From Ancylobacter mangrovi (GTDB lineage Bacteria; Pseudomonadota; Alphaproteobacteria; Rhizobiales; Xanthobacteraceae): DNA of 64,000 nucleotides. The position numbers and the translations under genes were made by a program. The DNA lies in contig NZ_JANTHZ010000003.1 in NCBI RefSeq assembly GCF_024752355.1, forward strand, positions 1 through 64,000, in the 5' to 3' direction. Under the pieces are notes generated by a model. It worked only from the letters and a program-made list of their open reading frames with translations. It had not been told where the DNA came from and did not search any database. This document shows positions 1-64,000 of the stretch, one piece after another. Each line of letters opens with the position of its first letter. Within the stretch, counting starts at the first letter, position 1.

Positions 1-299
1 TGAGGCGCCACGTCCACATAGGCGTGGATGTCATAGGGCCAGCCGTGCAGCAGCAGGACGACGGGCCCGTCGGCCGGGCCGGCCTCGGCATAGCCCACAT
101 CGAGCGATCCGGCGCGCACCGTCTTCAGCGGAGCGAAGGTCGTGTGAGCACCACGCCCGGCCGAGGCCTCGGCATGAGCCGTCGATGATGAAGCCGCCGG
201 CTGCGCGGCGGCGGTGGACAGGGCGAGCGGGCCTGTTGCAAGACCGAGGGCGGCCATGCCGAGAAGGTTGCGGCGCTGAAGATCCATGTCGAACTCCAT
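1..299 (-). CDS. Alpha/beta hydrolase with Tat-type leader (C-terminus cut by window edge)
   Basis: Reading down from an ATG at 299 gives about 99 residues that remain open to position 1, so only the N-terminus is present. Residues 9-14 (RRNLLG) followed by a hydrophobic Ala/Leu stretch and an AAAQ region look like a twin-arginine export leader. Near residue 85 comes VVLLLHGWPYD, the oxyanion-hole strand and HGW motif of alpha/beta hydrolases of the haloalkane dehalogenase/epoxide hydrolase/chloroperoxidase group. The nucleophile and His lie outside the window, so the substrate cannot be named. It is probably periplasmic. A second ATG (residue 5) is also possible as start. Confidence 0.75.
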   Translation of the reverse strand, partial: MEFDMDLQRRNLLGMAALGLATGPLALSTAAAQPAASSSTAHAEASAGRGAHTTFAPLKTVRAGSLDVGYAEAGPADGPVVLLLHGWPYDIHAYVDVAP

Positions 300-315
300 G
301 AGGTATTTCCGATTG

Positions 316-329
316 CTAGTAATGACTAG
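316..329. promoter_or_regulatory. Short inverted repeat upstream of the hydrolase gene
   Basis: CTAGT-AATG-ACTAG, a perfect 5-bp inverted repeat, lies 17 bp upstream of the hydrolase ATG. It could be a small operator, but the arms are short and chance occurrence is possible. Confidence 0.25.
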
Positions 330-498
330 GAGTAGATGGCGAACTATCCGCAGGCTGGGGAACATAATGAGCCACAACAAGCGACCGCTCTTGCCAGGTC
401 GCACGGGATCGCTACTTGAAATTCAGCAAATCGGGTGTGCCAATGTTTGAACGTCGCTGGTCGATGGCAGAGACTTATCCAACCAAGCCACGACATGG

Positions 499-2088
499 CT
501 AACCGAGACTGATGCGTCGCTCGATTCCGATCTTGCCAAGGAATGCCTCGTCATGGCTAACGACGAGCAGAGCGCCGTCATAGGTGAGGAGGCTGCGTTC
601 GACCGCCGCAGTCGACTCGATGTCGAGATGGTTGGTCGGCTCGTCGAGGATGAGCAGGGAAGGAGGGAATACTCCTCCGAGTACGCAGGCAAGCCCGGCA
701 CGCAGCAATTGTCCGCCACTGAGCACGCTGGCCAATTGGTTGGCTGCTTCCGCCCGGAACTCGAAATTGGCAAGGGCGGCACGGCACGCGTTCTCGCCTG
801 TGCCGGGATTGAGCTGCAGAAAGTTGTCGCGCAGGGTGGCCGAGGGATCGAGCATGCCAACGCTTTGATCGAGCATGGCCAATGCCACCGAGACTGTGAC
901 ATGGCCGGCCGTGGGCAAGAGGCTGCCGATGATGAGCTTTAGCAGCGTGGTCTTACCCGATCCGTTCGGTCCCACTAGGGCGACGCGTTCAGGCCCCGTC
1001 ATTGAGAGGGAAAAATGTCGGATGATCGGGTTCGCCGCTCGATAGCCTCCCGTGACGTCGTCCAGGTTCAGGACCTGTCGGCTCGCCGGAAGGCCCGTCG
1101 ATGGCAGCTTCACCGACATCGTTTGCAGAACCTCCAGGCGCGATCTGGCTGTCGAAGCCGATTCAGCCGCTCTCGTCCGTTGGTGTTCAATAAGCCGCAG
1201 ACCGCTGGCGCGGCTCGCTTCCGCGTTGTTCTTGCGTCCGCCGACAACGATGCGGGGAAGGTCGCCGCGAGCGCCCTTGCGGGTCGCGTTCGCTTTGCGT
1301 CGGTCGCTGCGCTCGGCTGCGAGCTGAGCCTTGCGATGAGTCTCGGCCACCTGTTTCTCCGCATGAGCGAGGTCATGCTCAGCGGCGGCGCGTTCGGTCG
1401 CCTTGCGGATTCGATAAGCGCTCCAGTTGCCGCCATAGCGCGCGACACCGAGCGAGGTCAGCTCCACGATGGTGTCAACATGGTCGAGAAGTTCGCGGTC
1501 GTGGCTGACGATGATCGCGCCGGATCGCCAGCCAGAAACGAGGTCAATGACCAACAAACGGCCGGCGCGGTCGAGATTGTTGGTCGGCTCGTCCAGCAGG
1601 AGGAAATCCGGATTCCCGAAGATCGCCGCCGCAATGCCGGCCCGCGTCCGCTGTCCGCCCGAAAGCCTTGCAAGCGGCACGGCGGCATCAGCAGGCAAAT
1701 TCATGCGCGTCAGCACGGCGGCGAGACGCTCTTCGAGGCCCCAGTCGACATCGGGGAGTTCATCAATGGTCGCCTCGCCCGCCATGGCGCGATGCGCCAG
1801 CGCCAGCGCGCCCGAAGCTCCAAACAGATCGGCGATAGTCATCCCCGGATCGACCTGCGCCATTTGCGACAGACGACCAATTCTGCCGTTGGCGCGGACA
1901 GCTCCGACTTGTGGCGCGATGTCGCCAGCGATCAGCCTGAGCAGGGAAGACTTGCCTGTGCCGTTGCGTCCGACAACGCCTGTCCGCTCAGGCCCGAAGG
2001 AAAGATCGAGGTCGGTAAAGAGCGAATTGCCATCCGGCGCGGTCCATGACAGTCCCGACAGATCGATTGACGCCATTGGTTTCATCAT
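499..2088 (-). CDS. ABC-F family ATPase (two ABC domains, no membrane segments)
   Basis: This 529-residue protein has two tandem ATP-binding cassettes. Domain 1 has Walker A GRNGTGKS (about 40-47), LSGGQ (142-146) and LLLDEPTNNLD (163-173). Domain 2 has GPNGSGKT (about 370), LSGGQ and LLILDEPTNHLD. A charged Arg/Lys/Ala-rich linker joins them and there is no transmembrane span, which is the ABC-F layout. ABC-F proteins act on the ribosome; some protect it from antibiotics and others are housekeeping translation factors. The divergent TetR-type gene with palindromes between them suggests inducible expression, which fits a resistance-type ABC-F better than a housekeeping one, but no drug can be named. 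No clear ribosome binding site decides between ATG 2088, 2085 and 2076. Confidence 0.88.
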   Translation of the reverse strand: MMKPMASIDLSGLSWTAPDGNSLFTDLDLSFGPERTGVVGRNGTGKSSLLRLIAGDIAPQVGAVRANGRIGRLSQMAQVDPGMTIADLFGASGALALAHRAMAGEATIDELPDVDWGLEERLAAVLTRMNLPADAAVPLARLSGGQRTRAGIAAAIFGNPDFLLLDEPTNNLDRAGRLLVIDLVSGWRSGAIIVSHDRELLDHVDTIVELTSLGVARYGGNWSAYRIRKATERAAAEHDLAHAEKQVAETHRKAQLAAERSDRRKANATRKGARGDLPRIVVGGRKNNAEASRASGLRLIEHQRTRAAESASTARSRLEVLQTMSVKLPSTGLPASRQVLNLDDVTGGYRAANPIIRHFSLSMTGPERVALVGPNGSGKTTLLKLIIGSLLPTAGHVTVSVALAMLDQSVGMLDPSATLRDNFLQLNPGTGENACRAALANFEFRAEAANQLASVLSGGQLLRAGLACVLGGVFPPSLLILDEPTNHLDIESTAAVERSLLTYDGALLVVSHDEAFLGKIGIERRISLG

Positions 2089-2097
2089 TCATTGCAT

Positions 2098-2119
2098 AAC
2101 GGCACGGTTCCGTATCGTT
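2098..2119. promoter_or_regulatory. Inverted repeat 1 in the ABC-F/TetR intergenic region (candidate operator)
   Basis: A 22-bp imperfect palindrome with matching arms AACG..ACGG / CCGT..CGTT centred on TT. It begins 10 bp upstream of the ABC-F ATG, where a bound repressor would cover the promoter or leader. The ACGGTTCCGT core resembles operators of many TetR-family regulators. Confidence 0.5.
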
Positions 2120-2134
2120 ACAGAATACAGACCT

Positions 2135-2160
2135 AAAACGCAACGACGTCGTGTCGTTTT
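2135..2160. promoter_or_regulatory. Inverted repeat 2, 26-bp palindrome before tetR (candidate operator)
   Basis: The outer arms AAAACG and CGTTTT and the perfect inner core ACGACGTCGT are symmetric about 2147/2148. Only the two dinucleotides between core and arms (CA and GT) break the symmetry. It ends 19 bp before the favoured TetR start. Position and symmetry suit autoregulation by the adjacent TetR protein. Confidence 0.55.
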
Positions 2161-2179
2161 GGTGAGGGCGAGGTGTGCA

Positions 2180-2830
2180 GTGAAAAGCGAGTGTCATCCT
2201 GGCAGGCGGCCCGGCGGACGGCCGAGCAAAGAGGAAGCGGAACGCCTCGGCGCGAAAATCCTTGATGGCGCACGTGCCGTCTTCGGCACGAAGGGAATCG
2301 GGCATGCGTCGCTGGATGAAATCGCGTCCGAGCTGGGTGTATCCAAGCACACGATCTATCGGCGCTATCCCGGCAAGGCGGCCTTGCTCGACGCGGTTGT
2401 CGGTCGCGATATAGCGAGATTTCGGCAGGCGCTTGTCGCTGCCGGCGAGGCGGGCACGGAGCCGCTGGACAAGGTGCGGCGGATTGCCCGGAGCTATGTC
2501 GCGTTCGGCACGGCGCGCGACTATGCCGCCTTCTATCTCTCAGTGAACGCCGAAGCCGCCGTCAGTCCGTCATTGAGGGAGCAACTCGCCATATGGTCGG
2601 CCGCGGCATTGGAACCGCTGGCTGAGGCGGTAAGCGTCGCACAAGGAACAGGCGTCCTGCGACCGGGCGATTCCCTCTTGGCACGCGACGTCCTGATCGA
2701 TCTCATGGAGGGGGTGAACAACCGTGTGCGCCTCGCTGCGGGTGCGATCCCAGATGTCGAGCGCTTGTTCGAGGACCGGTGGCAAGTCTTCCTTGCTGCG
2801 ATGTCGACGCCGGCAGATCCTGGCCGCTAA
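2180..2830 (+). CDS. TetR/AcrR family transcriptional regulator
   Basis: About 216 residues from a GTG at 2180. The N-terminal helix-turn-helix is clear: ARAVFGTKGIGHASLDEIA followed by GVSKHTIYRRYPGKAALL (about 31-70). The rest is an all-helical ligand/dimerisation domain with a region resembling AefR-like TetR C-terminal domains. GTG 2180 has a GCGAGG purine stretch about 6 nt upstream; GTG 2162 is an alternative start that would touch the palindrome. It is transcribed away from the ABC-F gene and is its likely repressor. The ligand is unknown. Confidence 0.85.
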   Translation: MKSECHPGRRPGGRPSKEEAERLGAKILDGARAVFGTKGIGHASLDEIASELGVSKHTIYRRYPGKAALLDAVVGRDIARFRQALVAAGEAGTEPLDKVRRIARSYVAFGTARDYAAFYLSVNAEAAVSPSLREQLAIWSAAALEPLAEAVSVAQGTGVLRPGDSLLARDVLIDLMEGVNNRVRLAAGAIPDVERLFEDRWQVFLAAMSTPADPGR

Positions 2831-2839
2831 ACGTGTCTG

Positions 2840-2929
2840 GAGAACGCAGCCACCATCAATCGTCACGCTGACGCCAGTCATGTAGGCCGACAGCGGAATA
2901 CCTCGATCCTCCTTTGGCATGCTGGCCAA
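2840..2929 (-). pseudogene. Remnant of the C-terminus of a short-chain dehydrogenase (SDR)
   Basis: On the minus strand this stretch encodes SAYMTGVSVTIDGG followed by CVLQTR. The pattern (hydrophobic)-TG-(V)-x-(L/V)-x-(V/I)-DGG is the C-terminal signature of classical SDR enzymes. Nothing upstream encodes the Rossmann fold or the YxxxK active site, and the frame runs on past the usual SDR end. It is therefore a scrap left by deletion or insertion. It is not derived from the intact SDR at 12185-12934, whose C-terminus reads differently (FITGVNLSVDGG). Confidence 0.5.
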
Positions 2930-2999
2930 GAGAGATTCCGTGTCGCGAAATTCCTAGCCAAGATCAACTTTGACAATCTGATCAAGGATCGTGCACTGC

Positions 3000-3036
3000 G
3001 GGCGCCGGAGAATAGGTGCAAACCTTACCGGCGCCC
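3000..3036 (-). terminator. Stem-loop between convergent tetR and NDH-2-like gene
   Basis: Perfect 9-bp arms GGGCGCCGG and CCGGCGCCC, with an inner 4-bp stem AGGT/ACCT around GCAA. It lies 20 bp past the stop of the flavoprotein gene and could terminate transcripts from either side, but there is no T-run on either strand. Confidence 0.4.
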
Positions 3037-3055
3037 TCCGCACTAGGTGGCTCTG

Positions 3056-4267
3056 CTACAGATTCGTGACCTGTTCCGGGTCGGCCGACGCCAGTGCTGC
3101 CGTACGATCCGGCTGCGGCGGATAGATCCACACTGTGTTGATCTCCCGCTTATACGCCTTGGCCTTGTCGCCGACGAACTCGACTTTCCGGTCCCAACCA
3201 CGCGTGAAGACGGCGCCGGCCGCACCCAGATCCAGGCAGGTGACATACGCCTCCTGATGATAGGGGGACGTCGGCACGCCAAGCAGTTCGGCTGCCGCGT
3301 TGTTGCCGGCAAAGGCGCCCAACCGCGTGGCGTGCTGGCACGACATCAATGCATAGTTGCCGATATCGTCACTGGCGGCCTTGGCGGCGTCGCCGGTCGC
3401 GAACACCCCGGAAACGCCGGGAACCCGCAGCTCACGATCGACAACAAGACGGCCGGAACGGTCGCGCTCGGCGGGAATTTGCTCGGTGAGCGGCGCCGCC
3501 CGAATGCCCGCTGCCCAGATAACGGTTTCACTTTCGATGCGCTCACCGTTCGAAAGCGTGACGCCCGAAGCATCGAGAGCCGTGACGCCGAGACCTACCC
3601 GCGTGTCGATCCCGAGCGTGCTGAGCGCGGCTTCGACGATCGGCCGAGGCCCCGGCCCTAGGTCGGGAACGACGGTGCCGTTACGCTCGACAAGAATGAC
3701 ACGCGTCGTCCCTTCCACACCGAAGATTGCGCGCAAGCGCGCCGGCATTTCGGTTGCCGCCTCGATTCCGGTAAAACCTCCGCCCACCACGACAACGGTG
3801 TTGCGGGCCGGCGATGCAGGTCGCTGCGGCAGCGTCTGAAGGTGGTGATCGAGTTTGATGGCGTCATCGAGCTGATCAACACTGAAACCGTGCTCAGCCA
3901 GCCCAGGAATCGGCGGACGGAAGAGGCAGCTGCCGGTCGCGAGTACCAACCGGTCGTAGCTCACGGCGTGGCGCTCGGCCTTGGCCAACGCGATCTCGAT
4001 CGTCTGCGCTTGCGTATCGATGGCCTCCACAGTGCCGCGCATGTAAGTCACGCCGATCGCTTCGAGGACATCGCCGAGCGGCGCGGTCAGCGTTTGCGGG
4101 TTAGGCTCATAGAGCCGGGGACGGATGACCAGTCGCGGCTCCGGAGAGACCAGCACAATGTCGAGTTTCTCGGGAGAGACGTTTTCGTTGTCACGCAGGC
4201 GCGCTGCGGACAAGGCTGCATACATGCCGGCAAAGCCGGCGCCGATGATCACAAGCCGCTTTTGCAT
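3056..4267 (-). CDS. NAD(P)/FAD-dependent oxidoreductase, NDH-2-like
   Basis: About 403 residues. The N-terminal FAD Rossmann motif VIIGAGFAGMYAA is at residues 7-19, a second nucleotide-binding motif VVVVGGGFTGIEAA lies mid-protein (NADH site), and VSGVFATGDAA is the second FAD contact of this superfamily. The layout fits type II NADH dehydrogenase and related flavoproteins that reduce quinones at the membrane. No C-terminal membrane helix is obvious, so a soluble NADH:acceptor oxidoreductase is possible. ATG 4267 is preferred because GGAG lies about 6 nt upstream; ATG 4279 is an alternative. The next upstream gene ends at 4472, so this is probably a separate unit. Confidence 0.82.
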   Translation of the reverse strand: MQKRLVIIGAGFAGMYAALSAARLRDNENVSPEKLDIVLVSPEPRLVIRPRLYEPNPQTLTAPLGDVLEAIGVTYMRGTVEAIDTQAQTIEIALAKAERHAVSYDRLVLATGSCLFRPPIPGLAEHGFSVDQLDDAIKLDHHLQTLPQRPASPARNTVVVVGGGFTGIEAATEMPARLRAIFGVEGTTRVILVERNGTVVPDLGPGPRPIVEAALSTLGIDTRVGLGVTALDASGVTLSNGERIESETVIWAAGIRAAPLTEQIPAERDRSGRLVVDRELRVPGVSGVFATGDAAKAASDDIGNYALMSCQHATRLGAFAGNNAAAELLGVPTSPYHQEAYVTCLDLGAAGAVFTRGWDRKVEFVGDKAKAYKREINTVWIYPPQPDRTAALASADPEQVTNL

Positions 4268-4471
4268 CTCGGTCTCCATCCTCTCTGTCAAAGGCGCCGT
4301 CGCCGGAGATGGCGCCGTCGCTCGGGAATGGAGGGATGATCGCACCCTGGGCCACAGCCCTATACTGTGCCGCGGGATAGGTTGTGGTCTCCAGATGTCA
4401 GGTCGGCCAGACCCAGGCAGCAGGCAGGAACGACGGGCGTCGGTCGCCGTGCCGCATTAGGTGCAAAGGAT

Positions 4472-5176
4472 CTAGGCTACGCTGCGCATAGCCTGTGGCT
4501 CGCGGATCGACGAGGGCAGCGTTTCCCAGGCTCGAATCAGGTCACCGATCGAAACGGCTTCCATCTTGCGCATGACATTGCCGCGATGGAGCTTGACCGT
4601 GACCTCGCGAATGCCGAGGTCAAAAGCGATCTGCTTGTTGACGCGTCCGCGCGCCACCTCCCAAAGAACCTCGCGTTCGCGGCACGTCAAACGTCGGAAG
4701 CGTTCGAGGTTTTGCCGGGTGATCTGAGTTTCCTTTCGGCGCGCTGCATCGATCTTCATGGCAGCCGTCACGGCATCGAGGAGGGTCTGGTCTCTGACCG
4801 GCTTGGTCAGGAAATCCACCGCGCCTGCTTTCATTGCCTGGACGGTCATTGGAATGTCGCCATGCGCGGTCAGGAAGATGATCGGCTTGGGGTTAGCGCG
4901 CTGGGCGAGGTCTCGTTGCAGATCGAGGCCGCTGGCGCCCGGCATGCGCACATCAAGAATCAGGCAACCCGGATTGTCCAGGGTGTCTGAATCCAGCAAT
5001 TCCCGTGTCGAGGAGAAGCAGACGGAGCAGAATCCTGCTGAATGGATGAGTTCCGTCAGACCTTCTCGGACCGAAGCGTCATCGTCGACGATCACGACGA
5101 GAGGCTGGTCTACGCCTTTGCCTCGCGGCTTTGATGCCGGCGTCAATCCTATTGCGAAGGTTCGATCATTTTTCAC
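4472..5176 (-). CDS. FixJ/NarL-type response regulator (third regulator of the operon)
   Basis: About 234 residues from GTG 5176, which has a perfect AGGAGG Shine-Dalgarno 8 nt upstream. Receiver domain: acidic pocket VIVDDDAS (about 28-35), phospho-acceptor D75 in LILDVRMPG, and conserved TKPV lysine. Output domain: LTCREREVLWEVARGRVNKQIAFDLGIREVTVKLHRGNVMRKM, a LuxR/FixJ helix-turn-helix. The start overlaps the end of the preceding single-domain regulator by 11 bp, so the genes are translationally coupled. The extra N-terminal 20-25 residues before the receiver are unusual and not conserved in type. Confidence 0.9.
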   Translation of the reverse strand: MKNDRTFAIGLTPASKPRGKGVDQPLVVIVDDDASVREGLTELIHSAGFCSVCFSSTRELLDSDTLDNPGCLILDVRMPGASGLDLQRDLAQRANPKPIIFLTAHGDIPMTVQAMKAGAVDFLTKPVRDQTLLDAVTAAMKIDAARRKETQITRQNLERFRRLTCREREVLWEVARGRVNKQIAFDLGIREVTVKLHRGNVMRKMEAVSIGDLIRAWETLPSSIREPQAMRSVA

Positions 5177-5555
5177 GTCGGATTCCTCCTTTTGGATCTC
5201 GCAACGCGTCGCCGACGGCTGCAAGCAAAGCTTTCGCGTCGAAGGGCTTGCGGAAGAACGAGCCGCCGTCGATTGCGCGCTCGCGATCGGCGAGTTCATG
5301 GCGCGCGGTAATCAGAAACACCGGCAGGCCAGGACTTATCTTTGCGACCAGGTCGCGGAGCGCAAAGCCATTCATGCCTGGCATTCCAATGTCGGTGATG
5401 AGCAGGTCCACGCCCGACAGCCCGTCGAGCAGCAATGATTCAGCCGACAGGAAGCTTCGAGTTGCATAGCCTGCCGACTCCAGAAGCTCCTCTAGAGACT
5501 CGAGAGGTCTCGGGTCATCGTCGACAATTGCCACGACAGGCCTTCCTTGCTTCAC
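5166..5555 (-). CDS. Single-domain response regulator (receiver only)
   Basis: About 129 residues from GTG 5555, only 2 nt after the stop of the upstream regulator and preceded by GGAAGGAAG. It is a bare receiver: acidic cluster VDDDP (11-15), phospho-acceptor D55 in LLITDIGMPGMNG, and FRKPFDAKALL with the conserved Lys. There is no DNA-binding domain. Such proteins act by protein contact or as a phosphate sink or relay. It lies between two FixJ-type regulators in the same operon, so it may buffer or branch the signal from the shared kinase. Confidence 0.9.
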   Translation of the reverse strand: MKQGRPVVAIVDDDPRPLESLEELLESAGYATRSFLSAESLLLDGLSGVDLLITDIGMPGMNGFALRDLVAKISPGLPVFLITARHELADRERAIDGGSFFRKPFDAKALLAAVGDALRDPKGGIRREK

Positions 5556-5557
5556 AC

Positions 5558-6199
5558 TTACTTCCTTCCGGCTCGGCGCGAATGGGTGATCGGTATCGCC
5601 AAGCGCTCTGCGATGCGTACGAGATCCGCGAGCGATGCGGCGGCCATTTTCTGCATCACGCTGCGGCGGTGGAGCTGCAGTGTGACCTCGCTGATTCCCA
5701 GCTCGGCGGCGGCCTGCTTGTTGAGGAGGCCGCTCACCACGAGTGGTAGAACCTCGCGTTCGCGCGGCGTGAGTTCGAGATAGCGTTGCCGCCACTCCTC
5801 GAGTTCGGCTCGCTCCGCTCGGTTCTTCCGGTCTTGCGCGAGTGCCGCATGGATCGCGGCCATGAGGGCGGCATCGCTGATCGGCTTGGTCAGGAAATCG
5901 ACGGCGCCATGCCGGATCGCCCGTACCGACGAGGGGATATCGCCATGGCCGGTGATGAAGACGATTGGCGGGTGATCGTCCTTTGCCAGCTGCTCCTGTA
6001 GTTCGAGGCCGTTTATATCCGGCAGCTCGACATCCAGAATGAGGCAAGCGGGAACATTACCCTTGTCCGCGTTCACATAGTCCCGGGCGGACGCAAATGT
6101 GATGGCCCGCATGCCGTGGGACGCCAGAAGTTCCTCGAGCGCTTCGCGGATGCGTTCATCGTCGTCCACGATGAATACCGTAAGGCTCTCCACCGTCAT
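5558..6199 (-). CDS. FixJ/NarL-type response regulator (first regulator of the operon)
   Basis: 213 residues. Receiver with FIVDDDERIREAL (9-21), phospho-acceptor D56 in LILDVELPD, and DFLTKPIS. LuxR-type HTH: LTPREREVLPLVVSGLLNKQAAAELGISEVTLQLHRRSVMQKM. The ATG overlaps the kinase stop codon (ATGA at 6196-6199), so the two are coupled and this is the most direct candidate partner of the kinase. It is a clear paralogue of the regulator at 4472-5176, with the same FixJ architecture but a diverged recognition helix. Confidence 0.92.
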   Translation of the reverse strand: MTVESLTVFIVDDDERIREALEELLASHGMRAITFASARDYVNADKGNVPACLILDVELPDINGLELQEQLAKDDHPPIVFITGHGDIPSSVRAIRHGAVDFLTKPISDAALMAAIHAALAQDRKNRAERAELEEWRQRYLELTPREREVLPLVVSGLLNKQAAAELGISEVTLQLHRRSVMQKMAAASLADLVRIAERLAIPITHSRRAGRK

Positions 6200-9117
6200 G
6201 GCGTTGCCCCCGGGCCGATTGGCAACGTGAAGATGAATGCCGCTCCCCGAGGCTCATTGTTCTCCGCCCAAAGCCGCCCACCGTGCGATTCGACGATCGA
6301 ACGGCAGATGGCCAGTCCCATGCCCATTCCATGCTCTTTCGTTGTGAAGAACGGCTCGAATATCTTTTCAGGAAAGGCGATGCCCCGACCGCGGTCGCGG
6401 ATGTCGATTTGGATCGCATCCCCCGCGCGTCGTAGCTGCATCCCGACGACCTTGTCGCCTCCGACCGTATCCATCGCGTCCATGCCGTTTCGGACGAGGT
6501 TGATCAGGACCTGCTGGATCTGGACACGGTCGAGCGTGAGTGGCGGCAGACCTTCCTCGCTGTCGACCTCAAGGCGGACATGGCGTCGCAAGACCTCGTC
6601 GGCCAGCAATTCGCGGGTTTTGGAAACGATACTCTCGAGCGACGTCCGGCATCGAGATTCGGTGGACTGCCGGAACAGTGCGCGAATACGGCCAACGACA
6701 TCCGCCGCCGAATTGGCATCGCGGATGATGCGCTCCACGATCTTCTGCACCCGTTCGATGTTGGGAGTGTCGCCATTGAGCCAGCGTTGGCAGGCGTGGG
6801 AGTTGGCGACGATCGCCGTCAGCGGCTGATTTACCTCGTGTGCGATAGACGCGGACAACTCGGCGAGGCTCGCCGCTTGGCTTTGGCGAGCGAGGTTCTC
6901 ATAGGCGAGGCGCAGTTCCTCTTGCGCGCGCACAGCATCATCGATGTCGATCGACACGTGGTACCAATGTACGACCGTGCCGTCCTGGTCGCGTAGTGGT
7001 TCGGACCGTCCTTCCACCCAGCGATAGCCCCCATCGGGGGTTCGACGCCTATAGCGCATTGTGAAGGGATCGCCAGTCTTAAGGCAGTTCGCCGCCACAA
7101 GCTCCACCGCGACGCTGTCGTCGGGATGGATCAGTCCGCGTATGACCTTCGCGAAATCTTCGAAATTCGCTTGAGAAAGGCCGAGATGCTCCAAATATCG
7201 CTTGTTGACGTAGGCCAACTTGCCGTCGGGCGTCCAGCTCCAAATATGGATCGGCAAGGCGTCGATCAGCTGCTGCAGTTCTCGCTCGCTACGTCGCAGC
7301 TTCTCCTGGGCGGTCACCATGTCGTCGATGTCGACAGCCACGCCGTACCAGCGCAGGATATTGCCGCCATCGTCGCGTAGCGCCTCCGCGCGTGTCTCGG
7401 TCCAACGATAGGAGCCATCGCGTCGAATCTGGCGATAGCGCACGAAATAGGAGCCCCCGGTTTCGAACGCGCGGGTGCGCACTTGCGTTGCCGCCGCCCG
7501 GTCGTCGGGATGGGTTACTGCCAAGGGGGCCGGCGAGCCGTCCGCAGCGAAGAGCCCCTCGAGGGTGATGCCGGTTACGTCGATATATCGTTTGTTGAGG
7601 TAGGTCGGCGTTCCCTTGTCCGTCGTGCTCCAGATCATCACCGGCACCGTGTCGATCAATTGCTGGAGCTGCCGTTGGCTCTGCCTCAACGCCTCTTCGG
7701 CCTTCATCTGATCGTCGATGTCGTGGCAGACGCCGTGCCATTGAACGATGCGTCCGGCCTGATCGCGCAGCGGTTCCGCCCGGCTCGACATCCAGCGATA
7801 GGCTCCGTCGGCACGGCGCAGGCGGTAGATCTGATCGAAGCCGGCTCCGGCGACGAGACAACGCTTCAGCGTCTCTTTGAATCCTGCCGCGTCGTCGGGA
7901 TGGATGGTCCGCATGAAGGCGTCCAGTCGGCTCCCATCCGACTCCTCGAGGTCGGTAACGTCGAGGCCGAGGAAGTCGATCATGCGCCGGTTGAAGAAGG
8001 TCGGCTCGCCGTCAGGCGTCAGCCTCCAGAGATGGCTTGGAACCATGTCGACAAGTTGTGAAAGCTCGCGCTCGCGGTTGCGCAGCGCCGTCACCGTTTT
8101 CTTGTAGACGTCAATATCGAGCGCGATGCCGAACCATCCGATGATACCCCCATCGCGGTCACGCGTTGGCCGGGCCGCGGTCCGGGCCCAGACATAGGCG
8201 CCATTCGCGCGCCGAAAGCGGAACTCGACGTTGAAGTGATCGCCAGTTTGCAGGCAATGACGCCAGGCGGCGGCGATCTGGTCGTAGTCGTCCGGATGCA
8301 GCAGTCGCTTCCAGGCCGTGTGCCCCTCTTCCAGGGCAGCATTTAGGTCATCCAGCGTCACGCCGAGAGAATTCAGGGCGAACGGGTGAAGATAGATCCA
8401 TCTCCCCTCGGCATCGAACGCCCATCCGTTGCCGAACAGACTCTCGACGACCTTCGCCGACTGCCTAACGTCGAGATCGCAATAGCTGGTGGGTTCCGCC
8501 GGCGGCTCCCTATCGGTGACCACGTCGTCGATGTCGACGCTGATGCTGTAGTCCGGCTCGGATCGGGTCTCGATCCAGCGATAGCTGCCATCGCCATGGA
8601 GTTGCCGGTAGCGCACGACCTGTGGAACGCCGGTCCAGAATGCGCGAGCGGCCGCATGCGCGGCCAGGTCGCGATCTTCCGAATGGATGAGGCTCAGGGA
8701 TGGGCCGCTGGAAGTCGTCTCGCTCCGGGCAATCGCGTGGTTGTCGGTCACTTGGGGCGTCGTTGCGGCGTTCGGATGCTCGCTTGCGGTCCCGTCGGCG
8801 CCTTCATCCGCGCGGGCGGTAGCGGCCGAGGTCACGATCGCCCCGATGCAAAGTGCGACAGCGAACATTGACGTCCACATCAGCGCGACGTCGAGCGTTG
8901 CCTTAGCGTGTGTGCCCCAAACCGCCGCCGAGAAGATGATCCCCGTACCCAACGACGCATTCAGAAGAGTCAGCGCTTTGCCTCGTGCGTAAAGACATAG
9001 GCCGGCGAGCGGGGCGAGCAGGCCGAACGGTGTTGTTGTGAGCCAGCAAACCGTGAGACCGACCAAGGTCGACAGAGTCATCAGCACTGGGCGACTTTGG
9101 GGTAGCGCAGCTCTCAT
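6196..9117 (-). CDS. Membrane-associated hybrid-sensor type histidine kinase with repeated PAS domains
   Basis: About 973 residues from ATG 9117 (AGGAG about 9 nt upstream; the frame extends to 9267 but lacks a better start). The first roughly 100 residues hold three or four hydrophobic spans. One partial and then four full PAS-PAC modules of the PAS_3 type follow, each with HPDD and a DIDD-ended PAC region. Next are a DHp helix with phospho-accepting His about 760 in SIAHEVNQPLTAI, and an HATPase with INLVRNGMDAM, DRGRGIAFPEKIFEPFFTTK and MGMGLAICRSIVESHGG. It has no receiver domain of its own. It feeds a coupled series of three response regulators. The signal is unknown; no heme or flavin ligand residues could be assigned to the PAS domains. 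Confidence 0.92.
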   Translation of the reverse strand: MRAALPQSRPVLMTLSTLVGLTVCWLTTTPFGLLAPLAGLCLYARGKALTLLNASLGTGIIFSAAVWGTHAKATLDVALMWTSMFAVALCIGAIVTSAATARADEGADGTASEHPNAATTPQVTDNHAIARSETTSSGPSLSLIHSEDRDLAAHAAARAFWTGVPQVVRYRQLHGDGSYRWIETRSEPDYSISVDIDDVVTDREPPAEPTSYCDLDVRQSAKVVESLFGNGWAFDAEGRWIYLHPFALNSLGVTLDDLNAALEEGHTAWKRLLHPDDYDQIAAAWRHCLQTGDHFNVEFRFRRANGAYVWARTAARPTRDRDGGIIGWFGIALDIDVYKKTVTALRNRERELSQLVDMVPSHLWRLTPDGEPTFFNRRMIDFLGLDVTDLEESDGSRLDAFMRTIHPDDAAGFKETLKRCLVAGAGFDQIYRLRRADGAYRWMSSRAEPLRDQAGRIVQWHGVCHDIDDQMKAEEALRQSQRQLQQLIDTVPVMIWSTTDKGTPTYLNKRYIDVTGITLEGLFAADGSPAPLAVTHPDDRAAATQVRTRAFETGGSYFVRYRQIRRDGSYRWTETRAEALRDDGGNILRWYGVAVDIDDMVTAQEKLRRSERELQQLIDALPIHIWSWTPDGKLAYVNKRYLEHLGLSQANFEDFAKVIRGLIHPDDSVAVELVAANCLKTGDPFTMRYRRRTPDGGYRWVEGRSEPLRDQDGTVVHWYHVSIDIDDAVRAQEELRLAYENLARQSQAASLAELSASIAHEVNQPLTAIVANSHACQRWLNGDTPNIERVQKIVERIIRDANSAADVVGRIRALFRQSTESRCRTSLESIVSKTRELLADEVLRRHVRLEVDSEEGLPPLTLDRVQIQQVLINLVRNGMDAMDTVGGDKVVGMQLRRAGDAIQIDIRDRGRGIAFPEKIFEPFFTTKEHGMGMGLAICRSIVESHGGRLWAENNEPRGAAFIFTLPIGPGATP

Positions 9118-9238
9118 GATCGGCGGCTCCTGCGGACAAGAATTGCCAAGGGATCGATAGCTCTTGTTGGACGCCTCAGGTTGACCGCGGGCCTTCTGAC
9201 CAGCGCCTCCCCTTACTCCCGACCGGACCCCGCCGCAT

Positions 9239-9256
9239 CTTATGGAAATCCATAAG
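9239..9256. promoter_or_regulatory. Perfect 8-bp-arm palindrome, candidate regulator site
   Basis: CTTATGGA-AA-TCCATAAG: both 8-bp arms match perfectly. It lies 122 bp upstream of the kinase start and about 200 bp upstream of the metallo-hydrolase start. Confidence 0.5.
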
Positions 9257-9351
9257 AGCCTCGCCATTGGCGGTGGGACGAGGCAGCACGGGCTGCGCGA
9301 GAGGAACGCATCACATGGTGTTAGCCACCCAGCGCCAACAGCGAACGTGGT

Positions 9352-9366
9352 CTAGCCAAGGGCTAG
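9352..9366. promoter_or_regulatory. Inverted repeat upstream of the metallo-hydrolase
   Basis: CTAGCC-AAG-GGCTAG, perfect 6-bp arms with a 3-nt centre, 93 bp before the ATG of the metallo-hydrolase. Candidate activator or repressor site. Confidence 0.35.
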
Positions 9367-9458
9367 TTCGACCTATCCCCGTGCACGATATCGGCAGCCT
9401 TGCTCCCTCCATAGCCTCCTCATGCCGCAAGCAAGGCGGCGTACAGCAGGAGAAAGCC

Positions 9459-10376
9459 ATGAATCTGAACAACGCTCCACGCGCCGACACGGCGGCGCCC
9501 GAAGAGCTGGTTCCCTCGCGCTATGCGGTGCGGATCGGCGATATCGAAGTGCTGGTGATCAGCGACGGGGTGCTGCCGCTGCCGACCAAGATGCTGGGAC
9601 ACAATGTCGACCCGGCCGTGCGCGCGGCCTGGTTGGACAACATGTTCTTGCCGGCGGACGCCTTCGACTGGTCGTTGAACGCCGTTGTGGTTCGCAGCGG
9701 CGATCAGATCATCCTTGTCGACGCAGGGCTCGGGCTGGATCCGGACCTGAATCTGCCGCGTGCCGGCCAGTTGGTCAGGCGGCTGGCCGGCGCCGGCATC
9801 GACCTCGCTACGGTGACCGACGTGATACTCACCCACATGCATATGGATCATGTCGGCGGACTTCTTGTCGAGGGAGTGAAGGAACGGCTGCGTCCGGACC
9901 TGCGGATCCACGTGGCGGCTGCCGAGATCAGCTTCTGGGAAGCTCCCGACTTCACCCACGTCAACATGCCCGCTGGATTTCCGGACGCTCTTCGGGCGAC
10001 CGCCAAGCGGTTCGCGCAGGAGTATCACAGCCAGCTGCGAGCGTTCGACGAAGAGCGCGAAGTGGCGCCGGGCGTCGTCGTTCATCGCACCGGCGGTCAC
10101 ACGCCGGGGCACAGCGTGGTTCGGCTGGCCTCCGGTGGCGAGCGACTTACTTTCGCGGGCGACGCCGTTTTCACGGTCGGGTTCGAGCATCCCGATTGGT
10201 ACAACGGGTTTGAGCATGACCCCGAAGAGGCAGCCCGCGTTCGGGTTCGTCTCCTGACAGAGCTTGCCGACACCGGCGAACAGCTTGTGGCAACTCACCT
10301 CCCATTCCCCTCGGTCGGCCGGGTGGCGAGGGACGGCGACGCCTTTCGTTGGGTGGCCGCCTTCTGGGACTACTGA
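9459..10376 (+). CDS. MBL-fold metallo-hydrolase
   Basis: 305 residues from ATG 9459, which has AGGAG 8 nt upstream; the open frame reaches back to 9267 without a better start. The metal-binding signature THMHMDHVGG is at residues 125-134 (H126, H128, D130, H131), followed by HTPGH and FAGDAVF for the remaining metal ligands. The architecture matches the lactonase/AHL-lactonase-like and related MBL-fold enzymes. No signal peptide is visible, so it is cytoplasmic. It precedes the chloroperoxidase-like hydrolase by 195 bp on the same strand. The substrate cannot be assigned; lactone or ester hydrolysis is plausible. Confidence 0.88.
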   Translation: MNLNNAPRADTAAPEELVPSRYAVRIGDIEVLVISDGVLPLPTKMLGHNVDPAVRAAWLDNMFLPADAFDWSLNAVVVRSGDQIILVDAGLGLDPDLNLPRAGQLVRRLAGAGIDLATVTDVILTHMHMDHVGGLLVEGVKERLRPDLRIHVAAAEISFWEAPDFTHVNMPAGFPDALRATAKRFAQEYHSQLRAFDEEREVAPGVVVHRTGGHTPGHSVVRLASGGERLTFAGDAVFTVGFEHPDWYNGFEHDPEEAARVRVRLLTELADTGEQLVATHLPFPSVGRVARDGDAFRWVAAFWDY

Positions 10377-10571
10377 CCGGCCGTTAGACCGGTAACGCCC
10401 CACTCATCCGCCGGGCACGCCGGCATCCTTGCCGGAGCTCCCGCGCGACAAGGCGGCACGCCTTCCGCCAGCACCTCAGAAGCCGCGCTTCTGCGGACGG
10501 AGGGCTGTGCGCCGTCGCAAGGCCAACAGACGGGAAACTGTCGGAGCCAGGATTCAAGCTAGGACACGACC

Positions 10572-11558
10572 ATGACACATGCCCGCGAATACGCGTCAGG
10601 CGGCTCCACCCGCCGCAACGTCGTACTAAGTGGCGGCGCCGCCGCCATCGGTCTGACGCTGCCGGCGACCCAAGTGGCCGCTCTCGTCTTCGGACAGGTT
10701 CGTCCCTCCAATTCAAACCGCGAAGGAAGCAAGACGATGGGTACGATCACCACCAAGGATGGTGCCGAAATCTACTACAAGGACTGGGGTTCGGGCCCGG
10801 TCGTGACTTTCTCCCATGGCTGGCCGCTGAACGCGGACGCCTGGGACGGCCAGATGCTGTTCCTTGCCCGGAACGGCTATCGTTGCGTCGCGGTCGATCG
10901 CCGCGGGCACGGTCGCTCAAGTCAAGTCTCGACGCGCAACGACATGGATGGCTACGCCGACGATCTGGCTGAAGTCATCAACGCCCTCGACCTCAAGGAT
11001 GCGGTCATGGTGGGGCATTCAACCGGCGGCGGCGAGGTTGCGCGCTATATCGGCAGACATGGCACCCGGCGGGTGAAGAAGGCCGTCCTGGTTGCCGCGG
11101 TTCCGCCGATCATGCTGAAGACCCCGGCCAACCCGGAAGGATTGCCCATCACGGTCTTCGATCAGATCCGGGCGGGGGTCGCTGGCGACCGATCCCAGTA
11201 CTACAAGGAGCTTGCACGCGCCTTCTACGGCGCCAACCGTCCCGGCGCTACGGTGTCACAGGGAACGCTCGACCAGTTCTGGCTCTGGAGCATGCAGGCC
11301 GGCGCGCTCAACGCCTATGAATGCGTGAAGGCCTTTTCGGAGACGGATTTCAGCGAGGACCTCAAAAAGTTCGACATACCGACGCTGGTTCTACACGGTG
11401 AAGACGATCAGATCGTGCCGGTGAAGGATTCCGCGCGCAAGTCGGCGCATCTGATCAAAGGTGCCAAGGAAATTTACTACCCGGGCGCACCGCATGGTCT
11501 GACGGCCACGCATCAGGATCAGTTCAATGCAGACCTGCTCGCGTTCATCCAGGCCTAA
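10572..11558 (+). CDS. Alpha/beta hydrolase of the non-heme chloroperoxidase type with Tat-like N-terminal extension
   Basis: 328 residues from ATG 10572 (AGGA 8 nt upstream). Residues 12-40 contain [11 protein letters not shown] and a hydrophobic stretch, a twin-arginine type leader. From residue 56 onward ([20 protein letters not shown]) it is a typical cofactor-free chloroperoxidase/esterase: [10 protein letters not shown], nucleophile Ser in GHSTGGG, acid in GEDDQIVP and His in GAPHGLT. An internal ATG at 10737 has its own AAGGAAG ribosome site and corresponds to the usual start of this family, so exported and cytoplasmic forms are both possible. These enzymes hydrolyse esters or lactones in the cell; halogenation is an in vitro activity. 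Confidence 0.88.
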
Positions 11559-11697
11559 GTCCGAGCCTCCGGAGATGGCCTGCCCACGCCCGTGATGGGG
11601 AGGCCGCCTTGCCGTCCCGCTTGGCCAGTTTGAAAGACCTGGGCTTGGAAGCGATCTGGCTCGGGCAGACCCGAGCCTTTGCCAGTCCACGCATGAC

Positions 11698-11723
11698 ACT
11701 GCGCCCGGCAAGCCGGGCGCAGT
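11698..11723. terminator. Strong bidirectional hairpin between convergent genes
   Basis: An 11-bp perfect stem ACTGCGCCCGG / CCGGGCGCAGT with a CAAG loop. It lies just 3' of the minus-strand SnoaL-like gene (stop at 11729) and 140 bp after the plus-strand hydrolase. The T-rich tail is weak (ATCTTTC on the plus strand). Confidence 0.6.
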
Positions 11724-11728
11724 ATCTT

Positions 11729-12154
11729 TCAGACGACCCTCCCACGTTTCGGCAGGAAATCACCCGCGTCTTCGGCGCGAGGAAATGCGGCAACGGTCTC
11801 TCCCGCGACCTGCCAGCCCTTCGCCTCTCTCCGCCACCGCAGTTCATAGAGTGCGGGCGCAGCCGCGGGATCCATCCGGCGGTAAAGCAGCGCGGTCGCA
11901 TGGTCCCCCTGCTGCTCGACATGGAGCACGCGGTGCTCGGTCGACAGCGGCAGATCACCCGCGGCTCCGCGAGCGGCGAATTCCGCCATCATCGTCTCGC
12001 GAGGGGAGCGTGCGACATGGCCGCTGCCATCGACGAACAAAATGGACTGGTCAGCGGTGTAGAGCTCTTCCATCACGTCGACCCGGTAATGACTACCATG
12101 CTCGACGACCTTTTCGATGAAGGCGTCGATGGCGGGATCATGCAGCTTCTTCAT
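11729..12154 (-). CDS. SnoaL-like / NTF2-fold protein
   Basis: 141 residues. An N-terminal helix (IDAFIEKVVEHGSHYRVDVMEELYTADQSILFVD) leads into alternating strands ending in LRWRREAKGWQVAGETV, the alpha+beta cone pattern of the SnoaL/ketosteroid-isomerase/NTF2-like superfamily. No catalytic residues can be assigned, so it may be an isomerase-like enzyme or a ligand-binding protein. It lies 30 bp downstream of the SDR on the same strand and is probably co-transcribed with it, under control of the divergent LysR regulator. Confidence 0.72.
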   Translation of the reverse strand: MKKLHDPAIDAFIEKVVEHGSHYRVDVMEELYTADQSILFVDGSGHVARSPRETMMAEFAARGAAGDLPLSTEHRVLHVEQQGDHATALLYRRMDPAAAPALYELRWRREAKGWQVAGETVAAFPRAEDAGDFLPKRGRVV

Positions 12155-12184
12155 TCTCGATGAGCCTCGATTGTGCTGTCTCGG

Positions 12185-12934
12185 TCAGGAAAGCGTCACG
12201 CCGCCGTCAACGGAGAGATTGACGCCCGTGATGAACCGACTGTCGTCGGAGCAAAGGAACAGGGCTGCCGCGGCCAGTTCCTCGACCATTCCCAGCCGGC
12301 CAAACGGAATCATTGCCGCGATCCGCTCTTCCATGCCGTTCATCGATTCTGCGGCTATGCCGAGCTTTCCAATGATCGGCGTGTCGGTCGGCCCTGGACT
12401 CAACACGTTCACCCGAATGCGCCGGTCCTTGAATTCGAGCGTCCAGTTCCGGGCGAAAGCTTCGATCGCAGCCTTGCTGCCGGCGTAGACGGCGTGACCT
12501 TCGAGAACCTTGTGCGTGGCGATAGAACTTGTCAGCAAGATCGCGGCCCCGCCCCGCAGCAGAGGCGCGATCTTCTGCACCCCGAAGAATGTGCCGCGAG
12601 CATTGGACAGGAACTGCGTATCATAGTCGGCGGGCGAAACTGCCGTGCTGGGCTGGATGCGGATGCCGCCGGCGTTCGCCACATAGATGTCGGCACGGCC
12701 GAACTTCCTCTCGACGACCGCGGCGACGCGGTCATGCGTTGCAAGATCGGCGACGTCGCCCACAAGCCCTTCCGCGCGTTCTCCGAGCCCTTCGACCGCA
12801 TCATCGACGGCGGCCTTTCGCCGCCCGACGATCAATACTCGCGCGCCTTCGGCGACGAACGTTCGCGCGATGGCGAGGCCGATGCCGCTGTTACCCCCGG
12901 TAATCACGGCAACCTTGTCTGACAACTTGTTCAT
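12185..12934 (-). CDS. SDR family NAD(P)-dependent oxidoreductase
   Basis: 249 residues from ATG 12934, preceded by GGAGG at 7 nt; an in-frame ATG at 12946 lacks a site. Classical SDR: cofactor motif TGGNSGIG at about 11-18, VANAG, catalytic Ser in LLTSSIA, YAGSKAAIE (YxxxK), SPGPTDTP and the C-terminal FITGVNLSVDGG. Motif GRR after the second strand leans towards NADP use. First gene of a minus-strand pair with the SnoaL-like gene and divergent from a LysR regulator, a common arrangement for inducible catabolic or detoxifying dehydrogenases. Confidence 0.9.
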   Translation of the reverse strand: MNKLSDKVAVITGGNSGIGLAIARTFVAEGARVLIVGRRKAAVDDAVEGLGERAEGLVGDVADLATHDRVAAVVERKFGRADIYVANAGGIRIQPSTAVSPADYDTQFLSNARGTFFGVQKIAPLLRGGAAILLTSSIATHKVLEGHAVYAGSKAAIEAFARNWTLEFKDRRIRVNVLSPGPTDTPIIGKLGIAAESMNGMEERIAAMIPFGRLGMVEELAAAALFLCSDDSRFITGVNLSVDGGVTLS

Positions 12935-13030
12935 AGGGACCTCCATTTGGAACGTCCCTCAGTTGATGAGTTCCCTTCGAGAATTGGAGAGGGTTGTCTG
13001 GACCTTCACTTGTGCCAAAATGTTATCAAT

Positions 13031-13900
13031 ATGCAGAACTTGAGCATCTTTGTGCGTGTGGTCGAGGCGGGGTCATTCACGGCCGGAGCTCGATCGATCG
13101 GCACGACGCCCTCTGCGGTCTCGAAAAGCATGGCGCGTCTTGAACGACGTCTCGGCGCTCGGCTTTTCCTGCGATCTACCCGTGCCTTCGGCCTGACGCC
13201 CGAAGGCGAGGCCTATTTCGAACGCATCGCGCCGTTGATCCATGCCATTGAGGAAGCCGGCGACGTGCTGGGACCGGATGCTGGCGCTTCAGGGCGGCTG
13301 CGTATCAGCGTTCCCGCCGACTTCGGCCGCGTCCTCGTCGATGCCCTGACGACGCGTTTCCGGAGCGAGTACCCCGGAATCACGCTTGATCTCAGCATGA
13401 GCGACCGGCAGGTCGACCTGGTTCGTGAAGGATATGATGCGGTCGTGCGCGTGGGTCGTCTCGCCGACAGCGGACTGATTGCTCGTCCGCTCGGGAGCCT
13501 GCCTATGGCCCTTGTCGCCGCGCCCGCATATCTCGCCTTACGCGGTACGCCCGGCAGCATCGCTGCGCTCTCGCAGCACGATCACATACGCTATCTGCTC
13601 AACGGCAGGCCGTTCCCCATTCGATTCGAGAGTGGAGAGCAGATCGTTCCGGATGGCGTCTTCGACACAGACAGCGGCGAGGCGATGCGAATTGCCGCTC
13701 GTAACGGCTTGGGAATTGCGCAGCTCCTGCGTGCCTCCGTTTCGGAAGAACTGTCATCGGGAGAGCTGGTGACCGTCTTGACCGATCACCCGTTGCCCGC
13801 GGTGCCAGTCCAGATTCTGCATGCATTCGCACGAGCGACCCCAGGGCGCGCAAATGCCTTGTTCCGATTTCTCGAAGCCGAGACGGCGCGCTGGCAATAG
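13031..13900 (+). CDS. LysR family transcriptional regulator
   Basis: 289 residues from ATG 13031 (the frame runs back to 12947, but the LysR domain begins at MQNLSIFVRVVEAGSF). Winged HTH in residues 1-60: AGSFTAGARSIGTTPSAVSKSMARLERRLGARLFLRSTRAFGLTPEG. The rest is the periplasmic-binding-protein-like effector domain with LRISVPADFGR. It diverges from the SDR gene with 96 bp between the starts and is its likely regulator. No clear T-N11-A site could be picked in that gap. Confidence 0.9.
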   Translation: MQNLSIFVRVVEAGSFTAGARSIGTTPSAVSKSMARLERRLGARLFLRSTRAFGLTPEGEAYFERIAPLIHAIEEAGDVLGPDAGASGRLRISVPADFGRVLVDALTTRFRSEYPGITLDLSMSDRQVDLVREGYDAVVRVGRLADSGLIARPLGSLPMALVAAPAYLALRGTPGSIAALSQHDHIRYLLNGRPFPIRFESGEQIVPDGVFDTDSGEAMRIAARNGLGIAQLLRASVSEELSSGELVTVLTDHPLPAVPVQILHAFARATPGRANALFRFLEAETARWQ

Positions 13901-14806
13901 CGTCAACTTTGGCGGATAGAGGAAGACTGCAGGGCGGGTCGTCGAGTGCCGACATTTGCATTGCACGATAGAGTCTTCACTCCGAGCGACCGTGGAGAAC
14001 CGCCTTCTGGCGCAGGTGACCTAAAAGCATCTCTGCAAAATGCAGAAATTCACTAAGCGGGCTGGTGAACCCACTTCGTCAGCCTACAGCCCTGCCCACT
14101 CAGCAGTGCAATAATGTGGGGTAAAATGGCGGTAACTGCATCGGTGAACATCAAAAAATTTAATAAAATCAATGGCTAATGCAATGAAGTTGGCGGGCCG
14201 CGAGCGACCAAGAAGAGAACTATGTGTTCGCTATAGCCCTATGACGCATGCTGACCCCATACCTGCCCTTCGCCGCCTTTCAGCGAGGTCCGCTTTGCGC
14301 CGCCATTTCTGTCATTACCGTTCGAAAGGCTGCTGCCCAGAAGCGGGCATGAGCGAGGCAGGACGTCGTGCATCTTTGCGTCAAAAACGGCCATCGGAAT
14401 GGGGCGACGTTCTCCGACGTGACATGCGCCTGAATACCGGGCGGCAGACAGATTAGAAGGAGCGATCCCGCACGGGGGCCAAGCTGCGGAGAGCCCCTTG
14501 AATGCACGGCTTGAGGGAATGCCTTGCGAGGGCCGGATCGCAAGGGCGATTCTGCAGGAGACGGAAGGCTTGCGCTGCCAACGCCCAAAGAGCATTGCGC
14601 GAGGGACCGCTACCGAGAATGAGCTTATCTGCTGCCAGGGCAGCATTTTTGCCTAGAGCCTGGTTCCCGTTTGGAGCGTCACCTGCCAGCAGCCAGCAGC
14701 CAGCAGCCAGCAGCGATTCGTGGCATATGCGGCATCTTCCAGGTACCTTCGTGAAAGCTTGTTAGGATCGTCCCGCAGTGCCAAATATTTCCCTCGCGAG
14801 GGGTTG
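13901..14806. other. Long gap without a supported gene
   Basis: 906 bp between the LysR gene and the large NTPase gene. Several short frames exist on both strands, but none has a recognisable domain. The stretch 14140-14185 is strikingly AT-rich for this region. A 7-bp tandem repeat is at 14686-14713. This gap may mark a junction between accessory modules, as the genes on either side differ in type. Confidence 0.5.
14686..14713. repeat. Four tandem copies of the heptamer CCAGCAG
   Basis: CCAGCAG occurs four times without interruption, ending 93 bp upstream of the start of the NTPase gene. Short tandem repeats upstream of a gene can vary in number by slippage and change promoter spacing. Whether that happens here is unknown. 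Confidence 0.85.
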
Positions 14807-17800
14807 ATGACAGAGACAAATACGAATCCGCAGGCTGAAAAACTTGCGGCGGGCGGCGGAAACGCCACAGCCGCGGGCGTGATATTTCAGTCAGGCGTGG
14901 GCGCGCTTTTTGCTGTCGATATGCTCACTCAACGCGCCCTTGACCATCGGCTGGAACTGGGCGCCGCACGTCCTGTGGCAGTGCGTTTCGAGTCAGAGGC
15001 GCCCGTCGATGACATTTTGGTCGAGACCACTGCGGGTGGCTGGATATTTGTCCAATGTAAGACGACGATGACGCTTTCGCGCTCGCTCGAAAGCCCCCTC
15101 GGCAAGACCGCAGACGAGATTGTGCGTCTCTGGCAGATCTGTGAGTCCGACTCCCCATCTTACGGGTGGGACCGCCCGCTCGATCCGGCGCGCGACCGAA
15201 TTGTTGTCGCGGTCGGCGCCGCTGCATCATCGTCAGTCCGAGAGGCCCTGGCTGGGGCGCTGGCCGCCGTGCGCGCGCCGAGTGCAGCTCCGCTCACCCA
15301 AATCGCTTACGAGGCTTTGGACGCGCTGCGGAATTTGCTCACCCTAGCTTGGTCGCGGGTGACCGGCAGCTCGCCGTCAACCGGGCAGGTCGAAGCCATC
15401 CTGCGGCTGGTTTGGGTCGTCGAGTTCGATCTGCCGGGGGGCGCCCAGAGCGCTGCGATCGAAGCGCTCCGCGGAACCCTGCAAAATCCTGAGACCGCGT
15501 CGGCGACGTGGTCGGCAATACAATCGCAATGTGCGGTTTTGATGAGCGCGCGCCGCGGCACGGACGAGTTCGATCTTAAACGCCGGCTTGGAGTCTCTGT
15601 CGCCTTCTTGGCCCCGCCCGATTTCCGGGAGGATGTCCGGGTCGTGCGGCAGCGCAGCGATGAGGTGCGCGACGACCTCGCGCGTTTCGAGGAGACCCGC
15701 GTACACGGGGCGAGTATCCAGGTTCCCCGCGCCTGCACCGACGCAGTCGTTGCTGCTGCGCGAGATGGTTCGCTTGTCATTGTGGGGGATCCGGGCGCCG
15801 GAAAGAGCGGCGTCATCAACAGCGCCGCAGCTGCCCTTCGCGCCGAGGGGCATGACGTTATTGAACTTGCCGTTGATCGGCTGCCCGTCGACTCCCTTGG
15901 CGAGCTTCGCACTCAGCTCGGGCTGGAGCACAGCTTCCGGGAGGTGCTCGCAAACTGGCCGGGCGCTCAGACAGGGTACTTATTCATCGACGCGCTGGAT
16001 GCCACGCGTGGCGGCCAAAGCGAAGCAGTCTTTCGTGCCGTCATCGCTGAGGTCCTCGGAATGTCCGATCGGCGATGGCACGTGATTGCCTCGATAAGAA
16101 CATTCGATCTCATGTTGGGCGAGCAGTTTCGACGCCTGTTCGCGGGTGCGCCGCCAAGCCCTCAATTCGCTAGCCCGTCGTTTGGGCGTGTCCGCCACAT
16201 CCAGATCCCGGAATGGTCAGACACGGAATTTGCCGAACTGCTGCGTCAGGCGCCCGACCTGCGAACGGCGATTGAACACGGCGGCGAGCGCCTTCGGAAT
16301 CTGGCGCGGGTTCCGTTCAACACCCGCTTGCTGGCCGACCTTCTCAGCGGCGGCATGGCCCCGGAGGCCTTCGGAGAACTCGCCTCGCAAGTTGAGCTCT
16401 TGGGCCTCTACTGGCAGGAGCGCGTCGTTCGCCTCGGCACCCCGGCTGAGCGGTGCTTGCGCCGAACAGTAGAGCTGATGGTGCAGCGGGGCCGCCTTCA
16501 GGCGAACCGGATTGAGGCAAGCCGCGATACCGGCTCGGCCATCGACGAGCTTCGCCAGGCCAACGTGCTGGTCGATGTCGGCGACCGCGACGCGTCCTTT
16601 CGCCACCATATCCTGTTCGACTACGCCGCGAGCCGAGTGTTCATCGACCCGGACGACATCGCGGCGACCGCATCGCTGCTGCGCGCAAATCCAGCGCTTG
16701 GCCTTATGCTCGGGCCCGCGCTCGCGTTTGCGCTACAGGGGCTCTGGGCGAGCAGCGCGCCTGGAAGGTCGGAGTTCTGGGACGCTATCATCGAGCTCGC
16801 CGGAAACACGGCCGCCGACGCCGTTGGCCGCAGCGTGGCAGCCCGATGCGGGAGCGAGCTGCCCCGCACGGTCGGAGATATCGAGCAGTTTGCTGCGATG
16901 ATCGCGGCGAACGACTCGCGCCGCAGCAATACCGCCGCGGCGTTCGCAAATGTTGTCGGTGCGCTTGCCGTTCGCGCCGAGGACAAGCTGACGATCGCCC
17001 TCTCGCCGTGGTGCCGCCTCGCTGCGTTGATCAGCCAGGTAAGGCAGGAGGTGGCCTGGCCGCTCCGAACGCTCCTTCACCTTCTTCTGGGTCGGGAGCC
17101 GGCTGGGCCCGATTTGAACGAGGCGGGAACGGCGGCGCGCGCGTTGCTCGCGTATGCGGTGCGCGAGCCGAACGCACAGACCTTGGTCGCAAGCGCGATC
17201 GGATTCGTAGGATCCACTTACCCGACAAATCCGGTTGCGTCGCGCGAAGCCCTGGCCGCCCTCCTTGATCCGGTGCGCCTCGCCGAGCATGCGCATGAGG
17301 ATATGCACTGGCTCACCCGAGAGACGGCTCACATCGCACCGTACGACGCGGCGTTTGTGGTCCGCCTCTTTGCGACCGTGTTCGGGCACGAAGTGGGGGA
17401 CGAACAGCAAACCTCCCTTGGAAATAGCCGAATTCTGCCGCTGTCGAGCACACGACGGCAGGATTACGACATGGCGCGATGGTCGCTGAAGGAAGCCTTT
17501 CCGGACTTTATCGCCTCCCATCCCGCCGAGGGCGTTCGCGCGATGATCGCTGCGATTGCCGGCTACATCGCGCAGGGGCGGCACTCCACGTCCGGCACGG
17601 AGGCCGTACGAATTGAAGCCGGCGGTGCGTCCATAACCTTTCAGGAGGATATGAGCCACATCTGGGCGTGGGACCCAACCGATGCTCACTCGAACAATGC
17701 GATCGCCCTCGTCAACGCCTACGCAAAGTTCCTGGCTGCGGCACCCGCCGATAAGGCGGCCCGCCTCGTCGAAGCGGTCATGCAGGAAAATACGACTGCC

Positions 17801-19672
17801 CTCATCTGGGCCCGTACCTTTCAGGGCGCTGCCAAACGGGCGGACGATGCAGCAAGCGCGCTGCGGCCGTGGGCTGTTCAGCCGCCCTTCCTGATCAGCC
17901 TCGATACGCGCAAAGACGCAGTCGATTTCATCGCAAATGGGTATGGCACATGGCCGGTGGGAGAGCGCGCGGAATTCGAGCGCGACGTCCTCGCACTCAA
18001 GCGTCCAGACGTGAAGGACCCCGCCGAATGGCAGAATCATATTCGTCGCGTCATATTCGGCACAATTGGCGAAAGCGCGCTGGCGAGCGAGAACGCGCGC
18101 GCCTACGCGCGCCCGACGTCAGAAGGCGTAGAACAGCCATCAAATGAGCGTGCATTTGCCATCCGGTCTTACTCCCGCGGCGTGGATGATCACTGGTGGC
18201 TGCTCGATAGAGGCGTGGATGTCGATGCCGAACCAAATGCATCCGTGCTGGAGCAAATCGACGCCGCCACAACGATCGCGCCCGGCGACCTGGACGCCGC
18301 GACCCTGCACGCATTGAGCGAAGCTCTGGCGGGTTTGGTTGCCGCGCTCGAGACGACGCCGGCCGATCCCCTCGTCATCGATCAAGGATGGCGCCGCGCC
18401 GCGTCGGCCTGTGAGCGGCTGTCCCAGCAGTCGGAAATCCTTCGCCAGCTGCCGGACGATGTGACCCGCTTGGCTTCCATCGTGTCACGCCTCCTCGCTC
18501 TTCCCGTCGAGGCGGCCGATGCCGACGATCAGGGGCAGGTCTCGCTCGGCGGCATAGAGAGCGAGGCACTGGAAGCGGCACTGAATCTCGCGCTCCTGGA
18601 TCGCTCGACAGCCGAGCGCTTTCTGCCCGCGCTGCATGATCGCGCCGGGGTCCCCCGGGCGTCGGCGCGGTTGGCGGTGATGTCGCGGCTGAACCAGCTC
18701 TGGAATAGTGCCCGCGAAGACATGTGGTGTATTGCCGAGGCGCGCGCTGCGGCCGAGAGCAATCATGAGGTCTTGCGGTTCTTGCTCGGCTTCCTCAATC
18801 GCCTGGTTCATGCCGATCCCGTGCGCGTGGAAGCGATCGCGCTGACGCTCCTCCAGCGCGGCGTTCTCGCGAACACCGATCCAAGCCGTGAGATAGAGGG
18901 TGCCGCGGGAACACTGTTCGCGATCCTGTGGGTCTCACACGGCCGCGAACAGTCGCATGCCGTTCTCGATCGCTGGCTCGAGGCACCCGCCGGCCACCGG
19001 GACGAGTTTTGCGAAATCGCCTTTGCCATCCGCGGCGGGCTCGTTCTTGGCTATGACAAGGAGGACGCGGCGGATGACCTTGTGCGTCACCGCTGCCAGG
19101 CACTCGCCGCTCGGATCATTGACGTCACCGCGTCTCAACTGGACGCTTATCTTGCAACGCCTGCAGATCAGGTTCCTGCCGACGGACCCGATCGCGCCGG
19201 TGTCCTGGCCCAGATCATGGACCGGATGAGCGACCAATTCTACTTCGCCTCGGGCGCTATGGCCGAGCGGGACAGAAGCGAGAGCACGGGACTTAGTACA
19301 CCGGATCTGCGGCGCCGCTTTTTTGATGAAAATCAGGCGACGTTCCGCCGCGTCGGGACGTCGGGAACGCCGCACACTATCTATCACCTCATCGAGCTGC
19401 TTGACTTCCTTTCGGATGCCGACCCGCCGGCGATATTCGACCTCGTTGCACATGCTCTGCTGGTAGGTGGGCGGCGCCACGGCTTCCATTTCGAATCGTT
19501 GGGCGCCGACCGGTTCGTCAAAGTCATCGGCCGCTTCTTGGCTGACTATCGGCCCCTATTCGAAGCGCCGGATCGGCGTAGCCAGATCGTCGAATGTCTC
19601 AACGTATTCGCCGAGGCCGGCTGGCCTGCGGCCAGGCGGCTGCTCTTCCAGCTGCCCGAGCTGCTGCGATGA
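14807..19672 (+). CDS. Large nuclease-NTPase protein (DUF4297/Cap4-like N-terminus plus STAND-like P-loop), candidate antiphage effector
   Basis: 1621 residues from ATG 14807 (GAGGGG just upstream; the frame is open to GTG 14720). Residues 17-90 read GGGNATAAGVIFQSG...FESEAPVDDILVET...WIFVQCKT, with E62/E64, D68-D69 and Q83-C84-K85. This is the pattern of PD-(D/E)xK nuclease domains of the DUF4297/Cap4 type fused to STAND defence ATPases. A P-loop NTPase follows: Walker A GDPGAGKS at 327-334 (K333), Walker B YLFIDALD (D395) and sensor-like VIASIRTFD. From about 500 to 1621 it is almost entirely helical with repeat-like character, the usual sensor half of STAND proteins. No TIR or protease domain is seen. 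Its stop overlaps the start of the next gene (ATGA). Function is inferred: DNA-degrading defence triggered by a phage or plasmid ligand. Confidence 0.7.
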   Translation: MTETNTNPQAEKLAAGGGNATAAGVIFQSGVGALFAVDMLTQRALDHRLELGAARPVAVRFESEAPVDDILVETTAGGWIFVQCKTTMTLSRSLESPLGKTADEIVRLWQICESDSPSYGWDRPLDPARDRIVVAVGAAASSSVREALAGALAAVRAPSAAPLTQIAYEALDALRNLLTLAWSRVTGSSPSTGQVEAILRLVWVVEFDLPGGAQSAAIEALRGTLQNPETASATWSAIQSQCAVLMSARRGTDEFDLKRRLGVSVAFLAPPDFREDVRVVRQRSDEVRDDLARFEETRVHGASIQVPRACTDAVVAAARDGSLVIVGDPGAGKSGVINSAAAALRAEGHDVIELAVDRLPVDSLGELRTQLGLEHSFREVLANWPGAQTGYLFIDALDATRGGQSEAVFRAVIAEVLGMSDRRWHVIASIRTFDLMLGEQFRRLFAGAPPSPQFASPSFGRVRHIQIPEWSDTEFAELLRQAPDLRTAIEHGGERLRNLARVPFNTRLLADLLSGGMAPEAFGELASQVELLGLYWQERVVRLGTPAERCLRRTVELMVQRGRLQANRIEASRDTGSAIDELRQANVLVDVGDRDASFRHHILFDYAASRVFIDPDDIAATASLLRANPALGLMLGPALAFALQGLWASSAPGRSEFWDAIIELAGNTAADAVGRSVAARCGSELPRTVGDIEQFAAMIAANDSRRSNTAAAFANVVGALAVRAEDKLTIALSPWCRLAALISQVRQEVAWPLRTLLHLLLGREPAGPDLNEAGTAARALLAYAVREPNAQTLVASAIGFVGSTYPTNPVASREALAALLDPVRLAEHAHEDMHWLTRETAHIAPYDAAFVVRLFATVFGHEVGDEQQTSLGNSRILPLSSTRRQDYDMARWSLKEAFPDFIASHPAEGVRAMIAAIAGYIAQGRHSTSGTEAVRIEAGGASITFQEDMSHIWAWDPTDAHSNNAIALVNAYAKFLAAAPADKAARLVEAVMQENTTALIWARTFQGAAKRADDAASALRPWAVQPPFLISLDTRKDAVDFIANGYGTWPVGERAEFERDVLALKRPDVKDPAEWQNHIRRVIFGTIGESALASENARAYARPTSEGVEQPSNERAFAIRSYSRGVDDHWWLLDRGVDVDAEPNASVLEQIDAATTIAPGDLDAATLHALSEALAGLVAALETTPADPLVIDQGWRRAASACERLSQQSEILRQLPDDVTRLASIVSRLLALPVEAADADDQGQVSLGGIESEALEAALNLALLDRSTAERFLPALHDRAGVPRASARLAVMSRLNQLWNSAREDMWCIAEARAAAESNHEVLRFLLGFLNRLVHADPVRVEAIALTLLQRGVLANTDPSREIEGAAGTLFAILWVSHGREQSHAVLDRWLEAPAGHRDEFCEIAFAIRGGLVLGYDKEDAADDLVRHRCQALAARIIDVTASQLDAYLATPADQVPADGPDRAGVLAQIMDRMSDQFYFASGAMAERDRSESTGLSTPDLRRRFFDENQATFRRVGTSGTPHTIYHLIELLDFLSDADPPAIFDLVAHALLVGGRRHGFHFESLGADRFVKVIGRFLADYRPLFEAPDRRSQIVECLNVFAEAGWPAARRLLFQLPELLR

Positions 19673-21078
19673 ACATTTATGAGGCGCAAAGCAGGTTCAA
19701 GAGCCGGATGACCGAGCTTCAGCGCTGGGAGGAAAATCACGCATCGCCTGAGTTCGTCGGCGCGCGGTACTCCTCTCCTCTGGAAGCAACGACACGCAAA
19801 TTCGTGATCGACGAAGTCATGGACGGCCTCCTGTGGGACCTCAGCCGGATGACCCGCGAAGTGGTGGAAGAAGCCCGCGTCCGGGGCGAGACCACGCTCT
19901 TTCTGGACTACCTTGGCGTGAACCCCGACACGCGCCGTCCTTGGCTGATCGTCGAGGCCAAGGCATGGGCCAAGCCCATGATCGCGTGGTCGGCAAATGG
20001 CCTGTCGAGCAAGACGGTCAGCAAAAACCCGGCCGAGATGGTGGCCGCCGCCATCAACCACCTAAAGGCCGGAAAGGAAGCGAAGGACTCACCCGTAATT
20101 TTGGAGTGGGCGCAATGGCTGGAAAAACTGCGCGACTACGTGCGGGATTTGAAAGCGGAAAGCGGTATCGCGGTTACCCGGGCCGCCATAACCTCTGGCC
20201 GGTGGCTGGTTATCATCAAGGACCCCCAGGTAACGCTGCTTGACGACCGCGTCGCCGGCGCACTCGAGGTGCTCGTCTATGAAGGGCAGTCGCTCGTCCA
20301 GTCGTCCGACGCGATCTTCGACCTCCTGTCGCGCATTTCGCTGCTGGGTGATACGCCCGAGTTCGCGACGCCGAGCCAAGCGGCGAGTCTAATCACAGCG
20401 GCAGACGTCGCGCGTGTATTCCGCGGGGTGTGGCTTGCCCGTCAGACGACTGGATCGCAGTTTCGGCCGCGACCCCTCATCAATCTCTACCCGATCATCG
20501 TGCTGGACCTTACCACAGGTGAAAAGCTGGTCGTTCATGATGAGTCGGAGTTCGCGCTGCCCGCCAAGGGGGACGCGGTACCAAAATCAACTGCCGAGCT
20601 GGAGGCAGCATCGAACGCTCTTCTGGCGCAGATCAACGCAGTGTTCGGTGCTATATTCACTGCCTCGCCCCTAAACGAATTCGGCGGGTTCCCCAACCGG
20701 CCTGGCGATCCTGCCCTATCGCCGATACGGCCGCTTTCAAAATACGCCAATGAGTACATGGCAGTTACCGGCGAGAGCGCCCACTATCTGAGGTCGGCGC
20801 CGACCATCGGGTCCTGCGCGGCGCATGGGTGGGGCGCGTTGGTGCCGTCAGGCGTGCAAGTTGGATCGATGGTGCTTCGATCATCTGTAGACCCTGCGTC
20901 ATATTTCGCAGACGGTGATGCCTTTCATTGCGCCCACCGCGTCGTGCATGAGCGTCGCGACCGGCAATGTTTCATCGCGCCTTTTGAGAAGTATCTCTGC
21001 TGCAGAGCATGCATCTATCAGGATCGTTGTTGGTCGCCGGCCCAGCTTGGGGCGCTGCCTTGTGGTCTGACGATGTAA
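19669..21078 (+). CDS. PD-(D/E)xK nuclease-like protein with C-terminal cysteine cluster, coupled to the NTPase
   Basis: 469 residues from ATG 19669, which overlaps the NTPase stop by 4 nt. The N-terminus has a helix with E39 (SSPLEATTRKFVIDEVMDGL), then D80 in LFLDYLG and E96-A-K98 in PWLIVEAKAW: E...D-x15-ExK is the restriction-endonuclease fold active site. The middle is mixed alpha/beta with no known motif. The C-terminus (about 420-465) contains HCAHR...CF...CCRACIYQDRC, likely a zinc-binding knuckle. Coupling implies stoichiometric production with the NTPase, perhaps as a second nuclease or DNA-recognition subunit. I do not recognise this exact pair as a named defence system. No methyltransferase is adjacent, which argues against an ordinary restriction-modification pair. 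Confidence 0.65.
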   Translation: MNIYEAQSRFKSRMTELQRWEENHASPEFVGARYSSPLEATTRKFVIDEVMDGLLWDLSRMTREVVEEARVRGETTLFLDYLGVNPDTRRPWLIVEAKAWAKPMIAWSANGLSSKTVSKNPAEMVAAAINHLKAGKEAKDSPVILEWAQWLEKLRDYVRDLKAESGIAVTRAAITSGRWLVIIKDPQVTLLDDRVAGALEVLVYEGQSLVQSSDAIFDLLSRISLLGDTPEFATPSQAASLITAADVARVFRGVWLARQTTGSQFRPRPLINLYPIIVLDLTTGEKLVVHDESEFALPAKGDAVPKSTAELEAASNALLAQINAVFGAIFTASPLNEFGGFPNRPGDPALSPIRPLSKYANEYMAVTGESAHYLRSAPTIGSCAAHGWGALVPSGVQVGSMVLRSSVDPASYFADGDAFHCAHRVVHERRDRQCFIAPFEKYLCCRACIYQDRCWSPAQLGALPCGLTM

Positions 21079-21462
21079 ACAACGTAGCCCTCAAACGCCG
21101 CGCCGACAGGGTTGCGCTAAACGATCCCTTCGGTCCATCCGATGGTCCGTATTGACGTCGCATCTCGTCGCTGGGCGTACAGCGGCTAAGAGGGCGCAGA
21201 TGAGCGGTCTCCAAGGTTCCGAATCTTGGACGATGTCAAAGGCAAGACCGTGCCATTGGCAATTTCGATCACTGCCACGGTCACTTCTTGCCCTATGCAT
21301 TGATCGGCGGTGGGGCCGCTTCTCGTTGATCGCCCCTAATAGCTGACCATCCGCTGTCGGCCCCCAAACCGGGCATTCGTCCTCGCCGCAGCGAACGTGT
21401 CCTCCGGGCGCGACCGGCTCTTACGCGCTCGCCCGCGCGGGATAGCGCGGTAAGATCGTGTC
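21079..21462. other. Intergenic gap, no supported gene
   Basis: 384 bp between the nuclease-like gene and the HNH gene. Frames on both strands are short and carry no recognisable motif. It presumably holds the promoter of the HNH gene. Confidence 0.5.
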
Positions 21463-22362
21463 ATGGGATTCGGCGTTTTCATCCATCGTACAGACTCGAT
21501 CTATGACGATAGGCCGGCTGAGCGGTACCAGTTCCCTCGGCAGTATCTCGGCCGCGTCGAGGCCTGCGTTGGCGATTGGGTTGTCTATTACGAGCCGCGG
21601 AAGGTGGCGGACACGCGGGGATACTTCGCCATCGCGAAGGTGGAGCGCGTTGTGCCCGATCCGACGACGCCGGGGATGTTTCTCGCGCTGATAGAGCCAG
21701 GAAGCTATCTCGACTTTGCCAGTCCGGTGCGCTTTAGCGACGAGGGTGGCGTCATCGAGCGCGGCGTTCTGAACCAGGATGGGCGGATCTCCGGCCGTGC
21801 CCAGGCTGCGGTTCGAGCGCTCTCCCCGGGTGATTTCGACCGTATCATTGCGCGCGGCCTCGATGACCGGGCGCCGCTGCTTCCGCGCACGGATATGGAT
21901 TTGCCTCCGAACGGATTCAGCGAAGAACTGGCTCCCTTTGTGTTCGAGGAGAGTCGGGAGCGCATCAGCTATCTGTCGTCACGGATCGTGCGGGATCGCG
22001 TCTTCCGCCGCATCGTGCTGCGCGCCTATGACGAGCGCTGCGCCATCAGCGGCTTGAAGTTGATCAATGGTGGCGGGCGGGCCGAGGTCGCAGCGGCCCA
22101 CATTCAGCCCGTTCAGGCGAACGGACCGGATATCGTCAGCAACGGATTGGCTCTGTCGGGCACGGCACACTGGATGTTCGATCGCGGGTTGATCAGCCTG
22201 TCGGATGATCTCGACGTGCTGATCTCCCGGCACGCCAACGATCCCGACGGCGTACGCGCCTTCGTCAATCGGAGCGGGCGCGCAATTGCCCCGCAACGGG
22301 CGTTCGAGCGTCCGCATCCGCACTTCCTGCGCTGGCATCGCGAGCACTGCTTCAAGCAGTGA
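21463..22362 (+). CDS. HNH endonuclease with N-terminal PUA/EVE-like domain (putative type IV restriction enzyme)
   Basis: 299 residues. The N-terminal 100 residues (VEACVGDWVVYYEPRK...GYFAIAKVERVVPD...FLALIEPGSYLDF) have the beta-rich look of PUA/EVE/ASCH-like modified-base readers. The C-terminal domain is HNH of the HNH_2 type: LRAYDERCAISG, AAAHIQPVQANGPDIVSNGLALS and AHWMFDRGLISL, providing H, N and H. Combinations of a PUA-superfamily reader with HNH are known in restriction enzymes that cut DNA with modified cytosine. No companion methyltransferase is present, consistent with a modification-dependent (type IV) enzyme. Its stop overlaps that of the convergent gene by 11 bp. Confidence 0.8.
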   Translation: MGFGVFIHRTDSIYDDRPAERYQFPRQYLGRVEACVGDWVVYYEPRKVADTRGYFAIAKVERVVPDPTTPGMFLALIEPGSYLDFASPVRFSDEGGVIERGVLNQDGRISGRAQAAVRALSPGDFDRIIARGLDDRAPLLPRTDMDLPPNGFSEELAPFVFEESRERISYLSSRIVRDRVFRRIVLRAYDERCAISGLKLINGGGRAEVAAAHIQPVQANGPDIVSNGLALSGTAHWMFDRGLISLSDDLDVLISRHANDPDGVRAFVNRSGRAIAPQRAFERPHPHFLRWHREHCFKQ

Positions 22363-23017
22363 AGCCGACTGCATCGTGACGCTGTACCTGCATCAAGCGC
22401 GCAACATCCCGGCGGATGCGCCGTAGTTCGGGCCAAGGGAAATGCCGCCCCTCGGCGCCATCCGCGCCGACGGCAAGCAGCACGTCGAGCTTCGTGGAGA
22501 GGCCGCGCAGAGACGTGGCTTCCGCTGCAAGAACTCCCTTCATCAGGCGCTCTTCTTCGTCGGAAGCCGCCTCCTCTCGCTGCCGAGCGACGGAGTAGCC
22601 GATGGCGCGATCCGCTTCGTCCCAACGCTGCTGATGTGCGCGCAGCACTGCGGCGACTTGGGCGCGCCGCGTGCAAAGTGACGGCAAATCGCCAGCAAGC
22701 TGATCGAACTGCCACAAGGAGTTGATGCGCACCGGTGATGGCAGTTCGGCCGCAGCTAGAACCGCCTGCGGAAAGCCGATCGTCCGCGCGAGTTCGGACT
22801 CCAGAGCTTGCTGTTTCCGACACAGGGCGAGCGTTCGCCGATGCGCGGCGCGCCACGCATTCCACGCAATGACTGCGGCATCTGTCGTGCCGCCATCCTG
22901 GGGCGCAGCTGCAGCGGAATTGTTGAAGGAGGTGCCGCCGATCGTCATCAGGGCGGCAGAGAGAACGTCCCTTCGGGATGGTCGGGACAGACTCGTGCTA
23001 ATCTCAGAATCAGCCAT
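22352..23017 (-). CDS. Hypothetical Tat-exported protein
   Basis: 221 residues from ATG 23017 (GGAGC 7 nt upstream). Residues 13-40 contain SRRDVLSAALMTIGG and AAAAPQDG, a twin-arginine leader with probable cleavage near residue 39. The mature part is helical and rich in Arg, Ala and Leu, with the look of a coiled-coil (ERLMKGVLAAEATSLRGLSTKLDVLLA). No domain is recognised. It is convergent with the HNH gene and divergent from the XRE regulator 137 bp away. A periplasmic role for a mobile-element gene is unusual; function unknown. Confidence 0.6.
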   Translation of the reverse strand: MADSEISTSLSRPSRRDVLSAALMTIGGTSFNNSAAAAPQDGGTTDAAVIAWNAWRAAHRRTLALCRKQQALESELARTIGFPQAVLAAAELPSPVRINSLWQFDQLAGDLPSLCTRRAQVAAVLRAHQQRWDEADRAIGYSVARQREEAASDEEERLMKGVLAAEATSLRGLSTKLDVLLAVGADGAEGRHFPWPELRRIRRDVARLMQVQRHDAVGFTA

Positions 23018-23132
23018 GATCCGAGCTCCAGGCAGCTTGGGTTGTGGTCAGGCCGGGCGCGTGGTGCAAACACGCGTTCGGCCGTCATGAGTCACCAAAG
23101 GTACACTTCTGTAGGTCGATGAACAATAAAAA

Positions 23133-23149
23133 TCACCATATTATGGTGA
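23133..23149. promoter_or_regulatory. Perfect palindrome touching the XRE gene start (candidate operator)
   Basis: TCACCATA-T-TATGGTGA: perfect 8-bp arms around one base. It ends 4 nt before the GTG start of the small XRE gene, so it overlaps the ribosome binding region (GGTGA). A bound repressor would block both this promoter and possibly the divergent one. Confidence 0.65.
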
Positions 23150-23153
23150 CTTC

Positions 23154-23390
23154 GTGACCCCGGCGCAGTGCAGGATGGCGCGCGCGGCGTTGACGTGGGG
23201 AGTGCTCGATCTCGCTCGCGAGGCTTCTATTTCCACGCAGACGATCGTGCGTTTCGAACGCGGTGAACAGCTTCGTTCTTCTACAGTCGCAGCGATGCGG
23301 GACGCTCTCGAAGCCGCCGGCATCGAATTCATCCCAGAGAACGGCGGCGGCGCCGGTGTCCGCTTTCGTAAGCCGTCAGCGTCAGACTGA
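23154..23390 (+). CDS. Small XRE-type helix-turn-helix regulator
   Basis: 78 residues from GTG 23154. The sequence CRMARAALTWGVLDLAREASISTQTIVRFERGEQL is a cro/C1-type HTH with the DLA..A.IS..TI.RFE.G signature, followed by AMRDALEAAGIEFIPENGGG, a C-terminal tail common in alphaproteobacterial mobile-element regulators. Such proteins usually autoregulate and control excision or transfer. The palindrome immediately upstream is the obvious binding site. The start relies on the palindrome-borne GGTGA, and no ATG is available nearby. Confidence 0.85.
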   Translation: MTPAQCRMARAALTWGVLDLAREASISTQTIVRFERGEQLRSSTVAAMRDALEAAGIEFIPENGGGAGVRFRKPSASD

Positions 23391-23994
23391 GGCCGAGTTG
23401 AGTGCAACTTGCACACTAAGAAATTGCGGGCTCCGCGCAGCTCGACGACAGTTTCACTGCAAGGTTTCTGCACGCTAGCAGACGGGCACGTGCAACTTCG
23501 CTGCGGATTGGCGGGAGCGCGGCCGCGGCGTAAGCGGCTTTTGGCCGCGAACTCACGCATCAACCGTCGCGACTCCTAAGCCGGCTGTAGCGCCTGCGGC
23601 GGCGACAGCGTGTTATAGGTTTGCTCGGGCGGCAGCAGACATTGCGCGGTTGTTGCCTCGTAGTATAATTGGCATGACTAGTTTGTTTAAGTGCGCCAAT
23701 AGTGAATAAGAAAAGATTGAGGGCAAGATAAATCGGATTTTCAATCCGCGCGGGCGACGCCCGCAAAATGTTGTCTGCACGTTGTTTTCCGTTCCGGAAA
23801 ACGGGTCTACGCGGATTTCCGGAAGGTGCGGATCTGTGCGACGGTCGTTCAAACGATTGATATTTAACCAATCTTCGTGTGCATGCGGAATGTGCGCTCC
23901 GCCGGCCCTGCGCCAAAGCCGACGTTTCCACGCTCTACTTTGATCGCGTAATTTTCGACTTGCGGGAGCCATTGGCGCGGCCAAACCTGCGGTC
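23391..23994. other. Gap upstream of the relaxase with a cluster of stem-loops (possible oriT region)
   Basis: 604 bp without a supported gene, directly upstream of the relaxase, where oriT is normally found. Between 23690 and 23880 the DNA becomes AT-rich, and three consecutive stem-loops occur at 23734-23748, 23750-23764 and 23784-23802. No RP4- or VirD2-type nick consensus was found, so the nick site is unknown. Confidence 0.45.
23734..23802. other. Three consecutive inverted repeats, candidate oriT
   Basis: CGGATT-TTC-AATCCG (23734-23748), GCGGGC-GAC-GCCCGC (23750-23764) and GTTTTCCG-TTC-CGGAAAAC (23784-23802). All have perfect arms and 3-nt loops. Their spacing and their position about 190 bp upstream of the relaxase start suit relaxase recognition. 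They could instead be a terminator cluster. Confidence 0.4.
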
Positions 23995-26103
23995 ATGACA
24001 CGCCACGACGACGATGATTTCCGCATCAAGCCAGGCCGTCCGCGAAGCCGGGGCACGCGGCTGAAGACGCACGAACTGCCCTTCGTTCGACAGGCCCTGA
24101 TCGCCGCTCGCAATGCCGGCGGTGGCGCCCGGAGCGGTGGTGGCTTTGCCGGAGAGGCGGGCGGCAGCGGTCGGTTCAATGCCCGCGGACGCGGGGCGAA
24201 AGTGATGGCGTCGCTGCCGCGCGACAGCGGCGGCTGGCAGTCGGGTTCCTCAGGCCGGTTCCGCTCCCGCCGCGTCGTGGTCAAGGCAAGGGTGGTGAAG
24301 CTCGCCGGGAAGGGGAAGAGCGCGCGCGGCCCGAAGATGCGCGGTGCGGTGTCGGTCGGCGCTGTGGGCGCGCATCTGCGCTACCTCGAACGTGACGGCG
24401 TGACCCGCGACGGCGAGAAAGGGCGTGCTTACTCGGCGCTGGGTGACGAGGTCGACGCCAAGTCTTTTGTTGAGCGCAGCGGCAAGGATCGCCACCAGTT
24501 CCGCTTCATCGTCGCGCCGGAAGATGCTGCGGAACTCGAAGACCTGAAGCGCTTCACCCGTGACCTGATGCGACACATGGAGAATGACCTCGGCACCAAG
24601 CTCGACTGGATCGCCGTCGATCATCACAACACCGGCCACCCCCACAGCCATATCCTCGTGCGCGGTGTGCTGGATGATGGTCGTATCCTCAACATCGCCG
24701 GAGACTACATCGCCCACGGCATCCGCCATCGGGCGAGCGAGCTTATGACGCTGGAGCTCGGCCCGCAGACCGAGGTGGAGCTGCAGAACAAGCTGCGCCA
24801 TGAGGTGAACGCCAATCGGCTCACCCGGCTCGACCGGATGATGTTCGCCGAGCAGCGCGAACATGGTGTCCTCGATCTGCGACCAGACGCTGGCGAGAGC
24901 TACCTCGTGCGGACCAACCGGCATGTTCTGATCGACCGGGTAAAGCGGCTGGAGAACTTCGGCATCGCCGAGGAGATCGAGCCGGGACGCTGGAGCATCG
25001 CCGAGCGAGCCGAGAGCACTCTCCGGGCGATGGGCGAGCGTGAGGACATTTTGCGCATCATGCACCGCGCGCTGGCCGATCATGGGCTCACGGAGGAGCG
25101 CGGCGCTGCGCAGTACCTCACCCATGGCGACCGCATCTCACATGCCTTGGTCGGGCGCGTGCTCGACAAGGGATTGGCCGGTGATGAGATGGGAGAGCGG
25201 TTCTATCTCGTGATCGATGGCGTGGACGGACGCACCCATCATGTCGAAACCAGCGACGCCTCCCGGTTAGACGACATCAAGCGCGGCCACATCGTCGCGC
25301 TCGACCCGCTGCCGACAAAGTCCGATCCACGTCCGGCGGACCTCAACATCGCCATCATGGCCGAGGCAAACAGTGGCATCTACCGGCCGAGCGAGCACCT
25401 AGAAGCGGCGCGCCCGGCAATCGAGCAGCAGCGCGGTGATCCCGATGCCTTTATCCGCGCCCATGTGCGCCGCCTCGAAGCCCTGCGTCGCGCCGGTCAC
25501 GTCGAGCGCATCGACGCCGACCATTGGAAGATCCCCGACGACTTGCCCGAGCGCGGCATGGCCCATGACGCACGCACCCAAAGGAAGGACTTCGCGGTCC
25601 ACACGCTCTCCGCCTTCGATCTCGACCAGCAGGTCGCCAGCGACGGCGCAACCTGGCTCGATCGGGAACTCGCCTCGCGCCAGCGCACGGAGCTTTCCGA
25701 CGCCGGCTTCGGCCGTGAGGTGGGTGACGCTCTGGAGCGCCGCCGCCAGAGTCTCGTCGATCAGGGGCATGCCGTTCGACTGGAAAACGGCAATGTACGG
25801 GCACCGCGCGACATTCTCGCGCGGCTTGAGACCGCCGAGGTGGAGCGGGTCGGGCGTACCATGGCGGCAGAGCGCGGCCTCTCCTACACCCCCAGCCGGC
25901 CGGGCGAGTACGTGTCCGGCCGGCTCGCCGGCTCGGTCAATCTGGTCAGCGGGCGCTTCGCCATGATCGACGATGGCCTCGGCTTCCAGCTCGTGCCCTG
26001 GCAGCCTGTGCTGGAGAAGCAGATCGGCCGGCACATCTCCGGCGTCTCCCGAGACGGTGGCGTCGAGTGGAGCCTCGGTCGTAATCGAGGGCTCGGGCTT
26101 TAG
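23995..26103 (+). CDS. Relaxase/mobilization nuclease (DUF3363, RlxS type)
   Basis: 702 residues. An Arg/Gly-rich N-terminus precedes VGAVGAHLRYLERDG, where Y130 is a candidate DNA-nicking tyrosine. The metal-binding His cluster is DHHNTGHPHSHILVRG (H211, H215, H217, H219 among them). The rest, including ELGPQTEVELQNKLRHEVNANRLTRLDRMM, matches the DUF3363 region of RlxS-type relaxases of alphaproteobacterial integrative elements. It would nick oriT and pilot the strand into a recipient. No coupling protein or secretion genes follow, so transfer would need machinery in trans. Its stop overlaps the stop of the convergent gene at 26100-26103. Confidence 0.88.
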   Translation: MTRHDDDDFRIKPGRPRSRGTRLKTHELPFVRQALIAARNAGGGARSGGGFAGEAGGSGRFNARGRGAKVMASLPRDSGGWQSGSSGRFRSRRVVVKARVVKLAGKGKSARGPKMRGAVSVGAVGAHLRYLERDGVTRDGEKGRAYSALGDEVDAKSFVERSGKDRHQFRFIVAPEDAAELEDLKRFTRDLMRHMENDLGTKLDWIAVDHHNTGHPHSHILVRGVLDDGRILNIAGDYIAHGIRHRASELMTLELGPQTEVELQNKLRHEVNANRLTRLDRMMFAEQREHGVLDLRPDAGESYLVRTNRHVLIDRVKRLENFGIAEEIEPGRWSIAERAESTLRAMGEREDILRIMHRALADHGLTEERGAAQYLTHGDRISHALVGRVLDKGLAGDEMGERFYLVIDGVDGRTHHVETSDASRLDDIKRGHIVALDPLPTKSDPRPADLNIAIMAEANSGIYRPSEHLEAARPAIEQQRGDPDAFIRAHVRRLEALRRAGHVERIDADHWKIPDDLPERGMAHDARTQRKDFAVHTLSAFDLDQQVASDGATWLDRELASRQRTELSDAGFGREVGDALERRRQSLVDQGHAVRLENGNVRAPRDILARLETAEVERVGRTMAAERGLSYTPSRPGEYVSGRLAGSVNLVSGRFAMIDDGLGFQLVPWQPVLEKQIGRHISGVSRDGGVEWSLGRNRGLGL

Positions 26104-27359
26104 GCCGCGCCGTCCTGCGGAGGCGGTGTTTCCTGATCAGGGTCGGCCGGCAGCGGCGCGAAGGGATCGACCTCCGGGAACAGCGTGCGCTCACGCAGCC
26201 AATCGCCAAACGAGGCGGGATCGAGCGCACGCTCCAGTTCGCCAAGGCGCCGGCGTGCCCAGTCAAGCATGCGCTGCGTTTCGGTGTCCTCAATATCCGC
26301 CGCCCAGGCCATCCAGGAGCGCAGCTGTTCGGCTTTGCGGCCCATCTCGACGATCTCATCAAGCAGTTCGTCGCGTTCCTCCTCGCGCTTGGTGCGCGCC
26401 TCCGTCCGCTTCCGGTTCTCTTCCGCGCGGCGGCGGAGACGTGCGTTGCGCTCGTCTTTGAGACGGTCATCGCGCCGGTAATCGATCCAGCCGCGGAGTT
26501 CCTCGATGATGGGGTCGAGTTGGGCTTCCAGGGTCGCACGGGTGTTGTCCCGCCAGTTGCGGCGGCGCTGGTCTGTGCTCCAGGCTTCAATGGAGATCGT
26601 CAGTTCACCAGTCGCGATGTAATCGAACTCGGGATATTGGCGCTCGTAGGTGAATGCCCAATCACGGTAGCGAGCCGAGCGGCGATAGCGCTCTTCCGCC
26701 TTTAACTCGTCGACCGTAGGCTCGTGCTTCTGCCTTTTGATGGTCTCCGCCAGGATGAAGGGGACCTTGTCGACGCCCCGACGCACTTCGACATGCTTGC
26801 CTGCGAAGGTGCAGGAAATCTCCCGCGCCTCCAGCCCGCGTGCGATGCTGTCGAGAATGAAGATCGCCCTCTCGATCGAACCGGCTCCCAGCCGCATCGA
26901 CAGCAGGCCTTCCCCGCTAATCGCGATGATGCCGTCATGATCCGGCTTGGCCCGGCGCAGTGTATGGGCGGTCAGCGATACGGCAGTGTGGGGTTTGTCG
27001 ATCCGGCTCCACTCGATCGTCCGTGTGTTCGGCTCTCGCGGCTTCAAAAGCCGGCGTGGCGCGGTGGCTGCCTTGCGCGCCTGTTGGAGGCGCTCCTCGA
27101 CAATCGGATCTGACGGGCTCGTCGGATCGAGGCTGATTAGCTCGACGGCAGAATCGGCGGAGGAGGCAAAGATCGTTTGCCTCGGGCGCTTGCCGGCCGC
27201 CTTGTCTCGCCAATAGGCAGTTGTCGGGAGCGGCACGCGATGCCGGACGCAGAGATCTTTGAGCCGCCAATGCGAGGTGCCGAGCTTGGCAGCGACGGCC
27301 TCAAGCGGCTCGGCCCAAACGAGATCATACATCTCGCGGCGGGTAACATGGGCAATCAT
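26100..27359 (-). CDS. Mobile-element hypothetical with N-terminal HTH-like region and coiled coil
   Basis: 419 residues. The N-terminus (TRREMYDLVWAEPLEAVAAKLGTSHWRLKDLCVRHRVPLPTTAYWRDKAAGK) has a helix-turn-helix look and recurs at the start of a family of uncharacterised proteins on alphaproteobacterial mobile elements. The centre (about 140-190) is alpha/beta. Residues about 265-350 are very rich in Arg/Glu/Lys, a long coiled coil. No enzyme motif is visible. It faces the relaxase tail to tail with overlapping stops. A DNA-binding or transfer-accessory role is possible but unproven. Confidence 0.65.
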   Translation of the reverse strand: MIAHVTRREMYDLVWAEPLEAVAAKLGTSHWRLKDLCVRHRVPLPTTAYWRDKAAGKRPRQTIFASSADSAVELISLDPTSPSDPIVEERLQQARKAATAPRRLLKPREPNTRTIEWSRIDKPHTAVSLTAHTLRRAKPDHDGIIAISGEGLLSMRLGAGSIERAIFILDSIARGLEAREISCTFAGKHVEVRRGVDKVPFILAETIKRQKHEPTVDELKAEERYRRSARYRDWAFTYERQYPEFDYIATGELTISIEAWSTDQRRRNWRDNTRATLEAQLDPIIEELRGWIDYRRDDRLKDERNARLRRRAEENRKRTEARTKREEERDELLDEIVEMGRKAEQLRSWMAWAADIEDTETQRMLDWARRRLGELERALDPASFGDWLRERTLFPEVDPFAPLPADPDQETPPPQDGAA

Positions 27360-27871
27360 GCGGATATGCGAGCGACATCAACGGGAAGCATGCAGTCTAT
27401 CGCCGATCGATGACATCCCGCCGGCCGACCAACGCCATTCACAGAAAAGAACTTCCGCGAAGAACCAGTAGGCCGGTCGGCCGCAGCCGCATCAAGGCTG
27501 GCGCTTCGCGCCACCGCTCACGCGGCTACGGCCTTGACCCAGCCGCGGCAGACCGGCAGGGCTGGCCATCGCGTAAGGCGGAGTGTGAGCGGCTTGCTCA
27601 ACGAGTGGGAGACGCCGACGGTTGGGACGCGCCGGGAACGGACTGGTCGGTTTTTGGCTGCCGCTGTGCAGATAGCCGCCGTTCTGCAGCCGACCCCATT
27701 TCCGCCTTCATGCATTCCCTCGCGGGGTGACGGTTTTGAGCCCTGTTGCTGGAGCAGCCATGGCGTCTGGGGTGGAGAGCCGAAGCCGGAAACTCACCCT
27801 AGCGACGGCCGGGGAGCGGCCTTCCGTTCTGCCAAGCACGAACCTAGGCAGAGGTCCTCGCGGTGGTGCGT
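27360..27871. other. Gap without a supported gene
   Basis: 512 bp between the mobile-element gene (start 27359) and the end of the AlbA_2 gene. Short frames on both strands show no motif. It contains the promoter region of the coiled-coil gene. Nothing else could be supported. Confidence 0.5.
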
Positions 27872-29101
27872 TTACCTCTGAGTTCCCTGTTTTTCGGGCG
27901 GCAGTTTCAGATACTGACGGATCTTGTTTTTCACCTGATCGGCTAAGTCGATCTCATCTAAGGGTACGTTCCTTCCACCAACATAGTGGGTGGCTCCGAA
28001 TACTTCCCGTTGAATCTTGATGGCTGTCTCGAATTCCACATCAAGAATTTCAGCGAGCGCTTGAAAGGACAGCGCTTCACCTGGCCATTTTACATTTTCT
28101 TCGCCAGCAAGGACGGAGAGTGTAGTCCTAGATAGGTTAAAGCCCGACGGATGAAACGCTCTTTCCCGGATTTCATGAATATCCCGGGTCAAATCAGAGA
28201 GCCTGCGCTCCAATTTCTCGAGATTGTTTACGCCCTGTTCGAGTAACTTCTCCGATGGAGAGCTCACTCGAATGGTGCTGTGAAAATCTTTCAGGTAGTA
28301 CGTATAGGTCTTGGTGTGTTGGTTTCCGTCTGCATCTGCGTAGTGCAAGGTTACATCCATACGATCTTCGAGATGATCGTGGAAGAAATTAAAGCCAGCG
28401 CCCGGAAAATTGCGATTCTCTCCAGGATGGATAATGCGGAAGGGCTCAGTATAGGGACGACCCAGCCCCGGTGTCCAGATTTTTGCGATGGCGCTGTTTT
28501 CTATGCCATCAATCTGGATCCAGACATTGAAGACCGCGCCAATCCCTTCGTTAGCGATAACAAATGATATCTCACCGCCCTGAAACAAAACTGAAAGACT
28601 TGCCCCGCTTGCGATGGCTGCGACGCGTCTACGAATGTCGTCGATCTCGAAGGCAAGTAGCGGATCGACGCGGAACAGGCGGCGCGCATAGTACCGTTTA
28701 TCTGACGATTGATGTGGTGCATTCAACGACGGCGGCACGTCGATGACTAGGAGATGGCCGCCGACGGCTTCGATCCGAGTAATTGCAATATTAAGTCTTG
28801 GCGTGATGCGGGAGAGAAGACCGTCCTCAATCCAAGCCTCGTCCTTTTTACCGTCCGCCACAGGTACAATTTCCGAAATCCGCCGATCGCCGTCTTCCTC
28901 GACACCGATGATGAGAACGCCGCCGATGCTGTTGGCTAGAGCAGTGATCTCCTTTGAGAGAGTTTCAAATATCTTGTCATTCTTTTGATCAAAGAGACGG
29001 CACGATTTGAATTCGAGCGTGGCATTTTCGGAATCACCACGGTCTCGCATCTCTAGAATATGCTCTAACGTTTGCGGAACGAAATAGGGCATGTGCGGCA
29101 T
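27872..29101 (-). CDS. Schlafen/AlbA_2 domain protein
   Basis: 409 residues. Residues about 10-150 form an AlbA_2 (Schlafen-type) domain: ENATLEFKSCRLFDQKN, LSKEITALANSIGGVLIIGVEEDGD and a later DVPPSLNAPHQSSDKRYYARR. The ExK and N-x-x-GG-x-(L/I)-x-x-G-V motifs are present. The middle (about 170-290) is a beta-rich uncharacterised region; residues 300-330 are a coiled coil; the C-terminus (SGFNLSRTTLSVLAGEENVKWPGEALSFQALAEILDVE) resembles an HTH-like fold. Schlafen-type domains bind nucleic acid and occur in prokaryotic RNA-cleaving or regulatory proteins. It diverges from the PLD-like gene, with 170 bp between the favoured starts. GC content is lower than that of the core genes, suggesting transfer. 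Confidence 0.72.
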   Translation of the reverse strand: MPHMPYFVPQTLEHILEMRDRGDSENATLEFKSCRLFDQKNDKIFETLSKEITALANSIGGVLIIGVEEDGDRRISEIVPVADGKKDEAWIEDGLLSRITPRLNIAITRIEAVGGHLLVIDVPPSLNAPHQSSDKRYYARRLFRVDPLLAFEIDDIRRRVAAIASGASLSVLFQGGEISFVIANEGIGAVFNVWIQIDGIENSAIAKIWTPGLGRPYTEPFRIIHPGENRNFPGAGFNFFHDHLEDRMDVTLHYADADGNQHTKTYTYYLKDFHSTIRVSSPSEKLLEQGVNNLEKLERRLSDLTRDIHEIRERAFHPSGFNLSRTTLSVLAGEENVKWPGEALSFQALAEILDVEFETAIKIQREVFGATHYVGGRNVPLDEIDLADQVKNKIRQYLKLPPEKQGTQR

Positions 29102-29133
29102 CTCGTTTCTGTGGAGTCACCTGAATCGTAGAT

Positions 29134-29146
29134 CATCAAGTTGATG
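29134..29146. promoter_or_regulatory. Short palindrome between divergent AlbA_2 and PLD-like genes
   Basis: CATCAA-G-TTGATG, perfect 6-bp arms, 33 bp upstream of the AlbA_2 start and about 125 bp upstream of the PLD-like start. It is in position to control both genes. A TATACA box at 29215-29220 could be the -10 of the plus-strand gene. Confidence 0.35.
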
Positions 29147-29271
29147 TAAAAAGAGATTTATTCGTCATGTAGCGGATGGCATACGTGACCTACATTTAGA
29201 GGTGGGGTGACTGCTATACACGTTTGCCTCCGGACCTTACAATAACAGGTAATATTTCAGCATGGTGCGAC

Positions 29272-30813
29272 ATGACGAGAACCGGAAGGCGCCATTGGCT
29301 TTGGGTGGCGTTCGGCATAGAGGCAACCCTACTCTACGGGTGCCTTGTTCATAGCGCTGAACTCGGAGCCGTGATTCCCGACAACGAGAAGCGGAAGACC
29401 GCGCGTTTCGACGGGACGGACGTCGAGATAATTCAAGCCCTCCTAGACAGCGAAGAGGCCCAGCAGATTGGGGATGCGGTTCGTACGCAGTCGACCTTGG
29501 ATCTTTCACGGCAGGGCGGTCCGCGCATCGCGTTGGGCGGTTCCCGTCACAGGCTCGTTGACGGGTTTGGACGCCGTTCCCGTCCGATGAAAACCTATGT
29601 CGGCACAGTTCACCCTCCGCTCTCGGACAATGGATGGACTCAGGCTTTAAATTTCCTCAGGGAGACGATCGGTCTCGATTTTCGCCGGCTTCCCGATCGT
29701 CTCGGTGCTTTCGACATCTACGATGTGCCCGAGGCCGATGGTAGAGATCCGCCCATCGATTTCAGCGTGGAACGGGACCGCTCTACGGAAACGCTAACCT
29801 ACCCGGAACAGTTCGTACTGCGCGCAAACCGAACGGCCGTCGACGATTACGCTGTCCATGTGGTGCTCGAACTCGGGCAGGAGCCTGTTTTTTCCAAACT
29901 GATCACCATGCACCCTACCGCAACGGTGGAGGTGGAGGCGGTTCCGTTCGATCACTACAGAATGTCCGTCTTTGACCGGTCGGGCATGCTAGTCCAGTTC
30001 GAGGAGCATTCGCTCCTGCTCCACATCAATCTCAACATATCAGCAATGGGGCCAACGCTCGCGATCAATGACACATTGGCCCGCTCGGCTCAGGGGCTCG
30101 GACCGGAACTTCGAGATAGCGCATCGAAGGTTCGCACTCGATCCACGAGCCGATCGAAGATTACGGCTGAAAGCGATGCCGCCTTCGAGGCGAACCGAAC
30201 AAAGATGCGGGCGCTCGCGCACCGGTTGGTGCCTCCGTCAGGCAGCGACCGCTGGTTTCATCGAGGTATCGCAGAAGAGGTCGGCGTCATCGCTCACTTG
30301 AACGTTCTGCTGGACGGCGCGCGTGTCAGCGCCGGCACGATCGTCGATCCGTATTTCGGGATCGACACCCTGAAGCGGGTCATTTCCCGGCTCGAAAGCC
30401 TGGATGTCGATCTGACGGTCGTCACGAGTCTGATAGAGACCGACCCGGAAACAAATGATCCAAATGTAAGCCTGCTCGACGAACTGGAAACGGTCCTGCG
30501 CGACTTGCGGGGCAGCGGCATCCCCAACGCCGCCCGCCGACTGAGGGTTCGCAATCTCGTCGATGGCCCGCGACAAGCATTCCATGACCGTTATCTCCTG
30601 CTCACGCCTCATGAAGGCGAATGCGAGGTCTATCTTCTTTCCAACAGCTTGAACCGTATGGCGGGAAAATGGCCGTTCTGCATGTCGAAGCTTGAGGGGG
30701 CCGCGGCGCGTGACGCCGCGCTTTACATTGATGGGCTTGCCAATGGGCGGGACATCTCCGGATCGACGCAACCGACGACAAACTTCCAATGGCCTTACGA
30801 TGACGGGCGATAG
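29272..30813 (+). CDS. Protein with C-terminal PLD-like (HKD-variant) domain, unknown family, candidate defence gene
   Basis: About 513 residues from ATG 29272; the frame is open to TTG 29224. The N-terminal half (RRHWLWVAFGIEATLLYGC...) is unrecognised, with a beta-rich section near 190-270. The C-terminal half resembles phospholipase D-like nucleases: TIVDPYFGIDTLKRVI, then FHDRYLLLTPHEGECEVYLLSNSLNRMAGKWPF. H-D-R-Y plus SNSLN recalls the HxK...GSxxN core, with Arg in place of Lys and one copy only, so activity would require dimerisation. From memory, island proteins annotated VPA1262-family may share this layout; this is unverified. It overlaps the next gene by 14 bp, so the two are coupled. 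Possible DNA or nucleotide-processing enzyme. Confidence 0.6.
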   Translation: MTRTGRRHWLWVAFGIEATLLYGCLVHSAELGAVIPDNEKRKTARFDGTDVEIIQALLDSEEAQQIGDAVRTQSTLDLSRQGGPRIALGGSRHRLVDGFGRRSRPMKTYVGTVHPPLSDNGWTQALNFLRETIGLDFRRLPDRLGAFDIYDVPEADGRDPPIDFSVERDRSTETLTYPEQFVLRANRTAVDDYAVHVVLELGQEPVFSKLITMHPTATVEVEAVPFDHYRMSVFDRSGMLVQFEEHSLLLHINLNISAMGPTLAINDTLARSAQGLGPELRDSASKVRTRSTSRSKITAESDAAFEANRTKMRALAHRLVPPSGSDRWFHRGIAEEVGVIAHLNVLLDGARVSAGTIVDPYFGIDTLKRVISRLESLDVDLTVVTSLIETDPETNDPNVSLLDELETVLRDLRGSGIPNAARRLRVRNLVDGPRQAFHDRYLLLTPHEGECEVYLLSNSLNRMAGKWPFCMSKLEGAAARDAALYIDGLANGRDISGSTQPTTNFQWPYDDGR

Positions 30814-32836
30814 GGCTGATCCAAGGCTTGCGCCGGGCGTGCTTGCTGCTGCCGTCTGGTTGATGAACGACGAGCGCGAAAGCGAAGCCAGTCTGTTCAA
30901 GAGAGCTTATTTTACGGGGTTGCTTCGCAAAGGACGCAACGGCGGCCCTTGGCACTGCGACGGGCCGCTTCTGGCGCGTCTGCTCAGACGCCGCGTACTT
31001 TCCGACGAGCTGGCTTGTCACGGTGCCGTCCTCGTCGGCATCGGCGAGATGATCGCGCACGGCCACGCGCCGGAGGATGAGATTGAGAGCAGTCTGGGCC
31101 GGCTGTTTCGCCGCGCCTATCCAGAAGCGGCCCGACAGAGATTATTACGGCAGGCACTTGATCTCGTCAGATCGAAAACATCTACAACGCAATCCTCGCC
31201 TTCGCCCGTCTACCAGAGCGAACATCTCTCGGTCATGGATTGGACGCGAATCAACTTCGCGAATCGATGGATGCAGCATCCAGTACCGCTTGGTTCTTTC
31301 TTCGGCTACGGATTGAGCTTCATCGCCCGTATCCTCCTGCGCAATGCTCCCACTCGCTTGCGGTGGTTCGCGAACGAAGCGAACAAACGAAGCCTTCTGC
31401 CTGCTGTTGTCGGAGGTGTCGGAGAAACCTGCTACCGGAACGGTAAGGCCTCGCAACAAGCCTTGCGAAGCGGCGTGCCGCTCTTCATAGGTTTTGGGGT
31501 GGCCAAGCTTCGAGACGGCGGAAAGGATGGGGAAGGCTGGAAGGCGTCCGCCATAGACGCCGCGCTTATCGACAATAAGGTGGCAGTCGAAGGACGGATA
31601 CACGTCAGCGCTTTCATGTTGAAGGAAGCCGTTCATGCTTGGCATCGTCAGAAAAATCGCCCTGCCGAAAACCGCCGCCGGCGCTCCCTGCTCGAAATCG
31701 ACCCTTCCCAAGCGCTAGGCGGCGAACATCACGCCATTTTCCAGATCGAGCGTCTGAAGGAAGAAGAGCCTGAACTGGAGCGATGGCGGTCTGCGGTCAT
31801 GCTGGCGCTTGACGACGCTTTGCAAACTGCCGCGCAGCAAGACATCGATCCAGGCAAACTCTGGAGCGTCTTCGAGCCATCGCTGGTCGATACTCCGGAG
31901 ATAAGGCATCGCTTCGCGATGGCACATGCCGACGGGCTACTGCGGCGTGCGGCTTTAGAAGCGGCTTTGGCAAACTTCGATAAGTTAGTGGCCGTCCGGC
32001 ACCCGGAAACGATCATCGGTCAAGATTTTGAATCGTTCCGCGCCGAGTGGGAGTTTGCCTTTTGGGCTGCGAGGTCTCAGGTCGAACTATCAAAAGTTAA
32101 CGGACGCGATCCAGGCCGTGACGCCGCGCGCAGGATCGAAAAGGCCGAAGCCGCGCTGCGTGCCTTCGCGTTGCAGCCATTCGCGGCCACACGTTTCAAT
32201 GAGCGCTTCCAAAACAGCCTTGGCCGCTGGTCCCTTATACTCCAATTCGCGTTCCTAGTCGCTCTTTCGGATCCAAGAGCCCCGTTTGTCATCTTACGCG
32301 ACGCGGCGCTGAAATCGGCGGCAACATTCTTGCCGGTCGCCAATCGATCCGGGTACGACCACCGATGGGCAGACGCCGTCGCCGATTTGGTTGTCGACGC
32401 GGTTTCGACGACGCAAGACAATAAGGCTCGTGACTGGATCGACGACGAGCGTCAGCCTGTACTGCTTCGCACGCAACTCGTCTGGGCGTGTCCAGCTACT
32501 CTCGAAACAGACTTTCAACGTGCAACATCGCTTGTCGATGAGATCGCCGCTCGAAAGACCTTCCGCGCAGACGTCGGACGGAATGCGTCAGACCTGCTCA
32601 ACATAGTCGACCGGGCAGCTGCCGCGATGAAGCGGGAAGATCGGCCGGACCTTTATGACCACCTGGCAATCCCCTACGCAAAAGCGGTGGCGCACACCGA
32701 TGCTCCGCTCGCCAAAAGCGTCTCTCTGCAAACGCTACTTGCCGCTCTGAACGCTGATCCCGATGCGCGTACGATTCTGCTCAAGGATCCGGTGTGGGGG
32801 CACAGCCGTGTTAGTGAGACGCTTCGCAACGATTGA
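30800..32836 (+). CDS. 678-residue helical protein of unknown function, coupled to the PLD-like gene
   Basis: The ATG at 30800 lies inside the last 14 bp of the PLD-like gene. The protein is mostly alpha-helical and rich in Ala, Arg and Leu. A stretch FFGYGLSFIARILLRNAPTRLRWFAN (about 170-195) is hydrophobic but probably not transmembrane. There is no P-loop, nuclease or HTH motif that I can see. Residues 255-310 (IDAALIDNKVAVEGRIHVSAFMLKEAVHAWHRQKNRP) suggest a small alpha/beta insert. The size and helix repeats resemble sensor or scaffold subunits of defence systems, but that is only an analogy. Its tight coupling to a PLD-like protein is the best functional clue. Confidence 0.6.
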   Translation: MTGDRADPRLAPGVLAAAVWLMNDERESEASLFKRAYFTGLLRKGRNGGPWHCDGPLLARLLRRRVLSDELACHGAVLVGIGEMIAHGHAPEDEIESSLGRLFRRAYPEAARQRLLRQALDLVRSKTSTTQSSPSPVYQSEHLSVMDWTRINFANRWMQHPVPLGSFFGYGLSFIARILLRNAPTRLRWFANEANKRSLLPAVVGGVGETCYRNGKASQQALRSGVPLFIGFGVAKLRDGGKDGEGWKASAIDAALIDNKVAVEGRIHVSAFMLKEAVHAWHRQKNRPAENRRRRSLLEIDPSQALGGEHHAIFQIERLKEEEPELERWRSAVMLALDDALQTAAQQDIDPGKLWSVFEPSLVDTPEIRHRFAMAHADGLLRRAALEAALANFDKLVAVRHPETIIGQDFESFRAEWEFAFWAARSQVELSKVNGRDPGRDAARRIEKAEAALRAFALQPFAATRFNERFQNSLGRWSLILQFAFLVALSDPRAPFVILRDAALKSAATFLPVANRSGYDHRWADAVADLVVDAVSTTQDNKARDWIDDERQPVLLRTQLVWACPATLETDFQRATSLVDEIAARKTFRADVGRNASDLLNIVDRAAAAMKREDRPDLYDHLAIPYAKAVAHTDAPLAKSVSLQTLLAALNADPDARTILLKDPVWGHSRVSETLRND

Positions 32837-33368
32837 AGGGAAGCGGACTAATTTGATGGCGGGGCGGGGAGTTTAAGGGCTTGCGTCACCGAAGAGGCGG
32901 AACGCCCGCGCGTGCGCGTCGAACATCATCTCCTGCGTCTCATACGGATAGGCGCGCATTAGTAACAGGGGGCTGTGGGATACAGGCGCGGAACCTTGCC
33001 GATGGTCTCCACGAGCAGCATCCCGGCTGGCCCCCGCTCTCGACTGGACGGGAAGATGGAAGAGAGACCGGGGTTGGCCCCGTTGGGATGCCGATCAGGC
33101 CCTTGGGCAGAACCGGCCCGCGCCGATCCTGCAAGGCGAGAACGATGCGGCCAGCCGGTTGCTGCTGGACGACGATGGGAAGAAAGCGATCTGCTGAAGA
33201 ATGTCGGCTTTTGGGATCGCCGATAAGACGGCTAACGTCCGAGATGGCGGCGCAAGCCGCCGCTCGCATAAGCGAGCCGAGGTAGCCGCTTCGGATCAAG
33301 GAAGTTTTGCGTATTTCCGGTCATAGATCGGCTGTTGGGCATCGGTCGCCGTCGCGGCAGTCTTGGGA
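32837..33368. other. Gap with possible decayed coding sequence
   Basis: 532 bp between the helical protein and the recombinase-companion ORF. Pieces such as DADQALGQNRPAPILQGENDAASRLLLDDDG (plus strand, near 33090-33180) look protein-like but are bounded by stops and lack a start. I read this as a decayed fragment and cannot name the parent. Confidence 0.35.
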
Positions 33369-33617
33369 ATGACCAGACGCTCACCTTCACCCACTCGATA
33401 CACCGCCTATCGATTTGCGCCGGGCCGCTTGCCGGACAACCTCTACACCTACGCCGAAACACCTCCGCGTCAGCGTCGGCGGCGAACGCCCCCGGTCTCC
33501 ACCCAGATGACTGTCACCGACGACTGGCCGGAATACATTCCGGTGACAGAGACGGAGATCGCTGTCTTCGAGGCGTGGTTCGGGGATATTCTGGAGGAAC
33601 TGATCCAAGGGGAATGA
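33369..33617 (+). CDS. Small conserved ORF preceding the serine recombinase
   Basis: 82 residues from ATG 33369. A basic Pro/Arg-rich N-terminus is followed by an acidic tail TVTDDWPEYIPVTETEIAVFEAWFGDILEELIQGE. Small ORFs ending in such a DWPEY...FEAWFGD segment commonly sit just before large serine recombinases on alphaproteobacterial islands. It ends 24 bp before the recombinase and is probably co-transcribed. It may be a recombination directionality or accessory factor, which is inference from position. Confidence 0.6.
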   Translation: MTRRSPSPTRYTAYRFAPGRLPDNLYTYAETPPRQRRRRTPPVSTQMTVTDDWPEYIPVTETEIAVFEAWFGDILEELIQGE

Positions 33618-33641
33618 CCGCCTGACACGAAAGGCTCCGCC

Positions 33642-35630
33642 ATGACCGCTCCGCTGCGTGCCGCTTTGTATCTGCGCGTCTCCACAGCCCGGCAGGCTGA
33701 GCACGATGTCTCGATCCCCGACCAGCGCCGGCAGGGCGAGGCCTATTGCCAGGCGCGCGGCTATCAGCTGGTCGAGACATATGTGGAGCCTGGGGCCTCA
33801 GCGACCAACGATCGACGGCCCGAATTTCAGCGGATGATCGAAGCCGGCACGTTGAAGCCCGCCCCCTTCGATGTCGTCGTGGTGCACAGCTTCTCGCGGT
33901 TCTTCCGCGATCATTTCGAGCTGGAATTCTATGTCAGGAAGCTCGCCCGCAACGGCGTGAGGTTGGTGTCGATCACCCAGGAGATGGGCGACGACCCGAT
34001 GCACGTCATGATGCGGCAGATCATGGCGCTGTTCGACGAGTACCAGTCCAAGGAGAACGCCAAGCACGTTCTGCGGGCGCAGAAGGAGAATGCCCGGCAG
34101 GGCTTCTGGAACGGTGCTCGCCCGCCGATCGGCTATCGCGTGGTCGAGGCCGAGCAGCGCGGCGCCAAGGTCAAGAAGAAGCTGGAGATCGATCCGCTGC
34201 ACGCCGACACGGTGCGGCTGATCTTTGATCTCGCAATCAACGGGAATGGTCGCTCCGGCCCTATGGGTGTGAAGGCCATCGTCAGCCATCTCAACCGGAA
34301 CCGGATCTACACCCGCGAGGGCGGGCGCTGGGGCATTGGTCAGCTTCACCGGGTGCTGACCCGCCGCACCTATGTCGGCGAGCACCAGTTCAACAGCCGC
34401 TCCAAGAGCAAGCAGAAGAAGCCCGAGAGCGAGGTGGTGGTGGTCGCCGTGCCGCCGCTCATCGACACGAAGGTCTTCGACGCCGTGCAGGAGCAGCTTC
34501 AGGCACGCAATCCCAAGATCGTCCCGCCGCGCGTGGTGAGCGGCCCGACACTGCTCACCGGCATCTGCTATTGCGCCCAGTGCGGCGGGGCCATGACCAT
34601 CCGCACCGGCAAGAGCGGACGCTATCGCTACTATGCCTGCTCAATCAAAGCGCGGCAGGGCGAAACCGGCTGCTCGGGTCGCGCCATACCGATGGAGACC
34701 CTCGACACCCTTGTGGCAGGTCATATCGAGCAGCGCCTCCTTCAGCCCGAGCGGCTGCAGGAAATCCTCGCCTCCATGCTCAACCACCGCCAGGAGCGGC
34801 TTGAGCGCCGCCGCGAACACATCGCCGAGCTCACTAAGCGCGCCACAGAGGCGGATCAGCGGCTGCGTCGGCTCTATGACGCCATCGAATCAGGCGTCGC
34901 CGACATCACCGATCCCGCTCTGAAGGAACGGATCGATGGATTAAAGGCGATCCGCGACCAAGCCCAGGTCGATGTCGCCCGCGCACAAACGTCGCTCGCA
35001 ACGTCAGGCGAGCACGCAGTCACACCCGCCATGGTAGCGCGCTTCGCCGACATCGCTCGCAAGCGCATGCGCGTCGAAGGCGGCGGTTATCGGCGCGATC
35101 ACTTGCGCGCCTTGGCTCAGCGTGTGGAGGTCGGAGCCAAGGAAGTCCGCATCATCGGATCTAAAGGGGACCTGCTCCGAACGCTGGCTGCCCTCTCAGG
35201 AGGGAAATCGGCAGCGATAGGCGTGCCCAGTTTGGGACTGAAATGGCGGAGGGAGCGGGATTCGAACCCGCGATACGGTTCCCCGTATACACACTTTCCA
35301 GGCGTGCGCCTTCAACCACTCGGCCACCCCTCCATCGGCAGGCGCTTCGCCGCCGCAGGGGCGCGAGATATAGGGAAGCGGCGCGGCTGGCAAGCCCATA
35401 GACGGGTCGGCAGATCCGGCCGGCCGCTCGCGGCGGAGACCGCGCCCAGCGGCCGGGCACGCGACGCAGTGGATCGCTCCGTGTCCCCCGCCTGTTCCGG
35501 CCGGTCGCGAGGGGGGCGATGCGATGGCGCAAGCCCGCGCAGGCTGCCTCCGCCCCGGATGCCGCCCCCGGCGCGGATAAGACGCGCGCCCCGGAGGCCC
35601 ACCGCTACTGCGGCGGCGTGGTCGAGGTGA
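33642..35630 (+). CDS. Large serine recombinase (island integrase) reading into tRNA-Ser
   Basis: 662 residues as an open frame. Resolvase domain with catalytic S14 in [10 protein letters not shown] and the RR-P-x-F ([10 protein letters not shown]) and SFSRFFRD motifs; recombinase domain [13 protein letters not shown]; zinc ribbon CYCAQCGG...YYACS...C; then a long coiled coil ([28 protein letters not shown]). Residues from about 535 on are translated from antisense tRNA-Ser(GGA) and chromosomal DNA ([18 protein letters not shown]), so the natural protein probably consists of about 534 residues with a tail that depends on where the element is inserted. It catalyses integration and excision at the tRNA. 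Its frame also crosses the last 26 bp of the antisense gene ending at 35605. Confidence 0.9.
35244..35333 (-). tRNA. tRNA-Ser(GGA)
   Basis: 90 nt on the minus strand. Acceptor GGAGGGG pairs with TCCCTCC followed by encoded GCCA. T arm GCGGG-TTCGAAT-CCCGC. Anticodon stem CACGC/GTGTG with loop CTGGAAA gives anticodon GGA. A long variable arm (TATACGGGGAACCGTAT) is as expected for Ser. Its 3' end faces the recombinase, making it the likely attachment site of the island. Confidence 0.95.
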
Positions 35631-35955
35631 TGGCGCAGGTCGCGGTGTCGGCCTTGACGCCCATCAGGTGCACCTGGCCGTCGCCCTTGGTGCCGGCGAC
35701 GATGTTGTAGAGCGTGACGCTGGCGCTGCCCGCGGGCTTGCTCCCGGCGGTGAAGTCGCAGTTCACCACCGCGCTCTCCAGCGTCGCCTGGGTGCCGTTG
35801 GTGACCGACACGTTCATCACCGAGCCCACCGGATCGGAGAAGATCTCGCCCTGATGAAGCTCCAGCGCCGACTCCGCGGCACCGGCGGGAACGGCGGCGA
35901 GGAACGGGGTGCCCGCCAGGGCGAGGGCGGCCAGCAGGAAAGCGTTGGGCTTCAT
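35605..35955 (-). CDS. Small secreted hypothetical protein
   Basis: 116 residues from ATG 35955. Residues 1-27 form a Sec signal peptide (KPNAFLLAALALAGTPFLAAVPAGA-A). The mature domain of about 89 residues looks like a beta-sandwich with two cysteines (VVNCDFTAG...ATCAIT), probably a disulfide. No family recognised. It lies on the chromosome side of the tRNA, in very GC-rich DNA, and is therefore a resident gene. Its 3' end overlaps the antisense read-through of the recombinase frame. Confidence 0.7.
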   Translation of the reverse strand: MKPNAFLLAALALAGTPFLAAVPAGAAESALELHQGEIFSDPVGSVMNVSVTNGTQATLESAVVNCDFTAGSKPAGSASVTLYNIVAGTKGDGQVHLMGVKADTATCAITSTTPPQ

Positions 35956-36320
35956 CGATTATCTCGCGAACGGGCGGCCGGCGGCGTGCGGGCCCGGCTG
36001 ATTGCAATAGCGTCCGCCGCAGCGCGAGCCTAGTGGCTGCGCCGGCCAAATCAACCGGATTGCGCCGTCAGTCCGCCGCAACGTCATGCCATAAGGTCAT
36101 TGCCGGGCGCGGGCGCGCCCGATGATGCCCCGCCGCCGGTGGCCGGGACGGGGGAGGGGGTGCGCGCGGGCCCGCGGCCGGGAGAAGCGTGACCCATACA
36201 ACACTATGCAAGGATAAACTTGGATTTTACTTGGGCGATAAAGCCGTTCCACGGCGGTAGACAAGCCTAGTGCCGCCGGTATATTTCCAGCGCGGAATTG
36301 CCAGGCATGGGGAAAACGGG
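35956..36320. other. Divergent gap upstream of the efflux operon
   Basis: 365 bp between the secreted hypothetical (minus) and the RND adaptor (plus). It is GC-rich except for a short AT-rich window near 36190-36250 (CAACACTATGCAAGG..AAACTTGGATTT) that could hold the efflux promoter. No regulator gene is adjacent. Confidence 0.4.
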
Positions 36321-37682
36321 ATGAATCCGAGCGCACGTCGGTCCGGTCTGCGGTGCCGTTGGCTGGGAGCGATCGTGGTCGTGGCGACCGCGGGAGCGCT
36401 CGCCGCCTGCTCGGAAGAGAACAAGTACGTCGCCCCGCCGCCGCCCCAGGTCACGGTGACCACGCCGCTGGCGCATCCCGTCACCCGCTATCTCGAGCTC
36501 ACCGGCAACACCGCCTCGATCAACACGGTCGATCTCGTCGCCCGCGTCGAGGGCTTCCTCACCGCCATCGACTACAAGGACGGCGCGGTGATGAAGAAGG
36601 GCGACCGGCTGTTCCTGATCCAGCAGGACACCTACCAGGCCGATCTCGACCAGTCCAAGGCGCAGCTCGCCTCGGCCCAGGCCCAGCTCACCAACACGCA
36701 GGCCGAATATCAGCGCCAGTCCACCCTCGGCCAGCAGGACTTCTCGTCCCAGGCGGTGGTCGACAAGGCGCGCGCGGCGATGGAGCAGGCGCAGGCGTCG
36801 GTCGACGCGGCCAAGGCCAATATCGAGATCGCCACCATCAATCTCGGCTACACCAACGTGGTGGCGCCGTTCAACGGCATCGTCACCCGCCACCTCGCCG
36901 ATGTCGGCCAGCTCGTGGGCCACGGCAATCCCACCAAGCTCGCCACCATCGTGCAGATGGACCCGATCTACGCCTATTTCAGCCTGAGCGAGAATCAGGT
37001 GCTGCGGATCAAGCAGGCGCTGGCCGCCAGCGGGCGCACCATCGAGCAGGTGAAGGAGGTCGAGATCGATATCGGCCTCCAGAACGAAGGAACCAGCTAC
37101 CCGCACAAGGGCCATCTCGACTACGTCTCGCCCGAGGTCGACCCCTCGACCGGCACGCTGCTGGTGCGCGCCGTCTTCGACAACAAGGACCTCGCTTTGC
37201 TGCCGGGCCTGTTCGTGCGCGTGCGCATTCCGGTGCAGAAGATCCCGGACGCGCTGCTTGTCGAGGACACCGCGATCAGCGACGCCCAGCAGGGGCGCTA
37301 CGTGCTGGTGGTCGACAAGGACAATGTGGTCCAGCAGAAGGTCATCACCACCGGCCAGCAGATCGGCGACCTGCGGGTGGTCGAAACCGGCCTCACGGTG
37401 GACGACCACATCGTGGTCGGCGGCATCCAGCGCGCCACGCCGGGCTCGAAGGTCGACCCGCAGATGCAGCCGCCGCCAAAGGCCCCGGCCGACCTCGTCG
37501 CGGCGACGCCCGAGCCGGCGAACGGTGCGGATGCCAAGCCTTCGGATGGAAAGCCTTCGGATGCCGGCAAGCCCGCGGATGCCAAACCGGCGGAGTCCGC
37601 GCCGGCCGGCACGGCGCCTTCCGGCTCCGCGCCCTCTGATTCATCGCCCGCCGACCAGTCGCCCGCCAAATCCGCGCCCTGA
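36321..37682 (+). CDS. RND efflux periplasmic adaptor subunit (membrane fusion lipoprotein)
   Basis: 453 residues from ATG 36321. The N-terminus has LAAC at 27-30, a lipobox with lipidation at C30. Barrel-sandwich and coiled-coil segments follow: LVARVEGFLTAIDYKDGAVMKKGDRLFLI (lipoyl half-motif), a heptad region DQSKAQLASAQAQLTNTQAEYQRQ, then NLGYTNVVAPFNGIVTRHLADVGQLV. The last 70 residues are an Ala/Pro/Ser/Asp-rich disordered tail with near-repeats KPSDGKPSDAGKPADAKPAE, longer than is usual for this family. It bridges the inner-membrane pump to an outer-membrane channel. The pump gene starts 45 bp downstream; no TolC-type gene is in the window. Confidence 0.93.
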   Translation: MNPSARRSGLRCRWLGAIVVVATAGALAACSEENKYVAPPPPQVTVTTPLAHPVTRYLELTGNTASINTVDLVARVEGFLTAIDYKDGAVMKKGDRLFLIQQDTYQADLDQSKAQLASAQAQLTNTQAEYQRQSTLGQQDFSSQAVVDKARAAMEQAQASVDAAKANIEIATINLGYTNVVAPFNGIVTRHLADVGQLVGHGNPTKLATIVQMDPIYAYFSLSENQVLRIKQALAASGRTIEQVKEVEIDIGLQNEGTSYPHKGHLDYVSPEVDPSTGTLLVRAVFDNKDLALLPGLFVRVRIPVQKIPDALLVEDTAISDAQQGRYVLVVDKDNVVQQKVITTGQQIGDLRVVETGLTVDDHIVVGGIQRATPGSKVDPQMQPPPKAPADLVAATPEPANGADAKPSDGKPSDAGKPADAKPAESAPAGTAPSGSAPSDSSPADQSPAKSAP

Positions 37683-37727
37683 TCCGAGGGCCTCGCCCCC
37701 GGCACGCCCGCACCGAAGGTCAGAGCC

Positions 37728-40700
37728 ATGATCTCACGCTTCTTCATCGAACGGCCGGTTCTCTCGAACGTTCTGGCGCTGGTGTTCGTGCTGATCGGCG
37801 CGGTGGCGCTGATCGAGCTGCCGGTCGCGCAGTACCCGAACGTCGTGCCGCCGACCGTCCAGGTGACGACGCGCTATCCGGGCGCCAGCGCGCGCACGCT
37901 GGTGGACACGGTGGCCCTGCCGATCGAGCAGCAGGTCAACGGCGTGCAGGGCATGCTCTACATGCAGTCGACCAGCGCGTCGGACGGCACGTACACGCTC
38001 ACCATCACCTTCGCCATCGGCACCGATCCCGACTTCGCGCAGGTGCTGGTGCAGAACCGCGTCGCCATCGCCATGGCCTCGCTGCCACAGGCGGTGCAGC
38101 TCCAGGGCGTGACGACGCAGAAGAAATCGACCGCGATCCTGCAGTTCGTGGCGCTCTATTCGCCGGACGGTTCCTATGACAGCCTGTTCCTGGCCAATTA
38201 CGGCATCATCAACCTGCAGAACGAGATCGCCCGTCTCGACGGCGTCGGCAACGTCAACGTGTTCGGCGCCGGCGAATACGCGATGCGGGTCTGGCTCAAC
38301 CCGGACGAGCTGCAGTCGCGCGGCCTGACCCCGCAGGACGTGATCGACGCGATCCAGCAGCAGAGCCAGGAGGTCGCCTCCGGCGTGGTCGGCATGCCGC
38401 CGGTGCCGAAGGGGCAGAACTTCCAGTACACGCTCACCGTGGCCGGGCGGCTGAACGACGCCGCCGACTATGAGAACATCATCGTCAAGGTGAGCAACGA
38501 GGACGGCGGGCGCATCACCCGGCTGCGCGACGTGGCGCGGGTCGAGCTTGGCTCGCAGACCTACAGCCAGACCTTCACCTTCAACGGCAAGCCCGCCGCC
38601 GCGCTCGGCATCTACCAGCTTCCGGAGGCGAACTCGCTCCAGGTGGCGACCGAGGTGCGGGCGAAGATGGCCGAGCTCGCCAAGAACTTCCCGCCCGGCC
38701 TCGCCTATCAGATCCCGTTCGACACCACGGTGTTCGTGACCGCCTCCATCGACGAGGTCTACAAGACCCTGTTCGAGGCGGGCATCCTCGTCCTCATCGT
38801 CATCCTCGTCTTCCTGCAGGACTGGCGCGCGACGCTGGTGCCGGCGACCACGGTGCCGGTCACCATCATCGGCACCTTCGCGGCCATGGCGGCGATGGGC
38901 TTCTCGGTGAACCTGTCGACGCTGTTCGCCATCGTGCTCGCCATCGGCATCGTGGTCGACGACGCCATCGTCATCGTGGAGGGCGTGGCGCGCCACATCG
39001 AGGCGGGCCTGCCAGGCCGGCAGGCGGCCGAGAAGGCGATGGACGAGCTGTTCGGCCCGATCATCGGCATCACGCTGGTGCTGATGTCGGTGTTCATTCC
39101 CGCCGCCTTCATGCCGGGCCTGACAGGCCAGCTCTACCAGCAATTCGCGCTCGTCATCGCCGCGACGGCCTTCATCTCCGCCATCAATGCGATGACGCTG
39201 AAGCCGACCCAGTGCGCGCTGTGGCTGCGCCCGCCGGTGCCGCCGGAGAAGCGCAACTTCTTCTATCGCGGCTTCAACGCGGTCTACGACGTCGCCGAGC
39301 GCTGGTACGCCCACCTCATCAGCCGCATGGTGCATGTGAGCTACATCACCGTCTCGGTGGCGCTGGTGCTGATCGGCATCGCCATCTGGGGTCTGACGCG
39401 GGTGCCGACCGGCTTCCTGCCGACCGAGGACCAGGGCTATGTGCTGATCGGCGCCCAGCTGCCGGACGCCGCCTCGCTGCAGCGCACCGACGATGTGATG
39501 AAGGAGATCTCTGACATCGTCTCGAAGACGCCCGGCGTGCAGGACGTGCTCGCCATCTCGGGCATCTCGGTGCTCGACAACAACGCCACCCTGCCCAATG
39601 CCGGCGTCGCCTATGTCATGCTCAAGGGCTGGGACGAGCGCGACAAGAAGGGCGAGGGTCTGCTGTGGATCTATGAGACGCTAAGCAAGGAGCTGGAAAA
39701 GGTCACCGACGCCTCGACCTTTGTGCTGGTGCCGCCGCCGATCCAGGGTATCGGCAACGCCTCCGGCTTCACCCAGATGATCGAATCGAAGGACGGCAGC
39801 TTCGACTTCGTCGAGCTGCAGAGCGTGACCCAGCAGATCGTCAAGAACGCCTCGAGCCAGTCCGCGCTGCAGCGCCTGAGCACCTCGTTCCGCGCCAACG
39901 TGCCCCAGCTCTTCCTCGAGATCGACCGCGTCAAGGCGGAGACGCTGGGCGTCACCGTCGGGCAGGTGTTCTCGACCATCCAGGGCTATGTCGGCTCGAC
40001 CTACGTCACCCAGTTCAACGATTTCGGCCAGACCTTCCAGGCCTATATCCAAGCCGAATCCGGCTTCCGGCGCACGCCGGAGGAGATCCTGAACCTCAAG
40101 ATCCGCACCCCCGCCGGCAACATGGTGCCGATCGGCACGCTGGCCAAGGTGCGCCCGATGTTCGGCCCGCCGCTGATCACGCTCTACAACCTCTACCCGG
40201 CCTCCACCATCGTCGGCGGCGCGGCGCAGGGCTTCAGCTCCGGCCAGGCGCTGGACATCATGGGCCAGGTCGCCGAACGGACCCTGCCGCGCGGCATGGG
40301 CTACAATTGGAGCGCCATGTCCTATCAGGAGGAAGCGGTCGGCAACGAGGTCTACTTCGTGTTCGGCCTCGCCATCCTGCTGGTCTACTTCGTGCTCGCC
40401 GGCCAGTATGAGAGCTGGATCCAGCCGCTCTCGGTGCTGCTCGCCGTGCCGCTGGCGCTGCTCGGCACGGTCGGCGCGCTGACGGCGATCGGCATCGCCA
40501 ACAACCTCTACACCCAGATCGGCCTCATCCTGCTGATCGCGCTATCGGCGAAGAACGCGATCCTGATCGTCGAGTTCGCACGCGAGAAACGGGCCGAGGG
40601 CATGGAGATCATGGATGCGGCGGTGGAGGCGGCGCGGCTGCGCTTCCGCCCGATCCTGATGACCTCCTTCGCCTTCATCCTCGGCGTGCTGCCGCTGGTG

Positions 40701-40916
40701 CTGGCGACCGGCGCGGGCGCCAATTCGCGCAAGTCGATCGGCATCGCGGTGTTCTCGGGCATGCTGGCCTCGACCTGCCTCGCGGTGCTGTTCGTGCCGT
40801 CCTTCTACACGGTGTTCCAGCGCTTCGAGGAATGGCGGGCCGGCCGCAAGGGCAAGACCCCCGCGACGCCCGCGCATGAGGGCCCGGCCGCGGGCGAGGC
40901 GACGCCGACGGCCTGA
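37728..40916 (+). CDS. RND multidrug efflux permease (HAE-1 type)
   Basis: 1062 residues, typical length for AcrB/MexF homologues. N-terminus MISRFFIERPVLSNVLALVFVLIG is the standard first helix, followed by the two large periplasmic loops and the central LSTLFAIVLAIGIVVDDAIVIVEG, which contains the proton-relay Asp pair in TM4. TM10-12 end with FAREKRAEGMEIMDAAVEAARLRFRPILMTSFAFILGVLPL, typical of the family. It exports drugs, dyes or solvents from the periplasm and inner leaflet, driven by protons. It is co-transcribed with the adaptor just upstream. The substrate range cannot be told from the sequence. Confidence 0.95.
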   Translation: MISRFFIERPVLSNVLALVFVLIGAVALIELPVAQYPNVVPPTVQVTTRYPGASARTLVDTVALPIEQQVNGVQGMLYMQSTSASDGTYTLTITFAIGTDPDFAQVLVQNRVAIAMASLPQAVQLQGVTTQKKSTAILQFVALYSPDGSYDSLFLANYGIINLQNEIARLDGVGNVNVFGAGEYAMRVWLNPDELQSRGLTPQDVIDAIQQQSQEVASGVVGMPPVPKGQNFQYTLTVAGRLNDAADYENIIVKVSNEDGGRITRLRDVARVELGSQTYSQTFTFNGKPAAALGIYQLPEANSLQVATEVRAKMAELAKNFPPGLAYQIPFDTTVFVTASIDEVYKTLFEAGILVLIVILVFLQDWRATLVPATTVPVTIIGTFAAMAAMGFSVNLSTLFAIVLAIGIVVDDAIVIVEGVARHIEAGLPGRQAAEKAMDELFGPIIGITLVLMSVFIPAAFMPGLTGQLYQQFALVIAATAFISAINAMTLKPTQCALWLRPPVPPEKRNFFYRGFNAVYDVAERWYAHLISRMVHVSYITVSVALVLIGIAIWGLTRVPTGFLPTEDQGYVLIGAQLPDAASLQRTDDVMKEISDIVSKTPGVQDVLAISGISVLDNNATLPNAGVAYVMLKGWDERDKKGEGLLWIYETLSKELEKVTDASTFVLVPPPIQGIGNASGFTQMIESKDGSFDFVELQSVTQQIVKNASSQSALQRLSTSFRANVPQLFLEIDRVKAETLGVTVGQVFSTIQGYVGSTYVTQFNDFGQTFQAYIQAESGFRRTPEEILNLKIRTPAGNMVPIGTLAKVRPMFGPPLITLYNLYPASTIVGGAAQGFSSGQALDIMGQVAERTLPRGMGYNWSAMSYQEEAVGNEVYFVFGLAILLVYFVLAGQYESWIQPLSVLLAVPLALLGTVGALTAIGIANNLYTQIGLILLIALSAKNAILIVEFAREKRAEGMEIMDAAVEAARLRFRPILMTSFAFILGVLPLVLATGAGANSRKSIGIAVFSGMLASTCLAVLFVPSFYTVFQRFEEWRAGRKGKTPATPAHEGPAAGEATPTA

Positions 40917-41316
40917 GGCAGGGATCGCACGCGGGGCCGGAAGGGTTCGGCGTCGACGTGCCCGGCTTCGACGTATCCGACAGCGACGTGCTTGGCACGG
41001 ACGGGTTCGCGCGAAGCTCGTGGCGGGGCGGACCTGCCGCTCGCCGTGGGCTGGGTCTCCCGCCCGGCCTTTGCGGCGATGGCGCTTCCCGCTCGGCGAC
41101 GCTTCGCCTCAATTTGCGGCATCAGGGTGGTGAAACTCTGGGCGGGCGAGGGGCCGATCCCGACCGCCGGAGCCGCCGGTGCCGTGCCGGCCGCATGGCA
41201 GCCTGTGGCAGGATTGCGGCACGATTCGTGCGTTCGCTTCCGGGCGTGTTGGTTCCGCGACCGGGTGCTCCTAAGCTTCGTCGCCGCGCCGCGGTCCTGA
41301 AGTCCAGTGGGTGCCT
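40917..41316. other. Gap between pump gene and transglutaminase cluster
   Basis: 400 bp with no supported gene on either strand. It presumably contains the promoter of the transglutaminase cluster. No terminator hairpin with a T tail was found after the pump gene. Confidence 0.4.
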
Positions 41317-44300
41317 ATGACAATCTTTGCGAGCCTGCATCACGTCACGAGCTACAAGTATGACCGCCCGGTCGCGCTTGGGCCCCAGATCATCCGGCTC
41401 CGTCCGGCACCGCACTGCCGCACCCCGGTGAAGAGCTATTCGCTGAAGGTGACGCCCGCCAATCACTTCGTGAACTGGCAGCAGGACCCGTTCGGCAACT
41501 GGATGGCCCGCTTCGTCTTCCCCGAGAAGGCGACCGAGTTCCGCATCGAGGTCGACCTGATCGCGGACATGACGGTCTACAACCCGTTCGATTTCTTCGT
41601 CGAGGAATTCGCCGAGACGCTGCCCTTCGCCTATCCCCCCGCGCTCGCCAAGGAGCTCAGCCCCTATCTCGAGGCGGAGGATGGCGGCCCGCTGCTCGAC
41701 GCCTATGTCGAGAAGGTGCGCCCCGCCGAGGGCGACGCCACGGTCGACTATCTGGTCAAGCTCAATCAGCAGCTCCAGTCCGACGTGAGCTATCTCATCC
41801 GCATGGAGCCCGGCGTTCAGTCGCCGGACGAGACGCTCGATCTCGCCGCCGGCTCCTGCCGCGATTCCGGCTGGCTGCTGGTTCAGATCCTGCGCCGGCT
41901 CGGCCTCGCGGCGCGCTTCGTGTCGGGCTACCTGATCCAGCTCAAGCCGGACGTGAAGGCGCTCGACGGGCCGACCGGCACCGAGGTCGACTTTACCGAC
42001 CTCCACGCCTGGTGCGAGGTCTATCTGCCCGGCGCCGGCTGGGTCGGCCTCGACCCGACCTCGGGCCTGCTGTGCGGGGAGAGCCACCTGCCGCTCTGCG
42101 CCACCCCGAACTTCGCCTCGGCGGCGCCGATCGCCGGCTCCTACGCCGCCGACGAGGACACCCGCACCGATTTCGAGTTCGACATGCGGGTCACCCGCGT
42201 GGCGGAGAAGCCGCGCGTCACGCTGCCCTTCTCGGACGACGCCTGGGCGGCGCTCGACGCGCTCGGCGACCGGGTCGACGCCGACCTCGCGGCGCAGGAC
42301 GTGCGCCTGACCATGGGCGGCGAGCCGACCTTCATCTCGATCGACGACTACCAGGGCGCGGAGTGGAACACTTCCGCCGTCGGCCCCACCAAGCGCATGC
42401 GCGCCGACGACCTGATCCGCCGCGTGCGCAAGCGCTTCGCGCCCGGCGGCATGATGCATTACGGCCAGGGCAAGTGGTATCCGGGCGAGAGCCTGCCGCG
42501 CTGGACCTTCTCGCTCTACTGGCGCAAGGACGGCAAGCCGATCTGGCGCGACGCCGACCTCATCGCCAATGAGAGCCTCGCCACCGCCACGGTGGAAGAT
42601 GCGCGCCTCTTCACCGAGGGCCTGTCCGAGCGGCTGGGGATCGGCAACACCTATGCCACGCCGGCCTATGAGGACCCGGCGCACTGGGTGCTGAAGGAAG
42701 GCGACCTGCCCGACAATGTCGACGCGCTCGATTCCAAGCTGGAGGATCCCGAGGCGCGCGCCCGGCTGATGCGCGTGTTCGAGCGCGGCCTCGGCCGGCC
42801 GACCGGCTATGTGCTGCCGGTGCAGCGCTGGCAGAGCCGCTCCAAGCGAAGCTGGATCAGCGAGAAGTGGCGGTTCCGGCGTGGCAAGCTGTTCCTCATG
42901 CCGGGCGATTCGCCGGTCGGCTACCGGCTGCCGCTGGCGAGCCTGCCCTGGGTGCCGCCGGCCGCCTATCCCTATGTCAATCCCGCCGACCCGATGGCCA
43001 TCGCCGGCGATCTGCCGGACGCGGAGACGCTGCACCAGCTCTATCGCCGCACCTCGGTGGACGACAACCAGCAGGACCAGGTCGACCAGGTGCTGACCGG
43101 GACCGGCTCGGTGCGCACCGCGCTCGCGGTCGAGCCGCGCGACGGCCGGCTCTGCGTGTTCATGCCCCCGACCGAGCGGCTGGAGGACTATCTCGAGCTG
43201 CTCGCCGCGATCGAGGTCACGGCGGGCGAGCTGAAGCTTCCCGTCCATATCGAGGGCTACACGCCGCCCGTCGACCCGCGGCTCAACGTGATCCGCGTCG
43301 CGCCCGATCCCGGCGTGATCGAGGTCAACGTGCACCCGGCCTCGAACTGGAAGACCTGCGTCGAGATCACCCGCGACCTCTACGAGGAAGCGCGGCTGTC
43401 CCGGCTCGGCACCGAGAAGTTCATGGTCGACGGGCGCCACACCGGCACCGGCGGCGGCAATCACGTGGTGGTCGGCGGCGCCACCCCGGCGGACAGCCCG
43501 TTCCTGCGCCGGCCGGACCTCCTCAAGAGCCTCGTCATCTACTGGCAGCGCCACCCCGCGCTGTCCTACCTGTTCTCCGGCCTGTTCATCGGCCCGACCA
43601 GCCAGGCGCCGCGCATCGACGAGGCCCGGCACGACAGCCTCTACGAGCTCGAGATCGCCATGGCCAACGTGCCCGCCCCGGGCACCGGGCAGGCGCCCCC
43701 GCCCTGGCTGGTCGACCGGCTGTTCCGCAACCTCCTGACCGACGTCACCGGCAACACCCACCGCTCCGAGATCTGCATCGACAAGCTGTTCTCGCCGGAC
43801 GGGCCGACCGGCCGGCTGGGCCTCGTCGAGTTCCGCTCGTTCGAGATGCCGCCGGACTGGCGCATGAGCCTCGCCCAGCAATTGCTGCTGCGCGCGCTCA
43901 TCTCCTGGTTCTGGCGCGAGCCGCAGGACGGGCCGCTGGCCCGCTGGGGCACCGCGCTTGCCGACCGCTTCATGCTGCCGCATTTCGTCTGGTCCGACTT
44001 CATGGACGTGCTCGACGATCTCGGCCGCGCCGGCTACCGCTTCGACCCCATGTGGTTCGAGGCGCAGCGCGAGTTCCGCTTCCCCTTCTTCGGCCAGGTC
44101 GAGCATGGCGGGGTGAGCCTGGAGCTGCGCCAGGCGCTGGAGCCGTGGCACGTGCTGGGCGAGGAGGGCGCGGTCGGCGGCACGGTGCGCTTCGTCGATT
44201 CGTCGGTGGAGCGGCTGCAGGCCCGGGTCGAGGGGCTGAACCCGATCCGCCACGTCGTCACCTGCAACGGCCGCCGCCTGCCGCTGGTGCCGACCGGGCG

Positions 44301-44628
44301 CTTCGGCGAGTATGTCGCCGGCCTGCGCTTCAAGGCGTGGCAGCCGGCTTCCGGCCTGCACCCCACCATTCCGGCACATGCACCACTTACCTTCGACATC
44401 GTCGACCTGTGGTCGAACCGATCGCTGGGGGGCTGCGTCTACCATGTGGCGCACCCGGGCGGGCGCAATTACGAGACTTTCCCGGTGAATTCCTACGAGG
44501 CCCAGGCGCGGCGTCTGGCGCGTTTCCAAGATTACGGCCACACTCCCGGCTACCTGTTCGTTCCGCCGGAAGAGCCGACGCCGGAGTTCCCCGCCACGCT
44601 CGACCTGCGGCGCCCGGCCAACATCTGA
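41317..44628 (+). CDS. Transglutaminase-like protein with DUF2126 region
   Basis: 1103 residues from ATG 41317. The N-terminal beta domain ([26 protein letters not shown]) is the transglutaminase-N module. The papain-like core carries C181 ([20 protein letters not shown]), H230 (DLHAWCEV) and D246 (GLDPTSG), all in the expected order. From about 320 onward comes the large DUF2126 region ([47 protein letters not shown]), a separate enzyme-like module resembling amidoligase/ATP-grasp associated domains. It is the first of three adjacent genes, the next with a permuted ATP-grasp and the third with another transglutaminase core. Comparative work has proposed peptide-modifying roles for such clusters; the substrate is unknown. 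Confidence 0.88.
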
Positions 44629-44730
44629 CGGCCGGCGGCAGGAAAGCGTGAGCGCCCCTGGTTCCTCGCACGCCCACCGCCGTCCGCGCGGCCGGCCGGC
44701 GGCGGACCCCGGGCGTGGTGTGAGGGACGG

Positions 44731-47247
44731 ATGGGACGACGCAATGACCCCCGGGTGCGCACGCGCCGCTTCGAGGAGGAAGCAGTCGACGCGCTGCTGG
44801 CCGGCTACCAGCCGCTGCCCGGGGTCAATGACGAGCTGATCGACGCGGACGGGCGCCCGCGCGCGCACTGGACCTCGCTGCTCGCCTCGCTCGCCGAGAT
44901 GGGCGTCGACGAGGTCAATCGCAGCTTCGCCTCCGCCGACCGCCAGCTCTACCGCTCCGGCGTGTTCTACCGCGTCTATGGCGATCCCAATGGCGGGGAG
45001 CGGCCATGGCCGCTGTCGCACCTGCCGCTCGTCATCGACGGCGAGGAATGGCGCGCGCTGGAGCGCGGCCTGATCCAGCGCGCGCAGCTGCTCGAGGGCG
45101 TGCTGGCGGACCTCTATGGCGAGGCCAATCTCGTGCGCTCGGGCGCGCTGCCGGCGGCGGTGGTGGCCGGCAGCCCGGAATTCCTGCGCCCCATGGTCGG
45201 GGTCGACCCGCATGGCGGCAGCTTCCTGCGGATCTACGCCGCCGATCTCGGCCGCGGGCCGGACGGGCGCTGGTGGGTGCTCTCGGACCGCACCCAGTCG
45301 CCCTCGGGCGCGGGCTACGCGCTCGAGAACCGCATCGCCATCGCCCGCGCTCTGCCGGAGCTTGCGCGCTCGCTGAACGTGGTGCGCCTCGCCGGCTACT
45401 TCCAGGCGCTGCGCGCCGGGCTGACCCGGCTCGACCGCTCGGGCGAGGGCAGGGTCGGGCTGCTCACGCCCGGCCCGCTCAACGAGACCTATTTCGAACA
45501 CGCCTATCTCGCCCGCTATCTCGGCTTCGTGCTGCTGGAGGGCGAGGATCTCACGGTGCGCGACAACGTGGTCTATGTGCGCACCGTCGCCGGGCTGAAG
45601 CGGGTCGACGTGCTGCTGCGCCGCCTCGATTCCGACTTCTGCGACCCGCTGGAGCTCAACCCGCGCTCGCGGCTCGGCATTCCCGGCCTCGTGCAGGCGA
45701 TCCGCTCGGGCGGCGTCGCGGTGGCGAACGGGGTCGGCGCCGGCCTCGTCGAGGCGCCGGCGATGATGGGCTTCTATCCGCGCCTCGGCGGTCAGGTGCT
45801 GGGCGAGGACCTCGACCTGCCCAACGTCGCCACCTGGTGGTGCGGCCAGAAGGCCGAGCGCGAGCGGGTGCTCGACACGCTCGACGACCTTGTGCTGTCG
45901 CCGGCGTTCCAGCGTCCGCTGCGCGGGCTGATGGACACCGGCCCGGTGATCGGCGCCGACCTCGATCCCAAGCGCCGCGCGGCGATCGAGACCGCTATCC
46001 GCACCCGCGGCGTCGACATCGTCGGGCAGGAGGCGGTGCAGCTCTCCACCATGCCGGTCTGGCGCAACGGGCGGCTGGAGCCGCGCCCCTTCATCCTGCG
46101 TATCTTCGTCGCCGCGACCGAGAACGGCTGGAAGGTGATGCCGGGCGGCTTCTGCCGCGTCTCCGACAGCCTCGACGCGCGCGCCGTCACCATGCAGAGC
46201 GGGGGGCGCTCCGCCGACGTCTGGGTGCTGGACGGCCATCCCACCGACCAGATCACGCTGCTGACCAAGACCGGGCAGAGCGAGATCCGGCGCCAGACCG
46301 GGCCGCTGCCGAGCCGCGCCGCCGACAATTTCTACTGGCTCGGGCGCTATCTGGAGCGCGCCGAGACCACGCTGCGGCTGCTGCGCACGCTGGTCGGCCG
46401 GCTCTCCTCCTCGGCCGAGGGGGGCGAGGCCTCGGTCACCAAGCTGATCGGCCTGCTGCAGTCCTGGGGCTCGATCCCCGAGGACCTCGCCCGCACCCGC
46501 CCGGCGCGGCACGCGCTGGCGGCGCTGACCCGCAGCGACCTGCCGGGCGCGCTGCCCAACATCATCGACGCGGCGCGCCAGACCGCCGCCGTGATCCGCG
46601 ACCGCCTCTCGCCCGACGCCTGGCGCACCCTCGCCGACCTGGTGGCGATGACGCAGGAGCCGGTGCCCGCCGCCGGCAGCGCCCAGGCCGACGCCTATGA
46701 GCGTTCAGACCGGGCTCTGCGCGCGCTCGCCGCCTTCTCCGGCCTCGCCTCGGAGAACATGAACCGGCTGGCGGGCTGGCGCTTCCTCGACCTCGGCCGG
46801 CGCATCGAGCGCGGCATCGCGACCTGCCGCTTCGCCCGCGCCCTGGTCGGCGAGAGCCCGACCGCCGGCACGCTCGACGTGCTGCTGGAGCTGTGCGACA
46901 GCCAGATCACCTATCGCTCGCGCTACGTGATGGTGGAAAGCCGCGCGCCGGTGCTGGACCTCGTGCTGCTGGACCCGGTCAATCCGCGCGCGCTGGCGTT
47001 CCAGATCGACGCCATCATGGCCCATCTCGACGCGCTGCCGGGGCATCTGGGCGACGAGCCGCCCCCGCCGGAGGAGCGCCTCGCCGCGCGCCTCGTCGCC
47101 TCGATGAAGGCGTTCGACGCCGGCGAGTTCGACGACGAGCGGCTGCGCCAGCTCGAGGGCCAGCTCATGGAGCTCTCCAACGACGTGGCGGAGCGCTATT
47201 TCATCCACCACTCGCCGGTGGAGACGCCGTGGGACCTCATGGCATGA
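44731..47247 (+). CDS. Fusion of circularly permuted type-2 ATP-grasp and alpha-E domain
   Basis: 838 residues. The first about 480 residues match permuted ATP-grasp proteins (LAGYQPLPGVNDELIDADGRPRAHW, RSGVFYRVYGDP, PHGGSFLRIYAADLGRGPDGRWWVLSDRTQSPSGAGYALENR). From about 530 onward, RAADNFYWLGRYLERAETTLRLLRTLVGRL begins an alpha-E domain, an all-helical module usually encoded by a separate gene. Here the two are fused, showing that they work on the same substrate. ATP-grasp enzymes join an acid to an amine using ATP. It overlaps the next gene by ATGA at 47244-47247. Confidence 0.88.
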   Translation: MGRRNDPRVRTRRFEEEAVDALLAGYQPLPGVNDELIDADGRPRAHWTSLLASLAEMGVDEVNRSFASADRQLYRSGVFYRVYGDPNGGERPWPLSHLPLVIDGEEWRALERGLIQRAQLLEGVLADLYGEANLVRSGALPAAVVAGSPEFLRPMVGVDPHGGSFLRIYAADLGRGPDGRWWVLSDRTQSPSGAGYALENRIAIARALPELARSLNVVRLAGYFQALRAGLTRLDRSGEGRVGLLTPGPLNETYFEHAYLARYLGFVLLEGEDLTVRDNVVYVRTVAGLKRVDVLLRRLDSDFCDPLELNPRSRLGIPGLVQAIRSGGVAVANGVGAGLVEAPAMMGFYPRLGGQVLGEDLDLPNVATWWCGQKAERERVLDTLDDLVLSPAFQRPLRGLMDTGPVIGADLDPKRRAAIETAIRTRGVDIVGQEAVQLSTMPVWRNGRLEPRPFILRIFVAATENGWKVMPGGFCRVSDSLDARAVTMQSGGRSADVWVLDGHPTDQITLLTKTGQSEIRRQTGPLPSRAADNFYWLGRYLERAETTLRLLRTLVGRLSSSAEGGEASVTKLIGLLQSWGSIPEDLARTRPARHALAALTRSDLPGALPNIIDAARQTAAVIRDRLSPDAWRTLADLVAMTQEPVPAAGSAQADAYERSDRALRALAAFSGLASENMNRLAGWRFLDLGRRIERGIATCRFARALVGESPTAGTLDVLLELCDSQITYRSRYVMVESRAPVLDLVLLDPVNPRALAFQIDAIMAHLDALPGHLGDEPPPPEERLAARLVASMKAFDAGEFDDERLRQLEGQLMELSNDVAERYFIHHSPVETPWDLMA

Positions 47248-48149
47248 TGTACGACATTCACCAGACCACCGCCTATTCCTATGCCCACCCGGTGCCGGTG
47301 GCGCGGCACGTGGTGCGCATGGTGCCGGTCGAGCGGGCGCGCCAGCGGGTGATCGTCAGCCATATCAGCGTCGAGCCCGAGCCGACGGAATGGACCGAGA
47401 CGCGCGACTTCTTCGGCAACAAGACGCTGCATATCCGCATCGACACGCCCCATACCGACTTCAAGGTCCACACCCGCGCGCGGGTGCTGGTCGAGCCGGA
47501 GCCAGCGCGCGAGCCGGAGGCCTCCCCCGCCTGGGAGGAGGTGCGCGAGATGGCGGCCGCGAGCGACGACCTCACCGCCGCCTCGCCCGCCCACCACATC
47601 TATCCCAGCCCCGCCGTCGTGCTCAGCCCGCCGATCACCGACTGGGCGGCGCAGAGCTTTGCCGCCGGCCGGCCGATGCTGGCCGCCGCGATCGAGCTGA
47701 TGCACCGGCTGCATGACGAGTTCACCTATGATTCGCGCGCGACCGACGTCTCCACGCCCGCGCTGGAGGCGTTCGAGATGCGCGCCGGGGTGTGCCAGGA
47801 CTTCGCGCACATCATGATCGCGGGACTGCGCGGGCTCGGCCTTCCGGCGGCCTATGTCAGCGGCTTCCTGCGCACCGAGCCGCCGCCGGGCGAGGAGCGG
47901 CTGCAGGGCGCCGACGCCACCCATGCCTGGGTGATGGTGTGGTGCGGGCCGGAGATCGGCTGGCAGGGGCTCGATCCCACCAACGCGCTGCTGGTCTCGA
48001 CCGACCATGTCGTGCTGGCGGTCGGGCGCGACTATGCCGATGTCGCACCGATCGGCGGGGTGCTGCTCGGCTCGGGCCGGCAGAAGCTCGACGTCGCGGT
48101 CGACGTGATCCCGATCGACATGCCGGACGCGAGCGCGCCCGTGGTCTGA
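47244..48149 (+). CDS. Transglutaminase-like cysteine protein (short form)
   Basis: 301 residues from ATG 47244, overlapping the upstream stop. N-terminal beta domain (MMYDIHQTTAYSYAHPVPVARHVVRMVP), then core C184 (RAGVCQDFAHIMIAGLRGLGLPAAYVSGFL), H227 (DATHAWVMVWCG) and D244 (QGLDPTN), a complete Cys-His-Asp triad. Bacterial proteins of this type act as peptidases, amidases or transferases rather than true protein cross-linkers. It is the third member of the coupled cluster with the DUF2126 transglutaminase and the ATP-grasp-alpha-E fusion. No signal peptide, so presumably cytoplasmic. Confidence 0.9.
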   Translation: MMYDIHQTTAYSYAHPVPVARHVVRMVPVERARQRVIVSHISVEPEPTEWTETRDFFGNKTLHIRIDTPHTDFKVHTRARVLVEPEPAREPEASPAWEEVREMAAASDDLTAASPAHHIYPSPAVVLSPPITDWAAQSFAAGRPMLAAAIELMHRLHDEFTYDSRATDVSTPALEAFEMRAGVCQDFAHIMIAGLRGLGLPAAYVSGFLRTEPPPGEERLQGADATHAWVMVWCGPEIGWQGLDPTNALLVSTDHVVLAVGRDYADVAPIGGVLLGSGRQKLDVAVDVIPIDMPDASAPVV

Positions 48150-48277
48150 CGCGACCATCGTCTGGCGTGGGGACCGCATTCGCGATTCAACCGGACACCA
48201 AAGCACTCTAGACATAGACGAGCAGGAAACCCGAATCGCCCCGGCGCGGCGCGCCCGGCGACAGAGCGCGAGCCGCC

Positions 48278-49636
48278 ATGACCGAAGCCGCCCCGCAGGA
48301 CGCACGGCCCGCCGCAGCCGAGGAGGATGACGGCTTCCTCGCCAGCCTCGCGGTCTATCTGCGCCCGCGGGTGCTCATCGTCATCCTGCTCGGCTTCTCC
48401 TCCGGCCTGCCGCTGGCGCTGTCGGGCGCGACGCTGACCATCTGGATGGCCGAGGCGAAGGTGAATCTCGGCACGATCGGCCTCTTCGCGCTGGTCGGCG
48501 TGCCCTACAATTTCAAGTTCGTCTGGGCGCCGCTGGTCGACGCGCTCGACGTGCCGCTGCTCGGGCGGTGGCTGGGGCGCCGGCGCGGCTGGCTGGTCTT
48601 CACCCAATTGCTGCTCGCGGTCGCCATCGCCTGGCTCGGCTTCCAGGATCCGGTCCTGGCGCCCTGGCACGTCGCGCTGGGGGCGCTGCTGGTCGCCACC
48701 GCCTCGGCGACGCAGGACATCGTGGTCGACGCCTTCCGCGTCGAGAGCCTCGAGACGCGCGAGCAGGCGGCCGGCATGGCGGGCTACGTCGCCGCCTACC
48801 GGGTCGGCATGCTGGCGTCGGGCGCGGGCGTCGTGCTGCTGGTGGCGTGGTTCGAGGTGCTCGGCGCGCCGCATGCGGATGTCTGGTTCTACGGCTATCT
48901 CGCCGCGGCGCTGATGGTCGGCGTCGGGCTCGTCGCCTCCCTGCTGGCGACGGAACCGGCGGGCGAGCCGGTGATCTCGCACGAGGTGAACGTGTTCCGG
49001 CGCATCGCGCAGACGGCGGCCGGCGCGTTCGGCGCGTTCCTCTCCCGCCACAGCGCCATCGCCATCCTCGCCTTCGTGGTGCTGTTCAAGTTCTGCGACG
49101 CCTTCGCCGGGGTGCTGACCGGGGCCTTCGTCATCGACATCGGCTTCGACAAGGCGGCCTATGCCGGCATCGTCAAGGGCGTCGGCTTCGCGGCGGCGCT
49201 GCTCGGGGGCTTCGCCGGCGGGATGATCGCGCGGGCGCTGCCGCTTTCCACCAGCCTGTGGATCGCCGGCGTGCTGCAGATGGCCTCCAACCTCGTCTTC
49301 TCCTGGCAGGCCTGGGTCGGGGTCGATCTCGGCGCGCTGACGCTGACCATCGTGGTCGAGAACTTCACCGGCGCCATCGGCACGGTGATCTTCGTCGCCT
49401 ACATCTCCGCGCTGTGCGGCGACCGCGCCCACACCGCCACGCAGTATGCGCTGCTGACGGCGCTGGCGGCGGTGGGCCGCACCTTCCTCGCCTCCGGCGC
49501 CGGCTTCATCGCCGAGGAGACCGGCTGGATCGCCTTCTTCGCCGTCACGGCGCTGGCGGCGCTGCCGGGGCTCGCCCTGCTGGCCTATCTGCAGGCGCGC
49601 GGCCATTTCCGCGAACTGGCCGGCGCGGGCAGATAG
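48278..49636 (+). CDS. ampG: AmpG-like MFS permease
   Basis: 452 residues with about 12-14 hydrophobic spans. LLGFSSGLPLALSGATLTIWMAEAKVNLGTIGLFALVGVPYNFKFVWAPLVDAL is highly characteristic of the AmpG family, followed by LGRRRGWLVFTQ and SATQDIVVDAFRVE. AmpG imports anhydromuropeptides from cell-wall turnover for recycling and links to beta-lactamase induction. The gene stands 128 bp downstream of the transglutaminase cluster, perhaps by chance. Cargo other than muropeptides cannot be excluded. Confidence 0.85.
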   Translation: MTEAAPQDARPAAAEEDDGFLASLAVYLRPRVLIVILLGFSSGLPLALSGATLTIWMAEAKVNLGTIGLFALVGVPYNFKFVWAPLVDALDVPLLGRWLGRRRGWLVFTQLLLAVAIAWLGFQDPVLAPWHVALGALLVATASATQDIVVDAFRVESLETREQAAGMAGYVAAYRVGMLASGAGVVLLVAWFEVLGAPHADVWFYGYLAAALMVGVGLVASLLATEPAGEPVISHEVNVFRRIAQTAAGAFGAFLSRHSAIAILAFVVLFKFCDAFAGVLTGAFVIDIGFDKAAYAGIVKGVGFAAALLGGFAGGMIARALPLSTSLWIAGVLQMASNLVFSWQAWVGVDLGALTLTIVVENFTGAIGTVIFVAYISALCGDRAHTATQYALLTALAAVGRTFLASGAGFIAEETGWIAFFAVTALAALPGLALLAYLQARGHFRELAGAGR

Positions 49637-49667
49637 GCCCCGGTCTTTCCGCCGCCCGCCGCCCCGC

Positions 49668-50840
49668 TCAGAACACCGTCGCCGTCGGCAGGCCGAGCGC
49701 GCTCGCCCCGGCATAGAGCGATTGCGGGCCGGACTGCAGCGGATGGTAGCGCGCGCCCTGGATGTCGCGGAAGCGCCGCTCCAGCGCCGCCGAGCGGTAG
49801 AAGGACTGCCCGCCCGCGACCTCCATGGCGAGCTCGACGGCCTTGATGGCGTGCTGCGCGACCAGCGTCCGCCCGATCATGACCTCGTTCACCGTGTCCG
49901 CCGAGGGCGCGTTGAGCGCGATCTGGTCGAGCATCCAGCGATGGGCGAGCTGGGCCGCCCGCAGCTCCGTGTCCATCCGCCCGGCGAGGGCGACGTCGGG
50001 CTGCGCCTTCCGCGCGGCGAGGGAGACGGCGATGTCGCGCGCGCTTTCCGCCACGCCGACATAGACCGAGTAGATCAGCGGAAGCGCGATGGTGGCGATG
50101 ATCTGGAACACCGGATGCCACTCGCCGGCCTTGCGGGTGAAGGCGACGCTGGCGTCGGGAATGAGCAGATTGTCGATCACCACGTCGTTCGAGCCGGTGC
50201 CGCGCATGCCGAGCGTGTGCCAGGTATCCTCGATATGCACGCCGGGCGACTTCATCGGCACGCCGAAATGGACGACGGAACGGCCGCCCTGCTCATCCTC
50301 GTGGATGGCCCCGGTCATCAGGATGTCGCCGGCCTCGGCGCCGGAGGTGAAGATCTTGCGGGCGGTGACGCGGTAGCCGCCGTCCACCTTCTCGGCCCGG
50401 CCCGAGCCGCCGATCCAGTCGGAGCCGCCGGAGGAGAGCAGCATCAGCCGCTCGCTGGCGATCCGCTTCAGCAGCGGCTCGACGGCGGCGACCTTCTGGT
50501 GCCGCCAGCGCCAGGCCGGAATGGCGACCTGGTGCGTGTGCATGGAGAAGGCGAGCGCGGTGGAGCCGCAGGCACGGGCGAGCACGCGCAGCATCTCGGC
50601 GAGCTCGGGAATCTCCGCGCCGCCGCCGCCGAGCTCGCGCGGCACGCCGGCCTCCCGCAGCCCCGCCTTCTTCAGCAGGGCGTAGTTCTCGGCGACGAAG
50701 ACCTCGTCCTGGTCGACCGTTGCGGCGTGCGCGGCGATCTCCGGCGCCAGGCGGTGCGCGATCGCCACCACGTCGACGGGCGGTTCGGGGTGGTGATCGA
50801 TGGGCGACAGGGGCGTTTCCGATACCGTTCTTAGGGACAT
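49668..50840 (-). CDS. Acyl-CoA dehydrogenase-like flavoprotein
   Basis: 390 residues from ATG 50840 (GGAGGGTGCC upstream). Acyl-CoA dehydrogenase fold: N-terminal helices with AENYALLKKAGLREAGVPRELGGGGAEI, FAD-contact FTSGAEAGDILMTGAI and a C-terminal helical bundle (SLYAGASALGLPTATVF). The catalytic Glu of true acyl-CoA dehydrogenases could not be identified, so it may be a monooxygenase-type member such as the desulfurization or hydroxylase group. It diverges from an HxlR-type regulator with a small palindrome between them, indicating inducible expression, possibly for degradation of an aromatic or sulfur compound. Confidence 0.82.
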   Translation of the reverse strand: MSLRTVSETPLSPIDHHPEPPVDVVAIAHRLAPEIAAHAATVDQDEVFVAENYALLKKAGLREAGVPRELGGGGAEIPELAEMLRVLARACGSTALAFSMHTHQVAIPAWRWRHQKVAAVEPLLKRIASERLMLLSSGGSDWIGGSGRAEKVDGGYRVTARKIFTSGAEAGDILMTGAIHEDEQGGRSVVHFGVPMKSPGVHIEDTWHTLGMRGTGSNDVVIDNLLIPDASVAFTRKAGEWHPVFQIIATIALPLIYSVYVGVAESARDIAVSLAARKAQPDVALAGRMDTELRAAQLAHRWMLDQIALNAPSADTVNEVMIGRTLVAQHAIKAVELAMEVAGGQSFYRSAALERRFRDIQGARYHPLQSGPQSLYAGASALGLPTATVF

Positions 50841-50893
50841 GGCACCCTCCAAGGTGTGACGCCCGAGGATCGCGCCGCCACCGGGGAGGGGTC

Positions 50894-50907
50894 CAGTTCA
50901 GCAACTG
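50894..50907. promoter_or_regulatory. Short inverted repeat between flavoprotein and hxlR-type genes
   Basis: CAGTT-CAGC-AACTG lies in the 136-bp divergent gap, flanked by a looser CCAGT...ACTGG repeat. It is a reasonable but weak candidate for HxlR binding. Confidence 0.35.
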
Positions 50908-50976
50908 TACTGGCGACGTTTCCCGCCGCCCGCCGATCGGATACGATGGAGCGGCACGAGACGGTCAGGTGTCGAG

Positions 50977-51669
50977 ATGGAAGAGCGCGGCAGTTACGGC
51001 CAGTTCTGTCCGGTGGCGATGGCTTCGGAAATCCTGTGCAGCCGCTGGACCACGCTGGTCCTGCGCGAACTCCTGTGCGGCAGCACGCGGTTCAACGATC
51101 TCCGGCGCGGCGTGCCGAAGATGTCGCCGGCGCTGCTGTCCAAGCGGCTCAAGGAGCTGCAGCAGGCCGACGTGATCACGGTCTCGCGCCGGCCCAACGG
51201 CTCGGTCGAGTATCACCTGTCCGAATCCGGCGAGGAGCTGCGCCCGCTCATCATGGGGCTCGGAAGCTGGGCGCAGAGCTGGATCGAATCGCGGCTGTCG
51301 CTGAAGAACCTCGATCCCTCGCTGCTGATGTGGGACATGCGCCGCAACATCGATCTTCAGCTCATGCCGGCCCGGCGCTGCACGATACAGTTTCTGTACC
51401 CCGAGCTGACGCCCTCGCAGAAGCGGTGGTGGCTGGTGGTCGAGGGCGGTGCGGTGGACCTGTGCAATTTCGATCCCGGCCACCAGCTCGACCTCTTGGT
51501 GACGAGCTCGCTGCGGTCCATGACGGCGATCTGGATGGGAGTGAGCACCATCCGCAAGGAAGAGGAAAGCGGCGAGCTCGAGATCGACGGCGACCCGGCG
51601 CTGGCCCGCTCCATGCAGCAATGGCTGGGGCTGAGCCCCTTCGCCCATCAGCCGCGGCGGGTGACCTGA
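50977..51669 (+). CDS. HxlR family transcriptional regulator with extra C-terminal domain
   Basis: 230 residues. Winged helix with the HxlR signature: CPVAMASEILCSRWTTLVLRELLCGSTRFNDLRRGVPKMSPALLSKRLKELQQADVI and the wing RRPNGSVEYHLSESGEEL. The family is usually 110-130 residues; here about 100 more form an alpha/beta domain (SQKRWWLVVEGGAVDLCNFDPGHQLDLLVTSSLRSMTAIW) resembling SCP2-like lipid-binding folds, which could sense a hydrophobic ligand. C11 and C21 in the N-terminal region may be redox sensitive. Divergent from, and probably regulating, the flavoprotein at 49668. Confidence 0.85.
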   Translation: MEERGSYGQFCPVAMASEILCSRWTTLVLRELLCGSTRFNDLRRGVPKMSPALLSKRLKELQQADVITVSRRPNGSVEYHLSESGEELRPLIMGLGSWAQSWIESRLSLKNLDPSLLMWDMRRNIDLQLMPARRCTIQFLYPELTPSQKRWWLVVEGGAVDLCNFDPGHQLDLLVTSSLRSMTAIWMGVSTIRKEEESGELEIDGDPALARSMQQWLGLSPFAHQPRRVT

Positions 51670-51673
51670 GCGG

Positions 51674-52279
51674 CTAGAGGCTGGTGCGGGCGCGAATGGC
51701 GGCGGCGAGGGTGCCTTCGTCGAGATAGTCGAGCTCGCCGCCCACCGGCACGCCATGGGCGAGGCGCGTGACCTTCACCCCCGACTCGCGCAGCAGGTCG
51801 GTCACGTAATGGGCGGTGGTCTGCCCGTCGACCGTCCCGCCGAGCGCGAGCAGCACTTCCTTGATCGCGCCCTCGTGCACGCGCCCGACCAGCGAGGCGA
51901 GGTTCAGGTCGTCCGGCCCGATGCCGTCGAGCGGCGACAGCGTGCCCCCGAGCACGTGGTAACGTGCGTTCAGCGCCCCGGCCCGCTCCAGTGCCCACAG
52001 GTCGGACACGTCGGCGACGACGACCAGCAGGTTCGGGTCGCGTGTGTCGTCGGTGCAGATCGAGCACGGGTCGCGTACGTCCACATTGCCGCAGACCCGG
52101 CAGGTCGCGATCTTGCCCAGCACGTCCTCCATCGCCGACGCCAGCGGGCCCATGAGCTGCTCGCGCTTCTTGATGAGCTGCAGCGCGGCGCGGCGCGCCG
52201 AGCGCGGGCCGAGCCCCGGGACCCGGGCCAGGAGACTGATCAGGCGTTCGATTTCGGGACCGGCGACGGCACGCGGCAT
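51674..52279 (-). CDS. recR: Recombination mediator RecR
   Basis: 201 residues, the family length. The N-terminal HhH region [28 protein letters not shown], zinc finger [16 protein letters not shown] (four Cys, the third and fourth DPCSIC), Toprim domain with [14 protein letters not shown] and [16 protein letters not shown], and C-terminal [20 protein letters not shown] are all diagnostic. RecR loads RecA with RecF and RecO at gapped DNA. It is usually preceded by dnaX and ybaB; those are not upstream here, so the gene stands alone between HxlR and the antiporter. It faces the hxlR-type gene tail to tail, with 4 bp between stops. Confidence 0.96.
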
Positions 52280-52489
52280 GGCATCCTCACGGCCGGCGAC
52301 GTCCCGGCGGGTTCCGGTCTAGCGCACCGGGGCGCGCGGCGCCAAGCGCCACATTCGCTCGCATGTGCCTCGTTCGGCCTGCCGGACGGGCAATCACATC
52401 GCCAGCAGTGAAATCCGGTTTCGCTCGACACCGCGGTGGGGCGTTGATAACCGGGAGGCAACGGATAAGAGAGCCTCCGGGGAGAACCG

Positions 52490-53926
52490 ATGACGACGAC
52501 GAAAGCCGCCGCCAGAGCCGCCGTATTCCTTGCCGCCATTCTGTCATTCGCGGCGCCGGCGCACGCGGCGGAAGGCGCCGGCATCGACGGAGCCGCCCTC
52601 TCGCTCGCCTGGGGCATTCCCTTCGCCGGCATGCTGCTGTCGATCGCGGTCGTCCCGCTGCTCGCCGGCAATTTCTGGCATCACCACTATGGCAAGGTGG
52701 CGCTGTTCTGGGCGCTGGCCTTCCTCGTGCCGTTCACGCTTACCTTCGGCACCGGCACCGCGAGCTACGAGGTGGTGCACGCCGCGCTGCTCGAATACCT
52801 GCCCTTCATCATCCTGCTGTTCACGCTGTTCACCATCTCGGGCGGCATCCTGCTCACCGGCAACCTGCGCGGCAGCCCGGAGGTGAACACGGTGATGCTG
52901 GCGATCGGCACGGTGCTGGCGAGCGTCATCGGCACCACCGGCGCCTCGATGGTGCTGATCCGCCCGCTGCTGCGCGCCAATGACGAGCGGCGCTACAACG
53001 TGCACACGGTGGTGTTCTTCATCTTCCTGGTGTCGAACATCGGCGGCTCGCTGACGCCGCTGGGCGATCCCCCGCTGTTCCTCGGCTTCCTGAAGGGCGT
53101 CGGCTTCTTCTGGACCACCGAGCACCTGTTCCACGACACGGCGCTGATCGCCGTCATCCTGCTGCTGTGCTTCTACCTGCTGGACCGCTACTTCTACGCC
53201 CGCGAGGAGAAGCTGCCGCCGAAGGAGGACCCGACGCCGGACACCGAGCGGCTCGGCCTTCGCGGCCTGCGCAACCTGCCGCTGATCCTCGGGGTGATCG
53301 CCGCCATCCTGATGAGCGCGCTGTGGCAGCCGGGCATCGAGTTCAACATCCTCGGCACCCACCTGTCGCTGCCCTCGCTCGTGCGCGACGTGCTGCTGCT
53401 GGTCTTCGCCGGCATCTCGATGTGGATCACGCCGGCCTTCATCCGCGAGCGCAACGGCTTCGACTGGGAGCCGATCCGCGAGGTGGCCAAGCTGTTCGCG
53501 GCGATCTTCCTCACCATCATTCCGGTGATCGCCATCCTCAAGGCGGGCATGGACGGCGCGCTTTCGCCGCTCGTCGCCCTCGTCACCGGGGCGGCGGGCG
53601 AGCCCTTCAATGCCGGCTATTTCTGGATGACCGGCCTGCTGTCGGGCTTCCTCGACAATGCGCCGACCTATCTCGTCTTCTTCAACCTCGCCGGCGGCGA
53701 CGCGGCGACGCTGATGGAGAAATACGCCACCACGCTGGAGGCGATCTCGGCCGGCGCGGTGTTCATGGGCGCGCTGACCTATATCGGCAACGCGCCGAAC
53801 TTCATGGTGCTGGCCATCGCCCGCAGCCGCGGCGTCGCCATGCCGAGCTTCTTCGGCTACATGGCCTGGTCGTGCCTGTTCCTGCTGCCGTGCTTCGCGC
53901 TGCTGACCTGGCTCTACTTCCTGTAG
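52490..53926 (+). CDS. Sodium:proton antiporter (NhaD/ArsB-type ion transporter)
   Basis: 478 residues with about 11-13 hydrophobic segments after an apparent signal-anchor (AAVFLAAILSFAAPAHA). LTGNLRGSPEVNTVMLAIGTVLASVIGTTGASMVLIRPLLRAN is typical of the ion-transporter superfamily, and NIGGSLTPLGDPPLFLGFLKGV matches the NhaD-like antiporters. The C-terminal LSGFLDNAPTYLVFFNLAGGD repeats the same TSG-like core, giving an inverted-repeat topology. It would exchange Na+ for protons. A citrate or arsenite pump role is less likely. Confidence 0.85.
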   Translation: MTTTKAAARAAVFLAAILSFAAPAHAAEGAGIDGAALSLAWGIPFAGMLLSIAVVPLLAGNFWHHHYGKVALFWALAFLVPFTLTFGTGTASYEVVHAALLEYLPFIILLFTLFTISGGILLTGNLRGSPEVNTVMLAIGTVLASVIGTTGASMVLIRPLLRANDERRYNVHTVVFFIFLVSNIGGSLTPLGDPPLFLGFLKGVGFFWTTEHLFHDTALIAVILLLCFYLLDRYFYAREEKLPPKEDPTPDTERLGLRGLRNLPLILGVIAAILMSALWQPGIEFNILGTHLSLPSLVRDVLLLVFAGISMWITPAFIRERNGFDWEPIREVAKLFAAIFLTIIPVIAILKAGMDGALSPLVALVTGAAGEPFNAGYFWMTGLLSGFLDNAPTYLVFFNLAGGDAATLMEKYATTLEAISAGAVFMGALTYIGNAPNFMVLAIARSRGVAMPSFFGYMAWSCLFLLPCFALLTWLYFL

Positions 53927-53933
53927 GCCGGTC

Positions 53934-54458
53934 TCAGCTCGCGGGCGGGAGGCGGCCCGGCGCGGCGCCGCCGAACCGGGCGCGGAACCAGTCCGCCAGC
54001 ATCGCCTTCTCGAAGCGCAGCGGATCGAGCGAGCGCACCGCGGACGGGTCCGACAGATAGTCGATGCTGCGGATCGTCTCCTCGCCCCGGGCGAGGGTCC
54101 GGCCGCCGCGCCGCAGCGTGTAGCGCAGCCGCATCGAGGGCCAGGTGTCGGCGCGCATCACCCGCAGCGTGCCGGAGGGCGCGCGCACGGGGTTGATCTT
54201 GCCGGCGAGGTCGATGTCCAGCACCGCGACGTCGAGATCGTCGCCGCTCGCCAGCCGCTTCTCCGCCAGCTTGCCGATGATGCGCTCGAGGCCTTCCAGC
54301 GTGAGCCGCTGGTCGACCGGGCCCCAGCCGAGATTGCCGTCCGTGTAGGTCTGCGGCGCGAGGAAGGTCACGCGCGTCTCGGCGCGGGCCATGGCCATGG
54401 CCGGCAGAAGGCCGGTGGCGGTGAGCGCAAGGACCAATGCTGCGGGACGGGGGGACAT
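53934..54458 (-). CDS. DUF3016 family periplasmic protein
   Basis: 174 residues with a signal peptide (residues 1-26, ALVLALTATGLLPAMAMA-RA). The mature part ETRVTFLAPQTYTDGNLGWGPVDQRLTLEGLERIIGKLAEKRLASGDDLDVAVLDIDLAGK..., with VRAPSGTLRVMRADTWPSMRLRYTLRRGGRTL, is typical of DUF3016. Function unknown; exported. It lies tail to tail with the antiporter (8-bp gap) and 38 bp before the end of pckA, all on the minus strand, so co-transcription with pckA is possible but not required. Confidence 0.8.
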   Translation of the reverse strand: MSPRPAALVLALTATGLLPAMAMARAETRVTFLAPQTYTDGNLGWGPVDQRLTLEGLERIIGKLAEKRLASGDDLDVAVLDIDLAGKINPVRAPSGTLRVMRADTWPSMRLRYTLRRGGRTLARGEETIRSIDYLSDPSAVRSLDPLRFEKAMLADWFRARFGGAAPGRLPPAS

Positions 54459-54495
54459 GCGCGCCTCCGGGCCGTGGGAGGCGCGCAGTCTGGCA

Positions 54496-56118
54496 CTACT
54501 CGGCGGCGATGGCGAGGCGCGGCTGGGCGTGGCGCACCTCGTCGTCGACCGCGGTCTCGAAGCGGGTGAAATTGTCGGTGAACATGCCGACCAGCCGCCG
54601 CGCGGTCATGGCGTAGTCCATGCGGCTCGCCCAGGCGCGGGACGGGTCGAGCAGGCGCGCATCGACGCCCTCGACGGCGGCGGGGATGGCGAAGCCGAAA
54701 TAGGGATCGGTGCGCATCTCGGCTTCCGCCAGGCTGCCGTCGAGCGCGGCTGCGACCAGCCGGAGCGTGGTCTCGACCGGCACCCGCGTGCCCGTGCCCG
54801 CCCGGCCGCCGGTCCAGCCGTTATTGACCAGCCAGCAGGCGATGTCGTGCTCGGCGATGAGATTGCCCAGCATCTGCCCGTGAAGCGAGGGCTGGCGCGG
54901 CGCGAAGGAGGCGGCGAAGCCGGCGTGGAAAAGCGCCTGCGGCTCGCCAGCGCCGTTCGGCCCCTCGGCGACCTGGCCACTGTAGCCGGACAGGAAGTGG
55001 TACATCGCCTGCGCCGGCGTCAGCCGGGCGATCGGCGGCATCACGCCGAACGTGTCGCAGGTCAGCATGAACAGGGCGCGCGGCGTGCCGGCGCGCCCGC
55101 TCGCATCGGCATGGGCGATGAAGGCGAGCGGGCAGGCGGCGCGCGCGTCCTGCGGATGGGCGTGCAGGTCCGGCACGCGGGTGTCGGGGTCGAGCGGGAC
55201 GTTCTCCAGCACCGTGCCGAAGCGCTGCGCGGCGGCGGCGATGGCCGGCTCGCCCGCATCGAAGGCGTGGGTGATCGAGGTGTCGGCGATCCGGCCGTAG
55301 CAGCCGCCTTCGAGGTTGAACACGCCCTCCGGCGACCAGCCGATCGCGCCGTCGCCGATCAGCCGGCGCGCCGGGTCGGCCGTGAGCACGCTCTTGCCGG
55401 TGCCGGAAAGGCCGAGGAACAGGGCGACGTCGCCCGCTTCGCCCACATTGGCCGCGCCCTCGAGGGGGAGCACGCCGCGTTCGGCAAGGAGATAGGCGAC
55501 ATAGTCGACGATCGCCTGACGGATCTCGCCGGCGTCGAGCGTGCCGGCGATCAGCACCAGCCCTGCCGCGAGGTCGCCGGCGACGACCGCGTTCTCGCTG
55601 ACGCCATGGCGCTCGGCCTCGATGCGGAAGCCCGGCGCGCAAAGGAGGGTGAGCTGCGGCGCGAAGGCGAGCAGTTCCTCATGCTCCGGCTGGCGCAGCA
55701 TGTTGCGGGCGAACAGGCTCTGCCAGGCGTGCTCGGTATAGACCCGCACGTCGATGCGGCGGGCCGGGTCGGCGCCGGCGTGAAGGTCCTGCGCGAACAG
55801 GGTCCGGCCGGCGGCGTGGGCGAGGATGTCTTCCTTCAGCGCCTCGAAATGCTCGCGCGACAGGGCCTCGGTGCCGTCCCAGGCGATGCTTTCCTCGCTC
55901 GCCTCGTCGCGCACCACGCAGCGATGCACGGGGCCGCGCCCGGACTGCGGGGCGGGCTCGGCGGCCAGCGCGCCGGTGGCGGTCAGCCGGGCCTCGCCGC
56001 GGGCGACGGCGCGCTCGTAGAGAACGGATTCGGTGAGATTCCAGAAGACCTTGCCGGGGCCGGCAAGGCCGGACGCGGCGGCGTCGTGATCCTGGTTGCG
56101 TATGCCGGTTTGGTGCAA
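54496..56118 (-). CDS. pckA: Phosphoenolpyruvate carboxykinase (ATP)
   Basis: 540 residues from TTG 56118, with GGAGGAG about 9 nt upstream; no ATG fits, and the frame continues to 56445 without homology. Key motifs: FLGLSGTGKSVLTAD (phosphate loop), GDGAIGWSPEGVFNLEGGCYGR (metal and oxaloacetate sites), LTCDTFGVMPPIARLTPAQAMYHFLSGYSGQVA and GRAGTGTRVPVETTLRLV. It catalyses oxaloacetate + ATP to PEP + CO2 + ADP, the first step of gluconeogenesis. Divergence from chvI, with the hugZ-type gene between, fits the known pckA-chvIG neighbourhood in rhizobia, where ChvI influences pckA expression. Confidence 0.96.
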   Translation of the reverse strand: MHQTGIRNQDHDAAASGLAGPGKVFWNLTESVLYERAVARGEARLTATGALAAEPAPQSGRGPVHRCVVRDEASEESIAWDGTEALSREHFEALKEDILAHAAGRTLFAQDLHAGADPARRIDVRVYTEHAWQSLFARNMLRQPEHEELLAFAPQLTLLCAPGFRIEAERHGVSENAVVAGDLAAGLVLIAGTLDAGEIRQAIVDYVAYLLAERGVLPLEGAANVGEAGDVALFLGLSGTGKSVLTADPARRLIGDGAIGWSPEGVFNLEGGCYGRIADTSITHAFDAGEPAIAAAAQRFGTVLENVPLDPDTRVPDLHAHPQDARAACPLAFIAHADASGRAGTPRALFMLTCDTFGVMPPIARLTPAQAMYHFLSGYSGQVAEGPNGAGEPQALFHAGFAASFAPRQPSLHGQMLGNLIAEHDIACWLVNNGWTGGRAGTGTRVPVETTLRLVAAALDGSLAEAEMRTDPYFGFAIPAAVEGVDARLLDPSRAWASRMDYAMTARRLVGMFTDNFTRFETAVDDEVRHAQPRLAIAAE

Positions 56119-56279
56119 GGTCGGCTCCTCCTGACGCGTGACATGCAGGGGCACCGTGCGCGCCCACTCGGGCGTTTTGGCTGAAATTCCGGGTCCACAG
56201 TGTGGCGAAACCACGCCGAAGCGATGATGCGCGCCGATGCCGCGGCGGGCTGTGGATATCGCCGCGGGCCGCTCGCGAA

Positions 56280-57032
56280 CTATTGCGGGGAGTCGATGCT
56301 GGCGCCGCGCGCGGCGTTGGCGAGCTCGACCAGCATCTCGCGCATGCCGCGCGCGCTCGTGACACGGCGGGGGAAGGCGAGGCGGCGCACGTCGAGCCCG
56401 GCCATCAGCTCGCAGCCTTCCGGATCGATGCCGATCATGCGCCATTCACCGGGGCCGGCGCCGAGCAGCTGCATGGCGTAGAGCTGGACGGCGTCGGCAT
56501 GGTCGGCGTTCATGTGCGCCACCGCGCCGGCCTCTGCGGCGAGGAGCTCGTCGGCCTCCGCCAGCTCCGTCAGCAGCTCCGGGCCTTCCACATCGGTGAT
56601 GCGCCCGAAGCCGGCGACGAGATGGGCGGAGTGCGGCATCAGGCGGTAAAAGGCGAAGTCGGCGAAGTCCGCGAACCCCTCGGCGTCGGGATGGCGGGCG
56701 AGGAAGCGGCGGCGGGCGGTGCCGGTGTCGGCGATCCGCTCGATGCGCCCCTTCAGGCTGGCGCGCGCGCCCTGCAGCTCGTCGCCGTGGCGATGCTCGT
56801 CGACCAGCAGGGAGACGCGCGGGTCGCGCCCGAGATTGCGGGTGTGGCGCGCGAGGCCTGAGAGCAGGAACACCGGCGAACCGTCATTGAGGGGGGCGAC
56901 CTGCACCAGCGAGGCATAGGGCGCGCCGTCCTCGTCGAGGGTGGCGAGGGCGCCGGTGCGCGCCTCTCGCAGCAGCCGCCGGACCGCGGCGGCCGGCTGG
57001 AATCCGTCCTCGGGGCGCGGCGCGGCAGGCAT
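56280..57032 (-). CDS. HugZ family pyridoxamine-oxidase-fold protein (heme utilization type)
   Basis: 250 residues from ATG 57032 (GAGGAG upstream). The N-terminal split-barrel flavin-binding region [48 protein letters not shown] matches the HugZ/PNPOx-like family, and the C-terminal DUF2470 ([23 protein letters not shown]) completes HugZ. HugZ enzymes break down heme or bind FMN/heme. The His of the DUF2470 region is present in MNADHADA. Sits between pckA and chvI. Confidence 0.82.
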
Positions 57033-57224
57033 GGCGGTCTCCTCAGGCTCGACAGGGCAGTCGTGCGCCAGCGCGGGCGCTTGCGTCAAGCACCGCCGCC
57101 GGATTGGCTATGTGCCTCGAAACGCGCTAATTTCGGTGGAATCAGTTTGCGTGTCACATTCTGGCCACGCCGGCACGGTTCACCCGCCCCTGCGTCTATC
57201 GGTGCCGAACAGGAAAGTGTGCAG

Positions 57225-57923
57225 ATGCCGACCATCGCTCTCGTCGACGACGATCGCAACATTCTGACCTCCGTCTCGATCGCCCTCGAATCCGAGGGCT
57301 ATCGCATCCAGACTTATACCGACGGCGCCACGGCCCTCGACGGCTTCAAGACCAACCCGCCCGATCTTGCCATCTTCGACATCAAGATGCCGCGCATGGA
57401 CGGGATGGAGCTTCTGCGCCGGCTGCGACAGAAGAGCGACATGCCGGTGATCTTCCTCACCTCCAAGGACGACGAGATCGACGAGCTGTTCGGCCTGAAG
57501 ATGGGGGCGGACGACTTCATCAAGAAGCCGTTTTCGCAGCGTCTGCTGGTGGAACGCGTGAAGGCCGTGCTGCGCCGCGTCGCTCCCAAGGACGGCACCC
57601 TGCCGCGCGAGAGCGACAGCGCCAAGGTGCTGGAGCGCGGGCAGCTTCGCATGGACCCGGAGCGGCACACCTGCACCTGGCGGAACGAGAACGTGACGCT
57701 GACCGTCACCGAGTTCCTCATCCTGCAGGCGCTCGCCACCCGGCCCGGCGTGGTGAAGAGCCGCAACGCCCTGATGGACGCCGCTTATGACGACCAGGTC
57801 TATGTCGACGACCGCACCATCGACAGCCACATCAAGCGGCTTCGCAAGAAGTTCAAGGTCGTGGACGATAATTTCGAGATGATCGAGACGCTCTACGGCG
57901 TCGGCTACCGCTTCAAGGAGTAG
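57225..57923 (+). CDS. chvI: Response regulator ChvI (OmpR type)
   Basis: 232 residues from ATG 57225. Receiver [23 protein letters not shown], phospho-acceptor D52 ([13 protein letters not shown]), [19 protein letters not shown]. Winged-helix output domain: [55 protein letters not shown]...[13 protein letters not shown]. ChvI is controlled by ChvG and in rhizobia governs acid response, exopolysaccharide and symbiosis. The kinase gene starts 7 bp after the stop. Identity is strong because of sequence and of the pckA-chvI-chvG-hprK order. Confidence 0.95.
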
Positions 57924-57930
57924 CGGCTAA

Positions 57931-59814
57931 TTGCTCGATCCCGATTCCGCCCGGACCGCGGCCGAGGAGGAAGAGGCGCCGTATGAGGACGCCGAGGCTC
58001 CGCCCGCGGATGCCCCCCGGAAAGGGCGTATCGCCAGGCTGCTGGGTGCGATCCGGCGGCTGCCGAACGCCGTTGCGCTCAAGAGCTTCTCCAGCCTCAC
58101 CCGCCGCATCGTATTGCTCAACCTCGCCGGCATGTGCGTGCTGGTGTCGGGCATCCTCTATCTGTCCGAGTTCCGCGCCGGGCTGATCGACGCCCGGGTG
58201 CAGAGCCTTCTGGTGCAGGGCGAGATCATCGCCGGCGCCATCGCCGCCTCGGCCCAGGTCGAGACCAACGCCATCACCATCGATCCCGAGCGCCTGCTGG
58301 AGCTGCAGGCGGGAGAAAGCTACGGGCCGGGCGAGGAGGGCTTCGCGCCGCTCGAATTCCCGATCAATCCCGAGCGCGTCGCCCCGGTGCTGAAGCGGCT
58401 GGTCGAGCCGACCGGCACCCGCGCGCGGATCTACGACCGCGACGGCGTGCTGCTGCTCGATTCGCGCTCGCTCTATTCGCGCGGCGAGATCCTGCGCTTC
58501 GACATGCCCCCGCCCACCACCCGCAAGCCGAACTGGTTCGAGCGGGCGTGGAACAAGCTGAAGACCTGGTTCGAGCGCGGCGACCTTCCGCTCTACAAGG
58601 ACCTCGGTCCCAATAACGGCAAGGGCTACACGGAGGTGGTGGAAGCGCTGCAGGGCCAGAAGTCGAGCGCGGTGCAGGTCAATGACCGCGGCCAGGTGAT
58701 CGTCTCGGTGGCGGTGCCGGTGCAGCGCTTCCGCGCCATTCTCGGCGTGCTGCTGCTTTCCACCCAGGGCGGGGAGATCGATGCCGCGGTGGCGGCGGAG
58801 CGGCTCGCCATCGTGCGCGTGTTCCTGGTCGCGATCGCGGTGATGAGCGTGCTCTCCTTCCTGCTCGCGGGCACCATCGCGGGGCCGGTGCGCCGGCTCG
58901 CCGACGCCGCTGAGCGGGTGCGCCGGCGGACGCGGCAGAGGGTCGAGATCCCCGACTTCACCCGCCGCTCCGACGAGATCGGGCATCTGTCCGGCGCGCT
59001 GCGCGACATGACCGACGCGCTCTATTCGCGCATCGAGGCGATCGAGAGCTTCGCCGCCGACGTGTCGCACGAGCTGAAGAACCCGCTCACCTCGCTGCGC
59101 TCGGCGGTGGAGACGCTGCCGCTCGCCAAGACCGACAATTCGCGCGGGCGGCTGATGGAGGTGATCCAGCACGATGTGCGCCGGCTCGACCGCCTCATCA
59201 CCGACATCTCCGACGCCAGCCGGCTCGATGCCGAACTGCAGCGCCAGGAGGCGGAGCCGGTCGACCTGACGCGGCTGCTCAACACCGTGACGGGCGTGCA
59301 CAACGACGTGGTGCGCGGCGACGAGGTGCGGGTGAAGCTCGCCTTCGAGCACGCGGCCGGCGCCGGCGGCGAGTTCATCGTCCCCGGCCACGATTCCCGG
59401 CTCGGCCAGGTGATCAACAACCTGATCGACAATGCCCGCTCCTTCTCGCCCAAGGGCGGGGAGGTCCGCGTCACCTGCCGGCGGCTGAAGGACGCGGTGG
59501 AGATCATGGTCGACGACGACGGCCCCGGCATTCCCCCGCATGCGCTGACGCGCATCTTCGAGCGCTTCTACACCGACAGGCCGGAGGAGCAGGGCTTCGG
59601 CCAGAATTCCGGGCTCGGCCTGTCGATCTCGCGGCAGATCATCGAGGCCCATGGCGGGCGCATCTGGGCGGAGAACCGCCCGGCCGAGACCAAGGCCCGG
59701 CGCGGCGGGCGCAAGAAGGCCCGCGACGCCGAGGCAGTCGCGCGCACCGACACCGAGGCCGACGGCCCGCGCTCGGCCGGCGCGCGCTTCGTCATCCACC
59801 TTCCGGCCGCGTGA
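57931..59814 (+). CDS. chvG: Sensor histidine kinase ChvG
   Basis: 627 residues from TTG 57931. TM1 near 55-72 (RIVLLNLAGMCVLVSGILYLSEF), a periplasmic sensor of about 230 residues, TM2 near 290-310 (VFLVAIAVMSVLSFLLAGTI), HAMP, DHp with H380 (FAADVSHELKNPLTSLRSAVETL), HATPase (INNLIDNARSFSPKGGEVRV, DDDGPGIP, NSGLGLSISRQIIEAHGGRIWAENR). Between the ATPase and the end it has a Lys/Arg-rich insert (KARRGGRKKARDAEAVAR). ChvG senses periplasmic acidity or ExoR-type inhibition in relatives. No exoR gene in the window. Confidence 0.95.
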   Translation: MLDPDSARTAAEEEEAPYEDAEAPPADAPRKGRIARLLGAIRRLPNAVALKSFSSLTRRIVLLNLAGMCVLVSGILYLSEFRAGLIDARVQSLLVQGEIIAGAIAASAQVETNAITIDPERLLELQAGESYGPGEEGFAPLEFPINPERVAPVLKRLVEPTGTRARIYDRDGVLLLDSRSLYSRGEILRFDMPPPTTRKPNWFERAWNKLKTWFERGDLPLYKDLGPNNGKGYTEVVEALQGQKSSAVQVNDRGQVIVSVAVPVQRFRAILGVLLLSTQGGEIDAAVAAERLAIVRVFLVAIAVMSVLSFLLAGTIAGPVRRLADAAERVRRRTRQRVEIPDFTRRSDEIGHLSGALRDMTDALYSRIEAIESFAADVSHELKNPLTSLRSAVETLPLAKTDNSRGRLMEVIQHDVRRLDRLITDISDASRLDAELQRQEAEPVDLTRLLNTVTGVHNDVVRGDEVRVKLAFEHAAGAGGEFIVPGHDSRLGQVINNLIDNARSFSPKGGEVRVTCRRLKDAVEIMVDDDGPGIPPHALTRIFERFYTDRPEEQGFGQNSGLGLSISRQIIEAHGGRIWAENRPAETKARRGGRKKARDAEAVARTDTEADGPRSAGARFVIHLPAA

Positions 59815-60278
59815 GCGTGATGGAAAAGGATTGCCCGCCGCCGAGCGTCCATGCCTCCTGCGTGCGCGTTGGCGAGGTCGGGGTGCTGATCCGCGGCGAA
59901 TCCGGCTCGGGCAAGTCGCATCTCGCCTTCGCGCTGATCCTCGCCGGCGGCACGGGCCCGATCCCGCCGGTGCAGCTGGTCGCGGACGACCGGGTGCGGC
60001 TCGCCGCCGGGGAGGCAGGACTTTTCGCCGCGCCGCCGGACGAGCTCGCCGGGCTGATCGAGGTGCGCGGCGCGGGGCTGCGGCGGCTCGCCCATGTGCC
60101 GCGGGCGCGGATCGGGCTGGTGGTCGATCTCGGCGCGACGGACGCCGCCCGCCTGCCGGCCGAGGCGGCGCTGCGTACCCGGATCGAGGGCGTCGACATC
60201 GACCGCCTGCCGGTGCTGGCGGGGGGCGACGCGGTGCAGCAGGTGCTCGCCGCGCTGCTCACGGCACGCGGATACTGA
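59811..60278 (+). CDS. hprK: HPr kinase/phosphorylase, short alphaproteobacterial form
   Basis: 155 residues from GTG 59811, overlapping the chvG stop (GTGA). Starts at GTG 59817 and ATG 59820 are alternatives. Walker A GESGSGKS at 29-36, then LVADDRVRLAAG and the HPr-kinase signature region EVRGAGLRRL. Lacks the N-terminal domain of Gram-positive HprK, as is usual in alphaproteobacteria. It phosphorylates a serine of HPr (Ser53 in the gene below) and can remove it, tuning the regulatory PTS together with the ChvGI system. Separated from the EIIA gene by 181 bp. Confidence 0.92.
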   Translation: MSVMEKDCPPPSVHASCVRVGEVGVLIRGESGSGKSHLAFALILAGGTGPIPPVQLVADDRVRLAAGEAGLFAAPPDELAGLIEVRGAGLRRLAHVPRARIGLVVDLGATDAARLPAEAALRTRIEGVDIDRLPVLAGGDAVQQVLAALLTARGY

Positions 60279-60459
60279 CCCAGCGTCAGTTCGTCGCCAG
60301 GATGTGCACCGGGAAATTTACAACGGTTCTTGAGCGGTACTTGCCATTCGTGTGCGGTGCAACGATGATGTGCGCCCCGCGAAGGGGACGGCGGGATTTC
60401 AATACCTTGCCGCCCCACAAGCAGACAGCACTCGTGCCGAAACAGGCGCGGCGGACAGG

Positions 60460-60861
60460 ATGATAGGTCTCGTACTCGTAACGCACGGCCGCCTTGCCAG
60501 CGAATTCCGCGCTGCGCTCGAACACGTCATGGGACCTCAGCCTCAGCTTGAGACGATCACCATCGGTCCCGACGACGACATCGAGCAGCGCCGCAAGGAC
60601 ATCGTGGAGGCGGTTGGCACCGTCAACAGCGGCGCTGGCGTGGTGATCCTCACCGACATGTTCGGCGGCACGCCCTCCAATCTCGCCATTTCGGTGATGA
60701 CCTCGCCCGACATCGAGGTGGTCGCCGGCATCAACCTGCCGATGCTGGTCAAGCTCGCCACCGTGCGCGGCGAGATCCCGATGGGCGAGGCCGTCGCCCA
60801 GGCGCAGGAGGCCGGGCGCAAATACATCAACATCGCCAGCCGCGTCCTGGCCGGAAAATGA
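60460..60861 (+). CDS. PTS EIIA component (mannose-family type)
   Basis: 133 residues from ATG 60460. MIGLVLVTHG carries the phospho-accepting H9; LTDMFGGTPSNLA and SRVLAGK are typical of the EIIA-Man (ManX-like) fold. With HPr and no EIIB/EIIC genes it forms part of an incomplete, purely regulatory PTS (PTS-Ntr type). Its stop overlaps the start of the HPr gene (ATGA). The 181-bp gap upstream may contain its own promoter. Confidence 0.92.
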   Translation: MIGLVLVTHGRLASEFRAALEHVMGPQPQLETITIGPDDDIEQRRKDIVEAVGTVNSGAGVVILTDMFGGTPSNLAISVMTSPDIEVVAGINLPMLVKLATVRGEIPMGEAVAQAQEAGRKYINIASRVLAGK

Positions 60862-61148
60862 CCGTGGCCGCGACCGTGTTGCATAGCCGCGAACTGCCCA
60901 TCGTCAACAAGCGCGGCCTGCATGCGCGCGCTTCCGCCAAGTTCGTCCAGACGGTCGAGCGCTTCGAGGCGGATGTGCGGGTGACGCGCTGCGGCGAAAC
61001 GGTGAGCGGGGCCTCCATCATGGGGCTGATGATGCTCGCCGCCGCGCCCGGGACCACGATCCTGGTCGAGACCGAGGGGCCGGACGCCGAGGCCGCGCTC
61101 GAGGCGCTGGCCGAGCTGGTCGCCGGCCGCTTCGGCGAAGAGGAATAG
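60858..61148 (+). CDS. Phosphocarrier protein HPr
   Basis: 96 residues. IVNKRGLHARASAKFVQTVERF carries the PEP-dependent phospho site H22, and the segment VSGASIMGLMMLAAAPG contains S53, the HprK target. It relays phosphate from EI (not in this window) to EIIA, without sugar transport. Overlap with EIIA ensures balanced synthesis. The regulatory role may link carbon/nitrogen state to the ChvGI regulon. Confidence 0.95.
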   Translation: MTVAATVLHSRELPIVNKRGLHARASAKFVQTVERFEADVRVTRCGETVSGASIMGLMMLAAAPGTTILVETEGPDAEAALEALAELVAGRFGEEE

Positions 61149-61192
61149 GGCCGCCGGGCGGGCCTGCGCCGGCGCGGTTTCCTCCGGCCGTC

Positions 61193-61212
61193 ACATAAAG
61201 ACATCTTTATAT
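61193..61212. promoter_or_regulatory. Candidate operator for a SAM/SAH-responsive regulator upstream of ahcY
   Basis: ACATAAAGACATCTTTATAT, with perfect arms ATAAAGA/TCTTTAT around CA (61195-61210). The same ATAAAGATATCTTTAT-type palindrome precedes methionine-cycle genes (ahcY, metF, metH, metK) in many alphaproteobacteria and is attributed to an ArsR-type regulator. It lies 89 bp before the ahcY ATG. Confidence 0.6.
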
Positions 61213-61300
61213 CGTTATTGTATTCGGCGGGCGAGGCTGATATCACGCGGCCGAAGCCACCCGCAAAGCCACCCGTGTCAGGCAGAAGGATTGCTGCATC

Positions 61301-62707
<1,407 letters not shown>

Positions 62708-62749
62708 GGCGGGTGCCGGCGGCGCCGGCGCGGATCTGTGAGACAGGTG

Positions 62750-62783
62750 CGAAGGCCGGGCCCGTCCCGGCCTTCGTCGTTTT
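62750..62783 (+). terminator. Rho-independent terminator of ahcY
   Basis: An 11-bp perfect stem CGAAGGCCGGG / CCCGGCCTTCG (62750-62760 and 62766-62776) with loop CCCGT, followed by TCGTTTT. It lies 43 bp past the ahcY stop. Confidence 0.85.
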
Positions 62784-62821
62784 CGCGCGGGCTTTGAGGT
62801 GGAAGCGCCGGCCGGCCCGCC

Positions 62822-63310
62822 TCACAGTTCCTTCTGCATCAGCACCAGGTCGAGCCGCTGGCCGAACTTGGTGCCGATGCCGGGCATGTAGCCGGTCTCG
62901 ACGAAGCCGAGCTTGCGGTGCAGCGCGACCGAGGCGGCGTTGCCCCCGGTGATGCCGCCGATCATCACCTTCTTGCCGAGCGCGCGCGCCGGCTCGAACA
63001 GCGCCTCGACGAGGTGGCGGCCGAGGCCGCGTCCGCGCGCACCTTCCGCGACATAGACCGAATGCTCGACGCAGATGCGGAACCCGTCGAAGGGGCGGAA
63101 ATCGCCGAAGCTCGCATAGCCGAGCACCTCCTCGCCCTCGGCGGCGACCAGCACCGGGTAGCGCTTGGCGTGGCGGTCGGCGAGCCAGAGCGCGCGGTTG
63201 GGCAGGTCGGTGGGGGTGTCGTTCCAGATCGCGGTCGAGGTCAGCACGGCATCGTTGTAGATGGCGAGAATGGCCGGCAGGTCCGGCAACGCCGCAGGGC
63301 GTATGATCAT
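62822..63310 (-). CDS. GNAT acetyltransferase, phosphinothricin-acetyltransferase-like
   Basis: 162 residues from ATG 63310; the frame extends to 63529 but homology begins at MIIRPAALPDLPAILAIYNDAVL. GNAT acetyl-CoA loop: AEGARGRGLGRHLVEAL; C-terminal VALHRKLGFVETGYMPGIGTKFGQRLDLVLMQKEL is like the pat/bar branch, which acetylates phosphinothricin, methionine sulfoximine or free amino acids. Chromosomal homologues often detoxify such amino acid analogues. It is convergent with ahcY beyond the terminator. Confidence 0.85.
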   Translation of the reverse strand: MIIRPAALPDLPAILAIYNDAVLTSTAIWNDTPTDLPNRALWLADRHAKRYPVLVAAEGEEVLGYASFGDFRPFDGFRICVEHSVYVAEGARGRGLGRHLVEALFEPARALGKKVMIGGITGGNAASVALHRKLGFVETGYMPGIGTKFGQRLDLVLMQKEL

Positions 63311-63428
63311 CCGATCGGTCTCCGCAGGGCGAGCGCGCCCGATTTTCGCCGCCCGATGCTGGCAGGACGGCGAGGCGCTACCATATTCCAAGAAAGTGGG
63401 CGACCACTCCGGAGGAAAGACACCAAGG

Positions 63429-63752
63429 ATGAACTCTACCGATCCGTTCGACCGCATGCGATTCACCGTCCGCCGCGTGAGCTGGTGGCAGGTGGCGCTG
63501 GTGGTCGCCGTGGCCGTGGCCGTCGGCATTGCGCTGGCGCTGGTCGCGGCGAGCGTGTTCCTCGTGGTGTTCCCGATCCTCGCCCTGGCCGGCCTCGCCT
63601 ACCGCCTGTTCGGCGGCCGCAAGTCGCGCGGCCGGGCGAGCGGCTCCACGGTCATCGACGCCGAATACCGCGTGCTCTCGCCCGAGGAGGCCGCGCGCGA
63701 GGAGGGCTCGCCGTGGAACTCCAACTGGGGTCCGGACCGTCGCCTGCGCTGA
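63429..63752 (+). CDS. Small membrane protein of unknown function
   Basis: 107 residues from ATG 63429 (GGAGGAAAGACACCAAGG just upstream). Residues about 20-60 are one long or two short transmembrane spans (WWQVALVVAVAVAVGIALALVAASVFLVVFPILALAGLAYRLF). The C-terminal 45 residues are polar (TVIDAEYRVLSPEEAAREEGSPWNSNWGPDRRLR) and probably cytoplasmic. No domain recognised. It is divergent from the acetyltransferase and convergent with the ferredoxin reductase. Confidence 0.7.
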   Translation: MNSTDPFDRMRFTVRRVSWWQVALVVAVAVAVGIALALVAASVFLVVFPILALAGLAYRLFGGRKSRGRASGSTVIDAEYRVLSPEEAAREEGSPWNSNWGPDRRLR

Positions 63753-63758
63753 CGGCGA

Positions 63759-64000
63759 TCACTTCTCCACGAACGCCTTCTCGATCACGAAGTCGCCCGG
63801 CTCGGTGGTCGAGCCTTCCTCGAAGCCCCTGTCCTTCAGGATGACGCGCATGTCGTCGAGCAGCTGCGGGCTGCCGCACAGCATGACGCGGTCGTCCTCC
63901 TTGTCGAGCGGGGGCAAGTCGAGGTCGTCGAACAGCTTGCCCGAGGTGATGAGGTCGGTGATGCGGCCCTGGTTGCGGTAGGGCTCCCGCGTCACCGTCG
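63759..64000 (-). CDS. Ferredoxin--NADP+ reductase, C-terminal part (N-terminus outside window)
   Basis: About 80 residues up to the stop at 63759, running off the right edge. TVTREPYRNQGRITDLITSGKLFDDLDLPPLDKEDDRVMLCGSPQLLDDMRVILKDRGFEEGSTTEPGDFVIEKAFVEK carries the MLCGSP motif that binds NADP and the C-terminal VEKAFVEK-type end of Fpr-like bacterial reductases. It would transfer electrons between NADPH and ferredoxin or flavodoxin, often in oxidative-stress or iron metabolism. The FAD domain is not seen. Confidence 0.85.
   Translation of the reverse strand, partial: TVTREPYRNQGRITDLITSGKLFDDLDLPPLDKEDDRVMLCGSPQLLDDMRVILKDRGFEEGSTTEPGDFVIEKAFVEK

Follow-up and report, generated by a model that had tools for sequence, protein, structure and literature searches.

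Organization of the gene pair

The stretch examined (hereafter, the window) comprised positions 1 to 64,000 of contig NZ_JANTHZ010000003.1 of Ancylobacter mangrovi (GCF_024752355.1). Two overlapping genes, here termed A and B, lie at positions 14807-21078 (Table 1). The pair proposed there in a first-pass annotation of the DNA was reproduced for both genes by the ORF calls, and the ATGA junction was present; the motifs named in that annotation were also found, and are conserved in relatives. In addition to the ATG starts (14807 for A and 19669 for B), longer alternatives were called (GTG at 14720 for A; in-frame ATG at 19594 for B). Homologous pairs with conserved ATGA coupling do exist: the 4-nt overlap was found in 37 of 40 pair junctions.

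Table 1. Features of the A-B locus in the window (positions of the window; residues of the encoded proteins)
Feature	Position	Strand	Description or basis
Gene A	14807..19672	+	1621 aa; N-terminal PD-(D/E)xK-type core, then STAND-like NTPase with winged-helix-like FRHH motif and a C-terminal helical region; PDC-M54A
A, residues 18-160	14858..15286	+	predicted alpha-beta-beta-beta-alpha-beta core, E62/D68/D69/Q83/K85; model secondary structure, conservation
A, residues 327-334	15785..15808	+	P-loop GDPGAGKS (K333)
A, residues 395-398	15989..16000	+	Walker B DALD; D395, L397, D398 kept in 89/89 rows
A, residues 598-608	16598..16630	+	FRHHILFDYAA, STAND-like winged-helix motif; conservation, aligned to PDB 9n00
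A, residues 613-1621	16643..19669	+	long helical region, presumed sensor; model to residue 1200, fold matches, conservation
A stop/B start	19669..19672	+	ATGA overlap
Gene B	19669..21078	+	469 aa; second PD-(D/E)xK-type protein, C-terminal Cys/His cluster; PDC-M54B
B, residues 39-183	19783..20217	+	nuclease-like core, E39/E68/D80/E96/K98
B, residues 383-465	20815..21063	+	cluster C383 H386 H420 C421 C434 C444 C445 C448 C454 C465
Possible island extent	14190..35257	.	46-bp element at 14202-14247 to tRNA-Ser(GGA) 3' end at 35244

Protein A

The N-terminus of A has a predicted PD-(D/E)xK-type core with an E..DD..QxK motif, as judged from the motif and the helix and strand order of the model. The five motif residues were kept in all 38 pair-bearing alignment rows containing the region (one further row did not contain it). 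The domain had initially been called a DUF4297/Cap4-like nuclease; the motif and the order of secondary structure agreed with this assignment, whereas no Pfam DUF4297 model was listed for 64 A N-termini at E<=0.1. A further link to DUF4297 is given by a very weak match to AbpA (8zue; E 0.056) and by the Avs3 fold match described below, the latter obtained with the whole A model.

STAND NTPases carry a P-loop, a Walker B motif, a sensor Arg and a winged-helix His. This set was present in A (K333, R431, D395, D398 and H600 kept in 89/89 rows) and was accompanied by matching folds; within the winged-helix motif, F598, H600, H601, F604 and D605 were invariant among 73 rows. We take its FRHH element to resemble NACHT motifs. 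The structure predicted for residues 1-1200 (pLDDT 91.3) gave Avs3 (E 2.3e-12) and Avs4 (E 1.1e-11) as the best Foldseek matches, followed by SAMD9, NLRP7, Avs5, NLRC4 and NLRP3; the AAA+ machines p97, ORC and Sec18 were also among the matches (E 7e-5 to 1e-3). Since the whole-chain TM-scores to Avs3/Avs4 were low (0.10-0.26) and the rmsd was high (28-35), the likeness is at the level of modules only. By its predicted fold, A is STAND-like.

Among 33 NTPase segments searched with Pfam, NPHP3_N was found in 24, nSTAND3 in 16 and NACHT in 4 (all counted at E<=0.01, not by the cut-off of each model), and the generic models AAA_22 (31/33) and AAA_16 (29/33) were commoner than nSTAND3. For the A of the window, no Pfam STAND model exceeded its cut-off (nSTAND3, 19.6 bits vs 27.2).

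HEAT-type proteins were among the fold matches of A as modelled to residue 1200, and importin- and CAND1-type proteins among those of its helical part. The most conserved 60-residue block, residues 1561-1620, lies at the end of this helical region. The layout originally suggested for A (nuclease-like N-terminus, STAND-like NTPase and long helical C-terminus) is supported by the conservation, the model and the fold matches.

Protein B

The earlier description of B, as a second PD-(D/E)xK-type protein that bears a cluster of Cys residues, was correct. E68, D80, E96 and K98, as well as C383, H386, H420 and C421, were kept in 38/38 rows, and the remaining six Cys of the cluster in 36-37 of 38. The best fold match of the core model was BpuSI (prob 0.99; E 0.016, not significant at 1e-3), and the B profile matched the nuclease part of HsdR-like proteins (their N-termini). 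HSDR_N was found in 8 of 36 B proteins at E<=0.1 (best, 0.0039), the B of the window not being among these. Beyond the core, the B model gave no significant fold match, and the Cys/His cluster is undescribed.

Other searches with B were of low yield: a BFVD search gave nothing below 1e-3, the solved-structure search gave a single match for B alone (E 0.75) and matches at E 0.22 for the B profile, and a viral-contig search with the B sequence alone found no relative. Note that the A profile found two contigs in IMG/VR, both with the A-B pair, so single-sequence searches with B miss relatives.

Genomic context and distribution

The pair lies on a mobile island, as was proposed at the outset: the island carries a relaxase and a serine recombinase, tRNA-Ser(GGA) is at the site, and, of 30 genomes of the genus, only 2 have A. 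Where the island starts on the left is uncertain: a LysR gene at 12947 likewise occurs in this genome alone of the 30, which argues against a sharp left boundary. The assignment of a neighbour as a modification-dependent-type restriction gene is supported in part; it encodes an HNH protein, for which HNH_2 was above the cut-off, whereas the phosphorothioation-dependent model was below it (104.5 vs 180 bits).

Around 32 pair loci, 87 neighbours matched 173 PADLOC models at E<=1e-10, compared with 19 models for 65 control genes; this comparison is indicative only, because models and not genes were counted, the control was one genome, and the 87 were hand-picked from 151 candidates by taking the closest one or two genes on each flank. 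The best 25 of the 173 models included GajA/GajB, Drt4, Drt6, LmuB, AbiEi and REase_I, with one or two genes each. These matches suggest that defence-type genes lie beside the pair.

Of the 79 genome loci, 33 have B downstream of A and 46 were without a B match (some of these 46 are incomplete). Thus, the pairing is real, but optional. The sister group of the window's A on the tree consists of six A genes without B. Since A often occurs without B, B is not required for all A function. In seven loci of one clade, a Shedu-like gene is directly upstream of A, in place of B; SduA, a nuclease of the PD-(D/E)xK class, was recognized from SduA_C in both proteins scanned of this set (n=2). B itself was considered as a Shedu relative and rejected (hhalign probability, 0.3%; SduA_C was not listed for any of 36 B proteins). 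A and B have diverged together (r=0.97 between their distances over 34 pairs; 0/2000 permutations as high), a value expected of any co-inherited pair. Weak B matches in loci L002 and L003 covered residues 384-451 and 412-455 only, with a stop inside, and were treated as chance; by subtraction, they account for the two of the 99 loci in which A was not matched. L002 has a 355-aa frame on the opposite strand at the site of the weak match.

Comparison with known systems

The first-pass annotation knew of no named two-gene system pairing these genes. The pair is already catalogued in PADLOC-DB (2.0.0) as a phage-defence candidate: the adjacent same-strand genes matched PDC-M54A (E=0) and PDC-M54B (E 2.7e-129) almost from end to end. 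Of the PDC-M54A models, one (length 1621) aligned at 1-1621, and the PDC-M54B model matched all 34 B proteins scanned. PDC-M54 is an unnamed candidate: in the PMC literature searched, no paper carried the designation, and neither a test nor a mechanism was found.

Avs proteins have the order nuclease, STAND NTPase and helical C-terminus, as in A. An N-terminal effector and, by fold, a central STAND NTPase were recognized in A, the correspondence being modular with a low global TM-score, and Avs3 and Avs4 were its top Foldseek matches. No PADLOC Avs profile (types 1-5) was listed for A at E<=1, where PDC-M54A models alone appeared; we therefore call A an Avs-like variant and not an Avs. It differs further from Avs3/Avs4 in the importin-/CAND1-type matches of its helical model, whereas Avs sensors, which bind a phage terminase or portal, are of the TPR type, and in the second nuclease-type gene coupled to it.

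A solved-structure search with the A sequence alone gave nothing useful. With the NTPase profile, the nearest solved relative by sequence was an 'AAA family ATPase' of 1523 aa (PDB 9n00/9n01/9yix; E 1.9e-13), which (9n00) aligns with A both across DD..QCK and at the His motif of the winged helix. These entries were not among the best 50 Foldseek matches listed for the A model, and no paper or protein name for them was found in the literature searched.

DUF4297-HerA is reported to be a two-component defence system of a nuclease and an ATPase, in which DUF4297 has a PD-(D/E)xK motif and cuts dsDNA (Cell Res 2024, PMC11291478). That system keeps nuclease and HerA ATPase on two polypeptides, whereas A fuses a nuclease-like domain with a STAND-like NTPase; the partner also differs, being the nuclease-type protein B for A, and no HerA-type match was found for B.

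Proposed mechanism and alternatives

We consider, with a probability of about 0.58, that A and B form a two-gene, mobile STAND-type immune system in which two nucleases destroy DNA in an NTP-gated, phage-triggered manner. Resting A would be an inactive NTP-bound receptor, and its variable helical C-terminus would recognize a component of an incoming phage (or plasmid). Binding or exchange of NTP at K333/D395-D398 may then drive oligomerization. In Avs3/Avs4, oligomerization unites the nuclease domains into active DNases; likewise, A oligomers would bring the Cap4-like N-terminal domains together. B, probably made in a fixed ratio to A through translational coupling, would be a second DNase, of the HsdR/BpuSI type and carrying a Cys/His metal cluster, that A recruits or activates; with both at work, DNA destruction may be more complete, or safer, than with A alone. 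The architecture and fold class, the intact catalytic motifs of both proteins, the conserved coupling, the co-divergence and the mobility were observed, whereas the defence role, the nuclease and NTPase activities, contact between A and B, the trigger, oligomerization and the outcome are inferred.

It is also conceivable, if rather unlikely, that A alone is receptor and effector, and that B, instead of being a second killer nuclease, is a regulator or a specificity/self-protection subunit, in the form of a DNA-binding protein with a metal cluster that restrains or aims A. The many loci in which A keeps its motifs without B are consistent with this, as are the ten-residue Cys/His cluster and the lack of a significant match for the B model beyond its core, but the invariance of E68/D80/E96/K98 would be unexpected for a purely structural subunit.

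An ATP-driven restriction-like complex, in which A would be the NTPase and B the HsdR-type cutter acting directly on incoming plasmid or phage DNA, with no recognition of a phage protein, seems improbable to us. Its appeal lies in the closeness of the B core in sequence to HsdR-like N-termini, HSDR_N included, in the adjoining HNH restriction-type gene, in the AAA+ machines among the A matches and in the methyltransferase-type genes beside A in some solo loci (L042, weakly L090; annotated in L013); yet the best of those matches are STAND receptors, and no methyltransferase match was found among 14 other window proteins scanned. That the pair serves mobile elements as a module for stability or competition, and not for defence, is very improbable: its location is an island in this genome and a plasmid in three records, but immune receptors are the best A fold matches, and defence-model matches (indicative, as above) accompany it in several hosts.

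Under the two-nuclease immune reading, the A family would combine an intrinsic nuclease with a coupled, optional second one, and the catalogue entry PDC-M54 gains a concrete proposed mechanism and candidate residues for point mutants. Bacterial STAND receptors are prokaryotic kin of NLRs. More tentatively, and with doubt, A may work through an exchangeable second nuclease, either B downstream or, in the one clade, Shedu upstream. If so, a receptor with a built-in first cutter would recruit a second one, perhaps as a two-key safety or as a cut-then-degrade division of labour, an arrangement that we do not know to have been described for Avs systems. Solo and paired A versions lie beside the same tRNA gene within one genus, and such related versions provide a natural test of how the labour of receptor and effector is divided.

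Identity of the A-B pair

In Pfam, only sub-threshold matches, mostly to P-loop families, were obtained for the protein of gene A (1621 residues), and a single weak match was obtained for that of gene B (469 residues). In PADLOC-DB, A corresponded to the model PDC-M54A (1741 bits, spanning positions 1-1621 of the 1621-position model) and B to PDC-M54B (430 bits); therefore, the pair is an already catalogued phage-defence candidate. No mention of the name PDC-M54 was found in the PMC literature, the sole literature covered; the pair is thus known as a candidate, with no mechanism found for it there. We assign a probability of about 0.58 to the reading of A-B as a STAND-type immune pair with two predicted nucleases, a putative trigger and a proposed role for B.

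Features of the putative island and of a related locus (L011)
Feature	Position	Strand	Remark
A	14807-19672	+	open frame; shares ATGA with B
B	19669-21078	+	open frame; shares ATGA with A
HNH_2 protein	21463-22362	+	same strand as B, roughly 0.4 kb downstream of it
Schlafen AlbA_2 domain protein	27872-29101	-	same island
Serine recombinase	33642-35630	+	frame runs across the tRNA-Ser(GGA) gene
tRNA-Ser(GGA)	35244-35333	-	possible integration site
Shedu-like gene	L011:5704-7158		just upstream of solo A (A without B); also in six related loci; one Rhizobiaceae clade

Predicted structures

Residues 1-1200 of A were modelled with a mean pLDDT of 91.3, and the N-terminus showed the order helix-strand-strand-strand-helix-strand, which is that of PD-(D/E)xK cores. 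E62, D68, D69, Q83 and K85 were retained in all 38 alignment rows from pairs that contain the region; among the solo A rows (n = 50), E62 is replaced by Q in three, and two are without all or most of the nuclease-motif region. K333, D395, D398, R431 and H600 were retained in 89 of 89 rows. The least conserved 60-residue block was 1141-1200. The most conserved one, exceeding the P-loop block, was 1561-1620 (window positions 19487-19666).

The top Foldseek ranks for the A model were Avs3, Avs4, SAMD9, NLRP7, Avs5, NLRC4 and NLRP3, a ranking that fits a STAND receptor. Whole-chain TM-scores were low, however, and the lower matches (E about 1e-4 to 1e-3) were AAA+ machines (p97, ORC and Sec18) and helical-repeat proteins (Kap121, CAND1 and importin 13). 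When 33 NTPase segments were compared with Pfam, generic AAA models matched more of them than nSTAND3 did. No Pfam DUF4297 model was among the matches listed for 64 A N-termini. By sequence, the closest solved relative was PDB 9n00, which the NTPase profile hit at E 1.9e-13 and the nuclease and winged-helix motifs of which align with those of A; it was absent among the 50 Foldseek matches listed for the model. A resembles the STAND nucleases of the Avs type, yet no Avs model matches it; it is therefore a variant, set apart by the coupled second, predicted nuclease.

For B (mean pLDDT 87.5), the best fold match was BpuSI (E 0.016, probability 0.99) and the fourth was a restriction-endonuclease-like protein (E 0.12), with no match below 1e-3 in this search. 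Of 398 genomes scanned, another 27 contained proteins that the B profile matched with roughly its positions 8-116 only; the three of these loci that were inspected are HsdR-like helicases. For the remainder of B, where the ten conserved Cys/His lie, no significant match was found in either of two fold libraries.

Distribution and inheritance

With the A profile, 130 relatives were found, the 80 best of which gave 79 genome loci; 12 plasmid loci (of 16 matching plasmid records) and two viral contigs were added. B was matched in 33 genome loci of the 79 (broken or short in L049 and L065), in three of the 12 plasmid loci and in both viral contigs. Among the 46 genome loci that lack a B match, six stop within 1500 nt after A, including L093, where A is fragmented; A is also fragmented in L020, L079 and L096, the last of which holds a B remnant. 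A reverse tblastn search of plasmids with B returned three records, all with A directly upstream, and the scan of the 398 genomes with the B model returned full-length B twice, in the window and in G653, where the end of A lies just upstream. The pair is rare: the window alone gave a convincing B in the 385-genome class sample.

B stood directly behind A in the sampled pairs, most such loci having been fetched through A. Among 40 junctions, fragments and near copies included, the start codon overlapped the A stop by 4 nt in 37, TAGTG was found in two and a short gap in one. When near copies were dropped, leaving 34 pairs out of 37, the protein distances of A and B were correlated (r = 0.97), a value reached in none of 2000 permutations; this shows co-inheritance of A and B, not contact. 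On the FastTree tree of 89 A rows, of which 39 have B and 50 bear the solo label, B presence required 11 changes, at least nine of them forced by well-supported branches; the count may be too high, given long-branch warnings and a solo label that takes in loci cut short. The window's A clustered with six solo A (L020, L021, L024, L026, L029 and L059; support 99). B is thus an optional part.

Genomic setting

From 30 genomes of the genus, six loci were compared, and the sequence after tRNA-Ser(GGA) was conserved in every one. L105 has a 46-bp element directly beside a 14-bp copy of the tRNA end; this element was found again at window positions 14202-14247, where it is read as a left end of an island, some 21 kb long, that carries A-B, the HNH gene, a relaxase, the Schlafen-type gene and the serine recombinase. 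Two observations speak against a sharp left end: of the 30 genomes, only that of the window has the LysR gene of positions 12947-13900 (at E<=1e-60), and the tRNA-end repeat has just a poor copy in the window itself. Since the recombinase frame overlaps the tRNA gene, the integration site may supply the end of this frame. The HNH_2 protein matched PADLOC HNH models and, below the cut-off, a phosphorothioation-dependent restriction model. In G768, another member of the genus (L101, L102), an A of 37% identity without a B match lies about 18 kb from the same tRNA-Ser, and the two genomes thereby offer a natural solo/pair comparison. Among the neighbours of pair loci, one or two genes apiece matched models for components of Gabija, DRT, Lamassu, AbiE and type I restriction; 87 neighbour genes matched 173 PADLOC models, whereas 65 control genes matched 19.

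Partners of solo A

Among the 25 neighbour clusters listed, one adjacent same-strand partner of solo A was prominent, a gene just upstream in seven loci (L010, L011, L076, L077, L078, L083 and L086) that form a single clade on the A tree and three of which share an identical A. Both of the partners scanned contain SduA_C (Shedu), and the gene stands as if replacing B; B itself, considered as a Shedu relative, was unrelated by profile comparison. For other solo A, six of eight downstream proteins scanned matched families, among them methyltransferase, HEPN, DUF4365, DUF5677 and RhuM; the other two had no match. In L006, L011, L013, L040, L077, L078 and L086, a protein of 322-381 residues recurs at most about 0.2-0.9 kb away from A, before or behind it and whether or not B is present; its annotation in L006 and L013 is RHE_PE00001 family.
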